From assembly GCA_016650365.1 (NCBI GenBank), contig JAENVV010000136.1, forward strand, positions 1 to 42,523: DNA of 42,523 nucleotides, given 5' to 3'. This stretch comes from Acidimicrobiia bacterium. Its GTDB lineage: Bacteria > Actinomycetota > Acidimicrobiia > Spongiisociales > JAENVV01. Under the pieces are notes generated by a model. It was not told the DNA's origin and did no database searches. It saw only the letters and a program-made list of their open reading frames with translations. The number at the start of each line of letters is the position of its first letter. The stretch's first letter is position 1. Made by a program: the position numbers and the translations under genes. Positions 1-42,523 of the stretch are shown here, piece by piece.

Positions 1-2
1 CG

Positions 3-305
3 CTGGGGATCTTCAGTCTGGTCCTATTCGTTTTGGGAGTGGTCTTGATGTCTTTGCCGGCGGGTGACGAGAACCTCGGCGGCGTTTTTATCCGGTCCAG
101 CATCGTCCTGGGTGCGGTCTGGCTGGTCCTCCCCAACGCCAGGCAAGTGCCTCGGGCCGTATGGGTAGGCATAGTTGTACTGGCTGTGGTGCTGATCGCA
201 GCTCCGCGCCTCGTGCTGTGGGGAGCCGCCGTGGCAATCCTCAGCTCGGCCATGGGGTTCATCATCAAACCTCGCCGGGGCCGGCAGCCACCGGACTCCA
301 AATAG
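3..305 (+). CDS. Small membrane protein, 5' end outside window
   Basis: The reading frame is open from the first bases of the window, so the gene is truncated at its 5' side and about 100 codons remain. The visible part is very hydrophobic, with about three to four membrane segments: one at the very start, one around the VLGAVWLVL stretch, and one or two in the region from VWVGIVVLAVV to the SSAMGFII stretch. It ends in a short basic tail (KPRRGRQ). I do not recognise a family. A TTG at 33 could serve as a start, but the hydrophobic frame upstream of it argues that the true start lies outside the window. It converges on the GrpB-family gene with a 28-base gap. Confidence 0.55.
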   Translation: MGIFSLVLFVLGVVLMSLPAGDENLGGVFIRSSIVLGAVWLVLPNARQVPRAVWVGIVVLAVVLIAAPRLVLWGAAVAILSSAMGFIIKPRRGRQPPDSK

Positions 306-333
306 CCAGGGGGAGAATCAGTCGGCAGCTCGG

Positions 334-912
334 TCAGGCGTCTGAGGGTCCGCATGCCCATCTGACCCGGTCAGCCCACTCCCAGGCTCCGGCCATGATC
401 ACGTCAATGACCGGGTCCTTCACGTCGTAGTAGGACTCGATGTCCGTGGGGAATTTGTCGGACAAGACTGCTTTGATGTGCCCATAGGCAGCGGCCGCTT
501 CGGGGTAGGTGCGGAGGTAGTCACGGAACAACAGGGCGTACCGTTGGTTGAAAGAACCCTGGCGTCGAATGTGCACGTTGGTTGGGCGTTGGGTGGCAGG
601 CGGCTTCACCATTCGCTTTTCCAGTTCCTCGACAGGAATGGTCCGACCGGGCGGCTCATGATCGATGACCAGGTGGGGTTGGTTGGTATAGGCGAGGTTC
701 TCGAATCGGGTGGCCAAACGGTCATCGTCGAAGTCGTCGACCGTGATCTGAATGTCGATGATATCTTTGGCCGACAAGCCAGGGACACTCGTCGATCCGA
801 TGTGGTCGATGCGTTTGGCCCAATCCCCGAGATGGTCGCGAAGTTCCCGCCCGATCCGGACGAATTCGTCAGGCCACTCGGTCCGATAAGGAACTATTTC
901 GATGCGGGCCAC
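334..912 (-). CDS. GrpB family (UPF0157) protein
   Basis: This 192-residue protein matches the GrpB/UPF0157 family, whose fold resembles nucleotidyltransferases. The N-terminus has the family pattern IEIVPYRTEWP, then the signature HIGSTSVPGLSAKDIIDI around residues 37-54, and a C-terminal part with conserved charged and aromatic residues (FRDYLRTYPE). The biochemical role of the stand-alone family is not firmly known; some members are fused to dephospho-CoA kinase. The start is a GTG that shares one base with the stop of the upstream membrane-protein gene, so the two are probably one transcript read leftward. Family confidence is high; function is open. Confidence 0.88.
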   Translation of the reverse strand: MARIEIVPYRTEWPDEFVRIGRELRDHLGDWAKRIDHIGSTSVPGLSAKDIIDIQITVDDFDDDRLATRFENLAYTNQPHLVIDHEPPGRTIPVEELEKRMVKPPATQRPTNVHIRRQGSFNQRYALLFRDYLRTYPEAAAAYGHIKAVLSDKFPTDIESYYDVKDPVIDVIMAGAWEWADRVRWACGPSDA

Positions 913-1724
913 TACTTACGGCGCTTGGGTCGGAAGGCACCAGGGAGGTCGGCATTGATAAAGGCGGCCGGGACGATCCCCGATGAGGCGTACATATAGA
1001 GGGCGGTTTGGAAGATTCCTGATAGTGTCGAAATCACGACCGTTACCGCCACGATTCCGAGTAAGGCGATCACGACGCCGGCAATCGCTAGGCCGGCAAT
1101 CTGGCTGACGATGGCCAGGACGGCAATCAAGACGAACGGCAAGATGGCCAGGAATCCGATAATTCCGAACCCGACATTGGCTGCCATGTTCTCGCCCCAG
1201 GTTTGCTTGAACAGACTGGCTGACCGTTTGATCGATTCGACCACCCCGGTGCCCTCGATGACATAGACCGGAATGACCAGGAAGGTCACGAGCGTCCAGG
1301 CAAGTCCCGCGATCGATGACACGATTGATCCGATGATCCCGGCCCGCTCTTCGATGGCTTTGAGAATGGCCGAAACGGTTGCGCTGATGGCCGCCCAGCC
1401 GATGATGGCCGGAAGGTGCGATCTGGCCGCGGATAGCGCCGACCCGATGGTGGGATCTCCCCCCGAGAGGCGCTCGTGGGCTGCGCTGACGAGGGCGGTG
1501 TTGAAAAAAATGACGACGAAGCTCGTCGTGAAGTAGAACGCCGCGGCGGCGAACCATGCCAGGGGACCCTCACCCGACGTAAGTGCAACCGGCAGGATGA
1601 ATGTTGCACCCATCACCATGGCCGCCAGGCCAGACAGGACGGGGAGCCACACGAGTTCGCGGTCGGCCAGCAATACCTGCCAGGACGCCTTGGCAAGTTC
1701 GATGGTGTTGCGAATTCTGCCCAT
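912..1724 (-). CDS. DUF6159-like multi-pass membrane protein
   Basis: A 270-residue integral membrane protein. After an amphipathic N-terminus (MGRIRNTIELAKASWQVL) it has about six hydrophobic segments, one including the LAWTLVTFLVIPVYVIEG motif, followed by SIKRSASLFKQTWGEN. This layout is typical of the DUF6159 membrane family, whose function is unknown. I place the start at the ATG at 1724 because GAGGAGA lies just upstream of it. An upstream ATG at 1829 would add 35 poorly conserved residues and run into the divergent gene. Its stop overlaps the GrpB-family start by one base, which suggests translational coupling. Confidence 0.8.
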   Translation of the reverse strand: MGRIRNTIELAKASWQVLLADRELVWLPVLSGLAAMVMGATFILPVALTSGEGPLAWFAAAAFYFTTSFVVIFFNTALVSAAHERLSGGDPTIGSALSAARSHLPAIIGWAAISATVSAILKAIEERAGIIGSIVSSIAGLAWTLVTFLVIPVYVIEGTGVVESIKRSASLFKQTWGENMAANVGFGIIGFLAILPFVLIAVLAIVSQIAGLAIAGVVIALLGIVAVTVVISTLSGIFQTALYMYASSGIVPAAFINADLPGAFRPKRRK

Positions 1725-1831
1725 GACTTCTCCTCGTCCGTCGGGTTGAGCGAATGGCTTCGACCGCCTTACCCTAAGTGAATAGGGGTGTTTTGTGGTG
1801 GATTGGAACCGGTTGGCGGTAGCGTACACCG

Positions 1832-2713
1832 GTGCGTCTCATTTCTGTTCTGTCGGTCGTGGTGGCCTGTTCCGGGCCGGCGATCGGTATCTCGTCGGGC
1901 TCGACACCCTCTTCGACTCCAACTCAGGGCAGTACCGTCCCGAACGTCACCGTGTCCTCGGTTCCGACGACGTTGGCGATGGCGACGACCACAACTCCGC
2001 TCCTGGACGCGTACGGTCGGCCGGTTTGGTTGGGGACCATCGCACTCCCTCTCCAGGAAGGAGGCTTTGGGGAAGTTCAACCCACGCCACCCGAGCTTGT
2101 CGGGCGGGCATTCGGAACGGTCGACATCCTTGCGCCCCCGGAGTCGGCAACGTTCGGCTCGACGATCGGGTCGATCCCTGACGACGTCCTGGCCCGATCG
2201 ACCTGGACCGCCGACTGTCCGGTAGCTGTAGATGATCTGGCCTACGTTACGGTCTCACATCTAGGCTTTGATGGGCTTGCCCACACTGGTGAATTGATCG
2301 TGAACCGGGCGGTCGCCGAGGATATTGTGTCGGTATTCGCCGCCTTGTATGAAGCGCGTTATCCGATCGAAGAGATGCGGGTCGTAGCGGCACCCGAGTT
2401 GGATCTGGCGCCAACGGGTGACGGAAACAACACCACCTCGTTTGTATGCCGGGCGGCCACCGGGGGGACCAATTGGTCCCAGCACGCGTACGGTCTAGCC
2501 ATCGACGTGAATCCTTTTCAAAATCCGTATGTGAAGGGTGACCTCGTTCTGCCTGAGTTGGCCTCGTATTACACCGATCGGGAACTCGCTGAACCTGGTG
2601 TCATCACTGGCGGAGGAGTCGTCGATACAGCTTTTGCGTTGATCGGGTGGGGCTGGGGAGGAAACTGGAATTCCCTCAAGGACTGGATGCATTTCAGTCA
2701 GAACGGAAACTAG
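1832..2713 (+). CDS. M15-family D-Ala-D-Ala carboxypeptidase-like lipoprotein
   Basis: The protein is 293 residues. A short hydrophobic N-terminus ending in VVVAC looks like a lipoprotein signal with the lipidated Cys near residue 13. A Ser/Thr-rich linker follows to about residue 55. The C-terminal domain carries zinc-peptidase M15 motifs: NNTTSFVCR, then SQHAYGLAIDVNP with His218 and Asp225, and DWMHF with His287. These are the expected zinc ligands of VanY/CwlK-type peptidases, which trim the D-alanyl end of peptidoglycan peptides outside the membrane. The start is GTG, since a stop lies just upstream in frame. It is divergent from the DUF6159 operon; a weak TTGAGC-18-TACCCT pair lies at 1746-1775. 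Substrate is inferred from the family. Confidence 0.85.
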   Translation: MRLISVLSVVVACSGPAIGISSGSTPSSTPTQGSTVPNVTVSSVPTTLAMATTTTPLLDAYGRPVWLGTIALPLQEGGFGEVQPTPPELVGRAFGTVDILAPPESATFGSTIGSIPDDVLARSTWTADCPVAVDDLAYVTVSHLGFDGLAHTGELIVNRAVAEDIVSVFAALYEARYPIEEMRVVAAPELDLAPTGDGNNTTSFVCRAATGGTNWSQHAYGLAIDVNPFQNPYVKGDLVLPELASYYTDRELAEPGVITGGGVVDTAFALIGWGWGGNWNSLKDWMHFSQNGN

Positions 2714-2797
2714 GAGGTCCGGTTCAGAGACCGCGGATATTCGATGTCGAAAATCGAGAACGTCGACCCAACGAAATAAGCCCGACCCGGACGGCGT

Positions 2798-3757
2798 CTA
2801 AGCGACCCTGCCGGCGGTCAGATGGCGATGCAGCTTGTCCCACACGGTCGAGTGGGCCAACTCGGTGTTCATCGAGGTGAGTGTCTGAATGAAGCTGGGA
2901 ACGGCCAATTCTGGTTTCATCGGATTTGGACGCATTTTGGCCAATACGTTGGGTTCCGGGCGCAGCACGACAATGTCGGTGTCGGGCCATTCCTCACGGA
3001 TGGAGCTCAGCTCGTTCTCAAGGGCTGTCTGACCGACTCGATCGAGCAGGGTTTCCACTGGAGTAGCTCGAAGACGTTTCTCGGTGGCTGCCATCGGCGC
3101 CAGAATGAGGACAAGGTCAAGCGGTGTCGGACTTCCCAGGACCAGGTCTGCGTGGGTTCCCGAAAGCACGCCGCCATCGACGTACGTTGACCCGTTCAAG
3201 CGGAACGGGGAAAAAATCATGGGAACCGCCGACGAGGCGGCCACCGCCTCGGCCAACGTGACTTTTTCGGCCTCGTCCGAACCAAACACAACCCGTTTGC
3301 GGCCTTCGAGCTGGTAGGAAGGTATCAGGAGTGGCCGATCGGGCCATCCGTGCGCAGCCTCTTCGACGTGATACTCCATCCACTCGGCGATGGCATTTGA
3401 GTCGTACATGCCAGGCGATCCGAGTATCAGGCGTAGACCAGGACTTCGTAGCCCTGGAACGAGTCCGTGACGTACCCATCGGCTGACACCGAAGCCTGAT
3501 TTGGTTGGGCGGAACAGTTGCTTGGAAATTCGGGCAGCCACGTCACCATGGTTGTCTCCTGGTTTGACCAGGCTCGAAAGCTCCAGGCGATTGGATCGCA
3601 CGATTCCGCCGACAAAGGCGCCCGCCGAGGTTCCGACAATCACGTCCGAAGTGTTCGGATTCCAGCCGGTTGCCATCTCGATCGCCATGAGGGCGGCCAT
3701 CTCGTATGACGCACCCGTAACACCCCCGCCACCGAGGACCAGTCCTACCCTGCTCAT
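2798..3757 (-). CDS. Patatin-like phospholipase family protein
   Basis: This 319-residue protein has the complete patatin set. The oxyanion-hole loop LGGGGVTG is at residues 8-15, the nucleophile elbow is GTSAG with Ser44, and the catalytic Asp is Asp194 in YVDGG. Family members hydrolyse acyl ester bonds of lipids with a Ser-Asp dyad; close bacterial relatives include RssA. No signal peptide or membrane segment is evident, so it is probably cytoplasmic or peripheral to the membrane. It converges on the M15 gene across 84 bases and diverges from the mycothiol synthase-like gene. The physiological substrate cannot be told from sequence. Confidence 0.9.
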   Translation of the reverse strand: MSRVGLVLGGGGVTGASYEMAALMAIEMATGWNPNTSDVIVGTSAGAFVGGIVRSNRLELSSLVKPGDNHGDVAARISKQLFRPTKSGFGVSRWVRHGLVPGLRSPGLRLILGSPGMYDSNAIAEWMEYHVEEAAHGWPDRPLLIPSYQLEGRKRVVFGSDEAEKVTLAEAVAASSAVPMIFSPFRLNGSTYVDGGVLSGTHADLVLGSPTPLDLVLILAPMAATEKRLRATPVETLLDRVGQTALENELSSIREEWPDTDIVVLRPEPNVLAKMRPNPMKPELAVPSFIQTLTSMNTELAHSTVWDKLHRHLTAGRVA

Positions 3758-3865
3758 GTCCGTGAGGTTACTACTCGATGACCCCTGTCTGTCTTCTTCT
3801 TGGCTGCGGTCGTCGTTCGAACTTCGGACCGCTCGGTAAAGTGGCCGGATGCTGAGGTACTGTCG

Positions 3866-4771
3866 TTGCTAGTCCGTCCGGTCCTATTGCCCGATGACAT
3901 GGCCGGTTTGGAAGGGTTATTCCAGCTGTGTTTCGAGTCAGACGAGCATTGGCCGATTGGGGAACACAAATACCTGGCGTTACTCCGGGGTGATGACACG
4001 CAATCGGTGGCGAAGCTCGTCGAACATGACGGTGAACTCGTGGGTTTCAGTCAACTGGTTCCCAGTGCCGAAGGCGTGTGGGCGTTGGAACTGGCGACCC
4101 ATCCACTTCGCCGGTCGCTCGAGGTGCTGGACGTGTTGGTCGAGCAGGCAGTTCGTGACGCCTCGACACGGGGGGCCAACTCGATTCGAATCTGGGTGTA
4201 TCAGGCCGGGGTGGCTTCGCACTTACATCAGTTCGGGTTCGTCCAGGAGCGGGAACTCCGCCAGCTGAGGATCAGCCTGCCGCTAGCCGCCTACCGGCCG
4301 GGTCCTTCCGACGCCGAGATCCGCCCATTTGGGATCGGTGTCGATGAGGGCGCATGGCTTACGCTCAACAATCAGGCTTTTCTTGATCATCCCGAGAATG
4401 GATCGTGGACACGGGAGGTGCTCGAAGATCGGATCAGCCAGCCGTGGTTTGACGCTGCCGGGTTTCTCGTCGCATGGAGCGGCCAACAGATGATCGGCTT
4501 CTGCTGGACGAAGATGCATGAAGATGGAACAGGGGAGATTTACGTGATTGCCGTTGATCCGGCCATGTCCGGTCGGGGCCATGGCAGATACCTGGTTGAA
4601 TCCGGGCTCAGGTACCTGTACGAGAAGCGGGAGTGTCTGACGGGGTTGCTGTATGTGGATGCCGGCAACGAGCGGGCACTTGCCCTATACGCCGGCATGG
4701 GGTTCTGGGTAGACCACATCGATCGGTCGTTTGTTGTCGAAACCGGGATTCGATCGGCCGAGCGCCCCTAG
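3866..4771 (+). CDS. mshD: Mycothiol synthase-like tandem GNAT acetyltransferase
   Basis: The protein has two GNAT folds in tandem, as in mycothiol synthase MshD, which acetylates the cysteinyl amine in the last step of mycothiol synthesis. The second domain carries the diagnostic stretch CWTKMHEDGTGEIYVIAVDP, an acetyl-CoA loop GRGHGR, and LYVDAGNERALALYAGMGF, all close to MshD. The first domain is degenerate, as in the family. I chose the TTG at 3866 because GAGGT lies 7-8 bases upstream and the product is then about 301 residues, the usual size. A TTG at 3800 is also open and would add 22 residues. The 3' end overlaps the convergent zinc-ribbon gene by four bases. Confidence 0.82.
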   Translation: MLVRPVLLPDDMAGLEGLFQLCFESDEHWPIGEHKYLALLRGDDTQSVAKLVEHDGELVGFSQLVPSAEGVWALELATHPLRRSLEVLDVLVEQAVRDASTRGANSIRIWVYQAGVASHLHQFGFVQERELRQLRISLPLAAYRPGPSDAEIRPFGIGVDEGAWLTLNNQAFLDHPENGSWTREVLEDRISQPWFDAAGFLVAWSGQQMIGFCWTKMHEDGTGEIYVIAVDPAMSGRGHGRYLVESGLRYLYEKRECLTGLLYVDAGNERALALYAGMGFWVDHIDRSFVVETGIRSAERP

Positions 4772-4968
4772 ACGCGCAGGTCCATCCCGCCGAAGTTACG
4801 GCCACAGGACGGGCAGGCCGAATCCTGGTCGCTTGTTTGAGCGTGGCACCACGGGCAGGGAAGATCTTCGAGGGCACCGTCGTTGCGTCCACCAACAAAG
4901 CCGGCCATCAGTAGGTCACCGGGCGCATCGAAGTCGCGATTGTCCTTGTTGCCAAAAATCCCAAACAC
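4768..4968 (-). CDS. Small zinc-ribbon protein
   Basis: A 66-residue protein whose second half holds two CxxC knuckles, CPWC at 38-41 and CPSC at 52-55, 10 residues apart. This is a classic zinc ribbon. The N-terminus (MFGIFGNKDNRDFDAPGD) resembles small actinobacterial proteins that begin with a short hydrophobic patch and then a hydrophilic linker. Function is unknown; such ribbons often bind nucleic acid or a protein partner. The start is GTG with AAGGA seven bases upstream. That ribosome site lies in one arm of a perfect seven-base inverted repeat, listed separately. The gene converges with the mycothiol synthase-like gene, and the two stop codons share the palindrome CTAG. Confidence 0.75.
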   Translation of the reverse strand: MFGIFGNKDNRDFDAPGDLLMAGFVGGRNDGALEDLPCPWCHAQTSDQDSACPSCGRNFGGMDLRV

Positions 4969-4976
4969 GAATCAGT

Positions 4977-4998
4977 CCTTTCGCCGTCTGACGAAAGG
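4977..4998 (-). promoter_or_regulatory. Hairpin covering the ribosome-binding site of the zinc-ribbon gene
   Basis: Read on the minus strand, CCTTTCG, an eight-base loop and CGAAAGG form a perfect seven-pair stem. The 3' arm contains AAAGG of the only plausible Shine-Dalgarno (AAGGA, seven bases from the GTG start at 4968). If transcribed, the stem would block translation. A TAACCT hexamer at 4996-5001 on the same strand could be a -10 box, which would put the transcript start inside the hairpin and remove this effect. Confidence 0.35.
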
Positions 4999-5036
4999 TT
5001 AAGCGCATCGGTTTGTTTATTGGTGGATTTCGCTGA

Positions 5037-5870
5037 TCAAAGCATGGCGAAGGCCGTCAATTGATCAACAGACGGTCGGAGGTGCTCGAGGCGACCACTG
5101 GATGTTTCCGCCACCCGGATGAGGTAGGAGGCGATGTGGTAGACAATCCACGGACGAAGATCCTCGTCGGAAAGAGCTGCTCCGTAGCCTTCCGCAAACG
5201 CCGTTGAGGCCCGCGTACCAACGCTAGCCCCCAACGACCAGTAGGCAAGCGAGAAGTCCCACTCGGGTGGAGTAAGGGTCGCCCATGTCCAATCGAACAG
5301 CGTGACTTCGCTCTCATCGTTGACAAAGAAGTTGGTCGCGGACGGATTTGTGTGCGAGAAGGTCGGGGCGCTGCACCTGGGTGGTGGAATGGCCACGGCG
5401 GCATCGATAACGTGCGCCCCCATGTTCAGCCGACCTCGAAAGCGGCTAAGGCGCTGGAAGGTCGACTGGTAGTCGGCAGCGACCTGGTCGGCTGTCATGC
5501 CGCCGTGGAGGTTTGTAACGTTGGCGGTGTCCAGTTGATGGATCGACCGGACGATGGCACCACACGACCTGGCAGCTTCGGCATTTTCGGGAAGCGTTGC
5601 CATTGTCCAAGCCCCGGGATCGGCGAACTTGACCCATTGGGTCCCTTCAGTATCGCCTCGCTCGAGGATCACCGGAGTACCGGGTGCGCCCGCCAGGACG
5701 GCGAATGATCGTTCTTCGCGCCTGGCGTAGCTTTCCTTGTCGTAGATCTTGAGGATGTAGGGACCGGTCGACGAGTGAACCCGGAACGTATGGGTGGCAT
5801 CCCCCGGTGTTCCAAGCTGGTTAACCCGCCCCCCGTCCGCCAAGCCCCTGGCAAGCTGGACTGCGTCCAT
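5037..5870 (-). CDS. Aminoglycoside phosphotransferase-fold protein with altered catalytic loop
   Basis: A 277-residue protein of the APH/choline kinase-like fold. The ATP-binding lysine fits Lys41 in YILKIYD with a helix-C Glu near residue 53. The catalytic loop reads FSHTNPSATNFF (His173, Asn175, Asn180) and the metal-binding Asp is Asp193 in LFDW. The family loop is HxDxxxxN; here the catalytic Asp is Asn, so kinase activity is doubtful or altered. The start is the ATG at 5870 because AAGGAG lies eight bases upstream; the longer open frame upstream runs antisense to thrS and does not look like a protein domain. It is divergent from thrS, 84 bases apart. Confidence 0.8.
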   Translation of the reverse strand: MDAVQLARGLADGGRVNQLGTPGDATHTFRVHSSTGPYILKIYDKESYARREERSFAVLAGAPGTPVILERGDTEGTQWVKFADPGAWTMATLPENAEAARSCGAIVRSIHQLDTANVTNLHGGMTADQVAADYQSTFQRLSRFRGRLNMGAHVIDAAVAIPPPRCSAPTFSHTNPSATNFFVNDESEVTLFDWTWATLTPPEWDFSLAYWSLGASVGTRASTAFAEGYGAALSDEDLRPWIVYHIASYLIRVAETSSGRLEHLRPSVDQLTAFAML

Positions 5871-5895
5871 TATTGGACTCCTTGGGGTATTCAAC

Positions 5896-5924
5896 TTCTC
5901 TGCTGCGTTATCGCTTGATAGCCT
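5896..5924 (+). promoter_or_regulatory. Possible thrS promoter
   Basis: TTCTCT and TAGCCT are separated by 17 bases in the divergent gap, giving a leader of about 25 bases before the thrS GTG. The -35 matches the consensus at only three of six positions. There is no room for a T-box leader. Confidence 0.28.
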
Positions 5925-5954
5925 AGCTCCACCAACAACAAGAACGGTTACAAC

Positions 5955-7892
5955 GTGTCGATACAACTTATCTATCCCGACGGCTCGTCTCATTCGTTTG
6001 AAGACGGCACGACGGGCATGGATGTGGCCCAATCCATCGGCGCGCGACTCGCTCAAGCAGCAGTTGCAGTTTCGGTCGATGGAATCGAGTACGTCCTGAG
6101 CCGTCCGATACCAAGCGGGAATCTGGCGGTCATCACGGAAGCGACCGAGGCGGGCCGGCATATCATTCGCCATTCGGCCGCTCACATCATGGCTCAGGCA
6201 GTTCTCAGTCTCTTTCCTGACTCGACGTTTGCCATCGGGCCAGCCATTGAGAACGGCTTCTACTACGACTTTGAAATCGGACGCGGCTTTACGCCAGAGG
6301 ATGTCGAGTTGATCGAACGGAAGATGGCAGAGATCGTCGCCGCCGATCAACCATTCGAACGCTTCGAACTCACGGCGGCCGATGCGCTGGAAGTTTTCAA
6401 GGATCATAAGTTCAAGGTCGAGATCGTGAATACGGTTGACGCAAGCGAAGTTGACGGGTCATCCAACGTCATCTCTGCGTACCGCAACGATGCGTTCGTT
6501 GATCTTTGCCGGGGTCCTCATCTGCCGAGCACCGGTCGGTTGAAGGCGTTCAAGCTGACCCGGACGGCTGGCGCATACTGGCGTGGCGATGAAAACAACC
6601 CTCAGCTGGCCAGAATCTATGGCACTGCCTGGGAGTCGAAGAAGGCGTTGGAAGAGCATCTCCACCGCATGGAAGAAGCCGAGCTTCGAGACCACCGCAA
6701 ACTCGGACCGGAACTCGACCTGTTCTCGTCGCCCCCCGAACTCGGGTCCGGTTTGGTGCTGTGGCACCCCAAGGGCGGGATGGTTCGCAAGATCATAGAA
6801 GACCACAGCCGGCTCCTTCACGAACGGTTCGGCTTTGATTTCGTGTACTCACCACATCTGGCCAAAGCGGACTTGTGGGAGACGTCCGGTCATCTTGGCT
6901 ATTATGCAGAGAACATGTATCCGGGCATCGAGATGGACGGGGGTCAGGAGTACCGGGTGAAGCCGATGAGCTGTCCCATGCATGTCCTCATTTATCGGAG
7001 CCGCGGTCACAGCTATCGAGAGTTACCCATCCGCCTGTCTGAAATCGCCGCGGTTTATCGCAACGAGCGGTCCGGTGTCATCCATGGAATGATGCGGGCG
7101 CGGGGGTTCACACAGGATGACAGCCACACGTTCTGCCGCCGCGATCAGGTGGACGACGAACTGGCCATGCACCTTGAGTTCGTCCTCACGTGGCTGCGTG
7201 ATTTTGGGTTCACCGAGTTCGAGGCCGACCTTTCTACCCAGCCTTCCAAGTCGGTAGGGGAACAGGAGTTGTGGGCGATTGCCGAGCGATCGCTGGAGGA
7301 CGCCCTGAAATTAGCTGATATCCCGTATCGGGTGGCAGAGGGAGATGGGGCGTTCTACGGCCCCAAAATCGACGTGCACATCAAAGATGCCATCGGGCGG
7401 CGGTGGCAGATGTCGACGATTCAAGTTGACTTTGCGTTGCCAGAAAACTTCGACATCGAATACGTCGACGCCGACAACCAGCGACTCCGACCCGTGATGA
7501 TCCACTCGGCCAAGGCGGGCTCCATCGAACGTTTCTTTGGTGTTCTCCTTGAACATTACGCCGGGGCGTTTCCGATGTGGCTCGCACCGGTTCAGGCCCA
7601 GCTCATTCCGGTTGCCGACCGCCACAATGAGTATGCCCAGTCGGTTGTTCGTCGATTGGGGTCAGAAGGGCTCCGGGCCGAAGCCGACCTGGCCGATGCG
7701 ACCGTCGGTGAGAAGATCCGGCGTGCCATGAATGCCAAAGTGCCCGCCATCCTGGTCGTCGGAGACGACGACGTCGCCGGGAACACGGTCGGCTTCAGGC
7801 TTCGGGGATCGGACGAGGAGCGCGGGGTCGATATTGAAACGGCCGTCGGGCGCCTTTTGGAATTGGCGTCAATCCCATCAGGGGATGCGTAA
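5955..7892 (+). CDS. thrS: Threonyl-tRNA synthetase
   Basis: The full-length class II enzyme has 645 residues and charges tRNA-Thr with threonine. An N-terminal TGS domain spans about residues 1-62. The editing domain has HSAAH (His73, His77) and the matching CRGPH motif near 178. The catalytic core shows the class II motifs, for example KPMSCPMHVLIY and YRNERSGVIHGMMRARGFTQDD, and motif 3 near HSAKAGSIERFFGVLLEHYAG. The anticodon-binding domain closes the protein (AQLIPVADRHNEYA onward). The start is GTG at 5955 with no clear Shine-Dalgarno. It heads a two-gene unit with the PepSY-like membrane protein. Confidence 0.97.
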   Translation: MSIQLIYPDGSSHSFEDGTTGMDVAQSIGARLAQAAVAVSVDGIEYVLSRPIPSGNLAVITEATEAGRHIIRHSAAHIMAQAVLSLFPDSTFAIGPAIENGFYYDFEIGRGFTPEDVELIERKMAEIVAADQPFERFELTAADALEVFKDHKFKVEIVNTVDASEVDGSSNVISAYRNDAFVDLCRGPHLPSTGRLKAFKLTRTAGAYWRGDENNPQLARIYGTAWESKKALEEHLHRMEEAELRDHRKLGPELDLFSSPPELGSGLVLWHPKGGMVRKIIEDHSRLLHERFGFDFVYSPHLAKADLWETSGHLGYYAENMYPGIEMDGGQEYRVKPMSCPMHVLIYRSRGHSYRELPIRLSEIAAVYRNERSGVIHGMMRARGFTQDDSHTFCRRDQVDDELAMHLEFVLTWLRDFGFTEFEADLSTQPSKSVGEQELWAIAERSLEDALKLADIPYRVAEGDGAFYGPKIDVHIKDAIGRRWQMSTIQVDFALPENFDIEYVDADNQRLRPVMIHSAKAGSIERFFGVLLEHYAGAFPMWLAPVQAQLIPVADRHNEYAQSVVRRLGSEGLRAEADLADATVGEKIRRAMNAKVPAILVVGDDDVAGNTVGFRLRGSDEERGVDIETAVGRLLELASIPSGDA

Positions 7893-8377
7893 TGGACATT
7901 GAAATTCCGAAAGAATTGGCAGACGCCGAGGGTATTCCCGACGATCTCAACGCCAATATCAGCGGTCCCTACCAGTTCGCTTCGCCGGCGCGGCGCCGCA
8001 ATGCCGCGTTCATTTTTGCGGGCGGCGCGTTGACGGCTTCGCTGGGAGCCATCTCTGGTCTACCGAAAGGGATGTGGATCCTGGCCGGAGGGTTGGCCAT
8101 CCTTGCGGTTCATCACTTCAAGTCGTCCCACCCGTTGTTGGTGTCCGATTCCGAGGCGCTGGCGATTGCCGCCCGCCAGGTTGATGCAGCCGTGGGGCAT
8201 GCTTCGGCAGCCCTCAGGTTCGAAGGTATCTTTGCCAAACCAGTTTGGAACGTGCTCGTCTACGACGCGGCGTCACCACCTACGCAGCGGGCGCTCGTTC
8301 AGATTGATGCTCAGACCGGTGACCTGGCCAGGGAAATCTACGTCGAGGCGCTATCCGAGCCTTCGATTCCGGGGTAG
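7892..8377 (+). CDS. Membrane protein with C-terminal PepSY-like domain
   Basis: A 161-residue protein I do not recognise by name. Residues 1-36 are hydrophilic. Two hydrophobic segments follow (AAFIFAGGALTASLGAISG and GMWILAGGLAILAVHHF), making a membrane hairpin. The last about 75 residues resemble a PepSY domain: a helix (EALAIAARQVDAAVG) and strands ending in the typical pattern RALVQIDAQTGDLAREIYVE. PepSY domains are often inhibitory or sensory modules. The ATG shares one base with the thrS stop, so it is surely cotranscribed with thrS. Its 3' end overlaps the convergent citrate synthase gene by 40 bases. Confidence 0.7.
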   Translation: MDIEIPKELADAEGIPDDLNANISGPYQFASPARRRNAAFIFAGGALTASLGAISGLPKGMWILAGGLAILAVHHFKSSHPLLVSDSEALAIAARQVDAAVGHASAALRFEGIFAKPVWNVLVYDAASPPTQRALVQIDAQTGDLAREIYVEALSEPSIPG

Positions 8378-9636
8378 TCACGTTCCGTTGGACCGGTGTA
8401 GATCTGGCGAGGACGGCCGATGCGGGTCGTGTCATCGCCATGCATTTCCTTCCACTGAGCGATCCAGCCCGGCATCCGCCCGATGGCGAATAGAACCGTG
8501 AACATGTCGGTCGGAAAGCCCATGGCCCGGTAGATGACTCCCGAGTAGAAGTCGACGTTCGGATAGAGCTTCCGGCTTACGAAGTAGTCGTCTTCGCTCA
8601 CGATCGATTCGAGCTCCATGGCCATGTCGAGCAGCGGGTCGTCCAAACCGAGCATGTCGAGCACATCCTGGGCGACCTGTTTGATGATCCGGGCTCGTGG
8701 GTCGAAATTGCGGTACACGCGGTGTCCAAAACCCATCAGACGGAACGGATCATCTTTGTCCTTGGCCCGGTCGACCCAATGACTGACATCACCAGGTTGC
8801 TCGACCATCTCGGAGAGCATTTCAACGACCGATTGGTTGGCGCCGCCGTGGAGCGGCCCCGATAGGGCGTGAATGCCGGCCGCCACGCTTGAGAATAGAT
8901 TGGCTTGACCGGAACCGACGATCCGCACGGTCGAGGCCGAGCAGTTCTGCTCATGGTCGGCGTGGAGGATGAAGAGCGTGTTCAACGCATTCGATATCAC
9001 GGGATCGGGTTCGTACTCCTCAGCAGGAACCGAGAACATCATGTGGAGGAACCGGCTTGAGTAGTCGAGATCGTTGCGCGGGTAGACGTATGGCTGATGA
9101 ACCCGGTACTTGTATGACCATGCCGCCATCGTGATGACTTTCGAGATCAGTCTGGTGGTCGAAATCCGCACCGCCTCTTCATCACTCGGATCGAGTGCAT
9201 CCGGATAATACGATGCCATCGCCGAGACTTCCGACGCCAGGATCTGCATCGGGTGGGCCGCATGCGGGAAGGCCTCAAAGAGGTGCTTCATATCTTCTCG
9301 CACCAGAGAGTGCGAGGTTACCTCCTCGGTGAACGTCTCCAATTCACTCCGAGTCGGAAGCTCACCGTTGGACAGGAGCCAGGCGACTTCGAGGAAATTG
9401 GCGTTGGTGGCCAGTTGCTCGATCGGGTATCCGCGATAGCGCAGGATCCCTTCTTCACCATTGATGAACGTGATTGCCGACTTGGTCTCGGCGGTGTTCC
9501 CGAAGCCCCGATCGAACGTCGTGACGCCGGTTTCCTTACGTAAACTGCTGATGTCGATGGCGATTTCGCCCTCGGAGCCGACTATCACCGGAAGGCTCAG
9601 TGTTTTGTCTCCGATGGTGAGTGATGCGTCGTTCAT
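8338..9636 (-). CDS. gltA: Citrate synthase
   Basis: The 432-residue enzyme condenses acetyl-CoA and oxaloacetate to citrate, the entry step of the TCA cycle. Catalytic landmarks are present: HADHEQNCSASTVR, GPLHGGANQSV with the substrate His, GFGHRVYRNFDPRA, and the catalytic Asp in LYPNVDFYSG. The N-terminal beta-rich domain (LTIGDKTLSLPVIVGSEG) marks the hexameric bacterial type II form. The family C-terminus RPRQIYTGPTERDY is followed by an extra tail of about ten residues (PGIEGSDSAS). The start is the ATG at 9636 with GGAAGGA upstream; the frame continues open far upstream but overlaps pgsA on the other strand. It interrupts the usual thrS-pgsA order on the opposite strand. Confidence 0.96.
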   Translation of the reverse strand: MNDASLTIGDKTLSLPVIVGSEGEIAIDISSLRKETGVTTFDRGFGNTAETKSAITFINGEEGILRYRGYPIEQLATNANFLEVAWLLSNGELPTRSELETFTEEVTSHSLVREDMKHLFEAFPHAAHPMQILASEVSAMASYYPDALDPSDEEAVRISTTRLISKVITMAAWSYKYRVHQPYVYPRNDLDYSSRFLHMMFSVPAEEYEPDPVISNALNTLFILHADHEQNCSASTVRIVGSGQANLFSSVAAGIHALSGPLHGGANQSVVEMLSEMVEQPGDVSHWVDRAKDKDDPFRLMGFGHRVYRNFDPRARIIKQVAQDVLDMLGLDDPLLDMAMELESIVSEDDYFVSRKLYPNVDFYSGVIYRAMGFPTDMFTVLFAIGRMPGWIAQWKEMHGDDTTRIGRPRQIYTGPTERDYPGIEGSDSAST

Positions 9637-9670
9637 GTCATCCTTCCCGAATGGTGGTCGTCGGATGTGT

Positions 9671-9699
9671 AGCCTACTCGGACAGTAAGTCCTCAAAAC
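9671..9699 (-). promoter_or_regulatory. Possible citrate synthase promoter
   Basis: On the minus strand a TAGGCT hexamer (9676-9671) lies 35 bases upstream of the ATG, with a T-rich TTTTGA 16 bases further upstream. The -10 is good and the -35 weak. It lies in the 102-base divergent gap shared with pgsA. Confidence 0.3.
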
Positions 9700-9738
9700 G
9701 AGGGTCAACACACAGAATTTGTCCAGGAGTCGAACCAC

Positions 9739-10323
9739 ATGATTGAGCTGCGAGTCCGCAAGCGAGTTGATCGGCTGGTCAATCCGGTCGGGCGCGCCCT
9801 CGCTCAGATCGGCGTTACTCCGACATGGCTGACGCTGATCGGGCTGGCCGTCACGCTCAGCGGCGCGGTTCTGGTCGCTCGTGAGCACTTCATCGCCGGG
9901 GCTCTCGTGGCCGCCCTGGGCTCGGCGCTTGACGGACTCGATGGATCGGTGGCGAGAGCCAGAGGATCGGCGTCGCGGTCGGGAGCGCTGTTGGATTCGG
10001 TGGCAGACCGAATCGGCGAGACCGGTATGTGGGCAGGCTTGGCATTTGCCCTGTCCGACTCTGCTCGTCTCAGCCTGCTCTGCGTTCTCAGTCTCGGGGC
10101 TTCTCTGCTCGTGTCCTACGTTCGCGGGAAGGCAGAAAGCCTCGGTGCTGACGGGCGCGGCGGGATCATGGGGCGGGCGGAGCGAGTCATTCTCATGACC
10201 TTCGGGCTGCTCTTCATCGACTATGTCGAGGTCATGCTTTGGGCGATGGCCGTCCTGACATGGCTTACCGTGTTGCAGCGTTTCTACATAAGCTGGCGGC
10301 AGCTCGAACACGGATCTCCATGA
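9739..10323 (+). CDS. pgsA: CDP-alcohol phosphatidyltransferase (phosphatidylinositol phosphate synthase-like)
   Basis: A 194-residue integral membrane enzyme with the complete CDP-alcohol phosphotransferase signature: Asp65 and Asp68 in DGLDGSVAR, then Gly82, Asp86 and Asp90 in the GALLDSVAD stretch. About five to six hydrophobic segments fit the family. In mycobacteria the gene in this same place (pgsA1, between thrS and pimA) makes phosphatidylinositol phosphate from CDP-diacylglycerol and inositol phosphate. By context that is the likely reaction here. AGGAG lies nine bases before the ATG. Its stop overlaps the next start as ATGA, giving tight coupling with the acyltransferase and pimA. 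Confidence 0.9.
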   Translation: MIELRVRKRVDRLVNPVGRALAQIGVTPTWLTLIGLAVTLSGAVLVAREHFIAGALVAALGSALDGLDGSVARARGSASRSGALLDSVADRIGETGMWAGLAFALSDSARLSLLCVLSLGASLLVSYVRGKAESLGADGRGGIMGRAERVILMTFGLLFIDYVEVMLWAMAVLTWLTVLQRFYISWRQLEHGSP

Positions 10324-11198
10324 ACTATTTGGGGTTCCGGGTGGCCTCGGCTCTGCTGGGGGTTCTTCCCGAATGGGCCATGCGTCGACTCGGGGAGACC
10401 GTGGGTTATGTTGCCTGGCTCTGGGCAGGTAAGCGTAAGCACAACGCCACCCGGGCGATGGCCCGGGTACTCGGGGAGAACCCGGATGCGCCGAGCCTCC
10501 AGACAATCCGGACGGCCCGGGCCTTGTTTACGTCATATGGTCGGTATTGGGCCGAGACGTTCTGGATTCGACCTCGCCGCGTCAAGGCGATTCACCGCCA
10601 TATCGAGGTGCAGGGGATCGAGCACTTTCGGGCAGCCCTGGCGGCCGGGAAAGGCGTCATCTTTGCGCTTCCCCATGTTGGTAACTGGGAAGTGGCCGGC
10701 ACCGTTGCGGCCGCCGAGGGGGCCGAATTGTTGGCCGTGGCCGAAAAGCTCAAAGATGATCGAATTGTCAACTGGTTTGCCGGACTCCGCAAGGCGTTGG
10801 GAATCGACGTCGTCCTGGCGACCGGGCGTGAAAAGGTGTTTGAGGTCTGTGCCGAGGGTTTGAGGCGCAATGCGGCTGTGGCCTTGTTGGCCGACAGGAA
10901 CCTCTCGGGGAGGGGAGTGATCGTTTCCTTTTTCGGTGAAGACACCCGACTACCGGTCGGACCTGCCCGGCTCGCCTTGGAGACCGGCGCGCCGATCGTG
11001 CCGGTGGGATCGTTCTTCCAGGACGGCCGCGGACACCGGGTGACGATGTTGGATCCCGTGGATGTCGGGCCTGATGACGACGTTGCCTCCATCACGGCCA
11101 AGGTGGCGTCTGCCCTTGAGGTGGTCGTTCGTCTGGACCCTGCACAATGGCACATGATGCAACCGAATTGGCCGTCCGATCGACTCGTTTCCCGGTAG
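10320..11198 (+). CDS. Phosphatidylinositol mannoside acyltransferase (LpxL/HtrB-like)
   Basis: This 292-residue protein belongs to the LpxL/HtrB lysophospholipid acyltransferase family. The active-site HX4E motif is His119-Glu124 in LPHVGNWEVAG, and later blocks LLADRNLSGRGV and GPARLALETGAPIVPVG are typical. In mycobacteria the protein encoded between pgsA1 and pimA is the PIM acyltransferase PatA, which acylates the mannose of PIMs at the inner face of the membrane. The order here is the same, so I infer that role. The ATG overlaps the pgsA stop (ATGA). A longer open frame from 10239 would overlap pgsA by 85 bases and is rejected. Confidence 0.9.
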   Translation: MNYLGFRVASALLGVLPEWAMRRLGETVGYVAWLWAGKRKHNATRAMARVLGENPDAPSLQTIRTARALFTSYGRYWAETFWIRPRRVKAIHRHIEVQGIEHFRAALAAGKGVIFALPHVGNWEVAGTVAAAEGAELLAVAEKLKDDRIVNWFAGLRKALGIDVVLATGREKVFEVCAEGLRRNAAVALLADRNLSGRGVIVSFFGEDTRLPVGPARLALETGAPIVPVGSFFQDGRGHRVTMLDPVDVGPDDDVASITAKVASALEVVVRLDPAQWHMMQPNWPSDRLVSR

Positions 11199-11211
11199 TG
11201 GCGGTCGCCAG

Positions 11212-12225
11212 ATGACCCGTTTGGCGATCGTGTCACCATATGCCCTTGACCTTCCCGGCGGTGTGCAGGATCAAGTGCTCGGATTGGCTGAGCATCTGCA
11301 AGATCGCGGGGTGGATGTTTCGGTAATTGGCCCTCGGGCTGACGGTACGGGAATCGGCGGGGTCAGTCGGCTGCGGGCGAACGGTTCGGTGGCGCCGATT
11401 TCGCTTGATCCAGGAACCTGGAAGGCCGTGCGATCAGCCTTGCGAGGATTCGATGTCATTCATGTGCACGAACCCCTGATGCCGCTCGTTTCGTGGGCGG
11501 CCATGTCCGTACCGGCGGCGCGCAAAATCGTCACGTTTCATGCCGATCCATCAGCCTGGATCCGGATGCTGTACCGGGTAACCCGTCCGAGGTGGATGGT
11601 TGGCCGGAACACCAGCATTGTGGCCGTGTCAGCGACTGCCGCCAGCGCCCTGGACTGGTTACCACAGGTTCGCGTCATCCCCAATGGCGTACGGGCGATA
11701 CGCTCGTCGGAGCCGAGGGATTTCAAGCAGGTCACTTTCTTGGGGCGTGACGAACCCCGCAAGGGACTGGCGGTTCTGCTGGCCGCCTGGCCGGCGGTTC
11801 GAGCCAGACATCCTGATGCACGACTGGTGGTCATGGGCACTGAGGGCCGCGACGGTGACGGAGTCACCTTTCTTGGTCGGGTCGACCAGCCAACCAAGGA
11901 CGTCCAACTGGCGGCCACCGGGGTCTTCTGCGCTCCGAACCTGGGAGGCGAGAGTTTTGGCATCACGGTCGTCGAGGCAATGAGCGCCGGATGTGCGGTC
12001 GTGGCCTCGGACCTCCCGGCCTTCCGAGACGTTCTTGGGGAGTGCGGCACCTGGTTTAGTCCGGGCGACTCGGTGGCGCTCGCCAGCCGAATAGTTCAAC
12101 TGCTTGGTGATCCTGAAGAGGTGCGGACGAGGGGAGACCAGGCCCGGATTCGGTCGCTTGACTACTCCTGGGATCGGGTGACTGATTCCTATCTGGAGCT
12201 GTACGGGATCGACTCGGCAAAGTAA
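11212..12225 (+). CDS. pimA: GT4 glycosyltransferase, phosphatidylinositol alpha-mannosyltransferase
   Basis: The 337-residue GT4-family enzyme closely follows the PimA pattern. It starts with SPYALDLPGGVQDQVLGLAEHL, the lipid-acceptor and GDP-binding N-lobe of PimA, then has VIHVHEPLMP and TFHAD. The C-lobe has FLGRDEPRKGLAVLLAAWP and the EX7E motif region GGESFGITVVEAMSAGCAVVASDLP that holds the sugar nucleotide. PimA adds the first mannose from GDP-mannose to phosphatidylinositol. The position after pgsA and the acyltransferase supports the call; the gap to the acyltransferase gene is only 13 bases. Confidence 0.9.
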   Translation: MTRLAIVSPYALDLPGGVQDQVLGLAEHLQDRGVDVSVIGPRADGTGIGGVSRLRANGSVAPISLDPGTWKAVRSALRGFDVIHVHEPLMPLVSWAAMSVPAARKIVTFHADPSAWIRMLYRVTRPRWMVGRNTSIVAVSATAASALDWLPQVRVIPNGVRAIRSSEPRDFKQVTFLGRDEPRKGLAVLLAAWPAVRARHPDARLVVMGTEGRDGDGVTFLGRVDQPTKDVQLAATGVFCAPNLGGESFGITVVEAMSAGCAVVASDLPAFRDVLGECGTWFSPGDSVALASRIVQLLGDPEEVRTRGDQARIRSLDYSWDRVTDSYLELYGIDSAK

Positions 12226-12277
12226 CCAGAGGCGGCTAACTTGGCAGCATTCGTAGGCTCACTCACAAGGATGTTCG

Positions 12278-13306
12278 ATGCGCCACACTATGATCGTCTT
12301 CTTCGCTGCCGGATTGGCGCTCGGTGCTTGCTCTTCGGGGAACTCGTCCGAAGAATCGACAACCAGCCAGGCAATCGTCGTCGAGTCGACGTTCGCAACC
12401 TCTACGACCGCAGCCGAGATTCCGGTGGATCAGGAAGTGTGGCCGCTCACGGGACTGCCGACTGGTGGCGAGGACGCCACGACGGCTCCGGTGTTGATCG
12501 TTAAGATCGACAACACGCCATCTTCACGTCCCCAGGCCGGCCTGGCCGCCGCCGACCTCGTCTTCGATGTGCTTGTCGAAGGTGGTATTTCCCGGTTCCT
12601 GGCCGTTTTTCAGTCGTCCATGCCGGAGGAAGTCGGCCCGGTGCGCAGCGCCCGCGAGGTCGATCCAAAGTTGATCGAACCGTTCGGAGCGTTGTACGCG
12701 TACTCGGGTGGCCAGGATTTTGTTGTCAGTCGCCTGAGGTCGGTCGCAACTGACGTAGGGTTTCCACGGTTGGGTGAGGCTGCCTACTACCGCTCGACGC
12801 AACGACCGGCCCCGTATGATGTGATTTTGCGCACGGCCGATGTCGTCGACACTGAGCACAGTGGGCTGTCGAGTGGCCTGCTCTTTGGTGACCTTCCCGG
12901 CAACGTCGGTCAACCTGCCACTGACATTTCGCTGAGCCTCTCCAGCATGAGCGAAGTCGGCTATCTGTTCACGAACGGCTCGTATGCCCGGTCCGTCGGC
13001 GGAGAGCCGCATCGCGATGAGGCGGAAGGTCCGATTTCGGTAACCAATGTGGTAGTCGTATTCGTGGATGTGGTGGCCACGGGCCGCACCGACTCGGCCG
13101 GAACGGCGGTACCCGACTACGACGTGGTGGGATCCGGATCGGCCATCGTGTTCAGGGACGGGAGGGTCATCGAGGGAACGTGGCAGCGCTCGACCTCAGC
13201 AGATTTGTTTGCTCTTCTTGACGGGGATGGCGAGCAGATCCCACTGGCACCGGGTACCACGTGGGTTGAGGTCGTACCGAATGGCCGTCCCACGACCTGG
13301 AAGTAG
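12278..13306 (+). CDS. DUF3048 (YerB-like) lipoprotein
   Basis: A 342-residue protein with a lipoprotein signal; the lipobox LGAC puts the lipidated Cys at residue 18, followed by a Ser/Thr-rich spacer. The body matches the DUF3048/YerB family: VLIVKIDNTPSSRPQAGLAA, LVEGGISRFLAVFQSSMPEEVGPVRSARE, and a C-terminal domain with VFRDGRVIEGTWQRS. These are anchored extracellular proteins of unresolved role. AAGGATG lies just upstream of the ATG, and a TAGGCT hexamer at 12254-12259 could be its -10. It sits between pimA and pdxS, with no functional link to either that I can see. Confidence 0.87.
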   Translation: MRHTMIVFFAAGLALGACSSGNSSEESTTSQAIVVESTFATSTTAAEIPVDQEVWPLTGLPTGGEDATTAPVLIVKIDNTPSSRPQAGLAAADLVFDVLVEGGISRFLAVFQSSMPEEVGPVRSAREVDPKLIEPFGALYAYSGGQDFVVSRLRSVATDVGFPRLGEAAYYRSTQRPAPYDVILRTADVVDTEHSGLSSGLLFGDLPGNVGQPATDISLSLSSMSEVGYLFTNGSYARSVGGEPHRDEAEGPISVTNVVVVFVDVVATGRTDSAGTAVPDYDVVGSGSAIVFRDGRVIEGTWQRSTSADLFALLDGDGEQIPLAPGTTWVEVVPNGRPTTWK

Positions 13307-13330
13307 ACTGACAAGAAACGAGGAGATCCC

Positions 13331-14212
13331 ATGGAACAGGCGACGGATCGCGTGAAGCGCGGGTTAGCCGAAATGCTCAAAGGCGGCGTCATCATGGACG
13401 TGGTCAACGCCGAGCAAGCCAAAGTTGCAGAGGACGCCGGAGCGGTGGCCGTTATGGCGCTTGAGCGCGTCCCGGCCGATATTCGCAAGGACGGTGGCGT
13501 TGCCCGGATGTCCGACCCCGAGATGATCGACGCAATCATCGAAGCGGTCAGTATCCCGGTGATGGCCAAAGCCCGAATTGGCCATTTTGTCGAAGCGCAG
13601 GTACTCCAGGCGATCGGGGTCGACTACGTCGACGAGTCTGAGGTGCTGACGCCCGCCGATGAGGAAAATCATATCGACAAGTGGCAATTCACGACGCCCT
13701 TCGTGTGCGGGGCCCGCAATCTGGGTGAAGCCCTTCGTAGAATCGGCGAAGGTGCGGCGATGATCCGAACCAAGGGTGAGGCCGGGACGGGCAACGTCGT
13801 TGAGGCGGTCCGCCACATGCGTCAGATCACCGCCGACATTCGGGCTCTTTCCACGATGGGTTCGGAAGAACTCATGCGAGCAGCCCGCGATCTTCAGGCC
13901 CCCTTCGATCTCGTCCAGGAAGTGGCCAAGAGCGGCAAGCTGCCGGTCGTCAATTTCGCGGCAGGGGGTCTGGCGACCCCGGCCGATGCTGCGATGATGA
14001 TGCAACTTGGTTGTGATGGTGTGTTCGTCGGTTCGGGTATCTTCAAGAGCGGAGACCCTTCGGCCCGTGCCAAAGCGATCGTCGAGGCCACCACGTACTA
14101 TCAAGATCCTTTGATCATCGCCAAGGTTTCGCGGAACCTGGGCGAACCGATGGTTGGCATCGAAATCGATACCCTCCAGGACTCTGAACGGTTCGACAAA
14201 CGAGGCTGGTAG
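13331..14212 (+). CDS. pdxS: Pyridoxal 5'-phosphate synthase subunit PdxS
   Basis: The 293-residue TIM-barrel synthase makes pyridoxal 5'-phosphate from ribose 5-phosphate, glyceraldehyde 3-phosphate and ammonia supplied by PdxT. Highly conserved blocks are present: [51 protein letters not shown] with the Schiff-base Lys80, [10 protein letters not shown] with the second lysine near 148, and the phosphate-binding [26 protein letters not shown] lies five bases upstream of the ATG. It abuts pdxT directly (stop at 14210-14212, next ATG at 14213). Confidence 0.98.
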
Positions 14213-14779
14213 ATGATTGGCATTCTTGCCCTTCAGGGAGATGTGCGCGAGCACGAACTGATGCTCGAGGGCCTGGGCGTTTCGACCAGACAGGTTCGCA
14301 AGGTCGATGATTTGGACGCTCTCGATGGGCTGGTGATTCCTGGAGGGGAGTCAACGACGATCGGGCGACTCGCCACGCTGTACGGCCTGATGGAACCACT
14401 GCGCGAGGCGATCGCGGGCGGATTACCAACCTACGGAACCTGTGCCGGACTCATCCTGCTCGCCGACCGCTTGGCCGAAGGAACCCAACCGCTGTTGGGA
14501 GTGCTCGATGTTGTTGTGCGTCGAAACGCGTTCGGCAATCAGAATGATTCGTTCGAAGCCGATTTACCGATTCGCGGTATGATCGACCCATTCCACGCAG
14601 TCTTCATTCGCGCGCCTTGGATAGATTCGGTCGGAGAATCCGTTGAAGTGTTGGCTTCGTGGGAGGGCCACCCGATCATGGTCCGGCAGGGCCATATCCT
14701 GGCGAGCGCCTTTCATCCCGAGCTCACCAAAGATCAGCGGGTCCATCATTTGTTTGTCACCATGACCAAGGAGATTTGA
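14213..14779 (+). CDS. pdxT: Pyridoxal 5'-phosphate synthase glutaminase subunit PdxT
   Basis: The 188-residue class I-type glutaminase releases ammonia from glutamine and channels it to PdxS. It has the family landmarks LALQGDVREH, IPGGEST at 43-49, the nucleophile Cys77 in YGTCAGLILL, and the His168/Glu170 pair in AFHPELT. It begins immediately after the pdxS stop, so the two subunits should be made in step. A near-consensus AAGGAG close to its own 3' end serves the following yebC gene. Confidence 0.97.
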   Translation: MIGILALQGDVREHELMLEGLGVSTRQVRKVDDLDALDGLVIPGGESTTIGRLATLYGLMEPLREAIAGGLPTYGTCAGLILLADRLAEGTQPLLGVLDVVVRRNAFGNQNDSFEADLPIRGMIDPFHAVFIRAPWIDSVGESVEVLASWEGHPIMVRQGHILASAFHPELTKDQRVHHLFVTMTKEI

Positions 14780-14780
14780 G

Positions 14781-15521
14781 ATGTCGGGCCATTCCAAATG
14801 GGCGAATATCAAACACCGTAAGGGCCGCCAGGATGCCGCCAGAGGCAAGCTGTTTGCCAAGTTGGTCAAAGCCATAGAAGCGGCCGCCCGTGATGGGGGC
14901 GGCGACATCTCCGCCAATGCCACCTTGGCGACGGCAGTTGAGAAGGCGAAGGCGCAGTCGTTGCCGAGTGACAATATCGATCGGGCCATCAAGCGCGGCA
15001 TCGGCGATGTGGATGGTGCCAACTATGAAGAGTTCTTCTACGAGGGCTACGGACCCGGTGGGGTTGCACTCCTTGTCCAAATTCTGACGGACAATCGAAA
15101 TCGAGCTTCGTCTGACGTTCGGGCGACATTCAGTCGCAATGGTGGGAATCTGGGTGAGCCCGGATCCGTCGCCTACCTGTTCGAGCAGAAGGGTTACTTC
15201 CTTGTCGCCGGGGACGAAGACGAGGTGATGATGGCCGCCCTGGATGCCGGCGCAGAGGACGTCCGACCTTCTGGTGACCATTTTGAGGTGATAACGGCGC
15301 CGAGTGACTACCGGGCGGTTCGAGCAGGGCTCGAAGCGGCCGGGGTGCCCATCGAATCTGGTGAGGTCACCCAACTCCCGATGACATCGGTGCCGGTCGA
15401 TGAGGCCACCGCCCCGAAGGTATTACGGTTGCTCGATGCGCTCGACGATGTTGACGACGTGCAAACCGTCTACTGCAATTTTGATATTTCAGACGAGGTC
15501 ATGGCTACGCTCGACGTCTGA
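14781..15521 (+). CDS. yebC: YebC/PmpR family (TACO1-like) protein
   Basis: The 246-residue protein starts with the invariant MSGHSKWANIKHRKGRQD and shows the three-domain YebC layout, with DNRNRASSDVRATFSRNGGNLGEPGSV typical of the middle domain. Family members have been described as transcription regulators and, more recently, as ribosome-associated factors that relieve stalling at polyproline. The location just before ruvC is widely conserved. AAGGAG lies about eight bases from the ATG and the pdxT stop is two bases upstream, so it is part of the same transcript. Confidence 0.96.
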   Translation: MSGHSKWANIKHRKGRQDAARGKLFAKLVKAIEAAARDGGGDISANATLATAVEKAKAQSLPSDNIDRAIKRGIGDVDGANYEEFFYEGYGPGGVALLVQILTDNRNRASSDVRATFSRNGGNLGEPGSVAYLFEQKGYFLVAGDEDEVMMAALDAGAEDVRPSGDHFEVITAPSDYRAVRAGLEAAGVPIESGEVTQLPMTSVPVDEATAPKVLRLLDALDDVDDVQTVYCNFDISDEVMATLDV

Positions 15522-15567
15522 TTGATCCCCCGAAAACCGGGCAACCCACGCTACAGTACCCAAACAT

Positions 15568-16053
15568 ATGTTCGTACTAGGAGTTGATCCGGGACTGACC
15601 CGCACCGGGTACGCCGTGCTATCAGATCGAAACCTGCGACCGGCCTTGCGGACCGTCGGGGTGATTCGCACGGCGAGAGGTGACACGCTTGCCGAGCGGC
15701 TCGCCGAACTGTATACGGATCTGTCGGCGGTTGTTGCCGAGCATGAACCGGAAGTCATGGCGATCGAATCCGTATTCGTGAATCAGAACCTTCAGACGGC
15801 CATGTCGGTGGCAAGGGCCAGCGGGGTCATCATCCTCGTGGCTGCCGAACGCCGGTTACCGGTTTTTGAATACACACCGTCGGCGGTGAAATCGGCCGTG
15901 TGCGGTTATGGTTCGGCCACCAAGGACCAGGTCCAAGAGATGATTATGCGCCGACTCGACCTCCCGTCTGCACCCCAACCGGCCGATGCAGCCGACGCGG
16001 TTGCGGTCGCCCTCTGCCACATGCAATCAGCTCGCCTGCGAGTGGCGCAATGA
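15568..16053 (+). CDS. ruvC: Holliday junction endonuclease RuvC
   Basis: A 161-residue RNase H-fold resolvase that cuts Holliday junctions in the RuvABC complex. The acidic active site is visible: Asp7 in GVDPGL, Glu67 in AIESVF, and Asp140/Asp143 in PADAADAVAVALCH. The start ATG has no Shine-Dalgarno. A TACAGT hexamer ends ten bases before it, so the transcript from that site would have almost no leader. Its stop overlaps the ruvA ATG (ATGA). Confidence 0.97.
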   Translation: MFVLGVDPGLTRTGYAVLSDRNLRPALRTVGVIRTARGDTLAERLAELYTDLSAVVAEHEPEVMAIESVFVNQNLQTAMSVARASGVIILVAAERRLPVFEYTPSAVKSAVCGYGSATKDQVQEMIMRRLDLPSAPQPADAADAVAVALCHMQSARLRVAQ

Positions 16054-16625
16054 TCGAACGACTGCGCGGAACTCTCGTTGGCAGGCGTCTCGACCGGGTC
16101 ATTATCGATGTTGCCGGGGTCGGCTATTCCGTCTATGTCCCGACCTCGACCACCCGGGACCTGCCCGGAGTCGGCGAGGAAGTCGTCCTCCATACTCACC
16201 TCTACGTTCGCGAAGATGCGATGGTGTTGTACGGGTTTGATGAGGAGTCGGCCCTTGAGATGTTCCGGCTTCTGCTTGGCGCTCCCGGGGTCGGTCCCAA
16301 AGTGGCTCTCGCGATGATCTCTTCGTTGGCGGTTGCCGATATCCAGCGGATCATTCTCTCCGAAGATGCCGACGGCCTCACCGTGGTGCCCGGGATTGGA
16401 AAACGGTCGGCTCAGAAGATCATCCTTGAGCTTAAACCCAAGCTGGCCGGCCTGGATGTCGCCATCGTCGGGGTGGTCGGCGCTTCTCAGCACGTTCGTG
16501 ACGCTCTTGAGGGTCTCGGCTACACACCGGCAGAGATTCGAGAGGTAGTTGGTTCCTTGTCCCATGATCAGACCACCGAGGAACAAATTCGCCAGGCCCT
16601 CCGGATGTTGGGGAGAGGAGCATGA
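16050..16625 (+). CDS. ruvA: Holliday junction DNA helicase subunit RuvA
   Basis: The 191-residue protein binds the four-way junction and loads RuvB. The OB-fold is residues 1-62 (MIERLRGTLVGR, VYVPTSTTRDLP, LHTHLYVREDAMVLYGF). The two helix-hairpin-helix motifs follow (LLGAPGVGPKVALAMIS and VVPGIGKRSAQKIILELK). The C-terminal domain that touches RuvB is near residues 145-191. The ATG at 16050 overlaps the ruvC stop by three bases, and the ruvB ATG overlaps this gene's stop, so ruvCAB is one tightly coupled unit. Confidence 0.97.
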   Translation: MIERLRGTLVGRRLDRVIIDVAGVGYSVYVPTSTTRDLPGVGEEVVLHTHLYVREDAMVLYGFDEESALEMFRLLLGAPGVGPKVALAMISSLAVADIQRIILSEDADGLTVVPGIGKRSAQKIILELKPKLAGLDVAIVGVVGASQHVRDALEGLGYTPAEIREVVGSLSHDQTTEEQIRQALRMLGRGA

Positions 16626-17644
16626 GAGAGGAGAGCGTGCTCACCGCCGCCCCGATCGAAGATGATCGAATAACCGAGGTAACCCTACGACCTCAGAACC
16701 TTGACGACTTCGTCGGACAAACGAAGCTGAAAGAACGGCTGATGATTTCGCTGGAGGCGGCCAGCACACTCGGGAAGCCGCTTGATCACGTATTGCTTTC
16801 CGGCCCACCTGGTCTTGGCAAAACCACCCTCGCCCAAATCGTCGCCAACGAGCTCGGTTCGCGATTGCGCGTTACCTCGGGCCCGGCGCTTGAGCGGCCG
16901 GGCGACCTGGCGTCCATTCTCACGCATCTCGACGAGCGAGACGTCTTCTTCATCGATGAAATTCATCGCCTTCCACGGGCGGTTGAGGAAGTTCTTTACC
17001 CTGCCATGGAGGACTTCCAGCTCGACCTCGTGGTTGGTAAAGGCCCAGCCGCCCAGTCACTCCGGTTGGATCTTCCCCGGTTTACGTTGGTGGCCGCGAC
17101 GACCCGTAAGGGCAAAGTGGCAGCCCCATTGCGGGATCGATTCGGAATCGTCGACAAACTCGATTTTTATGATGCTGCCGAACTGGACCAGATCATCCAG
17201 CGGTCGGCCGGACTCCTTGAGGTGGAAATCACCGCGGCGGGAAGTGCGCTCGTGGCAAGTCGCAGTCGCGGCACTCCGCGGATTGCCAACCGTCTTCTCG
17301 CCCGGATGCATGACTACGCCGTGGCGCGCGCCGATGGCATCGTCGATGAAGCAACGGCCCTGGCTGCTTTGAAGGTTTTCGAAGTCGATGACCTCGGTCT
17401 CGACAAGGTCGACCGGGCCATTCTGGCGGCCATCGTGACAACGTTCAGCGGCGGGCCGGTCGGGCTATCGACGCTGGCAATTGCAGTTGGTGAAGAACCC
17501 GAAACGGTCGAAGATGCTTACGAGCCATTTTTGATGCAAAGCGGATTGCTGCGGAGAACCCCACGGGGACGGGTGGCGACACCTGCTGCTTATGCACATA
17601 TGGACGTCCTCCCGCCCGGCGGCCAGTCCTCGCTTTTGCCCTAA
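16622..17644 (+). CDS. ruvB: Holliday junction branch migration ATPase RuvB
   Basis: The 340-residue AAA+ motor drives branch migration. Walker A is GPPGLGKTT (Lys67), Walker B is FFIDEIHRLP near 112-121, sensor 1 is VAATTRKG, the arginine finger lies in PLRDRFGI, and sensor 2 is GTPRIANRLLARM. The C-terminal winged helix ends with RTPRGRVATPAAYAHM. Sensor 1 commonly reads ATTRAG; here Ala is Lys (RKGKVAAPL), a mild deviation next to conserved residues. The start overlaps the ruvA stop as ATGA. Confidence 0.97.
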   Translation: MREESVLTAAPIEDDRITEVTLRPQNLDDFVGQTKLKERLMISLEAASTLGKPLDHVLLSGPPGLGKTTLAQIVANELGSRLRVTSGPALERPGDLASILTHLDERDVFFIDEIHRLPRAVEEVLYPAMEDFQLDLVVGKGPAAQSLRLDLPRFTLVAATTRKGKVAAPLRDRFGIVDKLDFYDAAELDQIIQRSAGLLEVEITAAGSALVASRSRGTPRIANRLLARMHDYAVARADGIVDEATALAALKVFEVDDLGLDKVDRAILAAIVTTFSGGPVGLSTLAIAVGEEPETVEDAYEPFLMQSGLLRRTPRGRVATPAAYAHMDVLPPGGQSSLLP

Positions 17645-17662
17645 CCTTCGGGTCGACCGCCC

Positions 17663-18688
17663 ATGCTTATCGAAGAACTCTCGTACGACCTGCCTGAATC
17701 ATCCATTGCCCAGGTCCCGGTGGAGCCTCGCCACGATGCCCGGCTGCTCGATGCCCGGCGAGTGGGTGGCCAGGGTGCGATTGGCGACCGGGTGTTCTGG
17801 GAGTTATCCGATCTGCTGTTTCCAGGGGATCTCGTCGTGGTCAACACCACCAAAGTGAGACAGGCTCGCCTGTTTGGGCTTCGGGAAGATACCGGCGGAC
17901 AAGTCGAACTGCTCATACTTGAACCGGTCGGAGACGGGCGCTGGGAAGCGCTCATCAAACCGGCGCGTCGGATGCGCAGGGGAGTCCGGCTTCTTGTAGC
18001 CGGAGTTTCGGTCGATATCGAGTCGGATCCGATCGACGGGAAGGTCCTCGTACGTTTCGGTGGCGATGCCGAGCAATTGTTGGCTGAGCAAGGTGTCGTC
18101 CCACTCCCGCCATACATCCACGAAACGCTGGAAGATCCCGGTCGATATCAAACGATGTTTGCCGATCGCATCGGGTCGGCGGCGGCACCGACCGCCGCGT
18201 TGCACTTCACCCCTCATGTGTCTGAGCGACTTATGGCGGCGGCCATCCCGATCGTCGAGGTCGACCTGCACGTCGGGTTGGATACGTTCCGTCCCATCGC
18301 TGTCAACCGGGTCGAGGATCATCAGATGCACTCGGAATGGTTCTCCGTGCCCGAATCGACCGTGCAGGCGATTGTCGAAACCCGTAGGACAGGCGGACGG
18401 GTCGTAGCCATCGGGACGACGGTCGTCAGGAGTTTGGAATCGGCGGCCGTTGGGGGAGTACTACGCCCGTCGGAGGGTCGGACCGACCTGTTCATCACGC
18501 CCGGTTATCCCTTCCGGGTGGTGGACGACCTGGTTACGAACTTCCACGTGCCGGGTTCTACGCTCCTTGCCATGATCAGCGCATTCATGGGGCCAGGATG
18601 GCGGGAGGTCTACACGCACGCCATCGCGAATGACTACCGGATGCTTTCGTTTGGTGACGCCATGCTGGCCTCGCGGATGGCGCCATGA
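17663..18688 (+). CDS. queA: S-adenosylmethionine:tRNA ribosyltransferase-isomerase
   Basis: The 341-residue enzyme moves the ribose of S-adenosylmethionine onto preQ1 at tRNA position 34 to make epoxyqueuosine. Recognisable blocks are the N-terminal LSYDLPESSIAQVPVEPRHDARLL, VVNTTKVRQARLFG, the central domain from GQVELLILEP, and the C-terminal PTAALHFTPHV, DLHVGLDTFRPI and TDLFITPGYPF stretches, with NFHVPGSTLLAMISAF near the end. It starts 18 bases after ruvB and its stop overlaps tgt (ATGA), so queA-tgt is a coupled pair inserted between ruvB and yajC. Confidence 0.96.
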   Translation: MLIEELSYDLPESSIAQVPVEPRHDARLLDARRVGGQGAIGDRVFWELSDLLFPGDLVVVNTTKVRQARLFGLREDTGGQVELLILEPVGDGRWEALIKPARRMRRGVRLLVAGVSVDIESDPIDGKVLVRFGGDAEQLLAEQGVVPLPPYIHETLEDPGRYQTMFADRIGSAAAPTAALHFTPHVSERLMAAAIPIVEVDLHVGLDTFRPIAVNRVEDHQMHSEWFSVPESTVQAIVETRRTGGRVVAIGTTVVRSLESAAVGGVLRPSEGRTDLFITPGYPFRVVDDLVTNFHVPGSTLLAMISAFMGPGWREVYTHAIANDYRMLSFGDAMLASRMAP

Positions 18689-19824
18689 CCATCGGTACAT
18701 TCACCGTATTGGCGACAGACGGCGAGGCACGAGCCGGCGAACTGATCACCGCGCATGGATCGGTCCGGACCCCGGCCTTCATGCCGGTCGGAACGCGGGC
18801 CGCCGTTAGGGCCCTAGACGTCCGCGACCTGCGAGAAGCCGGCGCCAGGATCGTACTTTCGAACACCTACCACCTGATGCTGAGACCTGGTGCGGACATC
18901 ATTGAGGAAGCAGGCGGGTTGCACGGCTTCATGGGGTGGAACGGTCCGATACTCACCGATTCGGGCGGGTATCAGGTCTTTTCGCTTGAGCCAAAGGTGA
19001 CTGAGTCCGGCGTGCGATTTCAGTCGACGTACGACGGCATGTACGTGGACCTGAGTCCGGAAGATGCCGTGCGAGTGCAAGAACAGCTCGGTCCCGACAT
19101 CGCCATGATCCTCGATGTGCTCGTTGGTCTTCCTTCACCGAATGCCGTCGTGCGAGCTGCGATGGAGCGAACTTTGCGGTGGGCTGAGCGAGCCATCAAC
19201 GCCCATACCCGCCCGGATCAGCTCCTCTTCGGAATCGTTCAGGGAGGGGTAGACCTCGACCTCCGGGCGGAAAGTGCCCGGCGGACCGCCGAACTCGGCT
19301 TTCCCGGATTCGGCATCGGTGGTTTGTCCGTTGGCGAGCCACCCCAGGACCGAAATCGGGCTCTGGCTGCGGCGGTCGATGAGCTTCCCGCGGGGAAGCC
19401 CCGCTATGTCATGGGTCTTGGCGATACGGAGGGGATTCTCGAAGCGATCGCCCGAGGGGCCGACATGTTCGACTGCGTGCTTCCGACCCGACTGGCCCGT
19501 CACGGAAAAGCGCTGACTCGCAACGGCGACTTCAACATCAAGCGGGCTGAGTTCGCCCGGTCGCAGGATCCCATCGACCGGGACTGTCCTTGCTTCACAT
19601 GTCAGAACCATTCCCGTGGTTATCTACGCCATCTCGTCATGACGGGTGAGCTCACCGCTCACCGCCTTCTTTCGATCCACAACCTGACATTCACTCTCGG
19701 CGTGGTGGCCGGAGCCAGGGCGGCTATCGAAGCGGGAACCTTTGAGGTTTTTCGTATGGCCCATCTTGGCGCACGTGGTTTCGAAGACGTCGATGGTACG
19801 GCTACTATCGCCAACCGCGCATAA
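18685..19824 (+). CDS. tgt: tRNA-guanine transglycosylase with atypical base-recognition residues
   Basis: The 379-residue enzyme swaps guanine 34 of GUN-anticodon tRNAs for preQ1. General base Asp92 is in TDSGGYQV, the nucleophile is Asp263 in FDCVLPTR, and the zinc site is Cys301, Cys303, Cys306 (CPCFTC) with His332 (SIHN). GGLSVGE keeps the Val (216) of bacterial enzymes. The recognition loop is unusual: bacterial enzymes carry FDEC before the proline-rich turn, but here it reads LDVL at 143-146, so the Glu and the Cys are Val and Leu. Asp144 itself is kept. It overlaps queA by four bases and yajC follows after 17. Confidence 0.95.
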   Translation: MTIGTFTVLATDGEARAGELITAHGSVRTPAFMPVGTRAAVRALDVRDLREAGARIVLSNTYHLMLRPGADIIEEAGGLHGFMGWNGPILTDSGGYQVFSLEPKVTESGVRFQSTYDGMYVDLSPEDAVRVQEQLGPDIAMILDVLVGLPSPNAVVRAAMERTLRWAERAINAHTRPDQLLFGIVQGGVDLDLRAESARRTAELGFPGFGIGGLSVGEPPQDRNRALAAAVDELPAGKPRYVMGLGDTEGILEAIARGADMFDCVLPTRLARHGKALTRNGDFNIKRAEFARSQDPIDRDCPCFTCQNHSRGYLRHLVMTGELTAHRLLSIHNLTFTLGVVAGARAAIEAGTFEVFRMAHLGARGFEDVDGTATIANRA

Positions 19825-19841
19825 GACCCGGAGACCAAGAA

Positions 19842-20150
19842 ATGTTGTTCGCACTCCAAACAGACAGTGCCCCACCGGCCGGAAATGGACTCAGCACCAT
19901 CCTGCTGTTCGGTGGCATGTTCATCGTCTATTACTTTCTTTTTGTGCGGCCGCAGCGTCGCCGTCAGCAAGAGCGACTGTCTCTCGCCAGGGCCGTTGAG
20001 GTCGGCGATCGAGTACGGACCGCCTCCGGGTTGCACGGCGTTGTGGTTTCGACAACCGAAGAGACCGTCGTCCTGCGTCTAACCGACGGTCAAGCTGAGT
20101 TTGATCGCCGTGCCATCGCCCAACGCTTGAGCGATGACGATGCGTCGTAG
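19842..20150 (+). CDS. yajC: Preprotein translocase subunit YajC
   Basis: A 102-residue protein with one membrane segment (TILLFGGMFIVYYFLFV) followed by the hallmark RPQRRRQQE and a small soluble domain (VEVGDRVRTASGLHGVV). YajC associates with SecDF to help SecYEG export proteins. The tail is longer than the conserved core and overlaps the 5' end of secD by 17 bases, which suggests translational coupling. Confidence 0.95.
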   Translation: MLFALQTDSAPPAGNGLSTILLFGGMFIVYYFLFVRPQRRRQQERLSLARAVEVGDRVRTASGLHGVVVSTTEETVVLRLTDGQAEFDRRAIAQRLSDDDAS

Positions 20151-21636
20151 CGTCGTTCGTTTATCCATCATTCTGGTGATCGCCTGGGGCGGTATCGCCT
20201 ACAGTTTTTCGACGGGACACTTCCCGCTACTCGGCCTTGACCTACGGGGCGGGGTCGAGGCGCTTCTCACTTCGCCACCGGGGACTGACCCTGACGTCCT
20301 CGACGTGGCAGTCGATGTTCTCCGGGCCCGGATCGAGGGGATCGGTAACGTCCAGGAGCCGGAGATAACGGTCGTAGGTGACAGTGATAATCTCGATGTT
20401 CTCGTCCAGCTCCCAGGTGTCGAAAACCTCGATGAGGCCCTGAACGTGCTTGGCCAAACGGGCCAATTGTCATTTCGCCCCGTATATGACGAGCAATTGC
20501 CAGACGGATCTTCGGCGGTTGACGTCTTCGGCCCCTGCCCGGCGGTCTATCAGCTCGATGACCAACCGTTCCCTGCCCCACCGGTCGCAGCCGACGGATT
20601 CACCGCACCGGACGATCCCACCCAGGCCGCCTGGTTGCCGGTTCGCGACGATGCGGGCGTTGTCACCGCCAAGTACCTGGTCGGACCCGCCCAACTCATG
20701 GGGACCGGCATCGCGGATGCGCTCGCGCAGCTGCAAGGCACGTCTGCCATCGATGCGGGATGGAGTGTCTCCCTGACCCTCAATGCGGAAGGTGAAGGCG
20801 CCTTCACTCAACTCACGAAAGACGCTGCCAGTTGTCAGCCAAGCGCTCAGGTTGTGCATCCGAGTCGTCGTATCGCCATCGTTCTCGACGGCGAGATTCT
20901 CACCGCCCCGCCAGTTGCTTCCAGCGTGGATCCGGGAATTGGTATTTCCGGAGGCCGGGCATCCATCGGGATCGGTGGTACCGATGATGCTGCCGCCGCC
21001 GAGGCAGCCCAACTGACCATCGTCCTTCGATACGGCGCCTTGCCGATATCCCTCGCTGTCGGCAATGTCGAAAAGGTGTCAGCCACCCTCGGTGCCGACT
21101 CACTTCAGTCCGGCATAACGGCTGGTTTGATTGGTCTGGCGCTGGTGGCGATTGTCTTGTTGGCGTACTACCGGTCGCTCGGAATCATTGCCGTCATCGG
21201 GCTGACCGTGTTCGGCTCGTTGCTCATCCTTTCGTACACCCTGCTTGGCCAGTTGCGAGGATTGTCACTAACCCTGGCCGGCGTCACCGGTATTGTGGTT
21301 TCTGTCGGTATCACGGCGGACAGCTATATCGTGTACTTCGAACGAATAAAGGAAGAACTTCATGGCGGTTCCCCTATGTATGCCGCCGTTTCCGAAGGGT
21401 TCAAGAAGGCGTATCGGACCATCCTTACCGCCGATTTTGTCACGCTCATGGGTGCGTTCCTCCTCTATACGCTGGCAGTCGATCGGGTGAAAGGATTCGC
21501 CCTGGCACTCGGGGTCGCCACCCTGCTCGACCTGCTCGTGGCCAAGTGGTTCACCCGTCATGCGGTGATGATCATGTCGGAGACGAAGATGGGCGAAGGC
21601 GGAGCGTTTTCGATTCGGGGGTTTGCGGGAGAATGA
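20134..21636 (+). CDS. secD: Protein translocase subunit SecD
   Basis: The 500-residue RND-type membrane protein uses the proton gradient to help pull exported proteins through SecYEG. An N-terminal membrane helix is followed by GLDLRGGVEALL, the periplasmic P1 head domain (to about residue 315, with ILDGEILTAPPVASS), and five more membrane helices from about 325, including GVTGIVVSVGITADSYIVYFERIKEEL with the functional Asp. The ATG at 20134 overlaps yajC; a second in-frame ATG at 20140 is equally possible. Its stop overlaps the secF ATG (ATGA). Confidence 0.96.
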   Translation: MTMRRSVVRLSIILVIAWGGIAYSFSTGHFPLLGLDLRGGVEALLTSPPGTDPDVLDVAVDVLRARIEGIGNVQEPEITVVGDSDNLDVLVQLPGVENLDEALNVLGQTGQLSFRPVYDEQLPDGSSAVDVFGPCPAVYQLDDQPFPAPPVAADGFTAPDDPTQAAWLPVRDDAGVVTAKYLVGPAQLMGTGIADALAQLQGTSAIDAGWSVSLTLNAEGEGAFTQLTKDAASCQPSAQVVHPSRRIAIVLDGEILTAPPVASSVDPGIGISGGRASIGIGGTDDAAAAEAAQLTIVLRYGALPISLAVGNVEKVSATLGADSLQSGITAGLIGLALVAIVLLAYYRSLGIIAVIGLTVFGSLLILSYTLLGQLRGLSLTLAGVTGIVVSVGITADSYIVYFERIKEELHGGSPMYAAVSEGFKKAYRTILTADFVTLMGAFLLYTLAVDRVKGFALALGVATLLDLLVAKWFTRHAVMIMSETKMGEGGAFSIRGFAGE

Positions 21637-22703
21637 GCAGATTTACCGAACTACGCAACGGAACAGCCGGGATCGATTTTGTCGGCCCGCGGCGCAGGTG
21701 GTTCACGATCTCGGCAGTCATCATTGCCATTTCGTTATTGAGCCTCGGGTTCCGGCAAGGTCCCGGGTCACTCGGGCTCAACCTCAGCATCGACTTTGTG
21801 GGCGGATCATCCATCCAGGTTGAGAACACGGCGGGACTCTCGATTGCCGAGCTTCGAACTGCCATGGACCCGCTCGGGTTGACCGCGGTACGGATCGAAG
21901 AGCTCGGAGGTGGGCACACGTTCCGGATCCGAACCGAGACGCTTGATGAGGACCGTCGGGCGATTGTCATTGCGACCATTTCCGAGGCAGTTGGCATTTC
22001 GTCAGACAGCATCGACTATCGGTCGGTCGGACCGACATTCGGGGCACAGATCGCCAATCGGGCTCTGCTGGCACTTGGGGTGTTCATCGGCGTCGTAACC
22101 CTCTTCATCGCCTGGCGTTTCGAATGGCGGATGGCGTTTGGTGCCATAGCGGCACTTTTCCATGACCTCATCATCACCGCCGGGGTTTATTCGCTGTCCG
22201 GTTTTGAAGTAACGCCGTCCACGGTTGTCGCCGTTCTGACCATCCTCGGGTACTCGTTGTACGACACCGTGGTCGTATACGACAAGATCAAGGAGATCGA
22301 GGTCGAAGAGTCGCGCCTTGATTACGAATCAGTGGTCAACCAGGCCATGAACCTTGTGCTCATGCGCTCGATCTTCACCTCTTTGACATCGCTCATCCCG
22401 GTCGGCACGGTGCTGATCGTCGGATCGTTCTTGCTCGGTGCCGGAACCCTGACCGACTTCGCCCTTGCCCTGTTCGTCGGTATCGCCGCCGGGACCTACT
22501 CATCGATATTCATTGCCTCGCCGCTGGTAGCCGCCTTGCATTTGCGGGTACCGAAGGTGCATGACAAGCCGGCCCGTCCGACCAAGGAAGAGCCCGAGGC
22601 TCCCAAGGCCGCACCGCGCAGCGTGGCAGGCGGCTCGTTCGACTCCCGGCGTCCGATATCCAGTGCCGGAACCCCGCGACCACCCAAGAAGAAACGCCGG
22701 TAA
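21633..22703 (+). CDS. secF: Protein translocase subunit SecF
   Basis: The 356-residue partner of SecD has six membrane helices. After TM1 come LNLSIDFVGGSSIQV and the small periplasmic domain, then the membrane block with SVGPTFGAQIANRALLALGV and VLTILGYSLYDTVVVYDKIKE, which holds the conserved Asp and the Arg/Lys turn. The C-terminal tail is charged and Pro/Lys-rich (PTKEEPEAPKA ... PPKKKRR), as in other actinobacteria. I chose the ATG at 21633 because it overlaps the secD stop; an open frame from 21546 would run through the secD 3' end. Confidence 0.96.
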   Translation: MSRFTELRNGTAGIDFVGPRRRWFTISAVIIAISLLSLGFRQGPGSLGLNLSIDFVGGSSIQVENTAGLSIAELRTAMDPLGLTAVRIEELGGGHTFRIRTETLDEDRRAIVIATISEAVGISSDSIDYRSVGPTFGAQIANRALLALGVFIGVVTLFIAWRFEWRMAFGAIAALFHDLIITAGVYSLSGFEVTPSTVVAVLTILGYSLYDTVVVYDKIKEIEVEESRLDYESVVNQAMNLVLMRSIFTSLTSLIPVGTVLIVGSFLLGAGTLTDFALALFVGIAAGTYSSIFIASPLVAALHLRVPKVHDKPARPTKEEPEAPKAAPRSVAGGSFDSRRPISSAGTPRPPKKKRR

Positions 22704-22736
22704 CCGTAGGTAGACCCGGCCAGGCGAGGTGCGCAG

Positions 22737-22742
22737 TAGACT
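22737..22742 (+). promoter_or_regulatory. Likely -10 box for a leaderless apt transcript
   Basis: TAGACT ends six bases before the GTG start of apt, which is the distance expected between a -10 box and the first transcribed base. No Shine-Dalgarno is near the GTG, so the message would start at, or within a base or two of, the start codon. I find no convincing -35 at 17 bases. Confidence 0.4.
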
Positions 22743-22748
22743 TGCTCT

Positions 22749-23270
22749 GTGCCCCATTCTTCGATCAACCTCATTCGTGATATCCCTGACTTTCCATCGC
22801 CGGGGATTGTCTTCAAAGACATCACGCCTGTTCTCGCCGACGCAGCCGCGTTTCAGTCGGTGGTCTCCGATATGGCCGCACCGTATGCGGGTATCGGACT
22901 GACGCACGTTGCCGGTATCGAGGCGCGCGGGTTCATCCTCGCCACGCCGATCGCCGATCGGCTCGGGTTGGGATTTGTGCCGATTCGCAAGCCAGGCAAA
23001 TTGCCGGCGGCCACCCGGTCGGTCTCCTACGAACTCGAGTACGGGATCGACGAGCTACAAATCCACGAGGACGCGGTTGGTCCTGGGGATCGAGTTCTGA
23101 TAGTCGACGACGTCATCGCTACCGGGGGCACGGCTGCCGCCGCGATTGAACTCATCGAGCAACTCGGAGCGACGGTCGTCGGCCTATCCGTGTACGTCGA
23201 GCTGGCGTTCTTAAACGGCGCGAATCGCCTGAACGGCACCCCCCTAACCGCCCTGGTTGTTTATGCCTAG
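22749..23270 (+). CDS. apt: Adenine phosphoribosyltransferase
   Basis: The 173-residue enzyme converts adenine and PRPP to AMP. It has the family N-terminus IRDIPDFPSPGIVFKDITP, the AGIEARGF block, and the PRPP loop VLIVDDVIATGGTA near residues 116-129. The adjacent position to rel is conserved in actinobacteria. The GTG start lacks a ribosome-binding site and probably gives a leaderless message. The rel start codon lies within its last codons, so the two genes overlap. Confidence 0.95.
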   Translation: MPHSSINLIRDIPDFPSPGIVFKDITPVLADAAAFQSVVSDMAAPYAGIGLTHVAGIEARGFILATPIADRLGLGFVPIRKPGKLPAATRSVSYELEYGIDELQIHEDAVGPGDRVLIVDDVIATGGTAAAAIELIEQLGATVVGLSVYVELAFLNGANRLNGTPLTALVVYA

Positions 23271-25443
23271 CGGACCGGGGGAGGTCCCGGCCACCCTTGA
23301 ACACGTTGTGGGCGAACGCCACTGGGAGCCTCACGACCTCGAGCTGTTGATCCAGGCATACGAATTGGCTGAACGCCAACACCGCGGCCAAATACGCAAG
23401 TCGGGTCTTCCCTACATCACCCATCCGGTGGCGGTCACCGAAGTTCTCGCTGGCTACGGGATGGATCGCGACACCCTGGTTGCTGCGCTCCTACACGACA
23501 CGGTGGAGGACACCAGCTCAACCCTGGATGAGATTGCCGCCCAGTTCGGCCCGGTTGTGGCGGCGCTGATCGACGGTGTCACCAAGCTCGATCGGGTCCA
23601 CTTCGATAGTCGAGAAGAAGCGCAAGCTGCGACCATCCGCAAGATGGTGGTGGCGATGGCCGAGGACGTGCGGGTGTTGCTCATCAAGTTGGCCGACCGC
23701 CTCCACAACGTTCGCACGATCGAGTTCCTTGAACCGCCAAAACAGCAGTGGGTGGCTCTTGAGACGTTGGAAATCTATGCCCCGCTGGCTCACCGGCTCG
23801 GCGTCCAGGAGATCAAGCATGAGATGGAGAATCGTTGTTTCGCGATCCTGTACCCGAAGAGGTACGACGAAATCTCCGAGCTGATCGCTTTCCGGTCGCC
23901 ACAGCGTGAGGCCATCATCGACAAGGCGATCGGGGAAGTAGAAGGGACCCTCGGCGAGGCCGGGATTCCGGCGGTGGTTTCGGGACGCCCCAAGCACCAC
24001 TATTCGATCTACAAGAAGATGGTCGACTCGGGTCAGCAATTCGAAGATATCCACGACCTTATCGGGATCCGGATCATCGTGGCCGACGTGCAAGCCTGTT
24101 ACGGCGCCCTCGGACTCATCCACACGCTTTGGCCGCCGGTTCAGGGTCGGTTCAAGGACTACATCGCCATGCCGAAATTCAACTTGTACCAGTCGATTCA
24201 TACGACCGTAATCGGGCCAGACGGTAAACCGCTCGAAGTTCAGATTCGGACCCATGAGATGCATGAGCGGGCCGAATTCGGGATCGCCGCCCACTGGCGG
24301 TACAAAGAACGGGTCGAAACCGATTCACTTCCGTGGATGGCAGATATCCGGAGACTCCAGGACGAATTCGCCGAACCGGAAGAGTTCCTTACGCATCTCA
24401 AACTCGACCTGTATCAGGACGAGGTGTTCGTCCTTTCGCCAAAGGGCAGGGTGTTTTCGCTTCCACGCGGCGCGACCCCGGTGGACTTCGCGTATGTGGT
24501 GCACACAGAAGTCGGGCACCGCTGCACGGGCGCCAAGGTCAACGGTCGGCTGGTGGCCCTGGAAACTCAGCTCAATTCGGGTGATCTTGTTGAGATACTC
24601 ACGTCGAAAGCTCCCGATGCCGGGCCGAGCCAGGACTGGCTGAAGTTCGTGAGGAGTTCGCGAGCCAAGGCCAAGATTCGTCAATGGTTCTCCAAAGAGC
24701 GCCGCGAGTCGGCGGTCGCCGAAGGCAAGGAAGACGTGTTTGACGCGCTTCGCAAGGAAGGACTCGGGTTGACGGCCGCCCGACGCGATCAGGTCTTGGA
24801 GCTGGTTGCGACCGAACTCGGGCACTCGTCGATCGAGGCACTCTTTGCCGCAGTCGGGGAGGGGGGCGCCAGCGCAACCAACATTGCGCATCGCGTCACC
24901 AGAGAGGTTCGTCCCGAGATCGAAGCCGAAGAGGACGACCTCATCGCTCCACCACGGCAACGAACCGTTCGCTCAACAGGAACCGGCATCATCGTTGAGG
25001 GGTTGGACGATGTGCTCGTCCGGGTCGCCCAATGCTGTGTGCCGGTTCCGGGTGATGAGATCGTCGGTTTTGTCACGGTGGGCCGGGGGGTGTCTGTCCA
25101 TCGGTCGGACTGCACAAACCTGGCCGTGCTGGCCGATCAGCGGGACCGGATGATCGATGTCTCCTGGTCCCCGGATCGCGTTGGACGATTTGCCGTTTGG
25201 ATTCAGGTCGAGGCCTTCGACCGGGCTGGTCTCCTGCGGGACGTCACGGGAGTATTTACCGACGTCGGGGGGAACATTGTGGCCTCCTCGTCGGCGACCG
25301 GCCGTGACCGTGTGGCGGTGCTCCGCTATGAGGTGGAATTGTCCGATCCCAGTCATGTTGCCAGGATTCAGACCATGTTGCGGTCGGTTGACGGGGTGTA
25401 CGACGCTTTCCGGATCGTTCCCCGCGGAGACGGTACGGAGTAA
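23263..25443 (+). CDS. rel: Bifunctional (p)ppGpp synthetase/hydrolase Rel
   Basis: About 726 residues with all domains of long RSH enzymes. The HD hydrolase has HPVAVTEVLAGYG and LLHDTVEDT, the intact HDxxED motif, so hydrolysis should be active. The synthetase has GRPKHHYSIYKKM, IHDLIGIRIIV and the RFKD motif in GRFKDYIAMPKFNLYQSIHTT. TGS follows (VFVLSPKGRVFSLPRGATPVDFAY), then a helical/zinc-finger region with CCVPVPGDEIVGF, and a C-terminal ACT domain (FDRAGLLRDVTGVFTD). It makes and degrades the stringent-response alarmone. The ATG at 23263 lies within the apt end; a TTG at 23257 is the alternative. Confidence 0.95.
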   Translation: MPSGPGEVPATLEHVVGERHWEPHDLELLIQAYELAERQHRGQIRKSGLPYITHPVAVTEVLAGYGMDRDTLVAALLHDTVEDTSSTLDEIAAQFGPVVAALIDGVTKLDRVHFDSREEAQAATIRKMVVAMAEDVRVLLIKLADRLHNVRTIEFLEPPKQQWVALETLEIYAPLAHRLGVQEIKHEMENRCFAILYPKRYDEISELIAFRSPQREAIIDKAIGEVEGTLGEAGIPAVVSGRPKHHYSIYKKMVDSGQQFEDIHDLIGIRIIVADVQACYGALGLIHTLWPPVQGRFKDYIAMPKFNLYQSIHTTVIGPDGKPLEVQIRTHEMHERAEFGIAAHWRYKERVETDSLPWMADIRRLQDEFAEPEEFLTHLKLDLYQDEVFVLSPKGRVFSLPRGATPVDFAYVVHTEVGHRCTGAKVNGRLVALETQLNSGDLVEILTSKAPDAGPSQDWLKFVRSSRAKAKIRQWFSKERRESAVAEGKEDVFDALRKEGLGLTAARRDQVLELVATELGHSSIEALFAAVGEGGASATNIAHRVTREVRPEIEAEEDDLIAPPRQRTVRSTGTGIIVEGLDDVLVRVAQCCVPVPGDEIVGFVTVGRGVSVHRSDCTNLAVLADQRDRMIDVSWSPDRVGRFAVWIQVEAFDRAGLLRDVTGVFTDVGGNIVASSSATGRDRVAVLRYEVELSDPSHVARIQTMLRSVDGVYDAFRIVPRGDGTE

Positions 25444-25446
25444 ACT
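25418..25446 (+). promoter_or_regulatory. Possible promoter of the minor-pilin cassette
   Basis: TTCCCC, 17 bases and TAAACT lie at the end of rel; the -10 includes the rel stop codon. It would give a leader of about 85 bases before the first pilin ATG at 25538. That leader contains a six-codon ATG frame (25455-25475) and a GGTCCG/CGGACC hairpin at 25475-25490. The -10 is good and the -35 is poor. Confidence 0.3.
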
Positions 25447-25537
25447 GACTAGTCATGACGGGAGTGGTTGGTTAGGTCCGTCCGCGGACCCGAAAAAGGT
25501 CAAGGTTGACGGGCCAACCGACCGATACCTGGTACGT

Positions 25538-27622
25538 ATGCGTTTACTGCACCGCGTTCCGAATGACGAACGAGGCTTCACCCTCGTCGAAGCCATGGTT
25601 TCGCTTGTGATCATCTTTGGTCTCATGGTGGTGCTCCTACGAACCTTCGATTCCGGTACCAGGGTTATCGTTGAAACTCGCAGGCAGGCCGTCGCTTCGG
25701 CGTTTGCGTCTGAGCTCATCGAACGCGGCCAGGCACTCGAGTGGCAGCACATGGGTTTGGCGACGTCGACCCGCGGCAATAGTTGTGCGACCGAGCAGAT
25801 CGGCTGCTACATCGGTAATCCGTTCACTGCCGGCGACCTCGTCTACGACGGCATCGCCGACGAGTACTTGTTTGGCGGGGAGAAGGTCGTGTTCTCCAAC
25901 GCCGACACATTCCGCCCGTTCCTGAATTTTTATGAACAAGTCCAGCGAGATAAGTCCGTGTTCGACCGATATCTGTTCGTGACCTCTATCGAGAATCCGG
26001 TTACCGGTGATGAGGTCGCCCGTCGTCTGACTGCCATCGTTCAGTGGGTTCCACCGGGTGGGTTTCGCAAGGAAGTCCGCCTCGAAACCATCGTTGCCGA
26101 GTATCAGGAGCCATCTCAGCCGTTCGTTTCGGGTACGGTGAAGATGGCGGGTGGCGCGTTGCGGTTGGGACCGTCGGGTTCCGGAGCCTATCCAGGTGCG
26201 TACGCCCATGGCACCGATTGGGACCTGTGGACCACCACCGGCACCCGGCCTCCGATTGACTACGTTGGTGATGAATTTTTCTGGTCGACGATCAACGAGC
26301 GTCAGCAGTTTGATGCCTCGGTGAATTTCCCTATCGCCACGGTTAGCGCCACCTCTGACTTCGTGTCGGGTTCATCCATCCGTATTACCGGTACCGACTC
26401 TTCCCGGCTGCAATGGGAGGGCGCCGACGGGCTATTTGGAACCCCCGACGATACGATCTTTACGTTGCCGGCGGCCAAGACCGAGTTCATTTCCGACGAT
26501 GACGCCAGCACGCTGCCTCCCCTCCAATTTGGTGCGACCGGCGTCCTCTTCAATCAGCCTCTCGCCCGATTGAACCATGTTGGGGCGGTGGGCCAGGACA
26601 TCGAGATCACGGAGACCACCGATTATGCGGTGAATGGATACCTGTTCACGGAAGTCGACCCGGTCCCGGCCGCACCGCCACCGGACGACAAGTTCCCGTT
26701 CGCCCAACTGGCCACGACAACCAAGTTTCCGGCCAAAATTGCCGTCGGATTTACCGAGTACACCGAGCCGTGGGTGCGAACCAACTTATACGGAGGGTTC
26801 GCACCGCTCGGTGCCGCCTCGTACAAGTTTGACATGTTCCACCGCGAGAACCCGACCTCGGCGACCTCGGCGATGGTGTTCGGCGGCACGGTTGATCGCG
26901 ACGATACGCCGATAGACGGGTATCAGCAGATCACGGCCTCGCTCGACAATTACGACGGGGGGAACCTGCACTTTCTCGACGATACGGCATACCCGGATAC
27001 CGGTGGGACCGGCGATTTCTTTGGCTGGGTGCTTATCACGATGCCCGACATCCAGGTCAATGTTCTGGCCGGCCAAGGGGTCGTGGCATTGCCGAACCCG
27101 ATCATGTCAACAATGATCATCAAACAGTGGGATCCGGTCGGCAGAAAATATGTCGTCGTGAACCCGAATGGTACGAATACCGCGATCGATTATCGAGCCA
27201 ACTACGGCTCGGATTGTGACACCGGTACGAACGTCGAAAACACCCTGCAGTTGTGGGGTGGCGCCCCGGTGACCAGCACGATCAGCACATCGGGTCGGCC
27301 CTATCTCGAATACCGGGTGTCCGGCTCGGTAACCGTCCGTGGTTGGTGTACAGCATCGACGGTTGACGGCGCGGCGGCCCGGTCCCGGACATGGTTTGAG
27401 ACGAAGCTCCCCATGGTCACGGTCGACCTTAACTACCAGGTCGTTGACTACGGGCTGCAGGCTGCCGGCGCCGGTGCTCCCAAGCCTCTGGCGGTCCCGG
27501 CAGGCGCCACCAGCGATTATGCCCAGGATGGCGGGCGGATCGTGCTCTATGACCTCGCTCTGCACTACGAGTCCGAGAAGCTCCAGGTAAATGCTGTCTA
27601 CATCGATCCATCGGCGGACTGA
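25538..27622 (+). CDS. Very large type IV prepilin-like protein
   Basis: A 694-residue protein with a type III signal sequence: a basic leader ending DERG, cleavage after Gly13 before FTLVE, the conserved Glu at mature position 5 (residue 18), then a hydrophobic helix (AMVSLVIIFGLMVVLL). Typical pilins are 120-250 residues, so the region after about residue 180 (GSGAYPGAYAHGTDW onward) is an extra beta-rich, Asp/Gly/Thr-rich exposed part, perhaps an adhesive tip. Few cysteines are seen. The start is the ATG at 25538; the frame is open further up but there overlaps rel. It heads a three-gene cassette and is two bases from the next gene. The PilV-like role is an inference. Confidence 0.8.
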   Translation: MRLLHRVPNDERGFTLVEAMVSLVIIFGLMVVLLRTFDSGTRVIVETRRQAVASAFASELIERGQALEWQHMGLATSTRGNSCATEQIGCYIGNPFTAGDLVYDGIADEYLFGGEKVVFSNADTFRPFLNFYEQVQRDKSVFDRYLFVTSIENPVTGDEVARRLTAIVQWVPPGGFRKEVRLETIVAEYQEPSQPFVSGTVKMAGGALRLGPSGSGAYPGAYAHGTDWDLWTTTGTRPPIDYVGDEFFWSTINERQQFDASVNFPIATVSATSDFVSGSSIRITGTDSSRLQWEGADGLFGTPDDTIFTLPAAKTEFISDDDASTLPPLQFGATGVLFNQPLARLNHVGAVGQDIEITETTDYAVNGYLFTEVDPVPAAPPPDDKFPFAQLATTTKFPAKIAVGFTEYTEPWVRTNLYGGFAPLGAASYKFDMFHRENPTSATSAMVFGGTVDRDDTPIDGYQQITASLDNYDGGNLHFLDDTAYPDTGGTGDFFGWVLITMPDIQVNVLAGQGVVALPNPIMSTMIIKQWDPVGRKYVVVNPNGTNTAIDYRANYGSDCDTGTNVENTLQLWGGAPVTSTISTSGRPYLEYRVSGSVTVRGWCTASTVDGAAARSRTWFETKLPMVTVDLNYQVVDYGLQAAGAGAPKPLAVPAGATSDYAQDGGRIVLYDLALHYESEKLQVNAVYIDPSAD

Positions 27623-27624
27623 TC

Positions 27625-28260
27625 ATGATTCTCGACCGGCTACGCAGCGACGAACGAGGGCTCACGCTTACTGAGCTTATGGTCGCCATCTTCCTGCTCA
27701 CCATTGTAAGTGTCGTGTTCTCAAGTGTCCTGGCGTCATCACTGAATGCAACCAGAGACATCGAAAATGCCGCCCGCAGCAATGATGACATCCGCCTTGT
27801 TCTCCAGCAGATCGACAAAGAACTGCGAGGTGCCGAAACGATCTGTGAGCCCGCCCCCGGTGATACGTCGAACACCCTCTCATTCATCACGCGCTCGAAT
27901 CCGATTCCCCCGGAGACCACCCGCCACGTGATCTATCGACTGGTCGACGTTGACGGTGATGGGGTCAGCACCGATCTGCAACGCTCCGGCGACGGAGGAC
28001 TCACGTACATCACCGTCAACGACACGGTGGCGAATGAAGCGATGGCGCTTGAGCTGGGGGTACCCCAATTGCTATTTGAGAATCAGGGTCGAAACGAAAT
28101 CAACAACACGGGCCTGCCGGCCGCCTCACCGAGCTACGGAAAAGTCGTACGTATCGCCATCTGGGTCGACCGTAGCCCCATGGACCGGATCAGCCCTCGA
28201 TTGGAATCAACCGAAGTTGCCGGTCGCAATATCTGGACCCCCAATGCAGTCAACTGTTAG
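27625..28260 (+). CDS. Type IV prepilin-like protein (PilW-like)
   Basis: A 211-residue prepilin. The leader MILDRLRSDERG is cleaved after Gly12, followed by LTLTELMVAIFLLTIVSVVFSSVL with Glu at mature position 5. The globular part has a helix (AARSNDDIRLVLQQIDKELRGAETI) and a beta-rich end resembling PilW/GspJ-type minor pseudopilins (VIYRLVDVDGDGVSTDLQRS). It follows the large prepilin gene by two bases and precedes the third cassette gene by three. Likely part of the priming or tip complex of a type IV pilus in the cytoplasmic membrane; the specific minor pilin class is inferred. Confidence 0.82.
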   Translation: MILDRLRSDERGLTLTELMVAIFLLTIVSVVFSSVLASSLNATRDIENAARSNDDIRLVLQQIDKELRGAETICEPAPGDTSNTLSFITRSNPIPPETTRHVIYRLVDVDGDGVSTDLQRSGDGGLTYITVNDTVANEAMALELGVPQLLFENQGRNEINNTGLPAASPSYGKVVRIAIWVDRSPMDRISPRLESTEVAGRNIWTPNAVNC

Positions 28261-28263
28261 AAA

Positions 28264-29598
28264 GTGAAACCCATGTGCACATTGTTCCGACGCCTCAGAT
28301 CCGATGAAGATGGGATTGGTATCGTGACTGCCCTGGCCGTTTCGTTCATCGTATTCGCGCTCGGCGCGACGTGGTATTCGCTGGCTGTCCATGAGTTGGA
28401 CCAGGTCGCTTTCGACCGGAATCGCACGCAATCGTTGAACGTTGCCGAAGCGGGCGCCAAGGAAGCGATCGCCCAACTCACATATGACGTAGACAACTGG
28501 CGCACCGACGCCCAGAGCGTCGGGTTCGTATCCACGGGTATTTTGGCCGGTGGAGCTTGCGACATCAAAACACTGGACACCGTGGTCGAAGGCGCGGTCG
28601 ATAACCAGGGCGAGTATTGGGTGGCGGTCACCAAAGTCGACAATCTGAAATATCACGTTGAGGCCTGGGGTTGGTCGCCCAATCGCACAGCCCGGGGAGC
28701 AGTAGCCAAGAAGGTTCTGCTCGATGTCGAGTTGGTGCCGCTCGGCGGCTTCACCAACGCCTTGTTTGCGTCCAAAGGTGGCGTTGTCGGCTCAAACTTC
28801 AAGACGATCTATGGCGATGCGTACTCCGGTGAAGACGTCACCATCTCAAGTCAGACGAACATTTTCAAGAATGACGATCCGTATCGGGGACAAGGCACGT
28901 TGACGATCTACGGAGACTTGACCATCAATAACGGCTCGAACGTGTTCGTGCAGTCGGAAGTTCACGTCCAGGGACGGATCGACGATTTGTCGGCATCGAC
29001 CCAGTATGGCTCGACGGTTCAGATCCGCTCGGACAACGCGATCTCTGCCTATCTGAAATCATATTTCAAGAAGGCGACGGTTCTCGGTGGGGAAGTCAAG
29101 ACCGCAGATGCGGCGCTCAAGGCGGGGTCCAACATCCAGGGTGCCACGCTCATCGCCAGCGCCAATGATTTGCAGCCGGTTCCGGATGTCGCCCTCCCCA
29201 GCTTCACGTTCAAGGCGGGTGACTATACCGGCTATACGATCACGTATTACGCAGACTTGAATGCATTTCGAACGTACCTCGCCGCCAACGGCGACGATCT
29301 CGAAGGCGTCCATGTGGTGGCCGCCGGCGACGGCAGTGTCGTGAACTTCCACCAGGACACATTCACCGACAACTTCGTGCTGATCGTTGATGGTTCGTTT
29401 GAGATTCAAGGAACTCCCAAAGGCGGTTCCACCCCGACCGGTGATCCTGCGACTGCCCTCATCGTTATGAAGAATCCAGCAGGAACTTTGACGCTTGGTC
29501 AGAATTTCCAGTCCGTGCCTGGCGAGGTGCATCATTTGGTGTTCTCAAACGGGATCGTCACCTCGACGAATCAATCCGTGATCTACGGCGCCTTGTAG
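28264..29598 (+). CDS. PilX-like pilus assembly protein, ended by an in-frame TAG
   Basis: 444 residues to the first stop. The N-terminus (FRRLRSDEDG then IGIVTALAVSFIVFALGATWYSLA) copies the leader style of the two upstream prepilins but lacks Glu at mature position 5 and the usual aromatic, as in PilX-type proteins. A helix with ALNVAEAG-like LNVAEAGAKEAIAQL follows, typical of PilX. The rest is a repetitive beta-rich region (GDAYSGEDVTISSQTNIF, GDLTINNGSNVF), suggesting a beta-solenoid-like body. Starts are GTG 28264 or ATG 28273. The TAG at 29596 is followed by 58 sense codons in the same frame, listed separately, so the true product may be about 503 residues. Confidence 0.78.
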   Translation: MKPMCTLFRRLRSDEDGIGIVTALAVSFIVFALGATWYSLAVHELDQVAFDRNRTQSLNVAEAGAKEAIAQLTYDVDNWRTDAQSVGFVSTGILAGGACDIKTLDTVVEGAVDNQGEYWVAVTKVDNLKYHVEAWGWSPNRTARGAVAKKVLLDVELVPLGGFTNALFASKGGVVGSNFKTIYGDAYSGEDVTISSQTNIFKNDDPYRGQGTLTIYGDLTINNGSNVFVQSEVHVQGRIDDLSASTQYGSTVQIRSDNAISAYLKSYFKKATVLGGEVKTADAALKAGSNIQGATLIASANDLQPVPDVALPSFTFKAGDYTGYTITYYADLNAFRTYLAANGDDLEGVHVVAAGDGSVVNFHQDTFTDNFVLIVDGSFEIQGTPKGGSTPTGDPATALIVMKNPAGTLTLGQNFQSVPGEVHHLVFSNGIVTSTNQSVIYGAL

Positions 29599-29775
29599 GG
29601 GTACAAGGACCAGACCGGGAACCGACTTGAGATCCACTTCCGACCACCAGCCGAAGGTGTGATTCAGGGGTTCGAGTTCGATCCGCAGCTGGCTGACGCG
29701 TTCATACCTGAGCCAGGGGATTGGCGAGACGTGTCACCAACGGCGGATCCGATCACCGCCTACTGCACCCCCTAG
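29599..29775 (+). pseudogene. In-frame C-terminal continuation of the PilX-like gene after TAG
   Basis: The frame of the PilX-like gene continues past its TAG for 58 codons to a second TAG at 29773. The translated stretch (GYKDQTGNRLEIHFRPPAEG ... ITAYCTP) reads like normal protein. Its third codon positions are mostly G or C like the genes around it, and it has no start codon of its own near the beginning. It is either the severed end of the gene after a nonsense change, a sequencing error, or a readthrough extension. Confidence 0.6.
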
Positions 29776-29793
29776 ACCTCCGGCTAATCTGCT

Positions 29794-29812
29794 GGCCTTC
29801 ACATCGAAGGCC
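29794..29812 (+). repeat. Inverted repeat 1 before the MBL gene
   Basis: GGCCTTC, a five-base loop ACATC and GAAGGCC form a perfect seven-pair hairpin in the short gap between the pilin cassette and the MBL gene. Its 3' arm contains GAAGG, which lies seven bases from the ATG at 29818 and is the best-placed Shine-Dalgarno. No T-run follows. The same arm sequences recur in inverted repeat 2. Confidence 0.55.
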
Positions 29813-29817
29813 GAGGA

Positions 29818-30522
29818 ATGACCAATCACAACGTAGATCGCACGCAAGCGGCCTTCCCGATCAAGAAGGCCGCTTTGCTCATTGAGTCGCGCTCCCTATG
29901 GGTTGCCCAAACCAACACGTACGTGGTCGCTCCCGAACGCGGTGGGCCGGGTTTCATCGTCGATGCTCCTCCGGATATTGACTCGATCGTTGAGCTCGTC
30001 ACTTCGCTCGATGTTGCCCCGGTGGCGCTGCTGGTTACCCATGGCCATGTTGATCATGGGGGAGCCGCCGGCCAGGTCTCCAGCCATTTTGGGATCAAGG
30101 CGTACGTGCATCCCGATGACGACTACCTGAGCTTGGACCCCAACCGACAGGTTCAAACCCTCATGGGAATCCGATTGGCGGAACCGCTCCCGGTGCCCGA
30201 TTTCGAGCCCCTCATCCATGGACAGGTAATCCGGCTAGCCGGTATAGATGTTGAGGTGATCCACACACCCGGACACACGCCGGGACATGTTTGTTTCCGG
30301 GTGCCCGATGAGGAAGTTCTCCTCTCGGGAGACCAACTGTTTGCTGGTTCGATCGGTCGGACCGATCTACCGGGCGGCAGCTTTGAGCAGTTGATGGAGA
30401 GTATGAAGCAAAGGGTATTGACGCTCGACGACGAAGTCGTTGTTTTTCCTGGCCACGGACCAGCTACTACCGTTGGGCGGGAACGTCGCACGAACCCGTT
30501 CCTGCAAGGACTGATCCCATGA
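29818..30522 (+). CDS. MBL-fold metallo-hydrolase (glyoxalase II-like)
   Basis: A 234-residue metallo-beta-lactamase-fold hydrolase. The binuclear metal site is complete: THGHVDHGG (His75, His77, Asp79, His80), HTPGHTPGH, the bridging Asp in LLSGDQLF, and the final His in FPGHGP. IGRTDLPGG is typical of the glyoxalase II-like subgroup, which cleaves thioesters; the actual substrate is unknown. In mycobacteria the same kind of gene precedes hisS. The stop overlaps the hisS ATG (ATGA). The start is uncertain: ATG 29818 adds about 19 weakly conserved residues that span an eleven-pair inverted repeat, and a TTG at 29875 with AGAAGG five bases upstream is an alternative. Confidence 0.88.
   Translation: MTNHNVDRTQAAFPIKKAALLIESRSLWVAQTNTYVVAPERGGPGFIVDAPPDIDSIVELVTSLDVAPVALLVTHGHVDHGGAAGQVSSHFGIKAYVHPDDDYLSLDPNRQVQTLMGIRLAEPLPVPDFEPLIHGQVIRLAGIDVEVIHTPGHTPGHVCFRVPDEEVLLSGDQLFAGSIGRTDLPGGSFEQLMESMKQRVLTLDDEVVVFPGHGPATTVGRERRTNPFLQGLIP
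29846..29875 (+). repeat. Inverted repeat 2 at the start of the MBL gene (possible terminator)
   Basis: AAGCGGCCTTC, an eight-base loop and GAAGGCCGCTT form a perfect eleven-pair stem followed by TTTGC. It resembles an intrinsic terminator with a short T-tract, yet it lies in codons 10-20 of the frame starting at 29818. Its arms contain the same GGCCTTC/GAAGGCC as repeat 1, so arms can be exchanged. If it terminates the pilin cassette, the MBL gene may start at the TTG at 29875. Confidence 0.5.
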
Positions 30523-31526
30523 GCTTGCGCGCCCCCAAAGGCACCGATGACATCCTGCCTCCCCACTCGCGGGTGTGGCGCCGCTTGCTTTCGACCTGGG
30601 AATCCATGGCCGAGACCTACGGGTATGACCTCATCATGGTTCCGTTGTTCGAGTCGACGGAAGTCTTCAGCAGGGGGGTCGGTGAGTCGACTGAAGTCGT
30701 CCAAAAGCAGATGTACACGTTTGAAGACAAGAAAGGTCGCTCGCTCACGCTACGTCCTGAAGGAACTGCCGGCGTGGTGCGCGCTTTTATCCAGGCCGGC
30801 GCTCAGGGGGTCATGAAAGTCGCCTATTCGGGATCGATGTTCCGGTACGAACAGCCCCAGGCAGGTCGGCGGCGTCAGTTCTACCAGGTCGGGCTCGAGT
30901 ACCTCGGCACCGATGCCGCCGATGCCGATGCCGAGGTGATCGAACTCGGGTATCGGTACCTAGCGGCGACCGGGGTACCGGACGTCATCGTTCAGCTCAA
31001 CTCGCTCGGCGATGATGAGTGCCGCCCCGCCTACATAGATGCGTTGCGGACATGGCTGGAAGAACGGCGTGGTCTCTTATGTCAGGACTCGCTGAGAACG
31101 CTGGAACTGAACCCGATGCGGGTGCTCGACTGCAAGGTTTGCGCCCGAGTGGTCGCCGACGCTCCGTCTCCGATCGACTATTTATGCGAGGCTTGCCAAA
31201 CGCATCTTCTCGAGGTTCGGAGCCGACTTGATTCCGCCGGTGTGCCGTACCGAATGGAGCCCCGGTTGGTACGAGGACTCGACTACTACACACGAACCGC
31301 GTTTGAGTATGTGGGTTCTGCGCTTGACGCCGCGCAGACGGCGGTTGGGGGCGGTGGTCGTTACGACGGACTGGCCGAATTATTGGGCGGTCCACCGGTC
31401 CCCGGAGTCGGACTGGCCCTGGGTGTCGATCGGATCGCACTATCGGTGCCTGACCCCATGGAGCCGGCTCTCGATGCGTTCGTTGTAACACCGACGCCTA
31501 CCGGGCGGAGGCGCGTGCCCTGCTGA
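30519..31526 (+). CDS. hisS: Histidyl-tRNA synthetase, frame broken near its C-terminus
   Basis: The catalytic domain of HisRS is complete: LRAPKGTDDILP, motif 2 region SGSMFRYEQPQAGRRRQFYQVGLE, the histidine-specific LVRGLDYYTRTAFEY, and motif 3 GGGRYDGLAELLGG ... GLALGVDRIAL. After DAFVVTPT (about residue 326) the frame turns to PTGRRRVPC and stops, giving 335 residues where about 410-430 are usual. The missing anticodon-binding domain continues in the -1 frame (next feature). One missing G in the GACGCC at 31493-31498 (expected ACGGCC) would restore a 407-residue enzyme. The enzyme is essential, so a sequencing error is likely unless a second hisS exists. Confidence 0.93.
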   Translation: MSLRAPKGTDDILPPHSRVWRRLLSTWESMAETYGYDLIMVPLFESTEVFSRGVGESTEVVQKQMYTFEDKKGRSLTLRPEGTAGVVRAFIQAGAQGVMKVAYSGSMFRYEQPQAGRRRQFYQVGLEYLGTDAADADAEVIELGYRYLAATGVPDVIVQLNSLGDDECRPAYIDALRTWLEERRGLLCQDSLRTLELNPMRVLDCKVCARVVADAPSPIDYLCEACQTHLLEVRSRLDSAGVPYRMEPRLVRGLDYYTRTAFEYVGSALDAAQTAVGGGGRYDGLAELLGGPPVPGVGLALGVDRIALSVPDPMEPALDAFVVTPTPTGRRRVPC

Positions 31527-31741
31527 GTACCCTTCGGGCGACGGGGATTCGCTCCGATGGCCTGCCTGACCAACGGTCGCTCAAGGCGCAGTTCAAAGCG
31601 GCTGATCGACGAGGTGCCCTGGCCGTCATCGTGGTTGGCGATGAGTGGGAATCTGGCCAGGTCGTCGCCAAGCGACTCGACGACGGGTCACAAGTTGTTA
31701 TTGGATCCGAGGAGATTGTGACATGGCTGCAGAGCCTTTGA
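31496..31741 (+). pseudogene. hisS: Out-of-frame anticodon-binding domain of hisS
   Basis: In the -1 frame relative to the upstream part, AYRAEARALLSTLRATGIRS, then KAQFKAADRRGALAVIVVGD and a final VIGSEEIVTWLQSL are the typical C-terminal anticodon-binding domain of HisRS. There is no start codon or ribosome site for separate translation. It ends at TGA 31739-31741 and overlaps the aspS start by 19 bases, as expected for an intact operon before the frame change. Confidence 0.85.
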
Positions 31742-33501
31742 GAACCGATTATGCGGGCGAGCTTTCAGCTGCTCGAATTGGCGATACCGTTCGCCTGGCT
31801 GGCTGGGTGGCCAAACGGCGCGACCACGGCGGGGTCGTGTTCGTGGATCTGAGAGACGTCAAAGGGATCGTGCAGGTTGTGATTGACCCGGACGCGATAC
31901 CGGCAGCCCATGAACTCCGCATGGAGTACTGCGTTTCAGTGGTTGGAGAGGTGCGGGCCCGCATGGCAGGGACTGAAAACCCTGATATGCCTACCGGGGC
32001 CGTTGAGGTTGGTGTATCCGCGGTGACGGTTCTGAGCGCTTCTGACCCCCTGCCATTCATGATTGACGATCGGGCAGACACCGAAGAACTGATTCGACTC
32101 GAGTACCGCTACCTTGATTTTCGTCGAGCGCCGATGGCGGCGGCCCTCCGGGCTCGCGGAGCAGCCGTTCATGCCATGCGCACCACCATGGCTGAGGCCG
32201 GGTTTCTCGAAGTCGAGACGCCGACGCTGATAGCGTCAACTCCCGAAGGGGCGCGTGACATGCTTGTACCATCCCGCCTCCGCCAGGGAGAGTTCTACGC
32301 ACTTCCTCAATCTCCCCAGCTGTTCAAGCAGCTTCTGATGGTCGGAGGGGTCGACCGTTATTATCAGATTGCCCGCTGTTATCGGGATGAAGACTTCCGT
32401 TCCGATCGACAGCTCGAGTTCACCCAGCTCGACATTGAAGGGTCATTCTGGACGGCCGCAGATGTCCAGGCCATGATCGAGAAAGCCGTCGCCGCGGCGG
32501 TCAAAGCGGTGCGGGGGGTCGAGCTTCGGCTACCCCTACCGAAGCTGACGTATGCCGAGGCGATGGATCGGTTCGGATCTGACAAACCAGATCTGCGTTT
32601 CGGTATGGAAATCGTCGATGTGTCCTCGGTGTTCGCCGGTACGGAGTTTAAAGGCTTCGGTGGAGCACTCGAAGCTGGGGGCGTGGTGCGCGGGATCAAC
32701 GCCGGGGGACTCGGCTTTTCACGGAGTGGTCTCGACGGCCTCGTCTCGGATGCTCAGGCACTTGGTGCCAAAGGCCTCGCATGGCTCGTGCTTGAAGATG
32801 ACGGCACCTGGCGCTCGCCGATTGCCAAATTCCTCTTAGATGCCGAACTGGCGGGCCTCGTGGAACGGTTCGATGCCCAGTCGGGCGACACCGTGTTGTT
32901 GGTGGCCGATATGGCCAAAGTGGCCGGGGCGGTTCTTGGACCCATCCGGATTCAGCTTGGTAAACCCGAGGGCCACCAGGACCTGGCGTTCACCTGGGTT
33001 ACCGATTTTCCGGTATTTGACGTGCATGATGATGGCAGCCTGGCACCGGCCCATCATCCCTTTACCCAGCCAGTCAGTATCGAGGACATGGTGGAACGCC
33101 CGGAGACGGCGATCGCCCAGGCATACGATCTCGTTCTCAACGGTTCCGAGCTCGGGTCCGGGAGCGTTCGTATCCACGACCCCGACGTACAGGCCAAAGT
33201 GTTTGAAGTACTTGGTATTTCAGACGAAGAAGCCCAATCGCGCTTTGGTTGGTTCATCAAGGCGTTGCGTTACGGCACCCCTCCTCATGCCGGCTTCGCA
33301 GTCGGGGTTGACCGACTGCTCGCCATCCTGTTGGAGCGCGAATCGATTCGCGACGTCATTCCGTTCCCGAAGACCCAGCGCGGAATTGATCCGCTCACCG
33401 CCTCGCCGACCAGAGTCACCGACGTGCAACTGCGCGAGCTCGGGATTGATCTGCGACCCGAGGTGAAAGCCAGGTTGACAGAACAAGCCCCCGGGGACTG
33501 A
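31723..33501 (+). CDS. aspS: Aspartyl-tRNA synthetase, likely non-discriminating
   Basis: The 592-residue bacterial-type class II enzyme has an N-terminal OB fold (VRLAGWVAKRRDHGGVVFVDLRD), the catalytic core (LEVETPTLIASTPEGARDMLVPSR, LPQSPQLFKQLLMVGGVDRYYQIARCYRDEDFRSDRQLEFTQLD), the GAD insertion, and motif 3 (GFAVGVDRLLAILLERESIRDVIPFPKT). In the anticodon domain His35 and the Gly of RARMAG match the His31/Gly82 pair linked to tRNA-Asn acceptance in Pseudomonas aeruginosa AspRS. If so, it also makes Asp-tRNA-Asn for GatCAB. The ATG at 31723 follows GAGGAG. The stop shares one base with the rarA start. Confidence 0.96.
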   Translation: MAAEPLRTDYAGELSAARIGDTVRLAGWVAKRRDHGGVVFVDLRDVKGIVQVVIDPDAIPAAHELRMEYCVSVVGEVRARMAGTENPDMPTGAVEVGVSAVTVLSASDPLPFMIDDRADTEELIRLEYRYLDFRRAPMAAALRARGAAVHAMRTTMAEAGFLEVETPTLIASTPEGARDMLVPSRLRQGEFYALPQSPQLFKQLLMVGGVDRYYQIARCYRDEDFRSDRQLEFTQLDIEGSFWTAADVQAMIEKAVAAAVKAVRGVELRLPLPKLTYAEAMDRFGSDKPDLRFGMEIVDVSSVFAGTEFKGFGGALEAGGVVRGINAGGLGFSRSGLDGLVSDAQALGAKGLAWLVLEDDGTWRSPIAKFLLDAELAGLVERFDAQSGDTVLLVADMAKVAGAVLGPIRIQLGKPEGHQDLAFTWVTDFPVFDVHDDGSLAPAHHPFTQPVSIEDMVERPETAIAQAYDLVLNGSELGSGSVRIHDPDVQAKVFEVLGISDEEAQSRFGWFIKALRYGTPPHAGFAVGVDRLLAILLERESIRDVIPFPKTQRGIDPLTASPTRVTDVQLRELGIDLRPEVKARLTEQAPGD

Positions 33502-34832
33502 TGGAAGACCTGTTTTCAGCCGAAAAGGCCGAGCGCCGGATGCGGGCGGCTCCGTTGCCGGCCAGGATGAGACCGCAACGTTTGTCGGAGGTGGTCGGCC
33601 ACGCCCAACTTCTTGGCGAAGGGGCCGCGTTCCGGACCATGGTCGAGCAGGGTCGCCCGGTATCGATGATCCTATTCGGTCCGCCGGGCACCGGAAAGAC
33701 GACCCTGGCCCGACTCGTTGCCTCTGAATCCTCGGCGACCTTTGAGCCGCTATCGGCCACATCGGCCACCGTCAAGGATGTCAGAGCCATACTGGCATCC
33801 GCCCGATATCGGCTGGAGACCGAGGAACGCCGAACGGTGTTGTTCCTCGACGAGATCCACCGCTTCTCGAAGTCACAGCAAGACGCCCTGCTTCCCGGAG
33901 TTGAAGATGGAACGGTGATTCTCGTCGGCGCAACGACCGAGAACCCGTTCTTCGAGGTGAACTCACCGTTGCTTTCTCGCTGCACCCTGTTCCGGATCCA
34001 TCGTCTGGAGGCTGCCGATATCGCCCGACTCATCCAACGGGCATTGACGGATCCGAACGGGTTAGGCGATCTCGATATTGCAATAGACGAAGATGCACTT
34101 GATGCATTGGCCGATCGGGTCGGCGGAGATGGTCGACTCGCCCTCAATGCGCTGGAGACCGCGGCCATAGTTGCCGCCGGCCGTGGTCAAGCTGTCATCA
34201 CCCTGGATGACATTGCCGAGGCGCTCGGGCGGCGAATCGTTCAGTACGACAAGGACGGTGACAACCACTACGACGTGGTTTCAGCGTTCATCAAGAGCTT
34301 GCGTGGATCCGACATCGATGCCTCGTTGTATTGGCTCCACACGATGCTCGACGCCGGGGAAGATCCTGAGTTCGTGGCCCGCCGGATGATCATCATGGCG
34401 TCCGAGGATATTGGCCTGGCCGACTCGCACGCGTTGCAAGTCGCCGTCGCAGCTTTTCAAGCGCTCCAGGTCGTCGGCCTGCCAGAAGCTGCCTTTGCCC
34501 TATCCCACGCCGCCATTTACCTGGCGGCCGCCCCAAAATCGAATTCGGTCACGGTCGCCATGGGCAAGGCGAGGCAGGCCGTGGCGAGCAATGCTTCAGC
34601 CGAAGTACCGCCTCACCTTCGTGATGCCCACTACGCCGGGGCGGCCCGGTTGGGTCACGGCACCACCTACGCGTATCCCCACGATCACCCCGACCACCAT
34701 GTTCGGCAGCAGTATTTGCCAGAAGGTATTGGCATGGACTCACTGTATGTGCCGACCGCTCAGGGGACTGAGGGCGATATTGCTGCCCGAATGGCGGCCC
34801 GCGGCCAACTCCCCAAGCCGCCAACCCGATAA
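33501..34832 (+). CDS. rarA: Replication-associated recombination ATPase RarA
   Basis: The 443-residue AAA+ protein of the RarA/MgsA/WRNIP1 family acts at stalled replication forks. It opens with MEDLFSAEKAE, has Walker A GPPGTGKTT, Walker B VLFLDEIHRFSKSQQDALLP, sensor 1 IGATTENP-like LVGATTENPFFEVN with arginine finger LSRC, and the family C-terminal blocks KDGDNHYDVVSAFIKSLRGSDIDASLYWL and RRMIIMASEDIGLAD. It sits between aspS and alaS as in many actinobacteria and overlaps the aspS stop by one base. Confidence 0.95.
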   Translation: MEDLFSAEKAERRMRAAPLPARMRPQRLSEVVGHAQLLGEGAAFRTMVEQGRPVSMILFGPPGTGKTTLARLVASESSATFEPLSATSATVKDVRAILASARYRLETEERRTVLFLDEIHRFSKSQQDALLPGVEDGTVILVGATTENPFFEVNSPLLSRCTLFRIHRLEAADIARLIQRALTDPNGLGDLDIAIDEDALDALADRVGGDGRLALNALETAAIVAAGRGQAVITLDDIAEALGRRIVQYDKDGDNHYDVVSAFIKSLRGSDIDASLYWLHTMLDAGEDPEFVARRMIIMASEDIGLADSHALQVAVAAFQALQVVGLPEAAFALSHAAIYLAAAPKSNSVTVAMGKARQAVASNASAEVPPHLRDAHYAGAARLGHGTTYAYPHDHPDHHVRQQYLPEGIGMDSLYVPTAQGTEGDIAARMAARGQLPKPPTR

Positions 34833-34836
34833 CCGA

Positions 34837-34865
34837 TTCGGTCAATGCGCCTCGAAAGCTAAGCT
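34837..34865 (+). promoter_or_regulatory. Possible alaS promoter
   Basis: TTCGGT and TAAGCT are 17 bases apart, and the -10 ends nine bases before the alaS ATG. Transcription would begin zero to four bases before the start codon. The alaS ATG has no Shine-Dalgarno, which fits a leaderless message. Confidence 0.38.
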
Positions 34866-34874
34866 GCCGCCTTC

Positions 34875-37502
34875 ATGGAAACCAGCAACCAGATTCGCCA
34901 AGCTTTTCTAGATTTCTTTGCCGAGCGGGGCCATGTTGTCCGTCCTTCAGCATCGTTGATCCCGATCGACCCGACATTGCTGCTGACGAACGCCGGCATG
35001 GTGCCCTTCAAGCCGTACTTTCTCGGCGAGGAGGCTCCTCCGTTCGACCGGGCCGTCTCACCCCAGAAGTGCGTGCGGACCATCGATATCGACATCATTG
35101 GCTCCACCGATCGTCACATCTCGTTTTTCGAGATGCTCGGAAATTTCAGTTTTGGGGACTACTTCAAACCGGAAGCCATTGCCTGGGCCCACGAATTCGT
35201 GACGACGATTCTCGGATTGCCAGAGGATCGACTCTGGTACACCGTGTATGAGACCGACGACGAAGCCGCCGAAATTTGGCTCACCCAGGAAGGCATCGAC
35301 CCGGAGCGCCTGCAGCGGGGCGGTAAGGACAACTTCTGGCAAATGGGCGTGGCGGGTCCGTGCGGGCCATCATCTGAGATCTTCTATGATCGAGGCCCCG
35401 AATATGGTGCCGACGGTGGGCCGATCGGTGGGGGCGAAGACCGGTTCGTCGAAATCTGGAACCTGGTCTTCATGCAGAATATTCAGGATGTGCCCTATCA
35501 CGTGGTGGGCGACCTCCCGGCCAAGAGCATTGATACCGGTATGGGTCTGGAGCGGGTTGCGATGGTGCTTCAACAGGCCGGTTCGATTTTTGAAATCGAC
35601 ACCGTGCGTCCCATTCTGGAAGAGGCGGCCGCCTACGGCTCGGTAACCTTCGGCGACGATCCGACAATCGATGTCTCGTTGAAGATCATTGCTGATCACG
35701 CCAGAACGGTGGCGATGCTGGTCGGCGACGGCGTAACACCGTCGAACGCAGGTCGGGGCTACGTATTGCGCCGGGTACTTCGCCGGGCAGTTCGGCACGG
35801 TTGGCAACTAGGAGGCGACGGCCTCATCATGCCTCGTCTTATCGAGGTTGTGGTGGAAGTGCTGGGCGGAGGGCATCGCAACCTGGTCGACAAACGCGAA
35901 CTGCTGCTGACGGTGGTCGAGCGGGAGGAAACGCAATTTCGTCGCACCTTGGAAGCGGGTCAGAGCCTCATGTCCGAGGCGCTCTCCAATTTGGAGCCGG
36001 GTGGAGTGTTCCCCGGACCGGTGGCGTTCAAACTGCATGACACGTTCGGTTTCCCCATCGAGATGACGAAAGAGATCGCCGCCGAAGCAGGCCATACCGT
36101 CGACGAGGACGGATTCGCCGCCGAAATGTCCGCCCAGCGGGCCAGGGCCAAAGCGGCCTTTACCGGCGGTGCCGAGGCCGCCCTGGGTCAGATGTATCTG
36201 TCGGTACTCGATGCGATCGGCCCGACGACCTTTGTTGGTTACGAAGTCGAGGCAAGTACCGGGACCGTGTTGGCCATGCTTTCAGATGGCGATCAGGTGG
36301 AGCGAGTCGAGCAAGGCCAGTCGGTCGAGGTGTTCCTCGATGTGACGCCGTTCTACGCCGAGAGCGGCGGCCAGGTCGGAGACACCGGCACGATACGCAC
36401 GGAGACCGGGGTCGTGGTGGTGGCCGATACCAAGCATGCCGTGCAAGGTTTTCATGGGCATCGGGGCAAAGTGACCAGCGGCTTTGTGCAGACCGGCCAG
36501 CTCGCCGAGCTGGCGATCGATTCCCCGCGCCGGGAACGGATTCGCAAGTCGCACACCGGGACTCACCTTGTGCACGCTGCGTTGCGCACGGTTATCGGTG
36601 CTCAGGCACATCAAGCTGGTTCGCTGGTTGAGCCTGGGCGATTGCGATTCGACTTCAACCATCATGCGGCGCTAACCGACGAAGAGATCCTCGAAGTCGA
36701 GCGACTCACCAACGAACAGATAATCGATAATCCGCAGATTCAGACATTGGTTACCTCGATGGACGAGGCGAAAGCCCAGGGTGCGCTCGCCTTCTTTGGC
36801 GATAAGTATGGCGATACGGTCCGGATGGTCCGTATCGGAGAGTTCTCCAAGGAGCTGTGCGGCGGAACCCATACTCCCAGTGCCGGCCAAGTTGGCCCGA
36901 TTGTGCTGACGACCGAGTCTTCGGTCGGCTCGAACGTTCGTCGGATCGAAGCTCTGTCGGGAAATGATGGATACACCTATTTGAGCCGATTGCGCCGAGC
37001 CCTCGACAGTGCGGGTTCTCTGCTCAGGGCCGCGCCAGGCGATGTGCCGGCCCGGGTCGAGGCGTTACTTGCCAAGAATCAGTCGCTCGAGTCGCAACTG
37101 GCTGCTCTGGCCGATCAGGCCCGCTCGGCTGATGCAGCCGAACTGGCTGCCAGAGCGGTTGCCATTGGCGAGGCAGTCATCGTCGTCACCGAGCGCTCGG
37201 ACTTGCGACCAGACGAGCTGCGCCTCCTTGCGATGTCCGTTCGTGATCGGATTGCCTCCGGCATTGTCCTGATCGGATCCGCTTTCGGAGGGAAAGGCGC
37301 CCTCGTTGGACTGGTGACAAAAGATCTTGTCGATCGGGGAGTGTCTGCCGCCGAGCTGGTTGCGGCCGGAGCAGGTTTCCTGGGTGGGGGAGGTAGCCGG
37401 GACCCCGAGTTATCGCAAGCAGGTGGGCCGAATGGTAGTAACTTGGGGGCGGCGCTCGAAGCAGCCAGGGAAAGTGCCGAACGAACCCTCACGGAGGTAT
37501 AG
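34875..37502 (+). CDS. alaS: Alanyl-tRNA synthetase
   Basis: The full 875-residue enzyme. The class II catalytic domain starts with IRQAFLDFFAERGHVVRPSASL and TNAGMVPFKPYFLG, with STDRHISFFEMLGNFSFGDYFK. The editing domain carries the zinc-binding pair SHTGTHLVHAAL and CGGTHTPSAG. The C-Ala domain ends with the glycine-rich FLGGGGSRDPELSQAGGPNGSNL. It attaches alanine to tRNA-Ala and clears mischarged Ser and Gly. Adjacent ruvX-mltG-aroE is the common order. The last bases hold GGAGGT, the ribosome site for ruvX. Confidence 0.97.
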   Translation: METSNQIRQAFLDFFAERGHVVRPSASLIPIDPTLLLTNAGMVPFKPYFLGEEAPPFDRAVSPQKCVRTIDIDIIGSTDRHISFFEMLGNFSFGDYFKPEAIAWAHEFVTTILGLPEDRLWYTVYETDDEAAEIWLTQEGIDPERLQRGGKDNFWQMGVAGPCGPSSEIFYDRGPEYGADGGPIGGGEDRFVEIWNLVFMQNIQDVPYHVVGDLPAKSIDTGMGLERVAMVLQQAGSIFEIDTVRPILEEAAAYGSVTFGDDPTIDVSLKIIADHARTVAMLVGDGVTPSNAGRGYVLRRVLRRAVRHGWQLGGDGLIMPRLIEVVVEVLGGGHRNLVDKRELLLTVVEREETQFRRTLEAGQSLMSEALSNLEPGGVFPGPVAFKLHDTFGFPIEMTKEIAAEAGHTVDEDGFAAEMSAQRARAKAAFTGGAEAALGQMYLSVLDAIGPTTFVGYEVEASTGTVLAMLSDGDQVERVEQGQSVEVFLDVTPFYAESGGQVGDTGTIRTETGVVVVADTKHAVQGFHGHRGKVTSGFVQTGQLAELAIDSPRRERIRKSHTGTHLVHAALRTVIGAQAHQAGSLVEPGRLRFDFNHHAALTDEEILEVERLTNEQIIDNPQIQTLVTSMDEAKAQGALAFFGDKYGDTVRMVRIGEFSKELCGGTHTPSAGQVGPIVLTTESSVGSNVRRIEALSGNDGYTYLSRLRRALDSAGSLLRAAPGDVPARVEALLAKNQSLESQLAALADQARSADAAELAARAVAIGEAVIVVTERSDLRPDELRLLAMSVRDRIASGIVLIGSAFGGKGALVGLVTKDLVDRGVSAAELVAAGAGFLGGGGSRDPELSQAGGPNGSNLGAALEAARESAERTLTEV
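37493..37498 (+). promoter_or_regulatory. Strong ribosome-binding site that decides the ruvX start
   Basis: GGAGGT is eight bases from CTG 37507 but twenty bases from ATG 37519. The first spacing is normal and the second is too long, so this site points to the CTG. Confidence 0.5.
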
Positions 37503-37506
37503 AACC

Positions 37507-37935
37507 CTGGGACGCGTCATGGGCGTCGATTACGGAACAACCCGAATCGGCGTTGCCCTCTCTGATCAACTACATATCACCGCCCAACCGTTTCGGGTGG
37601 TTGAGGCGAGCGTGTTTGACAAAGAAGTGGTGTCGATCGTGGCCGAAAGCGATGTTGAGCGTATCGTCGTTGGCCTGCCGACCCACTTGCAGGGCCGAAA
37701 CGACGCGGCGGCCCGGGCGGCCGTTGGGTTCGCCGATCATCTGGCCGGGATCACCGGACTTCCTGTCGAAACGGTCGATGAGCGCTTCACGACCGCCGCC
37801 GCCCAATCGTTCCTGATCGACTCCGGGGTACGGCGGGAAAAGAGAAAAGAGGTCGTAGACAAGGTGGCGGCGGCGGTTCTGCTGCAGCGTTGGCTCGACA
37901 TTCAACCCGCAGGAGAGAGCCATGACATCGTTTGA
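37507..37935 (+). CDS. ruvX: RuvX/YqgF RNase H-fold nuclease
   Basis: An RNase H-fold protein linked to 16S rRNA 5' end processing and to Holliday junction resolution. Landmarks are GVDYGTTRIGVALSD with the first acidic residue, IVVGLPTHLQGR, VETVDERFTTAAAQ with the second, and KRKEVVDKVAAAVLLQRWL with the third. The only ATG (37519) would cut the first beta strand, which normally begins several residues before GxDYG. A perfect GGAGGT at 37493-37498 lies eight bases before a CTG at 37507, giving LGRVMGVDYG. I therefore prefer CTG, a rare start; the ATG is the conventional option. Its 3' end overlaps mltG by 14 bases. Confidence 0.85.
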   Translation: MGRVMGVDYGTTRIGVALSDQLHITAQPFRVVEASVFDKEVVSIVAESDVERIVVGLPTHLQGRNDAAARAAVGFADHLAGITGLPVETVDERFTTAAAQSFLIDSGVRREKRKEVVDKVAAAVLLQRWLDIQPAGESHDIV

Positions 37936-38995
37936 AGAACCGCGTAATCGCAGTGTGCTGGCCGTGGTAATCGTTCTTGTGGCGATACTCGGGCTTGGCC
38001 TGGTGGGCAAAGCCATGTTCTCAGGACTCTTCGGTGGCTCCTCCGGGACGACGGTTGCCTCTACTGCCACGGTGGGTGTTCCGGTGGTCGTCGAGGTTCC
38101 GGCCGGTGCGTCAGCCAGGACCATCGGGTCGCTGCTTCAGGGTGCCGACGTCATTGCGTCATCCAGAGAGTTTGAGCGGGCGGTCAAAGATGGCGGCTAC
38201 GAGCAACGACTCGGGGCCGGACGGTACGAACTCACCACCGGGATGTCCATGGATGACGTGATTGCCGTGTTGCTGGCCGGACCAGCCTTTGAGTCCTACC
38301 GTATCACCGTGCGAGAGGGGCTCCGAATCGGTGAGGTCCTCACTGAAATCTCCACTCAAACCCCCTTTACCGAGGGCGAACTGGAAGAGGCGCTGTTGAG
38401 TGGGGCCGTACAAAGCTCTCTGCTGGATGGTGATTTCGCCACAATTCAGGCCTGGGAGGGCCTGTTGTTTCCTGACACATACGACTTTGAGACTGACGCG
38501 AGTGCTGCCGCCATCCTCGGTAAGCTGGCGCGCACGATGGAGACCAGGGTCGGGTCGATCAATTGGTCACCGTGGACCGAACGAGGGTTCACGATCTACG
38601 AAGGGATCGTGGCCGCTTCGATCATCGAAGCTGAGACCAAAGTTGACATTGATCGGCCCAGCGTTGCCTCGGTTATTGTCAATCGGATCGAGGTTGGTAT
38701 GCCGCTCCAGATTGACGCGACCGTGCTGTATGCTCTCGATGCCAGGGGGATTGGACTGACGCTCAATGACCTGGAGATCGACTCCCCGTACAACACCTAC
38801 CTGAACCTCGGTCTCCCACCCACTCCAATCGGAGGGCCCGGGTTGGCGTCTCTGGAGGCGATTGCCGATCCGCCCGTCACCGACTACATCTACTACGTCC
38901 TGACCGCCGCGGATGGCTCACACAGCTTCACAGCCGATTACAACGAGTTTTTGGGTTGGAAGGATAAGGCGAAGGCCGAAGGCCTCTTTCCGTGA
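37922..38995 (+). CDS. mltG: Endolytic murein transglycosylase MltG
   Basis: The 357-residue YceG-like enzyme cuts nascent glycan strands at the membrane and sets their length. One N-terminal membrane anchor (VLAVVIVLVAILGLGLVG) is followed by a LysM-like/beta domain (VVVEVPAGASARTIGSLLQ) and the catalytic domain: EGLLFPDTYDF, ASIIEAET with the catalytic Glu, DATVLYAL, SPYNTYLNLGLPPTPIGGPGLASLEA and the final YYVLTAADGSHSFTADYNEF. Its start lies within the ruvX 3' end and its stop overlaps the aroE start, so it is translated within one operon. Confidence 0.95.
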   Translation: MTSFEEPRNRSVLAVVIVLVAILGLGLVGKAMFSGLFGGSSGTTVASTATVGVPVVVEVPAGASARTIGSLLQGADVIASSREFERAVKDGGYEQRLGAGRYELTTGMSMDDVIAVLLAGPAFESYRITVREGLRIGEVLTEISTQTPFTEGELEEALLSGAVQSSLLDGDFATIQAWEGLLFPDTYDFETDASAAAILGKLARTMETRVGSINWSPWTERGFTIYEGIVAASIIEAETKVDIDRPSVASVIVNRIEVGMPLQIDATVLYALDARGIGLTLNDLEIDSPYNTYLNLGLPPTPIGGPGLASLEAIADPPVTDYIYYVLTAADGSHSFTADYNEFLGWKDKAKAEGLFP

Positions 38996-39783
38996 TGCTT
39001 CTGGTCGTGCTTGGCGATCCGGTCAGCCATTCAAGGTCTCCTGCCATGCATACGGCCGCCCTCTCGGCGGCAGGTATTCCCGGTGAGTATCTGGCCCGGC
39101 GAGTCGATGCGGACGGCATGCAAGTTGCCGCCAGGGAAATGCGCGACGGCGTGCTGACCGGCGCCAACATTACGACCCCACACAAACATCTCGCAGCGGA
39201 ACTCGCCGATCGTCGCTCGGGTCTTGTCGGGAGGATCGGGGCAGCCAATACCTGGTGGATCGATCAAAACGGTTCCCTGGTGGCCGAAAACACCGACGTG
39301 GCCGGAGTCAAATACGCGTTCGAGCAGGTGAACATATCCGCGCCGACGTTGATCCTCGGGGCGGGCGGTGCGGCCGCGGCTGCCCTCGTGGCTGTCGAAG
39401 AAGGCCCACATGCCGATCACCGCGTGTATCTGAGTACCCGGAACGAGGATCGGGCCCGGGTGCTGCTCGACCGACTCGGGTCGGCGGCCCGGTTTGTCGC
39501 ATGGGAGACCCCGATACCGGGCGCGGTAGTCGTCAATGCCACCCGGGTCGGGATGGCAGGCGAAAGCCTTCCGCCTGGACTGCTCGAAGTTGCCGCCGGT
39601 TTGGTAGACATGCCCTACGGTGATCGTCCCACCCCGGCAGTCTCCCGAGCGCTTCAGCTCGGGATCCCGTGTTCGCCAGGTGTCGACATGCTTCTTGGTC
39701 AAGCCGTGGCCGCTTTCACCATTTGGACCGGGGTAGTGCCCGATCCAACGGTCATGTCCGAGGCGGCCCGCAAGGTCCTGTAA
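38995..39783 (+). CDS. aroE: Shikimate dehydrogenase
   Basis: The roughly 262-residue enzyme reduces 3-dehydroshikimate with NADPH in the aromatic amino acid pathway. The shikimate site has GDPVSHSRSPAMH, the catalytic Lys in GANITTPHK, and the partner Asp in NTDVAG. The Rossmann glycine-rich loop is LILGAGGAAAAAL, followed by STRNEDRARVL; the Arg after the first strands favours NADP. The family end block GVDMLLGQAVAAFTIWTG is intact. ATG 38995 shares a base with the mltG stop (TGATG); GTG 38992 directly before it is the alternative. Confidence 0.93.
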   Translation: MLLVVLGDPVSHSRSPAMHTAALSAAGIPGEYLARRVDADGMQVAAREMRDGVLTGANITTPHKHLAAELADRRSGLVGRIGAANTWWIDQNGSLVAENTDVAGVKYAFEQVNISAPTLILGAGGAAAAALVAVEEGPHADHRVYLSTRNEDRARVLLDRLGSAARFVAWETPIPGAVVVNATRVGMAGESLPPGLLEVAAGLVDMPYGDRPTPAVSRALQLGIPCSPGVDMLLGQAVAAFTIWTGVVPDPTVMSEAARKVL

Positions 39784-39834
39784 AGCTCTCAAGGCGCCGC
39801 CCAGATCGGCCGAAGATTGTTGAACAGGACTACG

Positions 39835-39840
39835 AAGGAG
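39835..39840 (+). promoter_or_regulatory. Ribosome-binding site of the DUF4388 gene
   Basis: AAGGAG lies seven bases before the ATG at 39848 and selects it over an ATG at 39842, which opens only a four-codon frame. Confidence 0.6.
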
Positions 39841-39847
39841 TCATGAA

Positions 39848-40894
39848 ATGGCGCTGACGGGACGCCTCGAGTCGATTCCGCTTGGTGAAGTGCTACGGAT
39901 GTTGGCACGATCACAGAAGACCGGCTGTTTGCGAGTCGAAGCAGGCGGAGTGGAAGGCAAGATCTATCTCACCGACGGGAGACTCGTGTATGCCACGACG
40001 CGTCGCGACGATGATCTCCGGTCCGATCTGTTGAACGCAGGATTTGTCGACACCGATGACTGGATGCGGGTCGAGCGCCGCGAACAAACAGTCACGCAGG
40101 TCCTGAGCGAGGGCCATACCGCCGCCGACTTGAGAGACTTCCTGGTCGAGCAGGGTACCGAAGTGATATTCCGCCTTTCCCGGCCCGGTCGTGGCACGTT
40201 CGATTTCGGAGACGATGTTGCACCACGTTATGACGCCGGTGAAATGGTCGACGTGGAGATCTGTCTTGCCGAGGCCGATCATCGGGCTGAACAATGGGCT
40301 GACATCGAAGAAGTAATTCCTGGTACCAAATTCGGGTTGCGGATGGCGCAGTCGTTGCCGGAAGGTGCCAGCGATGTCACGTTGAAAGTTGATACCTGGA
40401 AGCTGCTGGCCGCGCTTGGTGGGCACGGAACGATTGCCGAAGTTGCTCATCGAACGGGTACCTCTGAGTTCGTCGTGGCCAAGGCCATGGCCAATCTGGT
40501 TCGTCAGGAACTCATCACCGTAACCGAGGAACGTTTCACGGCCGTACCCACCTACCAAGAAACCGATGTGCTCGCCGAGCCGAACCTTGGTGGTTCCGGG
40601 ACATTCTCGATGAATCGCAGTGACCTCTTGTATGAAGATGAGGTTCCTTCGGTCGATTCGGACTCATACGACGACGATGTCGATGACGATGATCTGCTCC
40701 AGTCGGTTCTGTCGGGAGTGATCGGCGAAGTGGCCGCCGGAGACGACGACTCCGTCGAAATTGTCACCGTCGACTACGATGCTGACGATGACATGGAGGG
40801 AACGCTCAGTGAGCGGGCCGCCAACCTACGCCGTCGCCGCGGCGGACTGAGCGCTTTGGCTCGGGAACTCGGCGAGACGCAGGACTCCAACTAG
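39848..40894 (+). CDS. DUF4388 (PATAN-like) protein upstream of pilB
   Basis: A 348-residue soluble protein. Residues 1-55 match DUF4388: MALTGRLESIPLGEVLRMLA, KTGCLRVEAGGVEGKIYLTDGRLVYA. The middle (about 80-150) continues the fold (FRLSRPGRGTFDFGDDVAPRYD). A winged-helix-like segment follows near 185-235 (TWKLLAALGGHGTIAEVAHRTGTSEFVVAKAMANLVRQELITV). The last 100 residues are very acidic (SYDDDVDDDDLL) with a basic patch near the end (ANLRRRRGG). DUF4388 proteins are often found beside two-component and type IV pilus or gliding genes. The next gene, pilB, begins six bases after the stop, so a regulatory or scaffold role for the pilus motor is inferred. Confidence 0.8.
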   Translation: MALTGRLESIPLGEVLRMLARSQKTGCLRVEAGGVEGKIYLTDGRLVYATTRRDDDLRSDLLNAGFVDTDDWMRVERREQTVTQVLSEGHTAADLRDFLVEQGTEVIFRLSRPGRGTFDFGDDVAPRYDAGEMVDVEICLAEADHRAEQWADIEEVIPGTKFGLRMAQSLPEGASDVTLKVDTWKLLAALGGHGTIAEVAHRTGTSEFVVAKAMANLVRQELITVTEERFTAVPTYQETDVLAEPNLGGSGTFSMNRSDLLYEDEVPSVDSDSYDDDVDDDDLLQSVLSGVIGEVAAGDDDSVEIVTVDYDADDDMEGTLSERAANLRRRRGGLSALARELGETQDSN

Positions 40895-40900
40895 GGCATC

Positions 40901-42523
40901 ATGACACGTGATAGTGGACACCTCGCCAGCCTTCTTCTCGAAGAGGGGCTGCTAACTCAGGAGCTCCTTGAAAAGGGTTTGGCCATGGCCGCCGAGACTG
41001 GGCGACCGTTGGGTCGAGTTCTTGTCGAAGAGAACATCGTCTCAGAACGGGACCTGGTGCGTACCCTCGCCAAGGCCATTGGGGTCGAGTTCGTTGATCT
41101 CAAGGAGATCACGATCGATCCGGCCGCCACCGCTCTCATTCCGGATGCGCTGGCCCGTCGATATGCGGCGATTCCCATTGGATTCGAAGACAACAAACTG
41201 GTGGTGGCCCTGTCGGACCCCGCCAATGTGTTGGCCATCGACGATATCAGAGCGATTTCGGGTCGTGACGTCCTCGCCAAGGTCGCCACCCGCAGCGATG
41301 TCGAGAACGCAATTGCCAATAACGCAGGTCTTGACGATTCTGTCACCGACTTCGCCGGGTTCGGCGACGACGACATGGAGACCCAGGATCTCAACGCCGT
41401 CGAGGCCTCCACTGAAGAAGCTCCGATCGTCAAACTCGTGAACATGCTCATTGCCAAGGCATCGGCCGAGCGGGCTTCAGACCTTCACATTGAACCAACC
41501 GACAAGGACTTACGGGTTCGCTTTCGGGTAGACGGTGTGTTGCACGAAATCATGCGCACCCCCCGATCGGTCAGCAATGCGGTCGTGAGCCGCCTCAAGA
41601 TTATGGCAGACATGGACATCGCAGAACGCCGGCGCCCTCAGGATGGTCGTATCAGCCTGCGGGTCGGAGGAACCAAAACGATTGACCTTCGAGTGTCCTC
41701 CCTACCGACGATCTATGGCGAAAAGATCGTCATGCGTATCCTCGACAACACGACCGCAACTCTCGAGCTCGAAGGGCTCGGGTTTGAGCCGGACACCCTG
41801 GAACGCTATGCCACCTCGTACAACAAGGCCTACGGCACCATCCTCTGTTGTGGCCCAACTGGTTCGGGAAAGTCGACCACCCTGTATTCGACGCTCAACG
41901 TTCTCAATCAGCCCGATGTCAACATTGTCACCATTGAAGATCCGGTGGAATATCGTCTGGCCGGCATCAACCAGGTGCAGGTGAACAAAAAGGCTGGACT
42001 CACCTTTGCCTCCGCTCTGCGATCTTTCCTGCGCCAGGACCCCGACATCATGCTCGTTGGTGAGATTCGTGACCAGGAGACCGGTGAGATCGCCATCGAG
42101 TCGGCGCTTACCGGTCACCTTGTCCTGTCGACCATGCATACGAATGACGCCCCGGCCGCCATCAGCCGTTTGATCGAGATGGGCGTCGAACCGTTCCTGG
42201 TTGGGTCCGCCGTCGATTCAGTTCTAGGACAACGCCTCGCTCGCCGCCTCTGTGTGGAGTGCAAGACGCCGTATCAGCCCACCAAGGAGGCCCTGGCCCG
42301 GGTCGGGTGGCAGTTTGATGAACTTGGAGACGAGGTACCCGAGTTGTACAAGCCGGGGGGGTGCGCCCGATGTGGCAACACCGGCTATCGAGGCCGTCTG
42401 GCTCTCCATGAACTTATGCTGGTTTCAGAAGAGATCGAGCGAATGGCCGTAGACCAGGCCACTACCGACTCCATTAAGAAAATGGCGGTTGAACAGGGCA
42501 TGCGCCCGCTTCGTCAGGACGGC
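40901..42523 (+). CDS. pilB: Type IV pilus assembly ATPase PilB (3' end outside window)
   Basis: 541 codons are visible and the frame is open at the window edge. The N-terminus is an MshEN/GSPII_E-N type domain with two similar helical units (LASLLLEEGLLTQELLEKGL and LGRVLVEENIVSERDLVRTL); in related proteins such domains bind cyclic di-GMP. The motor has SDLHIEPTDKDLRVRFRVDG, Walker A GPTGSGKSTT, the Asp box VTIEDPVEYR, Walker B DPDIMLVGEIRD, the His box TGHLVLSTMHTNDA, and the tetracysteine zinc site CVECKTPY ... CARCGNTGY, which marks PilB/GspE rather than PilT. It powers pilus extension. It is six bases downstream of the DUF4388 gene. Confidence 0.95.
   Translation, partial: MTRDSGHLASLLLEEGLLTQELLEKGLAMAAETGRPLGRVLVEENIVSERDLVRTLAKAIGVEFVDLKEITIDPAATALIPDALARRYAAIPIGFEDNKLVVALSDPANVLAIDDIRAISGRDVLAKVATRSDVENAIANNAGLDDSVTDFAGFGDDDMETQDLNAVEASTEEAPIVKLVNMLIAKASAERASDLHIEPTDKDLRVRFRVDGVLHEIMRTPRSVSNAVVSRLKIMADMDIAERRRPQDGRISLRVGGTKTIDLRVSSLPTIYGEKIVMRILDNTTATLELEGLGFEPDTLERYATSYNKAYGTILCCGPTGSGKSTTLYSTLNVLNQPDVNIVTIEDPVEYRLAGINQVQVNKKAGLTFASALRSFLRQDPDIMLVGEIRDQETGEIAIESALTGHLVLSTMHTNDAPAAISRLIEMGVEPFLVGSAVDSVLGQRLARRLCVECKTPYQPTKEALARVGWQFDELGDEVPELYKPGGCARCGNTGYRGRLALHELMLVSEEIERMAVDQATTDSIKKMAVEQGMRPLRQDG

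Follow-up and report, generated by a model that had tools for sequence, protein, structure and literature searches.

A minor-pilin cassette conserved between rel and hisS in Acidimicrobiia, the probable tip genes of a monoderm type IVa pilus with a WhiG-type promoter

We found that three prepilin-like genes lie between rel and an MBL-hisS pair in a window of 42,523 nucleotides (one entire contig, C136, of an uncultured Acidimicrobiia bacterium; GenBank JAENVV010000136.1) and that the same site holds prepilin genes in ten families. The reading that we favor, with a probability of roughly 0.75, is that these genes encode the PilV-PilW-PilX tip of a monoderm type IVa pilus, and that their operon has its own WhiG/FliA-type promoter and is controlled by c-di-GMP. 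The pilus itself is of a known kind; three features of it are new, namely a conserved site at which its gene set is split, a promoter of the WhiG type in Acidimicrobiia, and a PilT that bears an MshEN domain.

Results

The pilV-pilW-pilX cassette

The gene order of the window is secD-secF-apt-rel, three ORFs, and then MBL-hisS-aspS-rarA-alaS-ruvX-mltG-aroE-DUF4388-pilB; all features of the window described below are on the forward strand. The upstream anchor, rel (RelA/SpoT; 23257-25443; Pfam HD_4, RelA_SpoT, TGS and ACT), is followed after 94 bases by ORF 1, a pilV-like minor pilin gene (25538-27622, 694 aa), and then, with gaps of two and three bases, by the pilW-like ORF 2 (27625-28260, 211 aa) and the pilX-like ORF 3 (28264-29598, 444 aa up to a TAG). 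A gene for an MBL-fold hydrolase (29818-30522; Pfam Lactamase_B) forms the downstream anchor. An initial annotation, made from the sequence without database searches, had described three prepilin-like genes at this place with these spacings, and coordinates, Pfam matches and conservation all agree with it.

ORF 1 and ORF 2 match Pfam N_methyl with 22.7 and 25.7 bits, respectively (cut-off 21.2), carry the prepilin motifs GFTLVE and GLTLTE, and have a Glu5 that is invariant in 13 and 14 homologues. ORF 3 matched no family in the profile search; it has a hydrophobic pilin helix 3' of GIGIVT, lacks Glu5, as do PilX and GspK, and has a C-terminal part made of beta repeats. The V(E5)-W(E5)-X(no E5) pattern is invariant in 13-14 homologues per gene and is the one expected of a minor-pilin tip complex, with Glu5 in V and W and none in X/K. 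No FimU/GspH-like, PilY1 or PilE partner was seen within the cassette. Comparison with a congener gave dN/dS values of 0.04-0.07 for the cassette genes, indicating strong purifying selection, and because of this, and of the homologues at the same site in many genera, we do not regard the ORFs as products of chance. Structure models of moderate confidence give PilV and PilX a long N-terminal helix and beta-rich outer parts, comprising a large C-terminal module in PilV and a beta-repeat region in PilX; a fold search of the two models against the PDB returned no credible match.

The initial annotation had ended the cassette at 29775, which is indeed the next stop in the pilX frame, although the pilX of the assembly ends at TAG 29596-29598. 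The corresponding codon in the nearest congener, G005, is TAC (tyrosine), and the congeners read through into what is here an in-frame continuation of 58 codons plus a stop (29599-29775); over these 58 codons G005 differs by 8 synonymous changes and by 0 non-synonymous ones. The neighboring hisS (30519-31526), the sole copy in the genome, has a one-base gap relative to a congener (at about 31480-31530) and is frameshifted after about codon 324. Because this single-copy gene is damaged as well, we read the TAG as a consensus error, and on the simplest interpretation of the sequences both lesions are probably errors of the assembly; a recent nonsense mutation in pilX is a conceivable alternative. 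Recoding of, or read-through at, the TAG was considered and rejected in view of the tyrosine codon in the nearest congener and of the damage to the neighboring hisS.

The pilus machinery downstream

A conserved block of aspS, rarA, alaS, ruvX, mltG and aroE (31645-39783) is followed by a gene for a DUF4388 protein (39848-40894; Pfam DUF4388) and by pilB (40901-42523), an arrangement that the initial annotation had already described. The DUF4388 protein, encoded directly 5' of pilB, has a winged-helix-like part and also occurs in families f4 and f17 (families are numbered f1, f2 and so on throughout). The window ends inside pilB, and its last 141 bases overlap exactly with another contig of the same genome (C61, locus L005, in reverse complement) that, when reversed, reads pilB-pilT-pilC-pilA1-pilA2-pilD-pilM-pilN-pilO and then one further ORF. 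The pilus cluster of G005 closes with the same further ORF, followed by aroC and aroB. Pfam backs every named pilus protein tested on C61, and the expectation that pilC, pilM-O, pilT, a major pilin and a prepilin peptidase would be found beyond pilB was thus borne out in full on the overlapping contig, with two major pilins.

The set of proteins is that of a type IVa pilus. Both motor ATPases are present: for PilB, which is cut by the contig end, TIGR02538 is the best match (626 bits, below the equivalog cut-off of 675.65), and PilT scores 475 bits against TIGR01420, above its cut-off. The platform consists of one protein, PilC, which carries two T2SSF domains, and there is also an alignment complex of PilM, PilN and PilO (all above their Pfam cut-offs), a prepilin peptidase and a major pilin with the N_methyl motif. 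No match to a secretin (PilQ/GspD) in this genome reached a family cut-off. Monoderm systems have no secretin (PMC6668835), and for this reason the missing PilQ does not exclude membership in type IVa. Judged from its genes, the system is a monoderm type IVa pilus. The proposal that its minor pilins and motor are split around a housekeeping block also holds beyond this genome, the same hisS-aspS-rarA-alaS-ruvX-mltG-aroE block being flanked in this way in other families.

Conservation of the rel-hisS site

We surveyed 112 Acidimicrobiia genomes in which rel and hisS lie on one contig and on the same strand. The cassette is present between them in 26 of 36 genomes with pilM versus 1 of 76 without it (Fisher p = 3e-16, a value that overstates independence since the genomes are related), and in the lone carrier without pilM, G013, the contig with pilB to pilD ends before pilM, an assembly gap. 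Median rel-hisS gaps are 4.7 kb with the cassette and 0.64 kb in genomes without pilM. Inspection of the gap showed prepilin cassettes in 27 genomes of ten families: within the order of the window's genome, PilX homologues occupy the interval from rel to MBL or hisS in f1, f4, f5 (G027), f7 and f8, and in other orders the cassette is found in f17, f21, f24 (inverted), f26 and f33. Ten genomes with pilM have no cassette at rel-hisS, and in two genomes of f5 (G035 and G048) it is kept elsewhere. Among 147 genomes surveyed across the phylum, the long gaps inspected outside the class contained no prepilins, and the rel-hisS gaps of 4-7 kb in family f47 likewise have none inside. At three loci of f8 (L083, L055 and L082) two prepilin cassettes stand in succession between rel and hisS, suggesting duplication.

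The initial annotation had called the cassette an insertion, a term that calls for some qualification. Its location between rel and MBL-hisS is not peculiar to this genome: the cassette occupies this site in the majority of the Acidimicrobiia that have the pilus and is missing from the inspected intervals of other actinobacterial classes. The location is a fixture of the class, which was presumably gained by an ancestor and has been lost along with the pilus.

A probable WhiG-type promoter before pilV

One block of the spacer between rel and pilV is conserved among four congeners and includes TCAA-N17-ACCGATAC. The TCAA (25500-25503), retained in the four congeners and in other families, aligns to the TAAA of the -35 element of flagellar/WhiG-type promoters and, after a 17-base spacer, ACCGATAC (25521-25528) aligns to the -10 element GCCGATAA, 9 bases 5' of the ATG. 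We scored leaders against the flagellar/WhiG consensus TAAA / GCCGATAA over 12 positions, with a spacing of 15-17 bases. We settled on this scheme after seeing the motif in f1, f4 and f5; a fresh test is provided by the leaders of f2, f8, f17, f21, f24, f26 and f33, the majority of which score 9 or more. Taking one pilV leader from each of 24 genera, 14 score 10-12 of 12, in keeping with a WhiG-type promoter (TAAA-N15/16-GCCGATAA), and 19 reach 9; dinucleotide shuffles gave a mean of 0.09 leaders at 10 or more (maximum 2) and of 1.2 at 9, and none of 17 internal pilW leaders reached 9. The window's own promoter scores 9/12 (p = 0.12 when set against shuffles of itself), and because this score is modest the case for a promoter rests on conservation. 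The promoters of pilA1 and pilA2 in this genome score 10, and that of an f4 pilA scores 11. No good match was found in f7 and in some genera of f8 and f17.

The distance from the -10 element to the in-frame start is mostly 6-10 bases in f1, f2, f4, f5 and f8 and mostly greater in other orders. With a start codon so close to the -10 element, the pilV mRNA is probably leaderless in the order of the window's genome. A riboswitch in the leader is not favored: an Rfam search of the conserved leader and of the window gave no match, and we read the conservation as that of a promoter. At two f24 loci (L093 and L094) the cassette is inverted relative to rel and hisS and retains a WhiG-type promoter, and at two f5 loci (L043 and L044) it lies away from rel and still has TAAA/TCAG-N15-GCCGATAC 5' of pilV.

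WhiG, RsiG and c-di-GMP domains

In Rubrobacter, a WhiG-RsiG-c-di-GMP switch drives the promoters of a pilus and of DGC/PDE genes, and a twin-motif RsiG is found in three of four Acidimicrobiales (PMC8325347). Genome G036, which is of the same family as the window's genome and is in one scaffold, encodes both whiG and rsiG. Its WhiG-type sigma factor scores 335.7 bits against NF004935 (just below the cut-off of 343) and exceeds the cut-off of TIGR02479, and the gene adjoins putative tsf, pyrH and frr genes; its RsiG (Pfam RsiG, 6e-18) has two E-S-R-H-D motifs, i.e. it is twin-motif, with His in place of Gln in both. A scan of about 93% of this genome (about 1.58 Mb) gave 11 strict matches to the WhiG-type promoter, of which one lies before pilV, one before a REC-GGDEF gene and others before genes for a CAP-domain protein and DUF3566. 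The REC-GGDEF gene (contig C1, near 1366303) is directly behind its promoter, as in Rubrobacter. The conserved promoter motif suggests that the cassette is switched on by WhiG, a sigma factor that answers to c-di-GMP.

Both motors pass the cut-off (38) of the NCBIfam c-di-GMP motif NF053729, PilB with 45.1 bits and PilT with 40.3. The MshEN domain of PilT (522 aa; L005:6201-7769, reverse strand) is N-terminal, and the long PilT N-terminus is also present in G005, G013, G011, G019 and G220. In the literature that we found, MshEN is described for extension ATPases, with no mention of a PilT that has it.

Discussion

How might such a pilus work? We propose that the cassette encodes a PilV-PilW-PilX tip (priming) complex, on which PilB, PilC, PilM, PilN, PilO, PilD and two PilA proteins, from genes some 10 kb downstream, would assemble the fibre, with retraction left to PilT. 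At the tip, PilV and PilX would display their large outer modules, which probably touch surfaces or DNA. The cassette operon would be transcribed from its own WhiG/FliA-type promoter into an mRNA with no leader or hardly any, and pilA1 and pilA2 would be transcribed along with it from promoters of the same type; at high c-di-GMP, RsiG-(c-di-GMP) would hold WhiG, and c-di-GMP may also act on the two motors, PilB and PilT, via their MshEN domains. That the pilus would receive three c-di-GMP inputs at once (WhiG held by RsiG for the dispersed pilin genes, extension through PilB-MshEN and retraction through PilT-MshEN) is a tentative idea to which we give somewhat less than even odds; the literature that we found does not mention this triple arrangement with MshEN on PilT.

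Could the three genes instead encode type II secretion pseudopilins? V-W-X match GspI-J-K in order, and GspK, like X here, is without Glu5. The type II reading fails because no secretin (GspD) reaches its cut-off, and against it also stand the presence of PilT and the union of major pilins with PilM/N/O in one cluster; we consider it extremely unlikely. Both outcomes that would have spoken for abandoning a pilus, a lack of further pilus genes or a type II context, are contradicted by the pilus genes on C61 and by this missing secretin. Scarcely more probable is that the cassette came into this genome as a mobile insertion or is in decay here, its pilX having already become a pseudogene; the TAG and the absence of pilins from the site in other classes could be cited for this. 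Against decay are the identity of the site in ten families, the low dN/dS with no non-synonymous change past the TAG, and the frameshift in the adjacent hisS, which points to consensus errors.

A more serious alternative, although still an unlikely one, accepts the same tip cassette and attributes its expression to another sigma factor or to read-through from rel, with the CCGATA element being something else. The gap of just 94 bases between rel and pilV would suit read-through, and the modest score of the window's own promoter and the several f7, f8 and f17 genera without a good match are also in its favor. It does not account for a two-part match with a spacing of 15-17 bases and a fixed distance to the ATG in many families, nor for retention of the motif where the cassette lies away from rel (f5) or is inverted (f24). 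We retain the WhiG-driven tip cassette as the preferred reading.

The minor pilins of Pseudomonas aeruginosa are FimU-PilV-PilW-PilX, with a PilX that lacks Glu5 and a locus apart from the motors. The cassette resembles them in its V-W-X order, in an X without Glu5 and in its separation from the motor genes; it differs in showing no FimU, PilY1 or PilE and in its much larger V and X, and the system here is monoderm with no PilQ. The modular minor pilins PilB/PilC of Streptococcus sanguinis (PMC8179133, PMC9934059) are likewise monoderm pilins with large extra modules, whereas the modules here have no fold match. The closest parallel in control is Rubrobacter, an actinobacterium whose pilus genes also lie behind WhiG-type promoters (TAAA / GCCGATAA) and in which diguanylate cyclase genes are among the promoter targets; its reported promoters, however, are in one pilus cluster, unlike the separate minor pilins at rel-hisS, and its RsiG is single-motif, in contrast to the twin-motif RsiG (in G036) and the MshEN-bearing PilT described here (PMC8325347).

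The significance of these observations is that a complete type IVa machine occurs in a large part of a deep actinobacterial class and has a fixed site for its tip genes, one that annotators can use and that is not described in the literature that we found. The promoter evidence extends the WhiG/c-di-GMP control of Rubrobacter to another class and supports the view that the role of WhiG in controlling pili is an old one that predates Streptomyces sporulation. A PilT with a c-di-GMP-type domain also raises a question of retraction control that is directly testable. The statement of the initial annotation that such pili are little described in actinobacteria is correct in part: a 2019 review gives the pili studied in Actinobacteria as Tad type (PMC6916266), but pili of Rubrobacter and Actinoplanes have already been studied (PMC8325347) and, within the same class, type IVa genes (pilABCEMOTY1) are reported in free-living members of order UBA5794, in a source whose part cited here gives no account of gene position, promoters or regulation (PMC12008989). 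Three other contigs of the window's own genome (C29, C77 and C126 of G000) carry more T2SSE and T2SSF genes, which probably belong to Tad-type pili.
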